The notes below the pieces were generated by a model. It ran no database searches. It was not told where the DNA came from and saw only the letters and a program-made list of their open reading frames with translations. Position numbers and translations under genes: made by a program. DNA of 35,303 bases from a virus. The stretch spans positions 1-35,303 of the IMG/VR virus record IMGVR_UViG_3300020182_002315; one strand, written 5' to 3'. Of this stretch, positions 1-35,303 are shown piece by piece (position 1 is the stretch's first letter; every line of letters starts with the position of its first letter).

Positions 1-1658
1 TCATCTAATACGTTAATTACTTCATCTAAGAAAAGTATATTAATCTTAGATTTAGATATACTACTCATTAACTTACGAATAGCTAATAAAGTAGCAGTAT
101 TTACTCTTGCTAGTTCTCCTGAAGAGAGCGCAAGAATGTCTATGACATTGCCTGAATCTGTAATTTCTACGTTTAACTTATCATTTAGTATTACAAATTC
201 AAGAGTAAATCTACCATCAGAAAGCTCTCCTAGGTAATGGTTTACCATATCCTCTAACTCTTTTACAAGATTTTCAATCTTATAAGCAACTAAGCCGTTA
301 GTACTGAAAGTCTTTTTCAAAACTTCCAAATTAGAAAGAGTAACTTCCAAATCTTTCAAAGAACTTTCTAGCTCTTCTAGTTCTACCAAATATAAGTCTT
401 TTTGCTCTTGTATTACTTTAATTCTAGTATTGTTCTCTAATCGTTTTGCGTTCTCTTTTTCAATTTTTTTAATCTCAGACTTTGCTTCAGAAATTCTCTG
501 TGAAACTTCTTTTAAGTTTCTTGTTAGAAATTTCTCGTCCAAAATGTTAGCAGGAAGTGTCTGATCTATTGAATTATATAAATCTTTCCATTCCCTTTCT
601 ATCTTATTTCGGTAGTCAATTTTAGCATTAACTGACCGAGTTTCTTGTATAAATTCTTGTAAAGCTCTTCCTTTCACTCGAAGCTCAGATAATTCTGTTT
701 CCGTGTCTTCAATCAGAGACATTTTAAACTCAGGAGGTATTTTCTGCTCACAAGTTGGGCATGCATCTCCCAAATTGTTTACTTTTTCCAGAAATTTCTT
801 TAACCCCGTTACCGCCCCTGATAAAGCTCCAAGCTCTTTTTGTTGATCATCGTAAGATTTTTTCTCTGTGCCTTCTATCTTTTGAGCTTCTTCTATAGGT
901 AACCCTTTTAAAGCTTGTTTATAACTATTATTTCTAGAAATTTTTTTATTTTTTTCCGAAATATTTTCAATTTCTGTCTTAAGTTTGTGGAAAGCTTTCT
1001 CGTCAGATTCCGTAGAAATTGTTATATCCGACATTGGAAGTATGGTAGTATCTGTGAGATTATTATTTTTTAACCACTTTTCAATAGTGCTGAGTTTACC
1101 TGAGATAGAAGAAATTTCTATACTAATAGCCTTACTGTTATCTTTAAAAAGCTCAAAGAGTGTAATATAATTTTCTAACTGCAATAAATCAATAAGAAAC
1201 TTTTTTCTATTTGTATCCGTTGCTGTTAGAAACTGCAAGCTAGCGGTAGTACTTTGGTACACTAGCTGAGAAAACGTCTTAAAATCTACACCAATTATTT
1301 CTTGTATAGTCTTAAAAGTTTCTGTAGCAGTATGACTACTTATATCTTCGTCGTTTTTTAATAAAGTTGCCTTTACTCCGCTTTTCCTATTAATAATTAT
1401 AACATACTTGTCTTCATCTTTTGATAGCGTAAGAGTTATGTCATAACCCTCCCCTATAAACCTATTAGGAATATCTGCCTTCTTTATACCTTTTGAGTTT
1501 TTGTTGTATAAAGCTTCTTCTATAATTAGGGGTATAGAGGATTTACCTGTACCATTTGTACCTACTATTTGAGTAACTAAGTCAGTGGTTAAATCTAAAA
1601 AGTTATCTGGACCATAACTAAAACAGTTATTCCAGTAAAGAGTTTCCAGAGTAATCAT
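1..1658 (-). CDS. SbcC/Rad50/T4 gp46-like recombination ATPase subunit (3' end outside window)
   Basis: This is an SMC-like ATPase that should pair with the SbcD-like nuclease encoded just upstream to process DNA ends for recombination or host DNA degradation. The reading frame stays open from the ATG at 1658 to the window edge (552 codons). Near the N-terminus is a Walker A motif (GTNGTGKSS). The middle is coiled-coil-like and carries a CPTC zinc-hook motif encoded around 745-765. Near the visible end are an ABC signature (LSSGELARV) and a Walker B (INILFLDEV), so only a short C-terminal piece is missing. The ATG overlaps the SbcD stop as ATGA, which implies translational coupling. In T5 this pair corresponds to D12/D13 as I recall; in T4 it is gp46/gp47. 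Confidence 0.93.
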   Translation of the reverse strand, partial: MITLETLYWNNCFSYGPDNFLDLTTDLVTQIVGTNGTGKSSIPLIIEEALYNKNSKGIKKADIPNRFIGEGYDITLTLSKDEDKYVIIINRKSGVKATLLKNDEDISSHTATETFKTIQEIIGVDFKTFSQLVYQSTTASLQFLTATDTNRKKFLIDLLQLENYITLFELFKDNSKAISIEISSISGKLSTIEKWLKNNNLTDTTILPMSDITISTESDEKAFHKLKTEIENISEKNKKISRNNSYKQALKGLPIEEAQKIEGTEKKSYDDQQKELGALSGAVTGLKKFLEKVNNLGDACPTCEQKIPPEFKMSLIEDTETELSELRVKGRALQEFIQETRSVNAKIDYRNKIEREWKDLYNSIDQTLPANILDEKFLTRNLKEVSQRISEAKSEIKKIEKENAKRLENNTRIKVIQEQKDLYLVELEELESSLKDLEVTLSNLEVLKKTFSTNGLVAYKIENLVKELEDMVNHYLGELSDGRFTLEFVILNDKLNVEITDSGNVIDILALSSGELARVNTATLLAIRKLMSSISKSKINILFLDEVINVLD

Positions 1659-2608
1659 AATGAGGTACCTGAGTATTCGTTAAATGTATCTATAATACTA
1701 GATATAGTAGAATCATCCAATTCTAGTATATAAAGTAAATATTCCTTTATTTCTTCTTGTATGGACATTTCCTTATCCATAATTAAGGTAGCTTCTGAGG
1801 CTCTTTTTATAACTTTCTTATCCAATAACTCTGTGTTCTTAACATTAGCGAGCTGCTTTAAATCTCCCTCAATCTCATAGATTGTGTGGTCAAATTCGGT
1901 AGGTACCATCTCTTCTGTAGATGATACAGTTTTTCTTATAAGTTGGGGCAGCTTAAAAGGGCACCATAGCCAAGACCAATCAGATTCATTAATTAATATA
2001 TAGCCAGTCTCTACTTTTGTTCTATGAAAAGAAGTAGTCATAGGACTGCCTGGATATACAATATTTTTTTGAGTGTTACTATGTGAATGTAAATCTCCTG
2101 CAAAAACTACAGGAAAATCTTCAAATCGACTAAGGTCTACCTCAGGCTTTACATGAGGAGGTATTTCTCCCCTAACATGAGTAAACACAGGCTTTTTAAA
2201 GTCCAGAGCTTCTATACTACCCTTACTATGTAGTTCACGATAAGGTAAGATACTAAATCCCATATCTGTATCCACCCAAGAAGTGTCTACTACATGAATT
2301 AAAGGGTTAATATCTCTACTTACTTGTTTAAGTTGAGAAAAGAAAGTCTTTCCCTTTTTAGTGGCTTCGTGATTGCCATCGTATATAATAGTAGGAATAC
2401 TTACTCTTCTAATAAAAGAGAAATAAAGTTCCAGCTCTTCCATATTAGGAAGGCGATCAAAAAGATCGCCCCCTATAATGTGCATATTACACTCTGCTTC
2501 TAACGATATAACTTCATCAAAGAATAGCCGATATCGGTTTAAAGACCACTCTTTTGGGACATTTTTTTGCCCGAGTTTTAAATGCCAATCGGCTGTAAAT
2601 AAAATCAT
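1655..2608 (-). CDS. SbcD/Mre11/T4 gp47-like nuclease subunit
   Basis: This is a calcineurin-like metallophosphoesterase acting as the nuclease partner of the SbcC-like ATPase. The metal-binding motifs appear in family order over 317 residues: DWHL at residues 7-10, GGDLFDR near 46-52, GNHE near 78-81, then a later H-bearing segment (THVRGE) and AGDLHSHS. The C-terminal third lacks catalytic motifs and would be the capping and SbcC-binding part. The ATG overlaps the stop of the SSB-like gene (ATGA), and the stop overlaps the start of sbcC, so the three genes form one translation-coupled unit. Motif order and the adjacent SbcC make the call firm; the substrate in this phage is inferred. Confidence 0.93.
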   Translation of the reverse strand: MILFTADWHLKLGQKNVPKEWSLNRYRLFFDEVISLEAECNMHIIGGDLFDRLPNMEELELYFSFIRRVSIPTIIYDGNHEATKKGKTFFSQLKQVSRDINPLIHVVDTSWVDTDMGFSILPYRELHSKGSIEALDFKKPVFTHVRGEIPPHVKPEVDLSRFEDFPVVFAGDLHSHSNTQKNIVYPGSPMTTSFHRTKVETGYILINESDWSWLWCPFKLPQLIRKTVSSTEEMVPTEFDHTIYEIEGDLKQLANVKNTELLDKKVIKRASEATLIMDKEMSIQEEIKEYLLYILELDDSTISSIIDTFNEYSGTSL

Positions 2609-3243
2609 GCGATGTTAAATTCTTTTTCAATAGTTTCATCAATATCATCAGAGGTCTTATCTGATCCGCCAGACCGTAAACGATCTAAAAGCTCTTTTTG
2701 AGCATCTGTAGTAGGACGAGGCATAACATCATCCATAGACTTCAGAGATTCAATAGCAGTCATTTCTGCTTCAGATAAACTTCTGGGCTTGCACTTCAAA
2801 ACTTGGAGTTGATATTCAACATTGTAAGGAAGAGGGCCAGTCTTTGCTCTCTTAAATTTAATATCCCAGCCGTCTTGTGGATCTGTGGGATCGCCTAAAT
2901 CTTCCGCAGCAGTAAGAATTTGCTCAAAAAGCTTTTTCTTTAGATTGATGACTTTTAATTCACCCTTATCTAAGCACTGCATAGCGTAGCTCCAAGTGCA
3001 CTTAAGGTCTGGATGATATTCTCGTACCCAGTCCTTTTCCAAATTGTTAAACTTCTCTTCGTTTCTATCAAAAGACAGGCACTCAAAAGGAATATCCTTA
3101 TTGTTTTCTCCAGGAATCCAATAAACGTATCGAGCAAGAACATCTCCTACGAGACGAACGTCGTTATCACCGTCGCGATAAGCATACGATACAATATTTC
3201 CTTTTTTGGCAGCGCCTTTAGTTTTGTTAAATCCAATAGCCAT
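2605..3243 (-). CDS. Probable single-stranded DNA-binding protein
   Basis: This 212-residue protein looks like a phage ssDNA-binding protein. The basic N-terminus is followed by a beta-rich segment (about 25-80) with several aromatic residues, including VGDVLARYVYWIPG and ECLSFDRNEEKF. The C-terminus is low in complexity and acidic and ends DDIDETIEKEFNIA, the type of tail through which SSBs recruit replication enzymes. No zinc-binding cysteine cluster like that of T4 gp32 is visible. It sits between recombination and helicase genes, and its start (TAATG) and stop (ATGA) are coupled to the neighbours. The call rests on overall character and context; a recombination mediator is an alternative. 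Confidence 0.7.
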   Translation of the reverse strand: MAIGFNKTKGAAKKGNIVSYAYRDGDNDVRLVGDVLARYVYWIPGENNKDIPFECLSFDRNEEKFNNLEKDWVREYHPDLKCTWSYAMQCLDKGELKVINLKKKLFEQILTAAEDLGDPTDPQDGWDIKFKRAKTGPLPYNVEYQLQVLKCKPRSLSEAEMTAIESLKSMDDVMPRPTTDAQKELLDRLRSGGSDKTSDDIDETIEKEFNIA

Positions 3244-3650
3244 TAGTGTGTATTCTCCTTTGTAACTTCCTCATAGATAAAATGAATATAATCATCTTTT
3301 ATATAAAGTAGTCTATTTTCTATTAAGTAATCGGTTACTCCTTCCACAGGGCAGTGTTCCAGAGCTAAACGTGTGTCACCCGTTAATTTAAAATCCATAA
3401 GATTTCTTGCAGAAGCTAGGGCTAGATATACTCCTATGTCTCTATAACTGTACGCATAACTATTATAGACTAAGACCTCTGGATGAACTAAAAAGCTAAT
3501 TCCAGAAAAATCTACGTCCATATACCTGTATAAGGGATCACGCTTATTTTGTGGTATCTCATTATTAGTAATCATCTTAATAATAAGATACATCTGTTTT
3601 GCGCTTCCCTTACTAAGAGTAAAGATTTTGGGCCAGTTGTAGAGAATCAT
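3243..3650 (-). CDS. Conserved phage protein of unknown function
   Basis: This 135-residue protein is not recognised with confidence. It is globular, has no membrane segment, starts MILYNWPKIF and ends with an acidic EEVTKENTH tail. It opens the SSB-SbcD-SbcC unit and its stop overlaps the ssb start (TAATG). The start is uncertain. The -10 box of the promoter at 3652-3680 lies one base upstream of this ATG, so a transcript from that promoter would begin a few bases inside the ORF. Either the ATG at 3650 is reached by read-through from upstream genes, or translation begins at an internal ATG such as 3593, which has a purine-rich AAGGGAAG about 10 nt upstream. Confidence 0.75.
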   Translation of the reverse strand: MILYNWPKIFTLSKGSAKQMYLIIKMITNNEIPQNKRDPLYRYMDVDFSGISFLVHPEVLVYNSYAYSYRDIGVYLALASARNLMDFKLTGDTRLALEHCPVEGVTDYLIENRLLYIKDDYIHFIYEEVTKENTH

Positions 3651-3651
3651 A

Positions 3652-3690
3652 ATTATACTAAAATTTCAATGTAATGTCAAGAATTATTTT
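3652..3690 (-). promoter_or_regulatory. Sigma70-type promoter P1 with A/T-rich upstream block
   Basis: On the minus strand, TTGACA (3675-3680) and TATAAT (3652-3657) are separated by exactly 17 bp. The -35 is preceded by an AAAATAATTC block shared with eight other promoters in the window. It should drive the SSB-SbcD-SbcC unit. The -10 sits one base from the ATG at 3650, so the predicted transcription start is inside the annotated ORF. Confidence 0.88.
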
Positions 3691-3692
3691 TA

Positions 3693-4976
3693 TTATAGTT
3701 GGTTAATTTTCCAACCTTGTTTAATGTAGTATCCCATCCTGTTAGAGGCTTGCCGCTTGGCCGTGTTACCTAATAGGTGAGTGTCTACAATTTTAGGGGT
3801 CTTTTTATTACTATCCTCCCTTATAACGCGCCCTATGAGCTGAGTCAGGAGCGGTTCATTATTTATGGGAGTGCCTAGTATGAGACAACTAAGATTATTA
3901 ACAGAAATACCTTCAGAGAATATTGCTTGAGTTCCAAACAGTATTTCTTTTTTATTATTTCTTATATCAGCTAATAAATTTTCACGATCTTCATGTCCCA
4001 CGTCTCCTGTTACACAGACTGCTTTATCCCCTACTAATTCAGCGCAGGCTTTTAAGAAGTGTACTCTATCGCTTACTACAAGAACTTTATGCCCTCTAGC
4101 CGCGTATGAAGCTGCCATTAAAGCGATTGAATGTCTATACTCCTCGTTATTACAGAGAGCTGTGACTCTATTCGCCCAAGGTGTTCTAGATCCGTCCATA
4201 AATCTTACTTGACTTTTGTAAATATCTATCTCAGGCATCATGTAGTTTTCTGCAGGCGGTTTAAAAACTGTGTTACTAAAATAATCCCGAAAAACTACAT
4301 GCTTGCCGTCCTTTCTTTCAAGTGTACCAGAGAGCCCTATCTTATATCGAGCATAGCTTTTATCTATAATCCTAGAAAACGTCGGAGACGAGACATGATG
4401 CATCTCATCCAAAATAATAGTTCCGAAATGCTTTGATACGGATTCCAAATTCCGGTAAAGAGTTTGTACGTTCCCCACGACCACAGGAGAATCAATATCA
4501 AACTTACCACTGCCAATAATTCCTGGTTGTATGCCATATACTTTCTCTACTTCTTTTGCCCATTGATTTCTCAGTGGAATTGTATGTGTAACGACTAGCG
4601 TTTTTTGTTTAAGTTTTCCTGCAATTGCTAATCCTGTAAAAGTTTTACCCCAGCTTACCCAGGCGTTAATAATTGCGTTATCATTTAATGCATCATAAAC
4701 TGCTTTTTGACTATCTCTCAAAGGAAATCTAAATTCAGGGAAGTCCGCAGGTTCTTTGTGTCTTTTATCTACTATCTCAAAACCTTCAGGTATAAGGTCT
4801 GACCTACCAATAGGTATACTAATAAGATCGTCCCGTATTCTGTTCATATTTTTTATGACTTGGGGACGATCCGTTGGGATCCTTGCGGGGATTACATACG
4901 TAAGAGCCTCGCCTATCTCTTTCTTCTGATCCGAGTTGACTTGTAGATAAATTCTATCGCTGAGTACTGCTTTCAC
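3693..4976 (-). CDS. SF2 DNA helicase, T4 UvsW / T5 D10-like
   Basis: This 427-residue superfamily 2 helicase probably remodels branched DNA during replication and recombination. The nucleotide-binding loop near residues 106-113 reads AWVSWGKT, which keeps GKT but replaces the usual preceding glycine context. Motif Ia-like VVTHTIPLRNQW (about 128-139), motif II DEMHH (190-194), motif III-like GLSGT and the C-terminal QLIGRVIRE (motif VI) follow in family order. The start is GTG, overlapping the stop of the nucleotidyltransferase gene as TAGTG. Its stop lies just upstream of promoter P1. The position next to the SbcCD pair and near the polymerase resembles the D9-D13 region of T5. Confidence 0.9.
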   Translation of the reverse strand: MKAVLSDRIYLQVNSDQKKEIGEALTYVIPARIPTDRPQVIKNMNRIRDDLISIPIGRSDLIPEGFEIVDKRHKEPADFPEFRFPLRDSQKAVYDALNDNAIINAWVSWGKTFTGLAIAGKLKQKTLVVTHTIPLRNQWAKEVEKVYGIQPGIIGSGKFDIDSPVVVGNVQTLYRNLESVSKHFGTIILDEMHHVSSPTFSRIIDKSYARYKIGLSGTLERKDGKHVVFRDYFSNTVFKPPAENYMMPEIDIYKSQVRFMDGSRTPWANRVTALCNNEEYRHSIALMAASYAARGHKVLVVSDRVHFLKACAELVGDKAVCVTGDVGHEDRENLLADIRNNKKEILFGTQAIFSEGISVNNLSCLILGTPINNEPLLTQLIGRVIREDSNKKTPKIVDTHLLGNTAKRQASNRMGYYIKQGWKINQL

Positions 4977-5383
4977 TAGCTGTTACGTATCCTTCTTCTC
5001 AAATCAGTAGTAGAAAACCTATGATCTCGTTTGTTAAAATATAGTTTAATTCCGCGTTGTTGACATACTCCCTTTCCAGTAAAATCTAGGTTACGATACT
5101 CATCGCCAAGAATACGAACATCAATATTAAGCGTTTGTAAAATATCCTTTAAATCAATTTCTGTTTCGTATGGTATAATCTCATCAACATATTTTACTGC
5201 TGACAGTTGTATATACCTTTCTGGTAATGTTTGTACTGGTCTATTTTTTTCTAAGCGATCTACTCCAGGATCGACTTGCAAGCCACAGATCAAATAGTCA
5301 CATTGAGTCTTTGCCTCTCTAAGCATGGAACAATGTCCTGCATGAAGAAGATCAAAAGTACTAGCAGTAAATCCAACAATCAC
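4976..5383 (-). CDS. Cytidylyltransferase-like nucleotidyltransferase
   Basis: This 135-residue protein belongs to the HxGH nucleotidyltransferase family (TagD, or the C-terminal domain of RfaE/HldE), which joins a nucleotide to a phosphorylated small molecule. The N-terminus has GFTASTFDLLHAGH, with the catalytic HAGH at about residues 14-17, and the C-terminal end has the second signature RFSTTDLRRRI. Length matches single-domain glycerol-3-phosphate cytidylyltransferases. The GTG start overlaps the stop of the small membrane protein upstream. The substrate cannot be read from the sequence. It may feed the glycan genes at 25-33 kb, but it lies in the replication block, far from them. Confidence 0.85.
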   Translation of the reverse strand: MIVGFTASTFDLLHAGHCSMLREAKTQCDYLICGLQVDPGVDRLEKNRPVQTLPERYIQLSAVKYVDEIIPYETEIDLKDILQTLNIDVRILGDEYRNLDFTGKGVCQQRGIKLYFNKRDHRFSTTDLRRRIRNS

Positions 5384-5541
5384 CAGTTATGTACCACGTT
5401 TGCCATTATAAAAAAACAAGTCATAAAATTTACTCCCACAATTAAAGTTCGTACTATTGTAATATATTTATCGTAAGGCTCTGTCTTATCATCAGAGTAA
5501 CCTCCTAGAGAGTATTGCCATATCTTCCAAAAAGTTTTCAC
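5380..5541 (-). CDS. Small single-pass membrane protein (53 aa)
   Basis: This short gene begins with a GTG that overlaps the phoH stop (TAGTG), and its TGA overlaps the GTG of the nucleotidyltransferase gene, so it exactly fills the gap. The product starts MKTFWKIWQYSLGGYSDD, has a charged middle, then a hydrophobic stretch over about residues 31-48 (TLIVGVNFMTCFFIMANVV) and ends VVHNW. That suggests one transmembrane helix. No function is recognised. Coupling on both sides and complete use of the gap support it as a real gene. No strong ribosome binding site precedes the GTG, so translation probably depends on re-initiation after phoH. Confidence 0.75.
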   Translation of the reverse strand: MKTFWKIWQYSLGGYSDDKTEPYDKYITIVRTLIVGVNFMTCFFIMANVVHNW

Positions 5542-6203
5542 TATAGTCTTAGCTTATGTTTTGCCATAATATATTGCTTTACAAAGCCACTTCTTACAAT
5601 ATCTTCTATTTCAAAATCGATTAAATCAAAGTTATCCATAGCTTTAAATATTCGTAGTATGTCTGATAGCCCATTTCTAGATAAGTCTGCTTGTCTAAAA
5701 TCCCCGCACAAAATAACTTTACAGTTTTCTCCCATTCGAGTTACGATAGAATCTAACTCATGAAATGTCATGTTTTGACATTCATCTATTAAAACTACGG
5801 AATCTTTTAAAGTTATTCCCCTTATAAAGGAAGTAGTCATAAAATGTATTATTTGTTTTTGTTTAAGAATCTCATAAGCATCTCCTCTGTCAAATAATTC
5901 AACAGCTATATTTTTATAAGGTTCTTCGTATACTCCTGCCTTCTCTTTCTCGGTTCCAGGTAAAAATCCAATATCTCTAGTAGGAACGGCACTTCTTATA
6001 ATAACTAATTGTTGATATAAGTTTTTATCTATATCATCGAAAGCAAGATAGCAGGAAATAAACGTTTTTCCTGTACCGGCAACTCCATGCAGTACTAGAT
6101 TCTTCTCGCTTTCAAAAGCTTTTACTTGGTTCCTTGTTAAAGGGTCTATGGGTGTTAATAATAAATTTGTATCTCTTAAAGTCTTTCTACGTTTTTGTGC
6201 CAT
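5541..6203 (-). CDS. phoH: PhoH-like ATPase
   Basis: This 220-residue P-loop ATPase belongs to the PhoH family, common in marine phages. The Walker A is GVAGTGKT (residues 40-47) and the Walker B is VVLIDECQNM, the DEAQ-like form typical of PhoH. The later VILCGDFRQ segment fits the family's sensor region. The biochemical role in phage is unsettled; RNA helicase-like or host-takeover roles have been suggested, and the link to phosphate starvation is not general. It starts with ATG 3 nt after the previous gene's stop and couples to the small membrane gene downstream. Confidence 0.92.
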   Translation of the reverse strand: MAQKRRKTLRDTNLLLTPIDPLTRNQVKAFESEKNLVLHGVAGTGKTFISCYLAFDDIDKNLYQQLVIIRSAVPTRDIGFLPGTEKEKAGVYEEPYKNIAVELFDRGDAYEILKQKQIIHFMTTSFIRGITLKDSVVLIDECQNMTFHELDSIVTRMGENCKVILCGDFRQADLSRNGLSDILRIFKAMDNFDLIDFEIEDIVRSGFVKQYIMAKHKLRL

Positions 6204-6206
6204 ACT

Positions 6207-6710
6207 CTAAATCTTAACTCGTTTTGAAGCCTGTTTTTCTTCAGAAAAACTGTATATTTTCCAAGGCAAAGAATCTATGTATATCATATTCGCCCACTTA
6301 TGCTCTGCTCTAGGACTCCTAGGGACTATTACTATTGCATTTACAGCAAGCACTTTTAAAGCTACATGAGTATCTTTAAGCACTACGTCTTTTATTTTTC
6401 TGGATATAATCTTAGCAAATTTAGTCTTTTCGTAAAAGAAAATAGTCCCTAAATTATCTATATAATATTGTCCTGTTTTACCGTGAAATAAGCTTAAATA
6501 GTCTCGACCCATGCTCTTAAGTCTATATAGACCCAAGAAGGGAGTTTGTAACCTTCTATGCCCTAAAGTTTTTCCTGACTGATTAGTATCATCAAGTATA
6601 TCCCCATCAAGGTAAACTAATCCATCTGTCCACTCTAGGTTGTCGCTACTTATCGGATAAATAGGAAACTCTATTAAATGAATAGACTGATATGTAATAC
6701 GCTTTATCAA
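6207..6710 (-). CDS. Conserved phage protein of unknown function
   Basis: This 167-residue protein is not assigned a function. It is beta-rich, has no obvious catalytic motif and ends in a basic, lysine-rich tail (KQASKRVKI), which could contact nucleic acid. The start used here is TTG at 6710, preceded by GGAAAAG about 3-10 nt upstream. An in-frame TAA lies a few codons earlier, so no ATG further upstream is available and the next usable starts would remove much of the N-terminus. It lies between phoH (3-nt gap) and polA (44-nt gap), in the replication block. Confidence 0.72.
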   Translation of the reverse strand: MIKRITYQSIHLIEFPIYPISSDNLEWTDGLVYLDGDILDDTNQSGKTLGHRRLQTPFLGLYRLKSMGRDYLSLFHGKTGQYYIDNLGTIFFYEKTKFAKIISRKIKDVVLKDTHVALKVLAVNAIVIVPRSPRAEHKWANMIYIDSLPWKIYSFSEEKQASKRVKI

Positions 6711-6754
6711 TGACTTTTCCGTTGTAAGTTAGTCTATCTGGTATACACATACAG

Positions 6755-9058
6755 CTAGGCGTTTTGTCCATAGTCCACTTGCCCATAGTATTCCGCCATA
6801 AATTTTTCATATTTTCCATTAGAATAGTCATCGTGTACTACCTCAAAGTCGCATCCAATAGGACACCCTGGAATATTCAACCCTCTGTCCATCTGAACAT
6901 AACGTTGAAGATTCTCTTTGTATACATCAATTTCATCTTCGGGCACTTCTGCAAGAATAGAGTCATGCACAAGAGCAAAGATTCTAGACTTCATACCGGA
7001 AGTTTTGATGTGCTGATTCATGTCTATAGCACCTAGTAGGTTGATATCGCTAGCAGCAGACTGAACCAAAAAATTGAGACCAGACCTAATGCTATGCGAC
7101 TGGACACCTTTATCGGTAGACGATACATTAGGGAGTCGTCTTTTTCTGCCGAAAAAACTGTAGATAAACCCATTATCCGCAATAAATTTCTGATTATTGT
7201 CAATCCAATTCCTTAATTTGTGAAAAGTTTTAAAGTAGTCAGTGATAACTTCACTTGCTTCATGTTTTGAGAAAAATGTACCACTATCTTTAGTTACTTG
7301 CTCACTTATCTTAGCAGGCCCGGCTCCATACATAATGCCAAAGGTAACTGCTTTAGCTGCTTGTCTTTGTGTGGGATATACTTCAGCAACGTCCTCTACG
7401 TTACACGAAAGTTTAAATACTGTTTTAGCAATTGTACTATGAAAGTTTCCGCCTGACTTAAATACCTCCATCAAGGCAGTATCTTTTGCAAGAACTGCTG
7501 CAACGTATACTTCTGCAGTAGTTAAGTCCATTGCTACAATTTTGTTTCCTGGTTTGGCACGAATACATCCTTTAACAGTAGGATTATCCCGAGGAAGTTG
7601 TTGCATATTTAACTTACCGCTAGAAGATAACCTCCCAGAAGTAGTGCTATGAAGATTAAAATTCGTCCTAAGTCGCTTATCCCGATCAAGCTGAGGAATG
7701 ATCTTATCCAGATATGTATTCTTGATTTTAGACTTTTGCCGTATATCAAGTATGAGCCGGGGTATATCCGACTCTTCTGAAAGTTTTTCCAGTACTTCCG
7801 CATCTGTAGAGTTTGCTCCTGTTCCTGTTTTCTTTCCGGTTGGCTGTAACCCTAAGAAGTCAAAAAGAAGGCTTCTTAGCTGTACTGTAGAGTTAGGATT
7901 AAAATCTTTTCCATTAATAGCCTCAAACTTTCTTACTGCTTCATTCTCAGAGAGAATACTAACAGCATGATCTATATCATCTTGAAGGACAGATTGAGCG
8001 GTCAATAGTCTTTTAGAGTCAAAAGGAACGCCATTGTCCTGTACGTCCAGCAGAAAACGGCAGCCAGGTATAAGAATATTATCATATACCCACTTAAGCT
8101 TTCTGTTTTGCTTAATCTTCACAAACTTTTCATAAAGAAGTAGAGTACATACAGCATCCATTGCTGCGTAAGTTTTCATTGTATCAAACGGAATCATGTC
8201 CCAAGTAAAACTTGAGTTGTCATGCCCTGTTTGTTTCTTATACTCTGCAATCCAATCATACATTGGTTTTTCATAATCACCGAAGGGAGTATACTTAAGT
8301 GATAGAGTTTTGAGGCCGTGATTTCCTGGGTTCTCATCAATTAAATAATGAAGCAACATAGTATCTTCAAAGTCGGGAAACTCGAAGCCAAAATGATACT
8401 CAAAAAAGGCCATATCAAACTTGGCGTTATGAAAGATTACTTTTTTAGTAGAAAAGAGTTCTCTTAATAAGTCTTCAGTAGTTTCGTCAAAGCACTCCGT
8501 GTCTATGTAGACCCCGCTACGGCCCGTGTAAGACATCGATATGCCTAACATGTGCCCATTTCTAGGATACAACCCAGTAGTTTCGGAGTCAAGAGCAATA
8601 TATTCGGCATTTTCAATAGCATCTTTAATCCATGCGTTTGCCTCTTGGGTATCTTGTATTCCCCTAGCTATAGACTCGTCTATAACTACATCATTAATCT
8701 CACCATTAATATAAGAAATAATACTAGCTTTTGAGTTTTCCCAAGTAGGTTTAGCTTCTGGCTTAAAGGCGAGCATAGAGGGGTTTATTACAGGAAGAAA
8801 TTTACTATCTACTTTCCTTCCTGAATATTCCGTCACAGAATTAATTTTGGTATAATACTTTAAAGCATCAGAACCTACTAGGATAACCCAGTCATAAGAA
8901 TCAATATCTATGTTAATATCTACATCTCTTACTAATACTTTTTTAATAGTAGGATCGGAACATAATTGATACTGATCAAATTCAAAAGCATTGTCAAACT
9001 CTGAGCGAAAATCTGTTCTTGAAGTTTTGGTTTCTATTAGAGCAACCTTAGGGCTCAT
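6755..9058 (-). CDS. Family A DNA polymerase with 3'-5' exonuclease domain
   Basis: This 767-residue polymerase is the likely replicative enzyme. The proofreading domain starts near residue 153 with IALDSETTGL (D157, E159). Polymerase motif A is atypical, MDLTTAEVYVAA, where DYSxxELR is usual. Motif B is RQAAKAVTFGIMYG, with phenylalanine at the position equivalent to E. coli Pol I F762. Motif C is LVHDS. There is no 5'-3' exonuclease domain. Residues 1-100 are an extra N-terminal segment with a possible uracil-DNA-glycosylase-like fold (LVGSDALKYY and PVINPSM). The ATG at 9058 is preceded by AGGAGT. The gene sits next to primase, as expected for T5- and T7-type replication modules. Confidence 0.96.
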   Translation of the reverse strand: MSPKVALIETKTSRTDFRSEFDNAFEFDQYQLCSDPTIKKVLVRDVDINIDIDSYDWVILVGSDALKYYTKINSVTEYSGRKVDSKFLPVINPSMLAFKPEAKPTWENSKASIISYINGEINDVVIDESIARGIQDTQEANAWIKDAIENAEYIALDSETTGLYPRNGHMLGISMSYTGRSGVYIDTECFDETTEDLLRELFSTKKVIFHNAKFDMAFFEYHFGFEFPDFEDTMLLHYLIDENPGNHGLKTLSLKYTPFGDYEKPMYDWIAEYKKQTGHDNSSFTWDMIPFDTMKTYAAMDAVCTLLLYEKFVKIKQNRKLKWVYDNILIPGCRFLLDVQDNGVPFDSKRLLTAQSVLQDDIDHAVSILSENEAVRKFEAINGKDFNPNSTVQLRSLLFDFLGLQPTGKKTGTGANSTDAEVLEKLSEESDIPRLILDIRQKSKIKNTYLDKIIPQLDRDKRLRTNFNLHSTTSGRLSSSGKLNMQQLPRDNPTVKGCIRAKPGNKIVAMDLTTAEVYVAAVLAKDTALMEVFKSGGNFHSTIAKTVFKLSCNVEDVAEVYPTQRQAAKAVTFGIMYGAGPAKISEQVTKDSGTFFSKHEASEVITDYFKTFHKLRNWIDNNQKFIADNGFIYSFFGRKRRLPNVSSTDKGVQSHSIRSGLNFLVQSAASDINLLGAIDMNQHIKTSGMKSRIFALVHDSILAEVPEDEIDVYKENLQRYVQMDRGLNIPGCPIGCDFEVVHDDYSNGKYEKFMAEYYGQVDYGQNA

Positions 9059-9066
9059 GTGTACTC

Positions 9067-9897
9067 CTAATTATATAATTGGTTTTTTAAGTTTACTACT
9101 TGTTCTTCTGAAAGGTCTCCAGGATCTCGTCCCTCAAGATTTATGTTTCGAGTATATAAACCTATCTCTTCCGCCATAGCTTTTACTTCTAAAGCTGCAG
9201 CTTGTCCTGGAGTATCTCCGTCAAAAAATATATCTACTCTTTGCACTCCTCGAAGTTTTAATATGCCTAATTTATCTTTTGATATATTTTTTGTGCCAAA
9301 ACAACATATAGCATTATTTAAACCTTTATCATGAAGATTCAGCATATCAAAGATACCCTCTACTAATAAGCAGGTACTCCGTATAGGATTAGCATCACTA
9401 GGATACAGAGGAAGCTTAGCCTTAGGCGGCGCAATATAATATTTTGGTATGCCATTTGTTGTGTGTCTTCCATTAAATGCTACTATTCTCCCAGTTAAAT
9501 CTCTTATAGGAAAAACTATTCTTCCTAAGTATTCTCTATCATGATGTTGAAATGCTTCAAATTTTTTGTATGTTTCTGGCTTTATTCCTCTCCAGTTCCC
9601 AGTATAGGACGTGTAAGAGAGGGGAAAAGATAGGCCAACGCTGTCTGCGCGCTTTTCGTTAATCTTATTTTTGAGTAGTTCACGTTTTAGCTGTAACTGA
9701 CTTACCTTTTCCCCATACAAACTAAAAACGTTTCCCTTGTATCCACAAGAAAAACAATTAAATATGCCCGTAGTTCTATCCACTCTCATAGATGGATTAC
9801 TATCGTCATGTTCGGGATTTAAACAACGTACAAGAAAGTCTTTTCCCTTAGCAAGATAATCTATTCCTTTAGATTGTAGTAGCTCTTGTACTGTCAT
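9067..9897 (-). CDS. DNA primase with CHC2 zinc finger and TOPRIM domain
   Basis: This 276-residue protein makes RNA primers for replication. The N-terminal zinc-binding set is C25, H30, C48 and C51 (CLNPEH, then CFSC). The TOPRIM domain has LLVEGIFDML and, later, the IFFDGDTPG acidic motif. At 276 residues it is much shorter than bacterial DnaG and has no helicase-binding domain, so it pairs with the separate DnaB-type helicase encoded at 10482-11858. The ATG overlaps the stop of the upstream small gene (ATGA), and the stop is 8 nt before polA. Confidence 0.94.
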   Translation of the reverse strand: MTVQELLQSKGIDYLAKGKDFLVRCLNPEHDDSNPSMRVDRTTGIFNCFSCGYKGNVFSLYGEKVSQLQLKRELLKNKINEKRADSVGLSFPLSYTSYTGNWRGIKPETYKKFEAFQHHDREYLGRIVFPIRDLTGRIVAFNGRHTTNGIPKYYIAPPKAKLPLYPSDANPIRSTCLLVEGIFDMLNLHDKGLNNAICCFGTKNISKDKLGILKLRGVQRVDIFFDGDTPGQAAALEVKAMAEEIGLYTRNINLEGRDPGDLSEEQVVNLKNQLYN

Positions 9898-10088
9898 ATA
9901 ATCCAGGGCCTCCCTTCTTCTATAGCATCTTTAGCTACTTGATAATAGTCTTTCTGCTCATCATTCATAAAACAGAAGTATATGTCTAAATAATTGACTA
10001 CTTTTTCGGCTTCTTTGTAATTATTTGCTTCCATATTAATTTGCAAAACATCTAATAAAGATTCTATTTTTTTATAAGCTCTTTTCAT
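9894..10088 (-). CDS. Small conserved helical protein
   Basis: This 64-residue protein has no recognised function. It is mostly predicted helix, with a basic N-terminus (MKRAYKKIESLL) and two heptad-like stretches, and it ends EEGRPWII. Its TGA overlaps the primase ATG, so it is translated with primase. The ATG is 7 nt after the previous gene's stop. The position suggests a replication accessory role, but nothing in the sequence shows one. Confidence 0.72.
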   Translation of the reverse strand: MKRAYKKIESLLDVLQINMEANNYKEAEKVVNYLDIYFCFMNDEQKDYYQVAKDAIEEGRPWII

Positions 10089-10095
10089 TTAATCC

Positions 10096-10407
10096 TTAGT
10101 TAGACATTTTAGATATGTCTTTAGCATATTCCCTATTAGTTACAGGTACAGCATTAGACTTGTGCATCGTTGCTATTCCGATGATATAGGTTCCGGTGTA
10201 TTGGGAAGACTCTTTTCTAGTTCCTGCCGCCGCTTTGATAGTAGTAGTGCACGATGGGTAGCATTTTGCCTCCTCTGAACGAACACTTGCATACGTCTTT
10301 TTTGGTTTGTACTCCTGAAACTTAGTCGGTTTTGCATGCTGTCTCCTGATTACTTTTCTTCTTCTACCACTATAAGTGTGATTTAGTGAACCATTAATTA
10401 TTGGCAT
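10096..10407 (-). CDS. Basic conserved phage protein with TMHKSNAVPV motif
   Basis: This 103-residue protein is highly basic in its first half (GRRRKVIRRQHAKP), which suggests nucleic acid binding. The second half has GIATMHKSNAVPV, a motif I remember from small proteins of cyanophages and other marine phages that still lack a function. It is the first gene after promoter P2. The ATG has a perfect AGGAGG 6 nt upstream, giving a clear start. Primase and polymerase follow, so P2 probably drives the whole run down to the SbcC gene. Confidence 0.78.
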   Translation of the reverse strand: MPIINGSLNHTYSGRRRKVIRRQHAKPTKFQEYKPKKTYASVRSEEAKCYPSCTTTIKAAAGTRKESSQYTGTYIIGIATMHKSNAVPVTNREYAKDISKMSN

Positions 10408-10431
10408 AGAGCCTCCTGATAATAAGCATAT

Positions 10432-10470
10432 ATTATATCAGATAATTATAGATTTGTCAAGAACTATTTT
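10432..10470 (-). promoter_or_regulatory. Sigma70-type promoter P2
   Basis: On the minus strand, TTGACA (10455-10460) and TATAAT (10432-10437) are 17 bp apart. The upstream block AAAATAGTTC matches the family in this window. The leader is about 18 nt and contains the AGGAGG used by the gene starting at 10407. It lies between the dnaB stop and that gene. Confidence 0.92.
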
Positions 10471-10481
10471 CAGGTAGATGA

Positions 10482-11858
10482 TTATATATCGTTGATTTCT
10501 TCACCCGTTTTACTAGAATCCGCTTCTTTAGGGCTGAGAACAGTCTCAGGACCAATCCTTAAAGTTTCCCAGTCCATAAATGAGGTAAAATTTTCCATTC
10601 TACCACTTCTCATTTTTGAACACTCAAAAGTAATGCATTGATCTTCGGTTGTCCAAGGATTCAAAGTAAAAGCAGCATCAGCAGCATCAAGAATCCCTTT
10701 CGCAAATCTAGCCTCTCCACTGTTATCTATCTGATAAGGAGATACTATGGGCGAATTGAACTCTTGTGCCATTGACTTTAGTGCCTTACTCACTTCAATC
10801 TGTTCCGTCCAGTCATACTGTCCCATGCGACTAGGTATGTTAGACCTTTTAACTTGATTTATATAGTCAACTATAATTACGCCAACATCTAAAGAAGACT
10901 TGACTTTTTTATCTAACTCTGATCTTATTTTAGATAGAGTTAATGCAGGATCATATACAATATCAAGTTGAGATACAGGGTCTAACTCGCAGGTAGTCCG
11001 TAATTTATGATGTAAATTATCAAAATCTCTGTCGACTAAATAAGACTTGTACAACGCTTCTCCTCCCGTAAAACGAGAAGCCCACCAGGAGGCAACCTTT
11101 TCCCACTCAACTACACTAAGGTTTCTTGAGCGAAGTCTTAAGTGTGGGACTCCTGTTGCTATAGCGCACAAGCGCTGTAAAGTCGATTTACTATCCATTT
11201 CAATTGTGAAGTAGATAGCAGTTTTTCCTGACTGGTAAACATTGTTCGCGATATTAGCGCACGTAATAGACTTACCTCCCCCTCTACGACCACCGATAAG
11301 AATTAAGTCTCGGGGAGAAAACATAAAACTCTCATCATATAATGTATTGAGTCCGAGGGGGAGGTAGCCTTCAACTTCTTCGTCAGACTCAAAAAGAGCT
11401 ATACTTTGCATAGACTCCTCTGGAGATTCTAACTCTACTTTCTCTTCTAATTCCATTACGAGTTCATGTAAATGATCTACAGTCTCTCTGGCACTCTCGA
11501 AAGCAATAGACTGATCTATATACTTTTCTAGTTGAGAAAAAGCCTCTGTTTGTACGTAGTCATTTTTTAGATACTCTAGAAGCATACCCGCATCTGCTTC
11601 TACCTCTACACTAGAGATAGCTAGAATTTTTTCGCGAGTAACTCCATCGCGGATGCTATAGTTTAGATCCTCGAAAGTAGGTAAGGTGTGATAGGTCTCT
11701 ACATGCTTGTGCACGACAGACCATAAAGATTGGTATTCGGAGGGTAAATAGTGCTTGCGCAACTGAGTCCAGGTATCAAAGTCCTGTAACTCAATTATTT
11801 GTTTCAGCAACGCACTAGATAAATTCAAAAGATTCCCCGAGTATGAAAAAGCAACCAT
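10482..11858 (-). CDS. DnaB-type replicative DNA helicase
   Basis: This 458-residue RecA-fold helicase unwinds the fork ahead of PolA. The N-terminal 150 residues are helical and acidic. Walker A is GGRRGGGKS (residues 189-197), and Walker B is VGVIIVDYINQVKRS. SPYQIDNSGEARF matches the DnaB H3/H4 region. The start codon ATG (11856-11858) and part of the next codons lie in the 3' arm of a terminator-like hairpin (11851-11878), and only a weak CGGA-type binding site lies in its loop. Expression may therefore be limited or conditional. No promoter was seen directly upstream, so it is probably reached by transcripts from P3 or P4. Confidence 0.94.
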   Translation of the reverse strand: MVAFSYSGNLLNLSSALLKQIIELQDFDTWTQLRKHYLPSEYQSLWSVVHKHVETYHTLPTFEDLNYSIRDGVTREKILAISSVEVEADAGMLLEYLKNDYVQTEAFSQLEKYIDQSIAFESARETVDHLHELVMELEEKVELESPEESMQSIALFESDEEVEGYLPLGLNTLYDESFMFSPRDLILIGGRRGGGKSITCANIANNVYQSGKTAIYFTIEMDSKSTLQRLCAIATGVPHLRLRSRNLSVVEWEKVASWWASRFTGGEALYKSYLVDRDFDNLHHKLRTTCELDPVSQLDIVYDPALTLSKIRSELDKKVKSSLDVGVIIVDYINQVKRSNIPSRMGQYDWTEQIEVSKALKSMAQEFNSPIVSPYQIDNSGEARFAKGILDAADAAFTLNPWTTEDQCITFECSKMRSGRMENFTSFMDWETLRIGPETVLSPKEADSSKTGEEINDI

Positions 11859-11878
11859 GATCCGTAGACCATGGTTGC
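11846..11878 (-). terminator. Rho-independent terminator overlapping the dnaB start
   Basis: On the minus strand a 9-bp perfect stem, GCAACCATG paired with CATGGTTGC (11870-11878 and 11851-11859), has a 10-nt loop and is followed by TTTTT. This has the form of an intrinsic terminator for the D5-like gene ending at 11906. The 3' arm contains the dnaB ATG, so the same structure would also hide the dnaB start. Confidence 0.85.
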
Positions 11879-11905
11879 CCTAGTTAGAAAGATAGCGCTG
11901 TTGTT

Positions 11906-12637
11906 TTATTCAGCAGCTTTTTCTTTCTTAGCAGCTCCATCATAGTCTGAGGCAGTAAGACCTCGTCGGGTTAACATGGTTTTAACACCACGAGGTGTTT
12001 TCCCGATTTGTTCTGCAATCTCCTCAACAGTCATGTCTGACAGTTCAGTTTCGATAGCAGCAAGAGGATCTTCTTTTGATCCGCCTTTAGTCGTTTCCTG
12101 ACGAGGAATTGCATCGATAGACTGTGCGCGGAGAAGGCTAAGAGCCTTGCCTCGTACAGAGTTTACCGAACGACCTAAAGCTTCAGCAATTTGCTCTACA
12201 AAAGCGCCGTCGTTTACCATGGCAATAAACTTGGCTTCTTCTTCATCGTTGTACGTTCGTACACTCTCAGGCTTAGGAGCAGGTTTTACATGCGAAGTCA
12301 ATTCCATAGACAAAATTTTGCCTTGAATAGTCTTAGCAGTAAAAGCACCGCCTTCAAAATGCTCAGCGATTTGAGCATAAGTATATTGCTTACTATTGTC
12401 GGTGACAAAAGAAGACAAAGTAGCTTCTTGCTCTGGGCTGAAGGCACGGCCTCCACGAGCTGAAGCAAGTTCTACATCAAAACCCATCTTTCGCAATTTG
12501 CTAGAGACAGATCGAGTAGAGGTTTCAAGACGATCAGCAGCAGAAGCTACAGTCTCTTGAGATACAGGAGACTCATCGCCTACAAATGTAGTTAGCTCTT
12601 CTGTACGTTCATCGGTCCACTTAGGAAGTGTTGACAT
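11906..12637 (-). CDS. T5 D5-like DNA-binding protein with four HTH/SANT-like modules
   Basis: This 243-residue protein is built from four short modules of about 50-60 residues, each with a helix-turn-helix or SANT-like pattern. They start near residue 6 (PKWTDERTEEL), 62 (RAFSPEQEATL), 127 (RTYNDEEEAKF) and 193 (IETELSDMTVEEI). Each ends in a recognition-helix-like segment such as RSVSSKLRKMGF, KTIQGKILSM, NSVRGKALSLL or RGVKTMLTRRGL. The C-terminus is lysine- and alanine-rich. It resembles the abundant D5 DNA-binding regulator of T5 in composition and context. GAGGAA precedes the ATG, and a terminator follows. D5-type function is an inference from family memory. Confidence 0.8.
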   Translation of the reverse strand: MSTLPKWTDERTEELTTFVGDESPVSQETVASAADRLETSTRSVSSKLRKMGFDVELASARGGRAFSPEQEATLSSFVTDNSKQYTYAQIAEHFEGGAFTAKTIQGKILSMELTSHVKPAPKPESVRTYNDEEEAKFIAMVNDGAFVEQIAEALGRSVNSVRGKALSLLRAQSIDAIPRQETTKGGSKEDPLAAIETELSDMTVEEIAEQIGKTPRGVKTMLTRRGLTASDYDGAAKKEKAAE

Positions 12638-12640
12638 AAA

Positions 12641-13396
12641 TTATTCCTCTAAAAAACTTTTTAAGTTTTCAATTATTGTTATGCCAGATAGTCTGGCTTT
12701 TTCGGTTTTTGCAGTTTCTATACCACTTTCATTAACTAAATGTGTTACGTCTTTTGTAACACTAGTCTTTACTTCAAAGCCTGCGGCTTTTAAACAAGTT
12801 GTAGCATCTGCTTTTGTTTTAAAACTCTTCAGTTTTCCACTTATACATACAATTCCAGCCTGAGAGCTCTGCGGTGATTTATTAAACTTTAAGCTAAAAG
12901 GCAAAGAGCCCTCTAGCGTTGGGTAAAATACCTCATCTAACCATGTTGTTAGACTCTCAGTAGATTTTGGGCCAAGTCCTGCCTCAGTGCAGCTTTGCTC
13001 ATTGATTTCATATATAGTATCACATACTGAGCTTAGTTTTTCACTTGCGGTCTTACCAATTAGAGGGATACTGAACCCCGCTAAAACTGTATTCAATGGT
13101 GCATTTTTTGAGTTTTCTATCTCTGCAAATAATTTAGATCCTAGTTTATCGGAATCGAGTCCTACACATAATTCTTCTTCCGTGAAGCTGTAGATTTCGT
13201 CAACTCCTCTAATATCTAATCTTTTGATTGCTGCCGGGCCTAATCCTTTAATTTTTAAAGTTTTAGCAAAGTGTTCTACTTTCTTGCTCGATTGTGAAGC
13301 ACAATCAGAATTACGGCAATAGAGTAAAGGGCTGAGCCATTCAAGAATACTATTGCAGCTAGGGCAATGTTGTGGTCTTGTAATCTGGGTCAGCAA
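12641..13396 (-). CDS. ligB: NAD-dependent DNA ligase, C-terminal subunit (zinc finger, HhH, BRCT)
   Basis: This 251-residue protein matches the C-terminal half of bacterial LigA. A four-cysteine zinc finger (C11, C14, C27, C32) is followed by helix-hairpin-helix repeats (LKIKGLGPAAIKRL around 47-60 and later SIPLIGKTASEKL). A BRCT domain covers about 178-251 (GIVCISGKLKSFKTKAD). The nucleotidyltransferase part is encoded separately at 13480-14400, as in T5, whose ligase is also made of two subunits. The start is TTG, with GAGAG 8-12 nt upstream and no ATG nearby. It has its own promoter, P3, and is followed 3 nt later by the D5-like gene. Confidence 0.95.
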   Translation of the reverse strand: MLTQITRPQHCPSCNSILEWLSPLLYCRNSDCASQSSKKVEHFAKTLKIKGLGPAAIKRLDIRGVDEIYSFTEEELCVGLDSDKLGSKLFAEIENSKNAPLNTVLAGFSIPLIGKTASEKLSSVCDTIYEINEQSCTEAGLGPKSTESLTTWLDEVFYPTLEGSLPFSLKFNKSPQSSQAGIVCISGKLKSFKTKADATTCLKAAGFEVKTSVTKDVTHLVNESGIETAKTEKARLSGITIIENLKSFLEE

Positions 13397-13423
13397 TTTA
13401 GTTCTCTCAGAAAATGAAAATAT

Positions 13424-13463
13424 ATTATACGAAAATTTTGGGTTTTTGTCAAGAATTATTTTT
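13424..13463 (-). promoter_or_regulatory. Sigma70-type promoter P3
   Basis: On the minus strand, TTGACA (13447-13452) and TATAAT (13424-13429) have a 17-bp spacer, with AAAAAATAATTC immediately upstream. It lies between ligA and ligB and should give ligB, the D5-like gene and possibly dnaB a separate transcript, with a leader of about 21 nt. Confidence 0.93.
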
Positions 13464-13479
13464 TACAAGGTCTTAGGAA

Positions 13480-14400
13480 TCATACACGCCTTAAAATACG
13501 AGGTATAATTTCGCCACTACGAATAACCTCTACATTACAGCCTATCTCTAATTCCAGAGCATTTATATATTCCATATTATGCAAGGTGGCCCTCGAAACA
13601 ACAGCGTCTCCAATTTTAATTGGATTTAGTATCGCTACAGGACTAACAACCCCTGATTTGCCTACCTGCCAAGTCACATCCAATAATGTAGTGACTATAC
13701 CTTTTTGCTGTTGTTTGAGAGCAAAAGCGCCTCTAGGATGATGTGAGGTGTAACCCGCATTATTAAATAGATAATTACTATCTAACCTAAAGACTTCTCC
13801 ATCAGTAGGGTACTCTGACACATTAAAAGTTGTTACAACATTAAAGCCTTGAGATTCAAGATAAGCTAACCCTTCAGTGAAGTAAGAAAACATATCTTGT
13901 TCAGACTGTAACCCGTAAGCAACAAATGTCAGAGGCCTACTTAGGAACTCGCTTTCGTCCTTGAGATTCAAGGAACCGGAAGCAAGATTTCTTGCGTTAG
14001 AGATATTTGAAGGACAAACAACTTCTCCAGTTACTTGAATAATATTCTTACTATCCAAAGTATTGGGAGCGAGGTGCTTAACCTTATCTGTAATATCTCT
14101 GCCCAACTTTCCGTCACCCCTTGTAAGTCCCAGAACAAGCTCACCACCAACGTATAGTAACGAGACAGCGGCTCCATCTAACTTTGGAGTACGGACGTAT
14201 TTTTCTAAGTCAGAATATACTGACAAATCAAATACTTTCTGTAAGGAGTACATTTGAAACCAGTGTGCAGTGCCGTCAGTTACCGTATGACCGACGTCAG
14301 TATTTCCATACTTTAACGATAGAATATCAAATTCAGCGTCCGAAATAATCGGATTGCCTGTATAGTAACACTCATTACATTGTGCAAGAAATTCTTTCAC
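13480..14400 (-). CDS. ligA: NAD-dependent DNA ligase, adenylation and OB-fold subunit
   Basis: This 306-residue protein is the catalytic half of an NAD-dependent ligase. A shortened domain Ia keeps the NMN-contact motif (YYTGNPIISDAEFD). The adenylated lysine is K73 in PKLDG, followed by LTRGDGKLGRD and TGEVV. The TWQVGKSGVVSPVA segment and an OB-like end (EVIRSGEIIPRIL) complete the expected order. The chain stops where a normal LigA continues into the zinc finger. Together with LigB it totals 557 residues, against about 670 in bacteria. The start is GTG, with GAGAG upstream, fed by promoter P4. Confidence 0.95.
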   Translation of the reverse strand: MKEFLAQCNECYYTGNPIISDAEFDILSLKYGNTDVGHTVTDGTAHWFQMYSLQKVFDLSVYSDLEKYVRTPKLDGAAVSLLYVGGELVLGLTRGDGKLGRDITDKVKHLAPNTLDSKNIIQVTGEVVCPSNISNARNLASGSLNLKDESEFLSRPLTFVAYGLQSEQDMFSYFTEGLAYLESQGFNVVTTFNVSEYPTDGEVFRLDSNYLFNNAGYTSHHPRGAFALKQQQKGIVTTLLDVTWQVGKSGVVSPVAILNPIKIGDAVVSRATLHNMEYINALELEIGCNVEVIRSGEIIPRILRRV

Positions 14401-14426
14401 TGGGTTCTCTCAATTACAGAAACAAT

Positions 14427-14465
14427 ATTATAGTATAATAACGAGTAAAAGTCAAGAACTATTTT
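14427..14465 (-). promoter_or_regulatory. Sigma70-type promoter P4
   Basis: On the minus strand, TTGACT (14450-14455) and TATAAT (14427-14432) have a 17-bp spacer. The upstream block AAAAATAGTTC overlaps the TAG stop of the PC4-like gene. It should drive ligA, with a leader of about 20 nt. Confidence 0.92.
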
Positions 14466-14761
14466 TGATACATGTCGTCTAAAATATCAGAAAAGTATTC
14501 TTCGAGTATATTCTTACTCTCTGCCAGAGAAAGAATCTCAACTAAGCCTGAAAAGAGCTCTTTAGAATTTTCAAACGATAAAGGCATAGACACTCCTTCA
14601 TTACTCGGCTTCCATTCCTCTGTAAAATCTAAATAATACTTTCTTAAGTGAAGGTACTCAGTACCCCTAAACTCACTTACTACTAGCCTTACTTGAATCT
14701 GTTTTTCTGTATCATAATGTATAACTCTTTCGTATGTTTCAGGAGCTTGATATAACTCCAT
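14459..14761 (-). CDS. PC4-like (p15 coactivator family) ssDNA-binding protein
   Basis: This protein of about 100 residues resembles the PC4/p15 fold, a small dimeric ssDNA-binding domain found in phages, bacteria and eukaryotes. The pattern is visible as IQVRLVVSEFRGTEYLHLRK, a beta segment with F, G and RK at the expected places, followed by EEWKPSNEGVSMPL and a closing amphipathic helix. The start is placed at the ATG at 14761, because GGAGG lies 5 nt upstream; a longer frame from 14800 lacks such a site. The TAG stop is inside promoter P4. A role in replication or late transcription is inferred. Confidence 0.75.
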   Translation of the reverse strand: MELYQAPETYERVIHYDTEKQIQVRLVVSEFRGTEYLHLRKYYLDFTEEWKPSNEGVSMPLSFENSKELFSGLVEILSLAESKNILEEYFSDILDDMYQK

Positions 14762-14762
14762 A

Positions 14763-15029
14763 TTAACCTCCGTTTTTAAGTACGGCCGAAAGCGGTACAA
14801 TAGTAGTTACGTTTCTAGGTTTCAAGAGTCTATAAGAGTCAGTGTCCCAGCAAAATAATAAAAGGGTGTCCTTAGTTTCTTTTGCTCTGTTCTTTTTATC
14901 CTGAATGTAGGGGGTAGAAAAGTCTAGCGTACATACATTATATTTTAACTTATTAGAGTTTTCACTCCTATAAGTTATAACTGCATCGCCATACTCTTTT
15001 ACTGTGTCTGCTAGTTCTTCTTTTCTCAT
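14763..15029 (-). CDS. Small hypothetical protein (88 aa)
   Basis: No family is recognised. The 88-residue product is mixed alpha/beta and lysine-rich in its middle. Its stop is 1 nt from the start of the PC4-like gene, and its last codons supply that gene's ribosome binding site. The ATG has a good AGGAG upstream. It follows the tandem hairpins at 15106-15158, and no promoter of the window's family was found in front of it. Confidence 0.75.
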   Translation of the reverse strand: MRKEELADTVKEYGDAVITYRSENSNKLKYNVCTLDFSTPYIQDKKNRAKETKDTLLLFCWDTDSYRLLKPRNVTTIVPLSAVLKNGG

Positions 15030-15105
15030 ATATCTCCTTAGTACTGCAGGTAAGTAAAATTTTTTACGTCTCTGACCTCTAAGGTTGTTTCTGTAAGACG
15101 AACTA

Positions 15106-15163
15106 AACCACGAGAAGTTTCCTTCTCGTGGTTATAGTAGCTCCTCTCGAAAGAGGAGTTTTT
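15106..15163. terminator. Tandem stable hairpins, probably bidirectional terminator
   Basis: An 11-bp perfect stem (15106-15116 with 15123-15133, six-base loop) is followed by a 7-bp stem (15141-15147 with 15152-15158, four-base loop CGAA). On the plus strand the second hairpin runs straight into TTTTT. On the minus strand, the direction of the genes, the longer hairpin is followed only by TTTAGTT. It lies 13-70 nt after the stop of the gene ending at 15176, so it probably ends that transcript and blocks antisense reading. Confidence 0.65.
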
Positions 15164-15175
15164 GTTAGATTAGAG

Positions 15176-15622
15176 TTAGCTGTTTACGTTAGAGATAATG
15201 CCAGCAAAGTACATTGCTGCTTTACCCGTAAGTTTACTGATAATCTCTTCATCTACTTCTTGGCCTGCGTCTGTAAGAGCCGCCGAGAGGCTTTCAATAG
15301 CTGCTGCTTTTGAAACTCGGCTACTACCACCGTTGCTGCCAGAAGATTTGGTTGCGCCAGTCGCAGGAGCCTTTTTTACATATACACCTGCTTTTGTCAG
15401 AATCATACGTACACCGTTTGGTGACTCATTAAGTTCTTCTGCGATCTCTTTTACAATTTCCATTGAATTTTCAGGAGAAGGATCAGACTCAGTATACATA
15501 CTTACTGCTTCTGCCTTCTTGTCATCATCCCATGCCATGCGTCTTGTCCTTTTAGGTTTGCCATAATACCCTGGGCATGTACCCAGGAACTCTAGTTGTT
15601 GTCGGTAGAATCGGTCGCCCAT
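15176..15622 (-). CDS. Helix-turn-helix DNA-binding protein related to the D5-like modules
   Basis: This 148-residue protein has an N-terminal basic region (GKPKRTRRM). One module (WDDDKKAEAV to IVKEIAEELNESPNGVRM) resembles the repeats of the D5-like protein. A glycine/serine linker (ATKSSGSNGGSSR) and a C-terminal helical domain follow. The ATG at 15622 has GAGGAA upstream and is driven by the perfect-consensus promoter P5. As a single-gene unit between a strong promoter and a hairpin pair, it looks highly expressed, as expected for an abundant phage DNA-binding protein or regulator. The exact function is unknown. Confidence 0.78.
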   Translation of the reverse strand: MGDRFYRQQLEFLGTCPGYYGKPKRTRRMAWDDDKKAEAVSMYTESDPSPENSMEIVKEIAEELNESPNGVRMILTKAGVYVKKAPATGATKSSGSNGGSSRVSKAAAIESLSAALTDAGQEVDEEIISKLTGKAAMYFAGIISNVNS

Positions 15623-15646
15623 TGCTTCCTCAATTTTTGAAATACT

Positions 15647-15686
15647 ATTATAATAAATAAATAAATATTTGTCAAGAATTATTTTT
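15647..15686 (-). promoter_or_regulatory. Perfect-consensus sigma70 promoter P5
   Basis: On the minus strand, TTGACA (15670-15675) and TATAAT (15647-15652) have a 17-bp spacer made only of A and T. AAAAATAATTC lies directly upstream. It drives the HTH gene at 15176-15622 with a leader of about 18 nt. This is the best match to the consensus in the window. Confidence 0.95.
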
Positions 15687-15762
15687 CCAAAGGAGGTATT
15701 TTCCTTTTAAATTAGCTGCTTTTTCTAGTAGGGAAAAGCTACTTAGCAGGAAAAATACAATA

Positions 15763-15951
15763 CTAGTCTTTAGTAGCTTCGACATTAAGAGCTTGAAGGA
15801 TTTCGATCCACTCTTCGTCTGATAACTTACGACTATTAAAATGTCCCGGAGCTTTTGTATCAGCTTCGTCTTCACCTTCTCTACCTCTATCTTCATTGCC
15901 ATCTGCATTTAACTCTGTTTGTGCTCTTTGCCACGCTCTATAATCTCTCAT
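15763..15951 (-). CDS. Small acidic hypothetical protein (62 aa)
   Basis: This 62-residue hydrophilic product is rich in E, D and R (EDRGREGEDEAD) and has a helical end (DEEWIEILQALNVE). No family is recognised. Its ATG overlaps the stop of the upstream gene (ATGA), which favours this frame over a longer overlapping frame (15672-15908) that has no such coupling. About 70 nt separate its stop from promoter P5, with only weak hairpins between. Confidence 0.68.
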   Translation of the reverse strand: MRDYRAWQRAQTELNADGNEDRGREGEDEADTKAPGHFNSRKLSDEEWIEILQALNVEATKD

Positions 15952-16646
15952 AGTTTAGTTAAATCCACACCATACTCTTTTAAATGTTCCAAGCTACCTA
16001 ACTCACAAGCTAGAGAATACCCATTGAAACCTCCGGTAGAGGTTCCTATAAAAAATTCTTGCACTTCCTGTTTGATCTCTTGAAATACATAAATTGCATA
16101 GCACTTAGAGAAGTATTTCTTCTCGTAGTTAGTATCGTTATATCCTTCTTTTTCTGCTTGATAATCCACACTTATTTCATCTTTTATGATTGCGGGTGCT
16201 TGATATTTAGCAGACCATACTCTTTGTCCTGTATAGAAAGTTTCAGCAACGCATTCATCCGGGAGGTAGCAATAAGTAGACTTATCTACTTGAGGTACTC
16301 CAGCTTTTGTAATTATAGATTTTACAAAACCAGTAGACCTATATAAACTTTTTGCTATAGTTGATATGTTGTCTCCCTGTAGATACTCCGTTATTACTTG
16401 TTGTATCTCACCACGCGTTGCTGCCTTTCCCTTGTTCTGAGCTTTCCTTCTAGAAACAAATTCTAGTGTGTCTTTAAAGTCATCAATAATCTTACTAAGT
16501 CTAGTAGTATTATATGCGATATTTAAAATAGAACATGCTTCTTTTTTTGATATAGGTTTAATTTCATCTTCGAGAAGCGATATAACATGCCTTATATTAG
16601 ACGACGAAAGTTTTTCATAATCTCTTCTCTTAATTCCTCTTACCAT
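15948..16646 (-). CDS. Probable DNA-binding protein with two HTH-like segments
   Basis: This 232-residue protein has a basic start (MVRGIKRRDYEK). A first HTH-like segment lies near 33-50 (SKKEACSILNIAYNTTRLSK). A second near 82-115 (IQQVITEYLQGDNISTIAKS, then RSTGFVKSIITKAG) resembles the recognition module of the gene at 15176. The C-terminal 110 residues are globular with several tyrosines and cysteines, and no enzyme motif is recognised. The ATG lies 2 nt after the previous gene's stop. A phage regulator is plausible, but this rests only on the HTH-like pattern. Confidence 0.68.
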   Translation of the reverse strand: MVRGIKRRDYEKLSSSNIRHVISLLEDEIKPISKKEACSILNIAYNTTRLSKIIDDFKDTLEFVSRRKAQNKGKAATRGEIQQVITEYLQGDNISTIAKSLYRSTGFVKSIITKAGVPQVDKSTYCYLPDECVAETFYTGQRVWSAKYQAPAIIKDEISVDYQAEKEGYNDTNYEKKYFSKCYAIYVFQEIKQEVQEFFIGTSTGGFNGYSLACELGSLEHLKEYGVDLTKL

Positions 16647-16647
16647 A

Positions 16648-16839
16648 TTAGCTCCTTGTTACCCAATTTTCTGCAATATCTTCAGCATAATTCATGCCTT
16701 TATTATGGCACTGTACTTCTGCTGATAGCTCATCATTTTGAAATAAAGATACATAATAGTCCGGTTTTAAAATAGATTTATATACTACTGCCCGTCTATC
16801 CTGCTCCCAGAATTGTGATATAATAATTAAATTACTCAC
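16648..16839 (-). CDS. Small hypothetical protein (63 aa)
   Basis: This 63-residue protein is of unknown function. It begins MSNLIIISQFWEQDRR and has a mixed-structure core; a single Cys-His pair (QCHNKG) is too little to claim metal binding. It overlaps the thyX stop by 8 nt, and the next gene starts 1-2 nt after its own stop. That tight packing supports it as a true gene. Confidence 0.68.
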   Translation of the reverse strand: MSNLIIISQFWEQDRRAVVYKSILKPDYYVSLFQNDELSAEVQCHNKGMNYAEDIAENWVTRS

Positions 16840-17512
16840 TTACTTCTTCCATAGCTTTTACAACGTCAGCAAAATGTACACCAAGAATATCCCAGCACTG
16901 ATCTGCTACTTCCATGTGTTCTTTTTGTGTGCCATGACCCCGCCTCAGCTCGCAAAAATGAACCCAACTTCTTAGAGTTCCTGCCATATATAGGGTAGTT
17001 TGAGTGAGTCCCTCTGGCAATAAAGCTCTGGCTTGTTCTTTTGCAATACCGCTATTTAATGCCATTTCATAATGATCTTTTGCTACTCTTGCAACTTCTG
17101 CCTGCATTTCACTAAAAATTTCTTGAGCTTTTTTCTGTTTTACAGGATCTTCGTCTTGCATACTTAGCTGACGATTTGTAGGGTGCTGTTTTCTTGCTTC
17201 TCTAGTTACACTAAATTTCTCACTAACAGCATAACGCTGTGAGAACTCTTGAAAAGAGAAAGATCTATGGCGAATTATTTGTCGAGAAATGTCTCGGGTT
17301 GTCTTAATTTCCATAGTTACTGATACCATCTCAAACGGGGACCAGTGACCTTCCTTAATCAAATAACGTAAAAGCTTAGAAGAAGTTTTTGTGTTATTTT
17401 GATTTTCAGGGTTGCTTACACGAGCTGCATAAGCTATAAGATCGTTTGCTGTATGACACCCTGTAATTGCGCTCGGCATAGTCATGCCTACTAACTTAAC
17501 TTCGGTTGTCAT
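16832..17512 (-). CDS. thyX: Flavin-dependent thymidylate synthase
   Basis: ThyX makes dTMP from dUMP using FAD, NADPH and methylene-tetrahydrofolate, in the cytoplasm. The signature RHRX7S is present as RHRSFSFQEFS (residues 81-91 from the start chosen). ALLPEGLTQTTLYMAGTLRS and HFCELRRGHGTQKEH match the dUMP- and FAD-binding C-terminal half. Length (226 aa) is normal. The ATG at 17512 is chosen over a GTG two codons earlier because GAGGAG lies 5 nt upstream. That ATG also overlaps the previous stop (TAATG). It supplies thymine nucleotides for replication, next to a set of MazG-type hydrolases. Confidence 0.97.
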   Translation of the reverse strand: MTTEVKLVGMTMPSAITGCHTANDLIAYAARVSNPENQNNTKTSSKLLRYLIKEGHWSPFEMVSVTMEIKTTRDISRQIIRHRSFSFQEFSQRYAVSEKFSVTREARKQHPTNRQLSMQDEDPVKQKKAQEIFSEMQAEVARVAKDHYEMALNSGIAKEQARALLPEGLTQTTLYMAGTLRSWVHFCELRRGHGTQKEHMEVADQCWDILGVHFADVVKAMEEVSE

Positions 17513-17781
17513 TAGCACTCCTCGTCTTCAGGCTTCCATAGCCAACTAACGGCCTCTAGAGCATCTTCAAGTTGAGTAAAAACTCTTTTGTGATGCTTCC
17601 AATTGTTATCTTTATCATCATACTCAATATATACTCCATTGTCACAGAATACGATGTTTACACTATCTGTACGTCCTTCAACTGCTTTCATCTTTGATTC
17701 CTTTTTATCTTGTAAAAGCGATAAAGTTTTATTATATCGCTTGTTTAAATCTGCTAATGCTTCTTGTTTGTTTTTTGCCAT
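17512..17781 (-). CDS. Hypothetical protein, coiled-coil N-terminus (89 aa)
   Basis: No family is recognised. Residues 1-35 form a lysine-rich helix likely to be a coiled coil (QEALADLNKRYNKTLSLLQD). Residues 40-89 are beta-like and acidic, ending WLWKPEDEEC. The stop overlaps the thyX ATG, so the two are translationally coupled. The ATG is 6 nt after the stop of the small cysteine-rich gene upstream. Confidence 0.73.
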   Translation of the reverse strand: MAKNKQEALADLNKRYNKTLSLLQDKKESKMKAVEGRTDSVNIVFCDNGVYIEYDDKDNNWKHHKRVFTQLEDALEAVSWLWKPEDEEC

Positions 17782-17787
17782 ACTAAC

Positions 17788-17928
17788 TCATTCTTCATCT
17801 CCGTCGCAATAGTAAGGCCCAGAATCTGGTGGACTATACCACCAGTCCTCTTCACTAACATTTATACAATGGAAAGGTAGTGTGTACCCATCTCCACTCA
17901 TATCCTCCCCACAGTTTCTACAATACAT
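17788..17928 (-). CDS. Small cysteine-rich, probably zinc-binding protein (46 aa)
   Basis: A 46-residue frame fills the gap between two genes. It starts MYCRNCGEDM, a CxxC knuckle, and has a later HC pair (FHCINV) and a YYCDGDEE ending. Together these could bind one zinc ion, in the style of zinc-ribbon peptides. It overlaps the upstream gene's end by 11 nt and stops 6 nt before the next start. No strong ribosome binding site is visible, so re-initiation is likely. Function unknown. Confidence 0.66.
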   Translation of the reverse strand: MYCRNCGEDMSGDGYTLPFHCINVSEEDWWYSPPDSGPYYCDGDEE

Positions 17929-18310
17929 ACTGGGTTAATATATTCATTAATACAGCGGTACCACTTATGGCACTGCCTATCATAATTGCTTTATCATTCC
18001 AAACACTGCCTACAAAGACCCAGCTACACGCTGCTACAAGGTATGCGAACTCTCCTTCAATTCCAAAGCCTGCACTCATAAGAAATACACCAGCTACTCC
18101 TGTTATAGTTGCCACCCACTTTACATAGCTATCAACAGTACCTGTAGGTGTGACTGGTGTCATGTCGTCTACTTGAGCTTGTAGTTCTTCCATCTCATGC
18201 TTGAGACGTTTCTTTTCAGCATTCAGCTCCATTGCAAGACGTCCAGCCTTAGACATAGTGCTATCTTGAAATTTTTCTTTAATACCTTCCAGATTAGCCA
18301 TCGTATCCAT
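17918..18310 (-). CDS. Three-helix membrane protein with N-terminal coiled coil, holin candidate
   Basis: This protein of about 130 residues has a helical, charged N-terminus (SKAGRLAMELNAEKKRLKHE, about 20-40). Three hydrophobic segments follow at about 65-85, 88-108 and 110-130 (VATITGVAGVFLMSAG, AYLVAACSWVFVGSVW, MIGSAISGTAVLMNIL). This layout fits a holin or another inner-membrane protein. The start is put at the ATG at 18310, which has GGAAGG about 8 nt upstream; the ATG at 18301 is the alternative. It is about 2.6 kb from the lysozyme and spanin genes, so a lysis role is only a suggestion, but no other three-helix membrane protein is seen near them. Confidence 0.68.
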   Translation of the reverse strand: MDTMANLEGIKEKFQDSTMSKAGRLAMELNAEKKRLKHEMEELQAQVDDMTPVTPTGTVDSYVKWVATITGVAGVFLMSAGFGIEGEFAYLVAACSWVFVGSVWNDKAIMIGSAISGTAVLMNILTQYVL

Positions 18311-18500
18311 CGTATGCACCTTCCATATAAGTTCCTGGCACACTGTAAAATGCTCTTACAACATGAAGTGATCTTATCAAAGAATCGTCTTCCCAATGTT
18401 TAGGGGCTTTTTGATCTAATGCGTTCTCTAAAGCATTATCAAGTTCTTCGAGCATGAACTTATCTATAGCTTCGTTAGTGAGACATTCACGTATTGTCAT
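18294..18500 (-). CDS. Small hypothetical protein (68 aa)
   Basis: This is an acidic, helical 68-residue protein (MLEELDNALENALDQ) ending with a tyrosine/glycine stretch (YMEGAYDGYDG). Function is not recognised. It overlaps both neighbours: its start lies within the 3' end of the upstream gene (14 nt) and its stop overlaps the start of the membrane protein gene. The second gene of the four-gene run 17918-19358. Confidence 0.7.
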   Translation of the reverse strand: MTIRECLTNEAIDKFMLEELDNALENALDQKAPKHWEDDSLIRSLHVVRAFYSVPGTYMEGAYDGYDG

Positions 18501-18774
18501 TTTTAAGCACCTTTTCTCGTCTATTTATTAATATTTCTTCTAGTATATCTACTAATTTTTTATCTTCGGTCTCAGCTTTGTATACCAAGCACATAACACA
18601 ATCTTCTACACTCATATGATGAGTGTATAGAGTACTTAGCATCCTAGAGTTCCATATATCACTTAGGTTTGTCTCCGTATTGACACGGCTTCTTTCTAAG
18701 TTACAAAGCCTAGTAAACACAACATCTGCCGTTCCTCTAGCTTCTCCTGCCCAGTCAATTACATTCTTTTTCAT
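18487..18774 (-). CDS. Small hypothetical protein (95 aa)
   Basis: This 95-residue protein is unassigned. It looks all-helical, with conserved-looking cysteines and histidines in the middle (YTHHMSVEDCVMCLVYKAE) and a basic C-terminus. ATGA overlap with the gene at 18771 and overlap with the next gene put it in the transcript made from promoter P6. Confidence 0.72.
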   Translation of the reverse strand: MKKNVIDWAGEARGTADVVFTRLCNLERSRVNTETNLSDIWNSRMLSTLYTHHMSVEDCVMCLVYKAETEDKKLVDILEEILINRREKVLKNDNT

Positions 18775-19358
18775 TTCTGTCCTGATATTCTATTATCATA
18801 ATCTGCTATCTCTTCGCTCCACCAGTAAGGTTTACCGCGAACTTTCCAGTTAGCACCTTTACCAATAGCTGCTTTATCTTTCATATAAAACATACGATAA
18901 GACTCTACTGCATTATTGCTTTTTAGTTCTTCTGGCATAGCTTGCGCAAAGGGAGTAAGCCCTGTGCTAGGTAAGTGATCCATGTCTGGCAGTTTACTGA
19001 TAACTTCTGAAAAAGATTTGTGATTTGCTCCACCTCTGTATATATGTTCTTGGTTGAGAGCGTGTGAATAGCAGAATAGCCATTCATAGTTTTGTTGTGA
19101 CTCACGAGCCCAGATAGTACAAGGGTGGTTGTACATAGTAGGCAGATAGGGAAAGTCCCTGTCTGTATTTTTCTTGGCTTCTTTAAGTATACCCCACTCT
19201 TCCGAAGTTAGTTTTCTAGGTACATAACCTAGATACTTATCCACCCAATGATTTGTACATAGCATTTGTGCAGCCTCTAACTGCATTTTACCTGAGTGCG
19301 CATCAATATGGTATTGAGCACACAAATCGATATTTTCATCTAGTACAAATATATTCAT
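18771..19358 (-). CDS. Conserved phage protein, pyrimidine-dimer-glycosylase-like family of uncertain function
   Basis: This 195-residue protein has a pattern I recall from many phages: an N-terminal MNIFVLDENIDLCAQYHIDA block with a following KMQLEAAQMLCT. A central HPCTIWARESQQNYEWL motif with C, H, W and NYxWL comes later. Members are sometimes labelled pyrimidine dimer DNA glycosylase-like, but I see no proof of that activity here. A C-terminal RGKPYWWSEE segment completes the family pattern. The ATG at 19358 is certain from the conserved start, yet it lies exactly 7 nt after the -10 box of P6, so its mRNA should be leaderless. Confidence 0.8.
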   Translation of the reverse strand: MNIFVLDENIDLCAQYHIDAHSGKMQLEAAQMLCTNHWVDKYLGYVPRKLTSEEWGILKEAKKNTDRDFPYLPTMYNHPCTIWARESQQNYEWLFCYSHALNQEHIYRGGANHKSFSEVISKLPDMDHLPSTGLTPFAQAMPEELKSNNAVESYRMFYMKDKAAIGKGANWKVRGKPYWWSEEIADYDNRISGQK

Positions 19359-19364
19359 GGGAGT

Positions 19365-19403
19365 ATTATACTTAAAAAAGAGATATTTGTCAAGAACTAT
19401 TTA
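19365..19403 (-). promoter_or_regulatory. Sigma70-type promoter P6, giving a leaderless mRNA
   Basis: On the minus strand, TTGACA (19388-19393) and TATAAT (19365-19370) have a 17-bp spacer, and TAAATAGTTC precedes the -35. Six bases (ACTCCC) separate the -10 from the ATG at 19358, so the predicted first transcribed base is the A of the start codon. There is no room for a ribosome binding site. Confidence 0.92.
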
Positions 19404-19404
19404 C

Positions 19405-19653
19405 TCATTCATACCCTGGAGTACTCATTTTTGTGAGTCTTTTTTGCACGTAATCTTCTGTTTTGCTAGGATCCAGATCATATGCTTTTCCAATAATCGT
19501 TATCATAGCCTTTACATCTGCCATTTCTTCCTGCAAGTTTTGTAGATATTTGGGATCATCTACTCCGTGTCTCATTACTTTTGAACAGGCGCGAATCAAT
19601 TCCCCACACTCTTCCATTGTGATTACTAATTTATTTAGCTTACTCAAGTCCAT
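19405..19653 (-). CDS. MazG-type nucleotide pyrophosphohydrolase
   Basis: This 82-residue protein is a small all-helical NTP pyrophosphohydrolase, which hydrolyses (d)NTPs to monophosphates. The metal-binding pattern is visible as TMEECGELIRACSK (ExxE) followed by LQEEMADVKAM (ExxD), the standard MazG arrangement. Length fits a single-domain member. The start is the ATG at 19653 that overlaps the upstream stop (TGATG); a TTG one codon earlier is less likely. Promoter P6 lies just after its stop. It is one of three enzymes of this general class in the window. Confidence 0.88.
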   Translation of the reverse strand: MDLSKLNKLVITMEECGELIRACSKVMRHGVDDPKYLQNLQEEMADVKAMITIIGKAYDLDPSKTEDYVQKRLTKMSTPGYE

Positions 19654-19784
19654 CAAAGTCCTTTATTTTTAAACCAAGATATATATTCAGGCCAAGTAAA
19701 AAACTCCTGCCTGTACCAACACCAAAATTTTCCGTTATAGGGAGATTTTAGTTCTGCACCTAAATTTAATTCTGTCTGTCTCAT
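19653..19784 (-). CDS. Small hypothetical protein rich in aromatic residues (43 aa)
   Basis: A 43-residue frame starts with ATG overlapping the upstream stop and ends in TGA overlapping the mazG ATG. The product is unusually rich in W, F and Y (GKFWCWYRQEFFTWPEYISW). Function is unknown. Its support is the seamless packing on both sides and the lack of any other frame in the gap. Confidence 0.66.
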   Translation of the reverse strand: MRQTELNLGAELKSPYNGKFWCWYRQEFFTWPEYISWFKNKGL

Positions 19785-19960
19785 ACGTCCAATACTACCT
19801 CTTCAAGTTCGTTGTCTACAATATATACAGGTAAGAATCCTTCTTCAGCTTTTCTATTTGCAACATAGAGCGCTCTGCTGTATTCGTCCGTATTATACTC
19901 GCTTTCTTCAGGCTTGTGGGATATTGTATAAAATACTACTGTATATTTCTCTATGGGCAT
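19781..19960 (-). CDS. Small hypothetical protein (59 aa)
   Basis: This 59-residue product begins MPIEKYTVVFYTISH and ends acidic (NELEEVVLDV). The beta-alpha pattern suggests a compact globular fold, but no family is recognised. Its ATG overlaps the end of the gene at 19951 by 10 nt, and its TGA overlaps the next ATG (ATGA), so it belongs to the same coupled run. Confidence 0.68.
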   Translation of the reverse strand: MPIEKYTVVFYTISHKPEESEYNTDEYSRALYVANRKAEEGFLPVYIVDNELEEVVLDV

Positions 19961-20154
19961 CTACAGACGCTCACAATAGTATTTTTAATTATATCCTCGT
20001 ACCAGCCTTTACTGTTTAATATTACTATCCTATCAGATTTAGGATTATTTAATGTTGTTGGGATTTCTCCTTTCACCTCTAAAATTTCTCCTGTTTTCCA
20101 ATGTTTAAATTTAACTATATGAGTCCCACTGCCCGGTATAATCTCAGGGTTCAT
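19951..20154 (-). CDS. Small hypothetical protein (67 aa)
   Basis: This 67-residue product starts MNPEIIPGSGTHIVKFKHW and is beta-rich, possibly a small barrel. No family is recognised. The ATG at 20154 is chosen because GGAGAG is a few nt upstream; a GTG 24 nt earlier is the alternative. It overlaps the o-spanin stop by 11 nt and so is translated with the lysis cassette. Confidence 0.66.
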   Translation of the reverse strand: MNPEIIPGSGTHIVKFKHWKTGEILEVKGEIPTTLNNPKSDRIVILNSKGWYEDIIKNTIVSVCRCP

Positions 20155-20569
20155 TACTCTCCATCCAGTCTTTAGCACTAGTACCTTCAGACTCCGTGGT
20201 TGCTTCTCTATAATAAATGATTAGCTCTTTTTGTTGTCTAACGTACCTACGAACTTCTTGAAAGTTCTCTGCCATCTTCTCATACCCGTCGGGGGTAAGG
20301 GCAAACACTACAAACTGCCCGTCTAACATCTTCTCGATAGTTTTTACTTGCTCATCAAGATTCTCCTCCGTAATTACGAAAAAGTTTACATCAAGTAAAT
20401 CAATCTCCGCAGGTAACGGTGGCTGGTAAATCCGAAGAGGTACTTTCTCAGTTACCGTTATTATCTGTGGTTCCGGAGGTATTGGAGCCGCCGGAAACTT
20501 CGGAAGCCACTGGCACCCCTGAAGAAGCAGGCTCGCTGTCATCAGCGTCCATAAGTTCTTTTGTATCAT
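20144..20569 (-). CDS. o-spanin (Rz1-like) outer membrane lipoprotein
   Basis: This 141-residue protein has a short signal peptide ending in a lipobox, LLQGC, with C19 as the lipidated cysteine. A proline-rich stretch follows (PKFPAAPIPPEPQ and PPLPAE). It should be anchored in the outer membrane and join the i-spanin across the periplasm to fuse the membranes at lysis. Its first 122 bp lie out of frame inside the i-spanin gene and the rest extends past it, the usual overlapping Rz/Rz1 arrangement. At 141 residues it is longer than Rz1 of lambda (60), with an extra helical C-terminal domain. Confidence 0.88.
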   Translation of the reverse strand: MIQKNLWTLMTASLLLQGCQWLPKFPAAPIPPEPQIITVTEKVPLRIYQPPLPAEIDLLDVNFFVITEENLDEQVKTIEKMLDGQFVVFALTPDGYEKMAENFQEVRRYVRQQKELIIYYREATTESEGTSAKDWMESNEP

Positions 20570-20945
20570 TCTCTAGCTCCCTAAATACTTTTGCAGTTTT
20601 TGCATTCGCGCGTTTCTCAATCATGCCAGGTTTTGCTCTCGCAAGTCTCGTGAGGTTATGATCTTTGAATATCTTCATTGCATTATCTTTGTCTCTTTGT
20701 AGCTGCATATTTTTTGCGGTGAGACTTGACATTGCGGCTTCTGATTTCTTAGCGTTATCTTCAGCAGTTTTGAGTGATGCTTGTGCAGTTTGTACTGCTA
20801 ATTCCATCTGGACTTGATTCTCTTTTAAAGTACGATTGTTAGCTTCAAGCTGAACAACAGCACTCTCCAGTTTAGCGACAGTTGCAGTATGATACGCATA
20901 TCCACCTCCTGCAGCCATTAAGAAGACTAGGATAAGCCAGGGCAT
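20448..20945 (-). CDS. i-spanin (Rz-like) inner membrane protein
   Basis: This 165-residue protein has one N-terminal membrane anchor (WLILVFLMAAGGGYAY, residues 3-18) and a long periplasmic helical region of about 90 residues with heptad character (LESAVVQLEANNRTLKEN). The C-terminus is low in complexity (GGSNTSGTTDNNGN). This is the standard form of an i-spanin that works with an outer-membrane lipoprotein. The ATG overlaps the lysozyme stop (TAATG), and the o-spanin start lies inside it in another frame. Confidence 0.9.
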   Translation of the reverse strand: MPWLILVFLMAAGGGYAYHTATVAKLESAVVQLEANNRTLKENQVQMELAVQTAQASLKTAEDNAKKSEAAMSSLTAKNMQLQRDKDNAMKIFKDHNLTRLARAKPGMIEKRANAKTAKVFRELENDTKELMDADDSEPASSGVPVASEVSGGSNTSGTTDNNGN

Positions 20946-21391
20946 TACATTTGCTCTAAACGTACCATGAGCCTTTCTGCTCGGTTCGTTACTTGCTTAT
21001 GCCATCGTGAGTCGCGTCCCTCAACTGCTGCTTCCTTCCAATTATTAGCAAGGAGTGCTGCATTGAATTTCTTGAACTTAGACAACCTAGGTCTGCCCAT
21101 GTTAAACATCATATTAACCACGACCTGCTTGACGGTCTCGGGAAATTCATCAAAGACCCCTTTGCCGTATAACACATGACACTCACTGATTGAGGTGTCG
21201 AGGTCTTTTTCGAAGCATTCCCATACTCTCTCCTCGGAGATCTTGGTGCCGAACGGTTCACCCCATTCAGGGTCGTCGTTGGTGACCAAGTGTCCCACAC
21301 CAAAGGTGTGATACCCGAGATGGTCTGCATATATTTCATACTTGACTCCCTCGTCGACTTTTAGTGTCTCGAAAATTTCTTCTCTGTTCAT
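20945..21391 (-). CDS. T4-type lysozyme (GH24 endolysin)
   Basis: This 148-residue muramidase cuts the glycan strand of peptidoglycan at lysis. The T4 lysozyme catalytic triad is seen as E14 (VDEG), D23 (YADHLGYHTFGVGH) and T29. The C-terminal ESRWHKQVTNRAERL-type segment is also conserved in the family, here reading GRDSRWHKQVTNRAERL. There is no signal peptide or membrane segment, so release should depend on a holin. It opens the lysis cassette and is followed by the spanin pair. The ATG overlaps the stop of the SET-domain gene (TAATG). Confidence 0.96.
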   Translation of the reverse strand: MNREEIFETLKVDEGVKYEIYADHLGYHTFGVGHLVTNDDPEWGEPFGTKISEERVWECFEKDLDTSISECHVLYGKGVFDEFPETVKQVVVNMMFNMGRPRLSKFKKFNAALLANNWKEAAVEGRDSRWHKQVTNRAERLMVRLEQM

Positions 21392-21801
21392 TATAGCTTC
21401 TCCACTTTATCTCTACCATAGCTATCCCAGTAATTCTGGGGGCCATAGTACGTACAGACTTCTGTTCCCTGTGGTATATCTTTTGCCGCAACATAAACAA
21501 ATACCAAGTCTTTAGTAGGATGATTAGTCCAGTACGCATTATTATTATCTGAATGATTATATATGCAACCAAAACCTGCTGGAAGTACTTGATACTGCCA
21601 ATCGTCAGCTCCACTGCCTGCAGGGTAATTAAATCTATAATCAGCCAGCAGGTCTAATCTTGTATCGTTTCTATCGTATACAATTATTACAGGGCATTCT
21701 TCTATTATTTCACCTTCTTTTATAGGCTCAATAGCAAAAACGCCCCAGCCTTTTGACTGTGTTTTTAAAATAACACATTTAGATGGAGGAATTAGGTCCA
21801 T
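21391..21801 (-). CDS. SET-domain protein (possible protein lysine methyltransferase)
   Basis: This 136-residue protein has the three landmarks of a SET domain: an N-terminal KGWGVFAIEPIKEGEIIEE segment (17-35), a central NHS motif (N82-H83-S84 in CIYNHSDNNN) and a C-terminal YYG (118-120). These form the S-adenosylmethionine pocket and catalytic tyrosine in SET enzymes. The usual NHSC cysteine is replaced by aspartate. No pre- or post-SET zinc cluster is visible. It precedes the lysozyme gene with overlapping stop and start. A target cannot be read from the sequence. SET domains are rare in phages, mostly seen in large and marine ones. Confidence 0.85.
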   Translation of the reverse strand: MDLIPPSKCVILKTQSKGWGVFAIEPIKEGEIIEECPVIIVYDRNDTRLDLLADYRFNYPAGSGADDWQYQVLPAGFGCIYNHSDNNNAYWTNHPTKDLVFVYVAAKDIPQGTEVCTYYGPQNYWDSYGRDKVEKL

Positions 21802-21825
21802 TGCTTTTTCTCTTTAATAAGTTTA

Positions 21826-21936
21826 CTACATTATAGGTGCGAACAATACAGTCATCATTATGACTGAGCCAACAACTATTAGGGTGTCCCCATGAAACAC
21901 TAGTACATTTCTTGCTTTTTTTAATGTTTTTACCAT
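21826..21936 (-). CDS. Small membrane peptide (36 aa)
   Basis: A 36-residue frame in the gap between the methyltransferase and SET genes encodes a basic start (MVKTLKKARN) and a hydrophobic run of about 20 residues (TLIVVGSVIMMTVLFAPIM). That would give one membrane helix with the C-terminus at the end. It is next to the lysis genes, so a small antiholin or holin-like role is conceivable but unproven. There is no convincing ribosome binding site within 10 nt, so confidence is moderate. Confidence 0.5.
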   Translation of the reverse strand: MVKTLKKARNVLVFHGDTLIVVGSVIMMTVLFAPIM

Positions 21937-21958
21937 TACGTGATACTTTTTTCTACTC

Positions 21959-22531
21959 CTAACTCTTTCGAGTTCTGTCGCAGGCAACGAGTGCTTGCGG
22001 TTTCCATGCCATCCAAGTGGGATAGCGACTCCAGGTATTATTTTCCACTATACCTGTTACAAATAATTCTTTTATATCTTTATCTTCGCAAAACTTATTT
22101 ACGTTGTTGTATACTAAAGGCCACTTCTTTTTATCATAGTCATCGCCCGCAAACATACCTCCAGGCTTAAGTTTGGGCCACCAGTCATAAAAGGTTTGAC
22201 CGTTTTCTTCGCCAGTATGAGCATACCCATCAACATAAATAAAGTCAAGACTATTATCCTCAAATAAGTCTAATGCCTCGTCAAACCGCATTTTCAACAA
22301 AGAATATTCAGAAAAAATACCTACGCAAGATAAAGCTTTCTTATACTGCGATAAATCATGTCCTCTGTCGGAATACATATCTATTCCTATATACTTTTTA
22401 AACTTACCTGAAGCTATAGCTCTACGAGAAAACACCCCTTCTGCTACTCCTAACTCCAATCCTAGGTTAGAATTTCCTTCAAGTTGTTTTAAAATACCTT
22501 GCCTTTGGATTTTTAATAAAGTTACTTTCAC
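21959..22531 (-). CDS. Class I SAM-dependent methyltransferase
   Basis: This 190-residue protein has a Rossmann-type methyltransferase pattern: motif I LGLELGVAEGVFS (around 22-34), an acidic residue ending strand 2 (YIGIDMYSD), and motif IV-like DFIYVDGYAHTGEE. A strand with GGMFAGDDY follows. It resembles the macrocin O-methyltransferase or FkbM-like small-molecule and sugar methyltransferases rather than DNA methylases, since no DPPY-type motif is present. The ATG overlaps the HNH gene stop (ATGA). Acceptor unknown; sugars made by the 25-33 kb genes are one idea. Confidence 0.82.
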   Translation of the reverse strand: MKVTLLKIQRQGILKQLEGNSNLGLELGVAEGVFSRRAIASGKFKKYIGIDMYSDRGHDLSQYKKALSCVGIFSEYSLLKMRFDEALDLFEDNSLDFIYVDGYAHTGEENGQTFYDWWPKLKPGGMFAGDDYDKKKWPLVYNNVNKFCEDKDIKELFVTGIVENNTWSRYPTWMAWKPQALVACDRTRKS

Positions 22532-22971
22532 TGAAAAGGTATTTCTAATTCTTCAAAAACTTTTTCTTTTAAAAGCTGAGGACTATGGTGCTCAGCATGG
22601 CAGTTTTGACACAAGACGGCACACTTCTTTAGTTCATCTACAAAAGTCTCAACTGTTCCATGTCTTCGCTTTGATATTTCAAACGATTTAAGGGAAGGAT
22701 CAATATGATGAAAGGCAATAGCAGATAAATTTTTATCATAACCACAGACTTCACACTCCCACGATTTCCCTATGACTGCTAGAGCGGTGCTCAGTCTCGT
22801 ATAAAATTGCTTGTAATCTTTTGAGTTTGAACATTGTCTACAGGAAGGTTTATACTTCTTTCTGCCGTTAGGCTGGTAGCCATTTCCATGAAACTCTGAA
22901 AGACTCTTTCTAGTGTTACACAAATTACATACTTTATCTTCTACTAATGCCTCTAGGGCGGGTTCGCTCAT
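22528..22971 (-). CDS. HNH-type endonuclease-like zinc protein
   Basis: This 147-residue protein carries two sets of CxxC motifs in the N-terminal half (C15/C18 and C44/C47). An HNH-like half follows: C73-x2-C76, the FHHID catalytic motif (H88, H89, D91), and C121-x2-C124-H125 with a following EHH. The pattern matches HNH nucleases with zinc-stabilised beta-beta-alpha cores, found as free-standing homing endonucleases or packaging-associated nucleases in phages. AAGGAAG precedes the ATG. It is not inside another gene, so a homing element is possible but not shown. Confidence 0.85.
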   Translation of the reverse strand: MSEPALEALVEDKVCNLCNTRKSLSEFHGNGYQPNGRKKYKPSCRQCSNSKDYKQFYTRLSTALAVIGKSWECEVCGYDKNLSAIAFHHIDPSLKSFEISKRRHGTVETFVDELKKCAVLCQNCHAEHHSPQLLKEKVFEELEIPFQ

Positions 22972-22980
22972 TTTACTTCC

Positions 22981-23163
22981 TTAAGCTTTTTCACAGTCTG
23001 GTAGTCTATCTTGAGGCGCAATTAAAAAATCAATCTGCCCACAAGAAATACGAGCATTATGTTTTTCAATACATTTTCCACAAACAGTACCAATTTTATT
23101 CACTAAAAAGGGTTCTTCTAAAAGATCTTTCTCCGATATAGCATTACAAATACAAAGGTACAC
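22981..23163 (-). CDS. Bfd-like [2Fe-2S] ferredoxin-like protein (60 aa)
   Basis: This 60-residue protein starts MYLCICNAIS, matching the CxC of bacterioferritin-associated ferredoxin, and has a later CGKC (C28-C31). Bfd uses four cysteines for one [2Fe-2S] cluster. Here the spacing between CxC and CxxC is about 21 residues instead of about 31, so the loop is short. Start is a GTG overlapping the upstream stop (TAGTG). Bfd in bacteria releases iron from bacterioferritin, so a role in iron use is possible, but the shortened spacing leaves cluster binding uncertain. Confidence 0.72.
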   Translation of the reverse strand: MYLCICNAISEKDLLEEPFLVNKIGTVCGKCIEKHNARISCGQIDFLIAPQDRLPDCEKA

Positions 23164-23309
23164 TAGTCTTCGTCTAACTCTAATATACCTTCATCTATAA
23201 AGTGTTCTATTAGAGCCTCCATACCTTCTTTTCTTCCTAGAAAAAAGGATGAGAGCCCTGTTCCAATCATACAAAAAGCAAAGATAGCTATTAGTTCAAT
23301 TGTTAACAT
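23163..23309 (-). CDS. Small single-pass membrane protein (48 aa)
   Basis: The ATG at 23309 has CGGAG 6 nt upstream and is preferred over an earlier TTG. The 48-residue product has one hydrophobic helix (ELIAIFAFCMIGTGLSSFFL, about 5-24), then an acidic, soluble end (HFIDEGILELDED). Function is not recognised; holin or membrane regulator are open options. It is the first gene of the transcript from promoter P7, which continues through the Bfd-like, HNH, methyltransferase and lysis genes. Confidence 0.72.
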   Translation of the reverse strand: MLTIELIAIFAFCMIGTGLSSFFLGRKEGMEALIEHFIDEGILELDED

Positions 23310-23354
23310 AAAATTCTCCGGTTTGCTTTTGATTTTTAATTCCAATCAGGGGAT

Positions 23355-23396
23355 ATTATACTTAAATTTAGGTCGAATGTCAAGAAATTTTTTTGC
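23355..23396 (-). promoter_or_regulatory. Sigma70-type promoter P7
   Basis: On the minus strand, TTGACA (23378-23383) and TATAAT (23355-23360) have a 17-bp spacer, with AAAAAAATTTC upstream. The leader is about 40 nt and leads to the small membrane gene at 23309. It starts right after the terminator at 23406-23444, so the two transcripts are cleanly separated. It probably drives the SET and lysis operon. Confidence 0.93.
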
Positions 23397-23405
23397 TTAA
23401 GACAT

Positions 23406-23444
23406 AAAAAAACCTCGATCACCACTAAAGTAGTGTATCGAGGT
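23406..23444 (-). terminator. Rho-independent terminator
   Basis: On the minus strand an 8-bp outer stem (23437-23444 with 23412-23419) encloses a second stem (CACTA/TAGTG) and is followed by seven T's. It should end the transcript begun at P8 (24042), which covers the structured region and the 51-aa gene. Confidence 0.93.
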
Positions 23445-23474
23445 CTAAAATTAGAAAATTGTTAAGCGTCTAAA

Positions 23475-23630
23475 CTACCGTTTCTTTTGGATATAGTAGT
23501 TCCTGCATTCTTGATGAGATTCTGCGATTCCGTCAAGGACTTCCTGCGCACATTTTTCATCAAGTCTTCGGTTGCCGTCTTTTACAAGTACAGCTCCAAT
23601 TAACAACATTGCAATTACCATTCCTGGCAT
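23475..23630 (-). CDS. Small hypothetical protein (51 aa)
   Basis: An ATG with AAGGAG 6-7 nt upstream starts a 51-residue frame ending TAG. The product has a hydrophobic N-terminus (GMVIAMLLIGAVLV, residues 3-16) like a signal or membrane anchor, then a charged helical segment (RRLDEKCAQEVLDG) and a basic end (YYIQKKR). It is the only convincing frame on the P8 transcript and sits 30 nt before its terminator. Function unknown. The 400-nt leader in front of it may control its expression. Confidence 0.75.
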   Translation of the reverse strand: MPGMVIAMLLIGAVLVKDGNRRLDEKCAQEVLDGIAESHQECRNYYIQKKR

Positions 23631-23645
23631 TTGTTCTCCTTTTTA

Positions 23646-24035
23646 TGGTGAAGTGACTACCTACCTACTTTCACTTCGACGTGTCCCTCACGAGATGGCT
23701 ATAGGACACCCCTGATGGGGGACTGTGGTTATGGTCTGAATAAGTCCCTCCACTGTAGTTAAACACCCATAACAATATCTAGTAATTTTCGTGTGTTTAA
23801 CTTTTTTGCTCTGTTTACCTTTTTCGTCATGATAGTAGTAGCTACGGAGGACGGATACTGCCTTAACGAACGAGTATCTGAACGGCTGGGTACTTTGGCG
23901 TCCCAGCTGACCCCTTCCACTTAGCCAGAGGAAGGAAATATGGAGAAATTGGAGCTTCGGCCGAGTGATTTCTTTCACCGAGATCTTTACTGCCTTATCA
24001 CTATAAATTGTGTCTCTGGCTTCTCTCAATTTCTG
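23646..24035 (-). ncRNA. Candidate structured leader or non-coding RNA
   Basis: Between promoter P8 and the 51-aa gene lie about 390 nt with no good start codon or ribosome binding site. A 113-codon frame here would need a TTG start and resembles nothing. Read on the minus strand it holds a series of hairpins: 23885-23907 (GCTGGG/CCCAGC), 23854-23878 (GATACT/AGTATC), 23709-23720 (CCCC/GGGG), 23681-23709 (GTGTCC/GGACAC) and 23651-23676 (AAGTGA/TCACTT). It looks richer in G and C than its surroundings. A regulatory leader or stable RNA is likely; no known family is recognised. Confidence 0.55.
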
Positions 24036-24041
24036 AATACT

Positions 24042-24081
24042 ATTTTACAGAAGAAAGCAACTAAAGTCAAGAATTATTTTT
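24042..24081 (-). promoter_or_regulatory. Sigma70-type promoter P8
   Basis: On the minus strand, TTGACT (24065-24070) and TAAAAT (24042-24047) have a 17-bp spacer, with AAAAAATAATTC upstream. It drives the structured region and the 51-aa gene. It is divergent to the plus-strand promoter at 24110, with 39 bp between the two -35 boxes. Confidence 0.9.
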
Positions 24082-24109
24082 TAAACGGTGGTGGGTAAAA
24101 AAATAAAAC

Positions 24110-24138
24110 TTGACTTAAACCTACTTTTATCGTATAAT
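24110..24138 (+). promoter_or_regulatory. Sigma70-type promoter for the plus-strand operon, giving a leaderless mRNA
   Basis: TTGACT (24110-24115) and TATAAT (24133-24138) are separated by 17 bp. Upstream is A-rich (AAAAAAATAAAAC), without the TTC triplet of the minus-strand set. Six bases separate the -10 from the ATG at 24145, so transcription should begin at the A of the start codon. It is the only promoter seen for the genes from 24145 to 27852. Confidence 0.92.
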
Positions 24139-24144
24139 ATACTT

Positions 24145-24321
24145 ATGAAAAATTACAGAAAAAAGCCTTGGAGTTATAAAGAAAGAATGCTTTTACGTGA
24201 TCATTATTATTTTGTGGGAGGGGAAGAGATGCAAAACATTCTACCAGGTAGAACACATAACTCTATAGTTAAGCAAGTTGCCTACTTAAAAGCAAGAGGC
24301 TGGTGGTTTAAAAAACCATGA
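24145..24321 (+). CDS. Small SANT/Myb-like DNA-binding protein (58 aa)
   Basis: This 58-residue basic protein has one Myb/SANT-like tri-helix pattern: KPWSYKERMLLRDHYYFVGG, then EEMQNILPGRTHNSIVKQ with the typical LPGRT-x2-S turn. W, L and aromatic residues are spaced as in the three-helix core. It is expected to bind DNA and may control its own divergent promoter region. The start is the ATG at 24145, because a longer GTG-started frame from 24088 would include the promoter itself. The ATG coincides with the predicted transcription start. The stop overlaps the next ATG (ATGA). Confidence 0.78.
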   Translation: MKNYRKKPWSYKERMLLRDHYYFVGGEEMQNILPGRTHNSIVKQVAYLKARGWWFKKP

Positions 24322-24962
24322 TAAGCGCAAAAGTTAATACAGCAGCAGGGTACGTTACAGGAAGAATTGATCCTTCGTTACTTACAATGCTTCAAGCAGA
24401 AGCAGTAAAAATGGAGAAAACAAACTTTAAAGGCTTAGACAAGTACCAGAAGTATTTAGCGGGACACTTAAAGCACGAATACTCTCTTGAACATCCTTCT
24501 TTAGTAGCTGAAATTAATAAGCAGATTGTTGAGTGTGTCGAGCTTTATGATGAAACTTTCGGTTCAGGTTTAGTTGAACAGGAAATGAAAAGAGGGAGCA
24601 ACAAAACAGGAATAGATTATGAGATTGATATGGGTCCAATATGGATTAACTTTATGCAAAAGTATGAATTTAATCCTTCTCATACTCATTCAGGGCTTTT
24701 TTCTTATGTAATTTGGATTAAAGTGCCTTACAGTCTAGAAGAAGAAGCTAAACTTTGGGATACTCCAAATAAGTATGCAGGATGTTTTGCGTTTCAGCAT
24801 TTGGATTGTATTGGCAGGTTTGTTACAGATATACAAGAAAGTGAGGAGGGTGGAATGGTGTTTTTTCCGGCTAATTTAACTCACACTGTTTTTCCTTTCT
24901 ACACCTCTGACGAGTTTAGGGTGAGTGTGTCTGGAAATGTATTTTTAAAGGAAATTGCATGA
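24318..24962 (+). CDS. 2OG-Fe(II) oxygenase, phage TIGR02466-like
   Basis: This 214-residue protein matches a family of putative 2-oxoglutarate and iron dependent oxygenases common in cyanophages and other marine phages. Iron ligands are visible as HTH (H122, H124 in NPSHTHSGLFSYVIWIK), and a distal histidine lies in FFPANLTHTVFPF (H189), with R201 in DEFRVSVSGNV to bind 2-oxoglutarate. Substrate is unknown; members may hydroxylate proteins or small molecules. ATGA overlaps join it to both neighbours, so it is co-translated with the SANT-like protein and the 49-aa protein. Confidence 0.85.
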   Translation: MISAKVNTAAGYVTGRIDPSLLTMLQAEAVKMEKTNFKGLDKYQKYLAGHLKHEYSLEHPSLVAEINKQIVECVELYDETFGSGLVEQEMKRGSNKTGIDYEIDMGPIWINFMQKYEFNPSHTHSGLFSYVIWIKVPYSLEEEAKLWDTPNKYAGCFAFQHLDCIGRFVTDIQESEEGGMVFFPANLTHTVFPFYTSDEFRVSVSGNVFLKEIA

Positions 24963-25108
24963 AAATTAAAGAAATTTTAATGTATGTCGAAGGATTATAT
25001 TATTCTTCTTTTTCAGAAGAAGATATAGCTAAAATGGGAAGTCGAGAATTTAATGTATCAGAAGATTACATCAAACAAGTTTATAACGACTTCAAGAAAT
25101 ATAAGTAG
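24959..25108 (+). CDS. Small hypothetical protein (49 aa)
   Basis: This 49-residue acidic, helical protein (FSEEDIAKMGSREFNVSEDY) may hold a short HTH-like or helical-hairpin fold. No family is recognised. The ATG overlaps the stop of the oxygenase (ATGA) and the next ATG is 4 nt after its stop, which supports it as a true gene in this coupled operon. Confidence 0.73.
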   Translation: MKIKEILMYVEGLYYSSFSEEDIAKMGSREFNVSEDYIKQVYNDFKKYK

Positions 25109-25111
25109 TTT

Positions 25112-25297
25112 ATGGAAATAAAAGTTAAAAATGGGAATGTTGAAAAAGCAATCCGTAGTTTAAAAAGAAAAACCCTGGATAAGCTGTTTGAAGTACGTGA
25201 AAGACAGTATTATCTTAAACCATCAGTAGCTAGACAAAATAATAAAAAGGCTGCTAGAATAAGAGAGCAAAGGAGGATTCGTGCTCAAAAGCAATAA
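25112..25297 (+). CDS. rpsU: Ribosomal protein bS21 homologue
   Basis: This 61-residue basic protein matches bacterial ribosomal protein S21: a short beta start (MEIKVKNGNVEKAIRSLKRK), then the family core VRERQYYLKPSVARQNNKKA, comparable to VRRREFYEKPTTERKR in E. coli. A lysine/arginine-rich helix follows (RIREQRRIRAQ). S21 sits on the 30S platform next to the anti-Shine-Dalgarno end of 16S rRNA. Phage-encoded S21 proteins are known from marine phages and may replace the host protein to favour phage mRNA. The end overlaps the next gene by 17 nt and supplies its AGGAGG. Confidence 0.9.
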   Translation: MEIKVKNGNVEKAIRSLKRKTLDKLFEVRERQYYLKPSVARQNNKKAARIREQRRIRAQKQ

Positions 25298-26318
25298 GCG
25301 TATTTTAATCACGGGTGGAGCAGGCTTTATCGCCCACCATGTAGTAGAGAAAATTTTAATAGAAACAGATTGGGATATTGTAACACTTGACAGACTAGAT
25401 TTCAGTGGAAATCTGAATAGGCTTGCAGAGGTAGTATCAAACACTGCAGGCCATCTGGGAAGGGTAAAAGTTGTTCATCATGATCTGAAAGCTCCTTTAA
25501 ATCCCCAAATTGCTTCCGCCATTGGAGAAGTTGACTATATTGCTCACATGGCTGCAGGCTCTCATGTAGATAGATCTATTGATTATCCCATGGAGTTTGT
25601 ACTTGACAATGTTGTAGGAACTGTAAACTTGTTAGACTATGCAAGAACTGTAAAAAGTCATAAAAGACCTCCTTTGTTTGTCTACTTTTCCACAGATGAA
25701 GTGTTTGGGCCCGCCCCTGATGACGTGAAGTATAAAGAAAATGATAGGTATAACTCTACTAATCCTTATTCTGCTAGTAAGGCAGGAGGGGAAGAATTTG
25801 TAGTTGCGTATCAAAATACTTATGGTCTTCCTGCTATAATTACACATACTATGAATGTATTTGGAGAGCGTCAGCATCCAGAAAAGTTTATTCCAATGTG
25901 TATTAAACGGGTACGGGACGAAGAAGTAATTACAGTACATAGTAATAAAGAGAAAACTAAGGCTGGATCAAGACATTATATACATGCTGCTGATGTAGCG
26001 GATGCTTTATTATTTTTATTAAACACTGATCTTTCTAAAGCTCCTACTGAGTATAATGAAACAAAGTGTAAAAAATTTAATATAGTAGGTGCAGAAGAGC
26101 TAGATAATTTAGAGTTAGCTCAAATTATTGCAAATACGATAGGTAAAGAATGTAAATATGAAATGGTAGATTTTCACTCTCAAAGACCCGGACATGATCT
26201 TCGTTATGCTCTTGATGGAGATAAGCTAAGAACGATGGGATGGGAGCCTAAACCGATTCGAGATAGATTGGATCAAGTAATTAATTGGAGTTTGGAGAAC
26301 TCAAGATGGTTGATGTAA
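25281..26318 (+). CDS. NAD-dependent sugar dehydratase/epimerase, RmlB-like
   Basis: This 345-residue extended short-chain dehydrogenase probably acts on a nucleotide sugar, most like dTDP-glucose 4,6-dehydratase. The NAD-binding motif is TGGAGFIAHH (residues 11-20). The dehydratase-type TDE triad is T138-D139-E140 in YFSTDEVFG, and the catalytic YxxxK is Y163/K167 in NPYSASKAGGE. The C-terminal GxxRPGHDLRY-like segment reads HSQRPGHDLRYALD, as in RmlB. The start is GTG with AGGAGG 5 nt upstream, inside the bS21 gene. It should feed sugars to the glycosyltransferases on the opposite strand, though no matching sugar nucleotidyltransferase of RmlA type is in the window. Confidence 0.93.
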   Translation: MLKSNKRILITGGAGFIAHHVVEKILIETDWDIVTLDRLDFSGNLNRLAEVVSNTAGHLGRVKVVHHDLKAPLNPQIASAIGEVDYIAHMAAGSHVDRSIDYPMEFVLDNVVGTVNLLDYARTVKSHKRPPLFVYFSTDEVFGPAPDDVKYKENDRYNSTNPYSASKAGGEEFVVAYQNTYGLPAIITHTMNVFGERQHPEKFIPMCIKRVRDEEVITVHSNKEKTKAGSRHYIHAADVADALLFLLNTDLSKAPTEYNETKCKKFNIVGAEELDNLELAQIIANTIGKECKYEMVDFHSQRPGHDLRYALDGDKLRTMGWEPKPIRDRLDQVINWSLENSRWLM

Positions 26319-26704
26319 TGTTAAGTGGAACTAACTTTGAACTAGTTGGTGATTTTATGGAGGCTTTTGGACAGGAGGTACGTTTAGAACCTAGCTGGCC
26401 AGACTTCTCAACTAGAGAACTAAGAGTGGATTTAATCGAAGAAGAACTGGAAGAGCTAAAAATAGCTATTGCTAATAAAGACCAAGTGGAGGTAGCAGAT
26501 GCGCTTACTGACTTATTATATGTTATTTACGGAGCAGGTCACGCCTTTGGTCTTGATCTTGATGCTTGCTTTACAGAAGTTCATGCAAGTAATATGAGTA
26601 AACTCGATGAGAACGGAGTCCCTATTTACCGTGAAGATGGAAAAGTACTTAAAGGGCCTAACTTTTTTGCCCCTGACTTAAGGAAAGCTCTGTGGCTGGA
26701 TTAG
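26306..26704 (+). CDS. MazG/PRA-PH-like nucleotide pyrophosphohydrolase
   Basis: This 132-residue all-helical protein has the metal-binding signature EEELEELKIAI (about 38-48) and, later, VEVADALTDLLYV (EVxDAxxD), as in MazG and phosphoribosyl-ATP pyrophosphohydrolases. A C-terminal extension (SKLDENGVPIYREDGKVLKG) is the type seen in the HisE-like phage group. The start is the ATG at 26306 with GGAG about 10 nt upstream; a TTG at 26285 is less likely. It overlaps the sugar dehydratase gene end by 13 nt. It may clean a modified or unwanted nucleotide pool. Confidence 0.85.
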   Translation: MVDVMLSGTNFELVGDFMEAFGQEVRLEPSWPDFSTRELRVDLIEEELEELKIAIANKDQVEVADALTDLLYVIYGAGHAFGLDLDACFTEVHASNMSKLDENGVPIYREDGKVLKGPNFFAPDLRKALWLD

Positions 26705-27852
26705 AAGCTTATGTGGTTGGATATGGATCAATAGATACTCTTGGAAATAATCCTTGGTCCAGTTTCCAAAAAACTTTAGATAATGTAGACTATAAGACAT
26801 GGTTTGATGATCTTGGCCTCATGGCTTATCCTGTTGACGATGATACTATAGTATACCCTAGCGGATGGAAGCCCCGAAACAACAGTCGTGCGCAGAAATT
26901 TTTCATGCACGCAACCAATCTTGCCTTGGAGCACTCAACCCTTCCCATTGTTCCTAATGTTGCTGTTATTCTTTCTTCTACTCTTTCTGAAGGCGAACTC
27001 AATGAGGAAAACTTTCCAAAAAGAGCTGCAGGAAAAAGAATTCCTCTCCGAAGTCTTGTAAATACTATTACTGATATGTGCACCTATCATGTGTGTAATC
27101 ACTGGGGATTTCATGGGTTATCCACTTCTGTGGCTGCTGCTTGTGCTACTGGATTAGTAGGAATTGATTATGCCATGCGCATCTTGCACAAATATGACTA
27201 TGTAATAGTCGGAGGTGCTGACGCGGGTATTTATAAAACTACTCTGGAAGGCTTTGATAGTATAGGAGCGCTGTCTTCGGATAATAGTCCTTTCGATGAT
27301 AATAGATCAGGTTTTGTAATGGGAGAGGGCGCTGGAGTTGTAATACTTCAAAGTAAGGAGAATGTAGATAAATTTAATAGCAAACCTGTTGCTAAATTAT
27401 ATGAGCCGGGTCATGCTACCGAAGGATTAAGTTTAACAAGCCCAGCAGAGGACGGCAGAGGAGCTACTCAAGCAATGAGGCAAGCTTTAGAAAACTCTCC
27501 TGTAAGTATGGTAGATAGTATTTGTTGTCATGCAACCTCTACCTCTATAGGGGATATAACGGAGTATAAAGCAATAGATAGGGTACATTCTAATAATCCT
27601 ATTCTATGGGCTCCCAAAAGTAAACTAGGGCATACTGTGGCCGCATCTGGGATACTCGAAACTATTCATCTTTTTGAAGCGTTTAGAGCCCGTATGATTC
27701 CTCATATACAAAACTTAGATAAATGTTCTTTTGATAAAAGAAATCTTCTTGCATATAGCAATCGAGGTATTGGATCTGACAACAACTGGGCTATGAATAA
27801 TTCTTTTGGTTTTGGAGGTAAGAATATGTCTCAAGTAATAGAACTATATTAG
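26692..27852 (+). CDS. Beta-ketoacyl-ACP synthase (KAS II/FabF-like)
   Basis: This 386-residue thiolase-fold enzyme condenses acyl units with malonyl-ACP. The active cysteine is C151 in SVAAACATGLVGID. The two active histidines are H280 in CHATSTSIGD and H314 in PKSKLGHTVAASG, with K309 just before. The NSFGFGGKN loop closes the chain. Thus the Cys-His-His set is complete. The length is about 25 residues shorter than FabF. The start is GTG, with AAGGAA upstream, overlapping the MazG end by 13 nt. It is the last gene of the plus-strand operon. No acyl carrier protein, ketoreductase or thioesterase is seen, so it must use host partners. Ketosynthases are uncommon in phage genomes. Confidence 0.93.
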   Translation: MAGLEAYVVGYGSIDTLGNNPWSSFQKTLDNVDYKTWFDDLGLMAYPVDDDTIVYPSGWKPRNNSRAQKFFMHATNLALEHSTLPIVPNVAVILSSTLSEGELNEENFPKRAAGKRIPLRSLVNTITDMCTYHVCNHWGFHGLSTSVAAACATGLVGIDYAMRILHKYDYVIVGGADAGIYKTTLEGFDSIGALSSDNSPFDDNRSGFVMGEGAGVVILQSKENVDKFNSKPVAKLYEPGHATEGLSLTSPAEDGRGATQAMRQALENSPVSMVDSICCHATSTSIGDITEYKAIDRVHSNNPILWAPKSKLGHTVAASGILETIHLFEAFRARMIPHIQNLDKCSFDKRNLLAYSNRGIGSDNNWAMNNSFGFGGKNMSQVIELY

Positions 27853-29124
27853 CAACTCTCCAGGAAACCTCTCTCCGTCAGGATCTTTCAAAGCAACTAA
27901 AGCAACTCGAGTTGCTATAATATTATCTCCCCAGTCATAGTTAGCAGTATCATAGTGCTGAAATCTTACTGGAGAAGGAGGGAGAAACCGAGCTTTATCT
28001 TCTCGATAATAATACCAAAAAGAATTTGAATTCCAATAACTTACGTGTGTAGGGTCTTGGAAAGCCCCTCTACCATCTGTACTCGGTACTTCTACTAACA
28101 GCCATCCTCCGTGAGCGAGAACTCTCCAACATTCTTCTATAATCTTTTGCTTATCATATAAATGCTCAAGAATGTGCCAAGCTCTAATAACTCCTACTGA
28201 GTTGTCTGGAAGAGGTATACCATCATTTAGATCGTGTTTAATATCACCGTGCCGAAGATCTATATTAGTAAACCCAGGCCAGGTACTACTTTCTCCTCCA
28301 CCTAACTCGATAGCTGCGAGGTTTCTTTTTCCAGCCTCTACTAGAGCAAGGTTTGTAACATTATTTCTAAACTTATCTATGCAAGCAACTTGTATATGCT
28401 CATTTCTTATTGTAAGAGAATTGTTACTGCCTGTTACTCTATAGTAGTATAAAGCTTTTGGGATATGCCTCATTTCTGTACCACTAAGATAAGTTCTTAT
28501 TATTAGATCAAGATCGTCACAAGACCAATCTTCAGGATTATACCCTCCCACACTATCATATACGGTTTTTCTCCAACTTCGAACGTGATCAGGAGCCCAC
28601 CAAATCTGACCTACAGATTTAGATGATACAGGAAAAGAATGAGTAACAACTCCAGTGTGTCCCGGAGTGTCATGCCATTCTTCATAATGATGAGTCCATC
28701 CCATACGTTCCTGAAATGGATGAAACACCTGACCAGGTTCAGGCATATACAAACAATCTGTGTATATAAAACCTACTTGAGGCTCTGTACTATATACATT
28801 AAATAGTTCTTGTAAACAGTCTGGATGAAGCTTATCATCGTGGTCAACTTCTGTAATTATATCCCCTGTCGCGAGAGAAGCTGCCGCATTTTTTATATCT
28901 CCAATGCTCTTTTCATTAAGATAGACGCGCTCATGTTCTCTAATCTCGTCAGACCAAAGTACTCTTTCGTCTTCGCAAAACTTTATGTCGTCAACGGTTA
29001 CACCGTTACAATAAACTACCCACTCCCAATTTTTGTATGTTTGAGCAACGAGACTATCGTATAACTCTCTTAGAAAGGGAAGGTTTTCTTTTGTATGTTC
29101 GGGGGTTATTACACTAAATTTCAT
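27844..29124 (-). CDS. Glycosyltransferase family 2 fused to class I methyltransferase
   Basis: This protein of 426 residues has two enzymes. The N-terminal 250 residues form a GT-A glycosyltransferase: SVITPEHTKENLPFLREL, YKNWEWVVYCNG, and the metal motif DHDD (TEVDHDDKL), with a later WSCDDLDLIIR. The C-terminal 160 residues form a SAM-binding methyltransferase with AAIELGGG, FTNIDLRHGDIKHDL, and AWHILEHL followed by HGGWLLVEVPS. It could transfer and then methylate a sugar. The start is put at ATG 29124, 4 nt after the previous stop (a TTG at 29136 is possible). The 3' end overlaps the convergent ketosynthase gene by 9 nt. Confidence 0.9.
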   Translation of the reverse strand: MKFSVITPEHTKENLPFLRELYDSLVAQTYKNWEWVVYCNGVTVDDIKFCEDERVLWSDEIREHERVYLNEKSIGDIKNAAASLATGDIITEVDHDDKLHPDCLQELFNVYSTEPQVGFIYTDCLYMPEPGQVFHPFQERMGWTHHYEEWHDTPGHTGVVTHSFPVSSKSVGQIWWAPDHVRSWRKTVYDSVGGYNPEDWSCDDLDLIIRTYLSGTEMRHIPKALYYYRVTGSNNSLTIRNEHIQVACIDKFRNNVTNLALVEAGKRNLAAIELGGGESSTWPGFTNIDLRHGDIKHDLNDGIPLPDNSVGVIRAWHILEHLYDKQKIIEECWRVLAHGGWLLVEVPSTDGRGAFQDPTHVSYWNSNSFWYYYREDKARFLPPSPVRFQHYDTANYDWGDNIIATRVALVALKDPDGERFPGELLI

Positions 29125-29128
29125 ATTA

Positions 29129-30772
29129 TTACTCAAAGAAAAATAAATGGACTAAACGTCCGGTTTCATCGGTATTGCCAAAGTAAGGCCCTGCAGAGTG
29201 AATACTTTGACCGTCAAAGATTATACATCTATTATATATATTTCCTACACTACTGATTACAGGAAAATTAGTCGAATCGAAATAGCCTGTAGGAAAAGCC
29301 TCGTCTATTCTTTCGTCTCTCTTCGTTAAAGCAGAGGTGGTATTAGAAGCATGGAGTCTTGTTCCTGACTCTAAAGGAGCGTCGGGGGTAAGAAAAACAA
29401 CTGCAGCCCACTTTTGGTCATCATGGTGATAGACTTGAGGATCCTCGGAAGTAGTAATTTGAAATAACCCCGAAGCACCTACATCTATATTATTTATTTT
29501 TGTGTTTAAAGCTTTTTCAAATCTTTCTTTTATTCCAGGAGGAAAGTACTTTGTTTTTGATCTCTTTCCTTTATACCAAGCAGAGTCTCCACTATACTCA
29601 AGAGAGAGGGCATATTCTCGTACACTGTCAGGTTTTTGATAAAAATTTTCAATAACTACTGTGCGAGTATCTCCGGCTAAGTTCATTCCAAGATCTGTAC
29701 TCTCTTCTAATATGTTATAAATCTCTACTACTCTATGCCCAGAATCATAGTCACTTGAATCAAGAAATACTTCATAGTGATCTGGAAAGGCAATACGAGA
29801 GGGAATTAGGCTATACCAAAGAGTTCTTGCTTTTGTGAGATTTCCTATTTGTGCAAGCATTCTTACACATCTAATTAGCCACTCAGATCTGTCTGAGCAC
29901 CACTGGTTTGCGTTAAGGTAATAAGTTTCTGCTTTCTCAAACTCTGAAGACTCCCACAAAAGATCCCCGAGAAACACATTAGCCCAATAGTGAAGTTCTA
30001 TAAAGTTCCAGCCTTCTTCGTTTGCCGTCTTTAACCAATTTAAAAAAGTTTCTATAGCTCTTTTTCTGTACTCTTCTCTAGTCTCATTTAATGGAAAGTG
30101 TCCGTTTAAAGCATCATAATAAGATTTTCCAAGATACCAAAAATGATACATGTTCTCTCTATATCCATCCTCCATTAGACGTTGTTCTAATTTAAGGGAA
30201 TCAAGTATGTACTTTCGAGGGTTGGAATAGGTTTGCCCATCAGTAAAAGATTCGTGACGAAACTCTCTTGGAAGACGAACTCTTGAAAACCCTTCAGGGT
30301 CTTCTCTTCCTTCAACATAGACTGTTTCATGAGCAGGATCGTTATAGAAAGCCCAACGATTTTTAGTGTTCCACAACCAGCATCTTTGATAACTAAGAGT
30401 TCCTTGAACACAAGTAACATTCCAAGCATCCGTGTCTACTGTATGAAAGATATCCCAATTAAATTCTGGATCTACTACCAAAGTTTCATCGGAATCCATT
30501 TTAAGAATGTAGTCACAATTATGATCAGAATCCTGAAAGCGTTGAATTAGATGATTTCGATTCCAACCAAAACCCTTCCATCCTTCTTCACAATCATATA
30601 CGAAACCTTCCAAGTTATTTTCACTTAAAAAGTTTCTTGCAATCTCTCCAGATCCGTCTGTGCTTCCATTATCTTGAAGAACATAGTAGTTCCCATGACC
30701 AAGAGTAGACTCTAACATTCGAGACAGTACGTGTGCTTCGTTCGCAAACATACTTATAATTCCAAGTCTCAT
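29129..30772 (-). CDS. Three-part protein: GT2 glycosyltransferase, TPR-like region, DUF6445-type 2OG oxygenase
   Basis: This 547-residue protein joins three parts. Residues 1-210 resemble a GT2 glycosyltransferase: GIISMFANEAHVLSRML, QDNGSTDGSGEIA and the metal motif KMDSDETL. About 210-345 are helical repeats with TPR-like spacing (YLGKSYYDALNGHFP and FEKAETYYLNANQW). Residues 350-547 look like a DUF6445-type oxygenase: VYHHDDQKWAAVVFL with H and D ligands, and RCIIFDGQSIHSAGPYFG and RLVHLFFFE with the distal H and R. A glycan made by the first part may be oxidised by the last. ATGA overlap links it to the previous gene. Confidence 0.87.
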   Translation of the reverse strand: MRLGIISMFANEAHVLSRMLESTLGHGNYYVLQDNGSTDGSGEIARNFLSENNLEGFVYDCEEGWKGFGWNRNHLIQRFQDSDHNCDYILKMDSDETLVVDPEFNWDIFHTVDTDAWNVTCVQGTLSYQRCWLWNTKNRWAFYNDPAHETVYVEGREDPEGFSRVRLPREFRHESFTDGQTYSNPRKYILDSLKLEQRLMEDGYRENMYHFWYLGKSYYDALNGHFPLNETREEYRKRAIETFLNWLKTANEEGWNFIELHYWANVFLGDLLWESSEFEKAETYYLNANQWCSDRSEWLIRCVRMLAQIGNLTKARTLWYSLIPSRIAFPDHYEVFLDSSDYDSGHRVVEIYNILEESTDLGMNLAGDTRTVVIENFYQKPDSVREYALSLEYSGDSAWYKGKRSKTKYFPPGIKERFEKALNTKINNIDVGASGLFQITTSEDPQVYHHDDQKWAAVVFLTPDAPLESGTRLHASNTTSALTKRDERIDEAFPTGYFDSTNFPVISSVGNIYNRCIIFDGQSIHSAGPYFGNTDETGRLVHLFFFE

Positions 30773-31458
30773 GAATACCTTTCCATAATTTGATTCTCCT
30801 TTCCAGATACCGGAGCGAACTTGGCGCGCTTTCTACTTGGATCAGCCGAATTGCTCGGAGGAGCTAGATAATATAAAGCTATACTATTTCGCTGATGACC
30901 CTCTGGACAAGTAATTGGGTCATTAAATCCATGCCAAGAACTATTGGTGGAGGTATCAAAGAGTACGGCTCTATTGAATAAACAATCTACTGAGACTGCT
31001 TTTTTAGAAGGAGCAGTTTCATCTCCTTCCCAGAACTCCAAAGCTCCTCCCCACTCAGGCTTCCAACCCTCTGACAAGTAAACTATAAGATTATACTTTC
31101 TTTCCATACCGTTTTCAGGATGAAGGCTATAGTCGAGATGCACATTTAATTTTCCTCCTCTACTATGTGTGTGAAGCCCTCCGCCATAAAGAGATGTATC
31201 CGGTACTAACTCTAGTTCTCCGGTAGTCATCATCAACCAGTTCATAAACTCATTACCCATTAAATGGTTAAACACTTCTTTATATACAGAAGGAAAGGTA
31301 TTAAGATCTTTATTTGCAAACTTTTCTTCGAAATAGTTTGAGTAATGGTGCCACTTGTCTGATAAGGGTAAAAATTCTTCTGATAACCTTTTTGCTCTTT
31401 TCGGAGAGAAAAAGTCATCAATGACCCAATGTTTAAATGGATGTACGCTGAAGTTCAT
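30769..31458 (-). CDS. 2OG-Fe(II) oxygenase (prolyl 4-hydroxylase type)
   Basis: This 229-residue protein has the double-stranded beta-helix ligands of iron and 2-oxoglutarate dependent dioxygenases: HxD at H107/D109 (LNVHLDYSLHP), a distal H176 (SSWHGFND) and R190 (HQRNSIALYYL). Lengths and spacing match the P4H/PF13640 type, which acts on protein, sugar or small molecules. It is one of three likely oxygenases in the window. It overlaps both neighbours by 4 nt (ATGA), so it is produced along with the glycosyltransferases. Confidence 0.92.
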   Translation of the reverse strand: MNFSVHPFKHWVIDDFFSPKRAKRLSEEFLPLSDKWHHYSNYFEEKFANKDLNTFPSVYKEVFNHLMGNEFMNWLMMTTGELELVPDTSLYGGGLHTHSRGGKLNVHLDYSLHPENGMERKYNLIVYLSEGWKPEWGGALEFWEGDETAPSKKAVSVDCLFNRAVLFDTSTNSSWHGFNDPITCPEGHQRNSIALYYLAPPSNSADPSRKRAKFAPVSGKENQIMERYS

Positions 31459-32420
31459 AATACCTCTATTCCGCCTTTGAAGCCGTCTAAGTGTAATAGT
31501 TCATCTTCAGTCCAGTACCAAGGATGAATGTTCCTAAATAATATATTCCCAATTTTTACTTCAGTATTATCCTTAACCCTTTTCATCTCTTCTTCTGTTA
31601 TATCTCTGAATGGAAGGTAAAGCCAATGAATATCTTTATTTTTGAAAAGTGCTTCTAAGTCTTGTCCAACTTGTATTGGCTCTATATGTATATAAGAAGG
31701 TTCTGGTTTTCCCCAGTCTGATGTGTAAACGCCTAAGGATGTAAACATATATGAGCCGAAGTTCTTTCCCTTACCTTTTTGTGCTACCCATAATTCTTGA
31801 CAGGTTTTCTCCTCTGGACCCAGAGTAATTCCGTGTTTAGTAGTAACCCCTCCTCGCGAGGTCATGCTTTCATAAGATAATTTTTTTATATGATCGCTAT
31901 TTGCCCACCAAAAGTTTCCGTGATAGAAAGGCATTTCTTTTTCTACGTAGGTTGTCTTATCCTTATAATGATACGCTGTAATAAAGTTTCTTGAATAAAG
32001 CGGCCCACAATGATCGTATTCAAGAAGAGCGTCTAAACACTCTTCTCGATTGAGCACTGTTTTTGACTCTAGGTAGCGTCTCCAAAGAACAGTATTTTCA
32101 AATACTCCAGGCTCTCTTAAGTGGGCAGTCACCCCCTTACTATGTATATAAAGAATTGGTATGTTAAAAGACAGTTTATCACAAAAAGCTTTTAAAAACC
32201 TCAGAGTTTGTGCTTCGTGCACAGGGTATTCCCTGTACTTTTTAAGAACTACATTAGGAGGAACAAAAGGAAATTCTTCTTGTCCTGTATAGCAAAGAAA
32301 GGTGCATAAAGCTTGATCTAATAAACCACTTTGTTTGAAAACTTCCATTTGCTCACTATAAATAGCCTTCCAGTTAGGGCCAATTTGAGCAAGATGATAA
32401 AATACTACAAATTCGCGCAT
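31455..32420 (-). CDS. Glycosyltransferase-like protein of uncertain family
   Basis: This 321-residue protein has features of a glycan-acting enzyme: IYSEQMEVFKQSGLLD, an ILYIHSKGVT segment, LWRRYLES and FYHGNFWWANSDHI. I recall these patterns from glycosyltransferase-like proteins of algae, bacteria and large viruses. No clear DxD motif or catalytic set is seen. The position between an oxygenase and a 140-aa gene in the glycan operon fits. It overlaps the start of the oxygenase (4 nt) and the end of the upstream gene (16 nt). It may instead be a non-catalytic partner. Confidence 0.7.
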   Translation of the reverse strand: MREFVVFYHLAQIGPNWKAIYSEQMEVFKQSGLLDQALCTFLCYTGQEEFPFVPPNVVLKKYREYPVHEAQTLRFLKAFCDKLSFNIPILYIHSKGVTAHLREPGVFENTVLWRRYLESKTVLNREECLDALLEYDHCGPLYSRNFITAYHYKDKTTYVEKEMPFYHGNFWWANSDHIKKLSYESMTSRGGVTTKHGITLGPEEKTCQELWVAQKGKGKNFGSYMFTSLGVYTSDWGKPEPSYIHIEPIQVGQDLEALFKNKDIHWLYLPFRDITEEEMKRVKDNTEVKIGNILFRNIHPWYWTEDELLHLDGFKGGIEVL

Positions 32421-32827
32421 TTAAACTCTCCGTCCTCCAAAAATACTATTTTATACGCTCCCTCGAAAACAGGACAAGTTCTTCCGCCAGATACATAATC
32501 TCCATTGGGTAATTCTACTTTATCGTTTCGAGCAGTAGAGTACCTCCATCTTTCTTCTTCTTTAATTAAAATAAAAGCATGCTCCTCTATTTTGTCCATA
32601 GGAGCTACTTCTAGTCGAAGACTTTCGTCTTCATACTCTAAGAGAGCTACCCCATGATAGCTCTCTCCATAATAAATATCCCAAACAGTTTCTTCAGCAC
32701 CAAACGCAGTAGAACAAATGTACTTTACTTTTTCTCCTGTCCACTGAGTCACATAGTTATGTCCGTGTTCTTCAGGAATAGTTGGAGTATGAAAAATATT
32801 AATAAAAGACTTGATAGTCTCGCTCAT
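32405..32827 (-). CDS. Hypothetical protein (140 aa)
   Basis: This 140-residue protein has no recognised family. It is beta-rich, with many acidic and aromatic residues (FGAEETVWDIYYGESYHG), and lacks membrane segments. It overlaps the sulfotransferase gene by 29 nt and the next gene by 16 nt. The ATG is preceded by AGGAAAAG. Its place in the operon suggests an accessory protein of the glycan pathway, but the sequence does not show it. Confidence 0.72.
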   Translation of the reverse strand: MSETIKSFINIFHTPTIPEEHGHNYVTQWTGEKVKYICSTAFGAEETVWDIYYGESYHGVALLEYEDESLRLEVAPMDKIEEHAFILIKEEERWRYSTARNDKVELPNGDYVSGGRTCPVFEGAYKIVFLEDGEFKCANL

Positions 32828-33380
32828 ATCTTTTCCTTATTTCTTCCTCTTCCTTACTTTTTAAAATTACTCTTATATTTTTTGACTTCTGCTCATGAGG
32901 TAACTTTATTTTTTTATTAAATACTTCTGAGAGTCTACTTTCCATCTTCTCCCACTCTTCAAACCGAAACACTTCATCCACTCTACACTTGTCTTTTATG
33001 TAAAGGTAGTCATATTGAGACTGTGTTCGGTAGCTTTGTTCATTCAATAAAGACTCGGGCGTTTTCTGTCTAAACCTACACTCGCTCTTAAATCGTTCAA
33101 CAGGATCTCTTACTATCGAAAAAGTATAAGCAGAGGCTGCAAAGGTATGGAGAATACCCACTTTGGCAACATCCCAGTGATGCAAAGGAACCGCATGGCC
33201 TGTTCGCCCAATAAAATATTTTTTCTGGTGCTCTAAATAGAGACGTACATGCCCTCCGTTTTCGGTCGGACCTACAGGTATTCCATCATCACGCAAACCC
33301 CAGAACTCTACTGAGGTTCCTCCGGTTTTCGGAATGTGTATAAAAAAGGTTTTATACTTCGGAAAGTACAAGAAGCTCAT
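32799..33380 (-). CDS. Sulfotransferase (PAPS-dependent)
   Basis: This 193-residue protein should move sulfate from PAPS to a hydroxyl, most likely of a glycan. The 5'-phosphosulfate loop is FIHIPKTGGTS (K18), and the 3'-phosphate site is FSIVRDPVERFKSE (R91, S99). These are the two defining motifs of Golgi-type and bacterial carbohydrate sulfotransferases. At 193 residues it is compact. The ATG lies 28 nt inside the MazZ-like gene end, with GGAGG immediately before it, so translation is coupled. PAPS must come from the host, since no sulfurylase or APS kinase is in the window. Confidence 0.9.
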   Translation of the reverse strand: MSFLYFPKYKTFFIHIPKTGGTSVEFWGLRDDGIPVGPTENGGHVRLYLEHQKKYFIGRTGHAVPLHHWDVAKVGILHTFAASAYTFSIVRDPVERFKSECRFRQKTPESLLNEQSYRTQSQYDYLYIKDKCRVDEVFRFEEWEKMESRLSEVFNKKIKLPHEQKSKNIRVILKSKEEEEIRKRYERDYQVFY

Positions 33381-33651
33381 CCTCCAACTTAAACATCAAG
33401 CAGCACATTGCATGAGCTAAGTGTGAGAGGCCTGTTTCTTCATCTACTTTTTCTCCTGCCATATGAGCAAGAAGATGCCTCATTGCTGCTGAAGTGTAGC
33501 GCTCTTGAAGATTTTCTAGCTTTCTCCAGTTATGTGCATCGTATTTTTGAGCCCCATAAGTCAACACCTTTCCTACTTCGAGAGTTGCAAGAGGTGGAAG
33601 AAGGTACATCTCAGGTTTTGCGGAATCAAACTTTAAACCGATATTCGACAT
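33352..33651 (-). CDS. dATP/dGTP diphosphohydrolase, MazZ/DUF5664-like
   Basis: This 99-residue protein matches the DUF5664 (MazZ-related) family. GLKFDSAKPEMYLLPP is the typical N-terminus, and EVGKVLTYGAQKYDAHNWRK and YTSAAMRHLLAHMAGE follow. Metal-binding acids come last (DEETGLSHLAHAMCCLMF). MazZ hydrolyses dGTP and dATP to monophosphates in phages with 2-aminoadenine DNA, but related proteins occur in many phages with normal DNA, and no PurZ is seen here. It is the first gene of the glycan operon, driven by promoter P9. Confidence 0.88.
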   Translation of the reverse strand: MSNIGLKFDSAKPEMYLLPPLATLEVGKVLTYGAQKYDAHNWRKLENLQERYTSAAMRHLLAHMAGEKVDEETGLSHLAHAMCCLMFKLEDELLVLSEV

Positions 33652-33684
33652 TTCGGATATACTCTATTTAATTTTTATTGCCAT

Positions 33685-33723
33685 ATTTTACACTCTTCTG
33701 GCAGAAAAGTCAAGAAATATTTT
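33685..33723 (-). promoter_or_regulatory. Sigma70-type promoter P9
   Basis: On the minus strand, TTGACT (33708-33713) and TAAAAT (33685-33690) have a 17-bp spacer, with AAAATATTTC upstream. The leader to the ATG at 33651 is about 27 nt. No other promoter is seen down to 27844, so it should drive all seven genes of the glycan operon. Confidence 0.92.
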
Positions 33724-33783
33724 CTAGATACTTTACTCCGATCTTTTTCAATCCGTTTGGTCAATACCTGGGAAAAAAAGTTC

Positions 33784-33812
33784 TTTACTTATGCCAAAAA
33801 GTGTGGTAAAAT
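33784..33812 (+). promoter_or_regulatory. Possible plus-strand sigma70 promoter
   Basis: TTTACT (33784-33789) and TAAAAT (33807-33812) have a 17-bp spacer. The -35 is weaker than in the other promoters, and the -10 is one base from consensus. It faces away from P9 and would read the gene-free stretch up to the terminator at 34129. Confidence 0.6.
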
Positions 33813-33818
33813 TATTAC

Positions 33819-34128
33819 TAATTGATAGGCAATCAAGTCAATCAAGATTTTTATAAACTCTAAGCAAGATTCTGTGCATAAAGATATTTGTGCATTAATC
33901 ACTCTCGAAGCGAAGCGAGAGAGAGTGAGTATCCACTAGATTATCTTGTTGTTGCATAGATTCTTGTGATAACCCCATGATTATTCGCTTCAAGTCCAAT
34001 GTCACTTCTGACAAACTCTCTAAGGACCCGGATAATCAAATAACTCTTTAAGAGTACACTGATTCTGACAATTTAAGTACAATTCCCTTTCTTTTTTACA
34101 CTTCCAATCCACTCCGATTTCGCGATAC
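33819..34128 (+). ncRNA. Gene-free stretch, candidate plus-strand RNA
   Basis: This gap holds no convincing gene. A 24-codon frame at 33977-34051 has no ribosome binding site. On the plus strand it lies between a possible promoter and a bidirectional hairpin. It contains a TTGAT/ATCAA hairpin, a direct repeat AATCAAG (about 33831-33848), a GTGCAT repeat spaced by 10 nt, and a hairpin CACTCTC/GAGAGTG near 33899-33930. A small RNA, an origin element or simple spacer DNA are all possible. No tRNA could be fitted. Confidence 0.35.
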
Positions 34129-34151
34129 AAAAAAAGGTCATAAAAGACCTT
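34129..34151 (-). terminator. Rho-independent terminator, possibly bidirectional
   Basis: AAGGTC/GACCTT form a 6-bp stem with a six-base loop (34134-34151), followed on the minus strand by seven T's that partly belong to the stem. It ends the transcript of the tandem genes at 34220-35303. On the plus strand the hairpin is followed by TTCATTTCTTTT, which may also stop a transcript. Confidence 0.87.
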
Positions 34152-34219
34152 CATTTCTTTTCGTTAATTTGTGATGATTCGTGTTGTAAGTGGGATAATT
34201 TCCTAGAAGTTGTACTTGT

Positions 34220-34828
34220 TCATAGATACCCCGCTGCCGCCCGTGATAAGAACTCGGGCATTGATATCTCTCTATTTGGATCTATAGATACAGTAAAAGG
34301 GGTTGTTACTCTCCAGAGTTTATCATAATACTTTTCTAACTGCTCCCCAAACCTCTTGGCTGTCTCTATTCTTACGGCTTTTCTAGTCACATCGTAAAAT
34401 TTTGTACCTGCATACATGTTTTCTATTTGAGAAGGTCTCTCCAGTAGATTGTCTCCTGGATTATATAAATCAAATCCAAGTAGATATGGTAGGTATCCTT
34501 TTTCTAAAGCGTAAAGAACTGCTCTGGTCCCCGTACAAACAATCCCGCGTCTATTATTTGGTCCTCGATGAATTGTATCAGCATCAAAAATTTCTATTCT
34601 CTCATCTCGAAGTTCTGTACCTCCAGGCCTTACTACAATTCTTCCAGGATAGTTACTCTCTACGATCTCTTTGGTCATGCCCAGGTCCGTGCAGAATAGT
34701 CTATCAAACTTTAAGTCTTCGTAGGCTCGATTGCACCCGTAGAGCTTGTAGCCCTTTCGTTTATATAGACGAATATTAATATCTTTTCTAGATATTCCGT
34801 TTCCTACTATTATAACTGGTGTTTGCAC
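34220..34828 (-). CDS. GT42/DUF115-like protein, first of a tandem pair
   Basis: This 202-residue protein starts MQTPVIIVGNGISRKDIN, followed by LYGCNRAYEDLKFDRLFCTD. The pattern is similar to that of GT42 sialyltransferases, such as Cst-II (VIIAGNGPSLKEID and FRCNQFYFE). Further motifs are GIVCTGTRAVLYALEKG and YLLGFDLYN with NMYAGTKFYD. The start is GTG, with GAGGAG 5 nt upstream, overlapping the end of the upstream gene. The upstream gene is a relative with the same core. A glycosyltransferase role is a guess from the N-terminal pattern; the histidine base of GT42 is not identified. Confidence 0.75.
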   Translation of the reverse strand: MQTPVIIVGNGISRKDINIRLYKRKGYKLYGCNRAYEDLKFDRLFCTDLGMTKEIVESNYPGRIVVRPGGTELRDERIEIFDADTIHRGPNNRRGIVCTGTRAVLYALEKGYLPYLLGFDLYNPGDNLLERPSQIENMYAGTKFYDVTRKAVRIETAKRFGEQLEKYYDKLWRVTTPFTVSIDPNREISMPEFLSRAAAGYL

Positions 34829-35303
34829 ATAAACTCCTCAATGCTCATCTCGTTCCAGTTAGGAACCCTTACTACGTCTTTGTTTACTACTCGAATAAAC
34901 TTATCTTTAAATTGTTCAATCTGGAGTATAAAGTCAGCTCCAGTTCTTTTATATACTGCTCTTTCGTAGAAGGGTTGACCTGCATACATATGACCGGCGT
35001 TAGCGGGTGTTGCGTTCTTTCTTCCAGCCATATTAAAAAAGTCAAAGCCAAGAAGGTATATTGCATCCCACTCTTTTTTTCGTTCTAAAGGATCTACATG
35101 AACAGCATAAGTTACTGCTCTAGCTCCGCTACTGTAGGATCCTTTCTTTAGTTTTTCTATAACTTGCTCAGGATAAAAAGGTCTCCAATTGTCTAGAAGA
35201 TTCATATTCTCTAGCTCTTTAGCAGTAAAACGACGAAATGTGTCATACCTGTATATAACAGTTCCTTTATAATTGTTTTGTAGTATCTCACGGGTTATAG
35301 GAA
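34810..35303 (-). CDS. GT42/DUF115-like protein, second of a tandem pair (5' end outside window)
   Basis: The frame is open from the window edge, 32 codons upstream of the ATG at 35205, and that extra part (ITREILQNNYKGTVIYRYD) aligns with ITREI-type residues of the neighbour (MTKEIVESNYPGRIVVR). So the gene begins beyond the window. The visible 164 residues share ARAVTYAV, YLLGFDFFN and HMYAGQPFYE with the neighbour, which indicates duplication. A loop between these motifs is longer here. Two lysine/arginine-rich stretches near the end are not shared. Function as for the neighbour is inferred. Confidence 0.75.
   Translation of the reverse strand, partial: PITREILQNNYKGTVIYRYDTFRRFTAKELENMNLLDNWRPFYPEQVIEKLKKGSYSSGARAVTYAVHVDPLERKKEWDAIYLLGFDFFNMAGRKNATPANAGHMYAGQPFYERAVYKRTGADFILQIEQFKDKFIRVVNKDVVRVPNWNEMSIEEFMCKHQL

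Follow-up and report, generated by a model that had tools for sequence, protein, structure and literature searches.

Several described systems resemble parts of the locus analysed here. In humans, LH3/PLOD3 and COLGALT1 combine 2OG hydroxylase and GT-A domains that act on Gly-X-Y sequences, including a fusion of hydroxylase and glycosyltransferase. SunS and ThuS are glycocin S-glycosyltransferases, the substrate of SunS being a bacteriocin peptide, and GmaR, the flagellin O-GlcNAc transferase of Listeria, glycosylates a filament protein. Mimivirus encodes collagen-like proteins together with its own hydroxylase/glycosyltransferase enzymes, L230 and R699 (PMC9546862), and in bacteria BclA is a glycosylated collagen-like protein, with a prolyl 4-hydroxylase of B. 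anthracis active on collagen peptides (PMC8968730). In the glycosyltransferase islands of pelagimyophages and cyanophages, glycosyltransferases are reported near tail fibres, along with fabF, S21 and 2OG genes (PMC7029224).

The window, a viral DNA fragment of 35,303 nt, contains a block of enzyme genes at 24145-33651 that the original prediction had read as a glycan-modification system in two facing operons. Profile searches (Pfam/PHROG) and, for the GT-like protein, a structure model recovered every enzyme that it listed at the expected positions, with family matches for the sugar dehydratase, two GT2 fusions, a sulfotransferase, three oxygenases, a methyltransferase domain and a ketosynthase. 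The operons do converge, the plus-strand operon ending with G4 at 27852 and the minus-strand operon with G5 at 27844. Three further genes had been omitted: in the plus operon, a 61-aa homologue of ribosomal protein bS21 that overlaps the start of G2 (25112..25297, plus strand; PF01165 1.6e-8) and a MazG/PRA-PH nucleotide pyrophosphohydrolase (G3, 26285..26704, plus strand; PF01503 1.3e-20, phrog_671 9e-41), and, as first gene of the minus operon, a protein resembling the N-domain of dATP/dGTP diphosphohydrolase (G11, 33352..33651, minus strand; PF18909 3.4e-33, phrog_801). The block is therefore not purely a glycan locus. It also encodes a 140-aa protein with no Pfam or PHROG match (G9, 32405..32827, minus strand), which is 65% identical in a sister phage (dN/dS 0.17). 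This sister carries the complete block, and the 13 block genes compared between the two gave dN/dS values of 0.04-0.52, which are rough because dS is high for several. Recurrence and constraint together confirm that the block is more than a chance assembly.

The core of the block consists of two fusion proteins. G6 (29129..30772, minus strand; PF00535 1.6e-7, PF20043 6.7e-6, phrog_1644 2.5e-29) joins a SunS-like GT2-TPR region to a 2OG oxygenase of the OGFOD1-like/DUF6445 kind. In structure comparison, its GT2-TPR half matched the SunS/ThuS peptide S-glycosyltransferases with Z scores of 21.7-22.9 and an rmsd of 2.6-3.4 across 273-287 residues, the next structural group lying well below at Z of about 16, and it has the arrangement that marks the SunS-like fold, in which helical repeats come after a GT2 GT-A domain. 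A profile, A7, also matches the solved chain of GmaR at 1.5e-6 over the GT2 part. The C-terminus of G6 matches the prolyl hydroxylase OGFOD1 at Z 14.5. Both the DxD motif and the HxD...H triad (H449, D451, H525) are present in 42/42 alignment rows, and the 2OG-binding Arg, R539, in 41, the remaining row having a gap. That the two halves fold like SunS/ThuS and OGFOD1 argues for protein modification rather than sugar oxidation. G5 (27844..29136, minus strand; PF00535 1.2e-9, PF08241 4.2e-8) is a GT2 glycosyltransferase fused to a SAM methyltransferase, with a DHDD motif and two SAM-loop glycines conserved in 3/3 rows. Joint conservation in other phages, the point on which the original prediction had staked itself, was found for these two genes, both of which are present in 37 phage contig clusters; 26 of these also have a G7-like (2OG) or G8-like (GT-A fold) gene. 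The reading of the block as a modification module is supported.

G7 (30769..31458, minus strand; PF13640 2.8e-15) is a prolyl-hydroxylase-like 2OG-Fe(II) oxygenase whose profile matches include OGFOD1 (5.6e-10), HIF prolyl hydroxylase (6.3e-5) and bacterial P4H (1.1e-4), and its iron triad and 2OG-binding Arg (H107, D109, H176, R190) are conserved in 5/5 rows. By profile and predicted fold, G7 and the C-terminus of G6 resemble protein prolyl-hydroxylases, which makes hydroxylation of protein residues their more likely activity; the oxidised sugar that had been proposed finds no support. Since 2OG oxygenases and glycosyltransferases are also known in combination from base modification, the oxygenases could instead hydroxylate DNA bases for subsequent glycosylation, a reading that is very improbable: the three block oxygenases match PF13759, PF20043 and PF13640/PF13661 and no TET/JBP-type family (Pfam, E up to 0.1), and the glycosyltransferase domain of G6 is of the peptide-modifying type. 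G8 (31455..32420, minus strand; predicted model pLDDT 71, pTM 0.68) scored above the cut-off of no family. Over residues of about 1-245, its model matches GT-A enzymes at VIA Z 10.7-12.9 among the 50 matches listed. It lacks a conserved DxD motif, there being no pair of columns i and i+2 with Asp in at least half of 33 rows, whereas H93 and G96 are conserved in 33/33 rows. It may be an inactive glycosyltransferase or one that works without DxD. At 32 of the 45 loci with G8, the sister included, it shares one frame with the G6 glycosyltransferase (8/37 clusters).

The reading that we prefer, with a probability of roughly one half, is that G6 and G5, together with G7 and G8, form a machine modifying tail-fibre proteins of the phage itself, with collagen-like Gly-X-Y fibres as the likeliest substrate. 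In such a machine, the C-terminal oxygenase of G6 would, like G7, hydroxylate side chains using 2OG and O2. The SunS-like GT2-TPR domain of G6 would then place the first sugar onto the protein, its TPR part gripping the chain, and G8, as a fused or separate subunit, may assist or add a sugar. Extension of the glycan would fall to the GT2 domain of G5 and its methylation to the methyltransferase domain, with RmlB (G2) as the putative source of an NDP-4-keto-6-deoxy sugar; in the window's lineage, G10 would sulfate the product. The modified residue, this order of steps and the kind of sugar are what we infer here.

The tail-fibre reading draws on the company that the cassette keeps. Of the 27 G5+G6 clusters having at least 5 kb of flank, 14 have a collagen-like ORF no more than 10 kb away (16/37 of all), compared with 0/14 clusters (39 loci) in a control carrying only the G6-like oxygenase domain (Fisher p 0.0011). 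Among whole records, counts of which include related records, PF01391 was found in 21/25 chosen G5-bearing records and in 0/18 oxygenase-only and 0/16 RmlB-only records. As the controls come from different phage groups, part of the association could reflect common descent. At one locus (L006) the neighbours of the cassette are collagen and Peptidase_S74 tail-fibre proteins. Other observations weigh against the reading. Across 18 long records, the cassette is closer to collagen genes than randomly placed positions by only a modest margin (mean fraction of 0.314; p 0.055 by Fisher's method). Neither a Gly-X-Y run in the window nor a PF01391 match in its nearest kin (contigs G001-G003) was found, all of these being fragments, and the substrate is therefore inferred. 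One genome (G013) has the G5 gene and no collagen, cyanophage S-CRM01 has a lone G5 homologue among replication genes, 51 kb from the closest collagen ORF, and DSL-LC02, from the phage collection, has the oxygenase domain alone adjoining a collagen-like gene, showing that the pairing of these two need not involve G6.

The original prediction had left the target as either virion proteins or the host surface; the former is better supported, and the latter still stands as a rival, if a rather doubtful one. In that scenario the glycosyltransferases, RmlB and the sulfotransferase would alter host LPS or capsule during infection and shut out other phages. RmlB is a classical O-antigen enzyme, the ketosynthase could serve lipid changes, and 13 of the 27 clusters with adequate flank have no collagen gene closer than 10 kb, with none seen near the window's block either. 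Phage glycosyltransferase clusters have also been interpreted in this way in the literature (PMC7029224; PMC7824862; PMC2984593). Against it, the hydroxylases are of protein type, one of them fused to a SunS-like peptide glycosyltransferase, and the cassette co-occurs with collagen-like genes. Furthermore, polyprenyl-phosphate transferase and flippase families are absent from the ten block proteins (family scan only), and a pattern scan of 84,980 species' genomes gave no convincing cellular homologue of G6.

The remaining enzymes are less closely tied to this core. G1 (24318..24962, plus strand; PF13759 3.3e-9, phrog_81 2.9e-22), a PF13759/TIGR02466-type 2OG-Fe(II) oxygenase, is 38% identical to its counterpart in the sister (L198) and, with dN/dS of 0.52, is under the weakest constraint among the genes compared. 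G2 (25281..26318, plus strand; PF16363 1.2e-48, phrog_540 7.7e-103) is an RmlB-like NDP-sugar 4,6-dehydratase. Its best PDB matches are dTDP-glucose 4,6-dehydratases (4e-50), and its STDEVFG and YSASK segments, aligned to PDB RmlB, contain the RmlB catalytic motifs STDE and YxxxK; it falls below the NCBIfam equivalog cut-off (TIGR01181, 239.9 bits vs 365.1). G4 (26692..27852, plus strand; PF00109 1e-23, PF02801 1.6e-19) is a FabF-like beta-ketoacyl synthase, also below the FabF/KAS II equivalog cut-off (TIGR03150 1.1e-56, 192.2 bits vs 493.75), with its Cys-His-His triad (C151, H280, H314) and K309 conserved in the sister. G10 (32799..33380, minus strand; PF03567 4.6e-6, phrog_3347 2.3e-9) is a sulfotransferase that scores 27.4 bits, above the Pfam gathering score of 22. 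It carries the PAPS-site motifs KTGGTS and VRDPVERF, and KTGGTS and RDPVER are common to window and sister.

In IMG/VR pattern scans, no ketosynthase homologue was found outside the window's own lineage, and G10 homologues were likewise confined to it among the loci compared, with none in the phage collection; the single pathway of all ten genes envisaged by the original prediction is therefore not supported. The ketosynthase has no place in the tail-fibre reading and is unexplained, any role given to it being putative. Nod-factor synthesis uses the same enzyme classes, and with its catalytic residues conserved the ketosynthase might furnish the acyl chain of a Nod-factor-like lipo-oligosaccharide signal, built with the GT2 enzymes, methyltransferase and sulfotransferase. 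We consider this the least probable explanation, given that no acyl carrier protein was matched in the record, that N-acyltransferase and deacetylase families are absent among the ten proteins (Pfam) and that other cassette phages were not found to have the ketosynthase. Alternatively, the operons may be unrelated, the minus operon modifying fibres and the plus operon (2OG, S21, RmlB, MazG, ketosynthase) serving host takeover or metabolism with no glycan role. S21 and MazG, which sit within the plus operon, are common phage genes, and 79 RmlB loci from beyond the population of the window include none with G5 or G6. In pelagimyophages, moreover, S21 is described as core and fabF is reported for a freshwater group (PMC7029224). 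Such a division is nevertheless distinctly unlikely, because the sister retains the entire block and at five loci (L005-L009) the RmlB gene comes immediately after the G5 homologue and shares its strand; at two of these (L006/L007) it is 63-65% identical to G2.

A different set of collagen enzymes occurs among the window's relatives. A T5-like relative (G047) encodes a GT25-GT_PLOD-2OG protein (LH3 1e-36, COLGALT1 3e-15) adjoining a Lys-rich collagen-like frame, and an LH3-like hydroxylase gene is present in two sisters (G001/G046); we count both among the points in favour of the tail-fibre reading. The five loci with an LH3/COLGALT-like enzyme have Gly-X-Lys repeats, with Lys at 26-46% of Y positions; in all 27 G5-bearing loci with collagen, Gln ranks first or second among the Y residues, and in 24 of them Lys takes up no more than 1% of Y positions. 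We tentatively suggest, as something well short of probable, that tailed phages possess two non-homologous collagen-maturation systems matched to fibre make-up, LH3/COLGALT-like enzymes with Gly-X-Lys and GT2-TPR-2OG/GT2-MT proteins with Gly-X-Gln. The latter might hydroxylate and glycosylate Gln or Thr, residues considered because some G5-linked fibres are almost without proline; this would be a new modification of collagen.

Were the tail-fibre reading correct, the fibres of the virion would be expected to carry mass shifts of +16 Da and of sugars, and such modification could affect fibre stability, host range and protease resistance. Among the known systems, SunS and GmaR share the GT2 part of G6, and SunS also its helical part, and to our knowledge SunS has no fused oxygenase and GmaR no oxygenase domain. 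The fold of G8 matches residues 295-512 of LH3 (Z about 12), which we take to be its accessory GT-like domain. Unlike LH3/PLOD3, however, the block has no GT_PLOD domain (PF25342 absent from G1-G10 at Pfam E up to 0.1, and from G001-G003), the window yields no LH-type 2OG domain (tblastn of the sister's LH-like protein, 1e-3), G6 is a SunS-like GT2 with TPR, and Lys is all but missing from the Y positions of collagens linked to the cassette. BclA is the spore protein of a cell, whereas here a virion fibre would be modified. The pelagimyophage and cyanophage islands were read as LPS modification, and the accessible part of that account (PMC7029224) does not describe the GT2-TPR-2OG fusion; the tail-fibre reading would give a role to a group of phage glycosyltransferases and prolyl-hydroxylase-like oxygenases now taken for LPS enzymes (PMC7029224, PMC7824862) or listed as minor coat or hypothetical proteins. 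Mimivirus differs in being a giant virus of amoebae with PLOD-type enzymes, whereas the cassette belongs to tailed phages and uses other glycosyltransferase and 2OG families, although PLOD-type enzymes nonetheless occur in the window's kin phages. If this reading is right, tailed phages would join animals and a giant virus in hydroxylating and glycosylating collagen-like proteins.

The gene block at 24318-33651 of the window harbours a cassette composed of G6, a fusion of a GT2 glycosyltransferase, TPR repeats and a 2OG oxygenase, and G5, a GT2-methyltransferase fusion, often accompanied by a second 2OG oxygenase (G7) or a GT-A-fold protein (G8). This cassette is proposed to hydroxylate and glycosylate the phage's own fibre proteins, most likely collagen-like ones (Gly-X-Y repeats, PF01391), a reading to which a probability of about 0.5 is assigned. 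The original prediction placed the block in two facing operons and this arrangement stands, as the plus- and minus-strand gene rows converge. The plus operon encodes a 2OG oxygenase (G1), a short ORF, ribosomal protein S21, an RmlB-like protein (G2), a MazG-like protein (G3) and a ketosynthase (G4). The minus operon comprises a dATP/dGTP-diphosphohydrolase-like gene (G11), a sulfotransferase gene (G10), a gene of unknown function (G9), G8, G7, G6 and G5. S21, MazG and G11 probably lie outside the modification pathway. The 3' end of the phage-borne S21 gene (25112-25297 (+)) runs into the beginning of the RmlB gene. As a nucleotide query, the block found no match in the phage collection, and the G10 sulfotransferase had none in the same collection or in the PDB.

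The window is an IMG/VR virus record of 35,303 bases. Its left part contains replication genes, encoding SbcC/SbcD, helicases, PhoH, DNA polymerase, primase, a D5-like regulator and ThyX. The NAD-dependent ligase is split between 12641-13396 (-) and 13480-14400 (-), which match phrog_3498 and phrog_3359. The nearest relatives of the DNA polymerase belong to Aeromonas and Vibrio phages (44-45%), which are T5-like.

The cassette proteins possess recognizable folds and catalytic residues. Over its first 307 to 360 residues, the G6 model (pLDDT 87.6, pTM 0.62) matches the peptide S-glycosyltransferases SunS and ThuS (Z 22.9, 22.4 and 21.7; rmsd 2.6-3.4; 273-287 residues), the next structural group being a fucosyltransferase (Z about 16). 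Its C-terminal domain matches the prolyl hydroxylase OGFOD1 (Z 14.5, 163 residues). At low TM-scores, Foldseek adds AspH, a TPR-oxygenase, and LH3 as part of the LH3/ColGalT1 complex, and the profile matches of G6 include TPR proteins and GmaR (1.5e-6). Those of G7 are OGFOD1, HIF prolyl hydroxylase and bacterial prolyl 4-hydroxylase. G8, modelled at pLDDT 71 with a poorly modelled C-terminus, adopts a GT-A fold (Z up to 12.9) for which several GT-A families tie, LH3 residues 295-512 among them; a search of G8 for a conserved DxD found none. An equivalence of G8 with the 'MGP protein' beside the DUF6445 gene in S-SCSM2R was rejected, as there is no real similarity. Together, the folds and profiles of G6, G7 and G8 favour protein hydroxylation and glycosylation over sugar oxidation. 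The oxidised sugar envisaged in the original prediction is therefore not borne out, the target of hydroxylation appearing to be protein.

Two contigs from the same population as the window (L002 and L003/L004) hold block proteins that are 100% identical to its own. The whole block is also present in a sister phage, seen as locus L131 on record G001 (41.5 kb) and as L198, the record G002 (19.5 kb). Protein identity between window and sister is 92% for G11, 52% for G10, 61% for G9, 32% for G8, 70% for G7, 48% for G6 and 47% for G5 in the minus operon, and 61% for G4, 83% for G3, 84% for G2 and 37% for G1 in the plus operon. Estimates of dN/dS against L198, which are rough because dS is high for several genes, range from 0.04 (S21) to 0.52 (G1). 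The values for G5, G6, G7 and G8 are 0.18, 0.26, 0.11 and 0.33, respectively, and that for the ketosynthase is 0.25. Two adjoining genes of unknown function, at 34220-34828 (-) and 34810-35301 (-), have L198 homologues at 68% and 48%; one of the pair matches phrog_30607.

The FabF-like ketosynthase G4 (26692-27852 (+)), situated between the convergent operons, is kept in both window and sister. Judged from its sequence, G4 looks maintained: Cys151, His280, Lys309 and His314 are all kept in the sister. The window has an HATST motif, compared with the usual HGTST in the sister. Ketosynthase relatives occur in 29 records of the phage collection; by their names and lengths, most look like bacterial contamination, and those of a prophage and of one environmental phage appear authentic. 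Pattern scans, which miss distant relatives, recovered ketosynthases in IMG/VR from the window's own lineage only, with none from other cassette phages, and none from the genomes. No acyl carrier protein was matched in the window record.

Profile scans of IMG/VR identified 149 G5 relatives and 83 G6 relatives among the pattern matches, the best 80 of each being kept. The G6 glycosyltransferase part lies within 6 kb of G5 in 115 of the 153 G5 loci examined, some of which overlap on one contig, and these 115 loci form 37 clusters (80% G5 identity), with G6 preceding G5 in 25. A G7-like gene is found nearby in 20 of the 37 clusters and a G8-like gene in 16, either being present in 26 and both at one locus in 10. 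On these counts, G5 and G6 constitute a constant pair, with G7 and G8 as frequent partners. G8 shares a reading frame with the G6 glycosyltransferase at 32/45 G8 loci (8/37 clusters), and the same one-frame fusion occurs in the sister phage (807 aa). An RmlB gene lies directly downstream of G5 in five loci (L005-L009). Outside the window's own population, 0/79 RmlB loci contain G5 or G6, and five have a G7-like gene; RmlB alone is thus no marker of the cassette. Scanning the genomes of 84,980 bacterial and archaeal species for G6 gave one weak GT2 match (29%, 98 aa), in a search that can miss distant relatives because it uses two short peptide patterns. One cassette contig, L191, carries a PF13469 sulfotransferase of another kind than that of the window, a PF13759 oxygenase and an APS-kinase/KTI12-like gene (731-1567, 1551-2105 and 8422-9273, respectively), together with a tail sheath gene.

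The cassette is associated with collagen-like genes. In locus L006, it is preceded by three ORFs with abundant Gly-X-Y repeats, of which one matches PF01391 (2e-49) with a Peptidase_S74 end and another matches tail-fibre PHROGs. A collagen-like ORF is present within 10 kb in 14 of the 27 G5+G6 clusters flanked by 5 kb or more on at least one side (16/37 overall). By the same rules, 39 control loci with only a G6-like oxygenase domain form 14 clusters, 0/14 of which have collagen (p 0.0011). Counted by whole record, 21 of 25 that bear a G5 homologue, a set chosen mostly for length, contain PF01391. Outside the own lineage, with G6 status judged by the stretches examined, these include 14/14 records with G5 and G6 and 7/8 with G5 but without the G6 glycosyltransferase part; the three own-lineage fragments have none. 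PF01391 is likewise absent from 18 long oxygenase-only records (from the 39 control loci) and from 16 records drawn from 80 RmlB loci, and it occurs in 2/9 of the records checked among 26 kin found by PhoH. Three observations count against a strict link: across 18 long records, cassettes lie only modestly nearer a collagen gene than random positions do (mean fraction 0.314, Fisher p 0.055), S-CRM01 has a lone G5 homologue amid replication genes, 51 kb from collagen, and in DSL-LC02 an oxygenase domain without the GT2 part adjoins a collagen-like gene, a glycosyltransferase and tail-fibre genes.

A different enzyme accompanies collagen-like repeats in a relative of the window, the 32-kb record G047 (PhoH 76% and polymerase 77% identical). 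Here, a 296-codon Gly-X-Y frame with no clear start, near the contig end, adjoins a 629-aa GT25-GT_PLOD-2OG protein (L409:1010-2899) with domains PF01755 (8.7e-23), PF25342 (1.6e-49) and, below cut-off, PF13640 (2.7e-5). In the PDB, its glycosyltransferase and hydroxylase parts both match human LH3 (1e-36), followed by mimivirus R699 (3e-27), procollagen galactosyltransferase 1 (3e-15) and 6ax6, another procollagen lysyl hydroxylase/glycosyltransferase chain (1e-6). A second 2OG gene follows, then ORFs including a virion structural protein (phrog_1645). Three ORFs near this enzyme, and ORFs at the end of G001, have no PHROG match, and their initial naming as tail genes was dropped; likewise, L409:3482-4132, judged by eye to be sulfotransferase-like, was rejected for want of a Pfam or PHROG match. 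An ORF near the left end of G001 shares 54% identity over 191 residues with a G047 ORF located ~8.5 kb from the collagen repeats, beside the virion structural protein. If this gene order is kept, we infer that the fibre genes of the window's lineage would lie just beyond its contigs. A free-standing LH3-like hydroxylase gene (LH3 1.3e-7; 46% to the G047 domain) is found between SbcD and SbcC in G001 (L219:8865-9383) and record G046 (L416:3987-4544), and is absent from the window.

In the phage collection, 12 records carry a homologue of the 629-aa protein: nine belong to Synechococcus phages, one to a single-cell marine virus and one to Roseobacter phage CRP-6, and one match is partial. Gene surroundings and repeats were inspected in five of the 12. 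Carriers of this LH3-like architecture include S-PRM1, S-CAM9, S-8S53/55/56 and CRP-6, and the protein is annotated as hypothetical in the four regions read. In these four, the gene adjoins tail genes: in CRP-6 it comes immediately downstream of them, and in S-CAM9, S-PRM1 and S-8S56 it follows genes for tail fibres or fibre-like proteins and a further two 2OG genes. Gly-X-Lys repeats are present in the upstream fibre frame of all four. A Lys-rich fibre accompanies the full GT25-GT_PLOD-LH enzyme in 5/6 loci examined (three Kyanoviridae), with Lys at 26-46% of third (Y) positions; the sixth, L415, an unannotated 8.4-kb contig, has no Gly-X-Y run. Among 27 G5-bearing collagen loci, which count one contig twice (L081/L134) and include several without the G6 glycosyltransferase part in view, Lys makes up at most 1% of Y positions in 24 (exceptions 3%, 9% and 13%), and Gln ranks first or second in all 27 (19-97%). 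Gln reaches 54-97% of Y in collagen-like ORFs of L006, L098, L126, L184 and L192, some of them almost without proline. The type of enzyme may therefore correlate with the residue in the fibre, a point in favour of the fibre being the substrate. A general rule that Lys-rich fibres go with GT_PLOD is broken by two records with only the GT_PLOD part, G011 and G048, whose repeats are Lys-poor (1% and 0% Lys at Y). G011 has its match in a 229-aa frame. G048 has a GT2-GT_PLOD fusion without the LH domain, a Capsule_synth-family protein and an FkbM methyltransferase, this set adjoining a frame of >2,580 codons for a tail-fibre-J-like protein with a collagen stretch.

For the proposed fibre modification, the substrate, the order of steps and the products are those we infer. 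G7 and the C-terminal domain of G6 would perform hydroxylation, the first sugar would be added by the SunS-like part of G6 with the TPR as its guide, and G5 would extend and methylate the glycan, with G8 as a putative helper. RmlB (G2) could supply a deoxy-sugar nucleotide and G10 could carry out sulfation. A more speculative and rather unlikely extension is that tailed phages possess two non-homologous collagen-maturation systems matched to fibre make-up, that of the window perhaps hydroxylating and glycosylating Gln or Thr.

No report of phage fibre hydroxylation combined with glycosylation was found among the open-access papers surveyed by title and beginning of abstract. In published accounts, phage glycosyltransferase islands are interpreted as modifying LPS or capsule (PMC7029224, PMC7824862, PMC2984593), and prolyl-hydroxylase-domain proteins of cyanophages are tentatively linked to repair (PMC2984593). 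EGLN3-like oxygenases are described as widely distributed among phages that infect marine bacteria (PMC12774648), and a variable island of freshwater actinophages as holding fibre and collagen-like genes (PMC10202952). Collagen-like proteins of some bacteria are hydroxylated or glycosylated (PMC8968730), and mimivirus modifies its own collagens by hydroxylation and glucosylation (PMC9546862).
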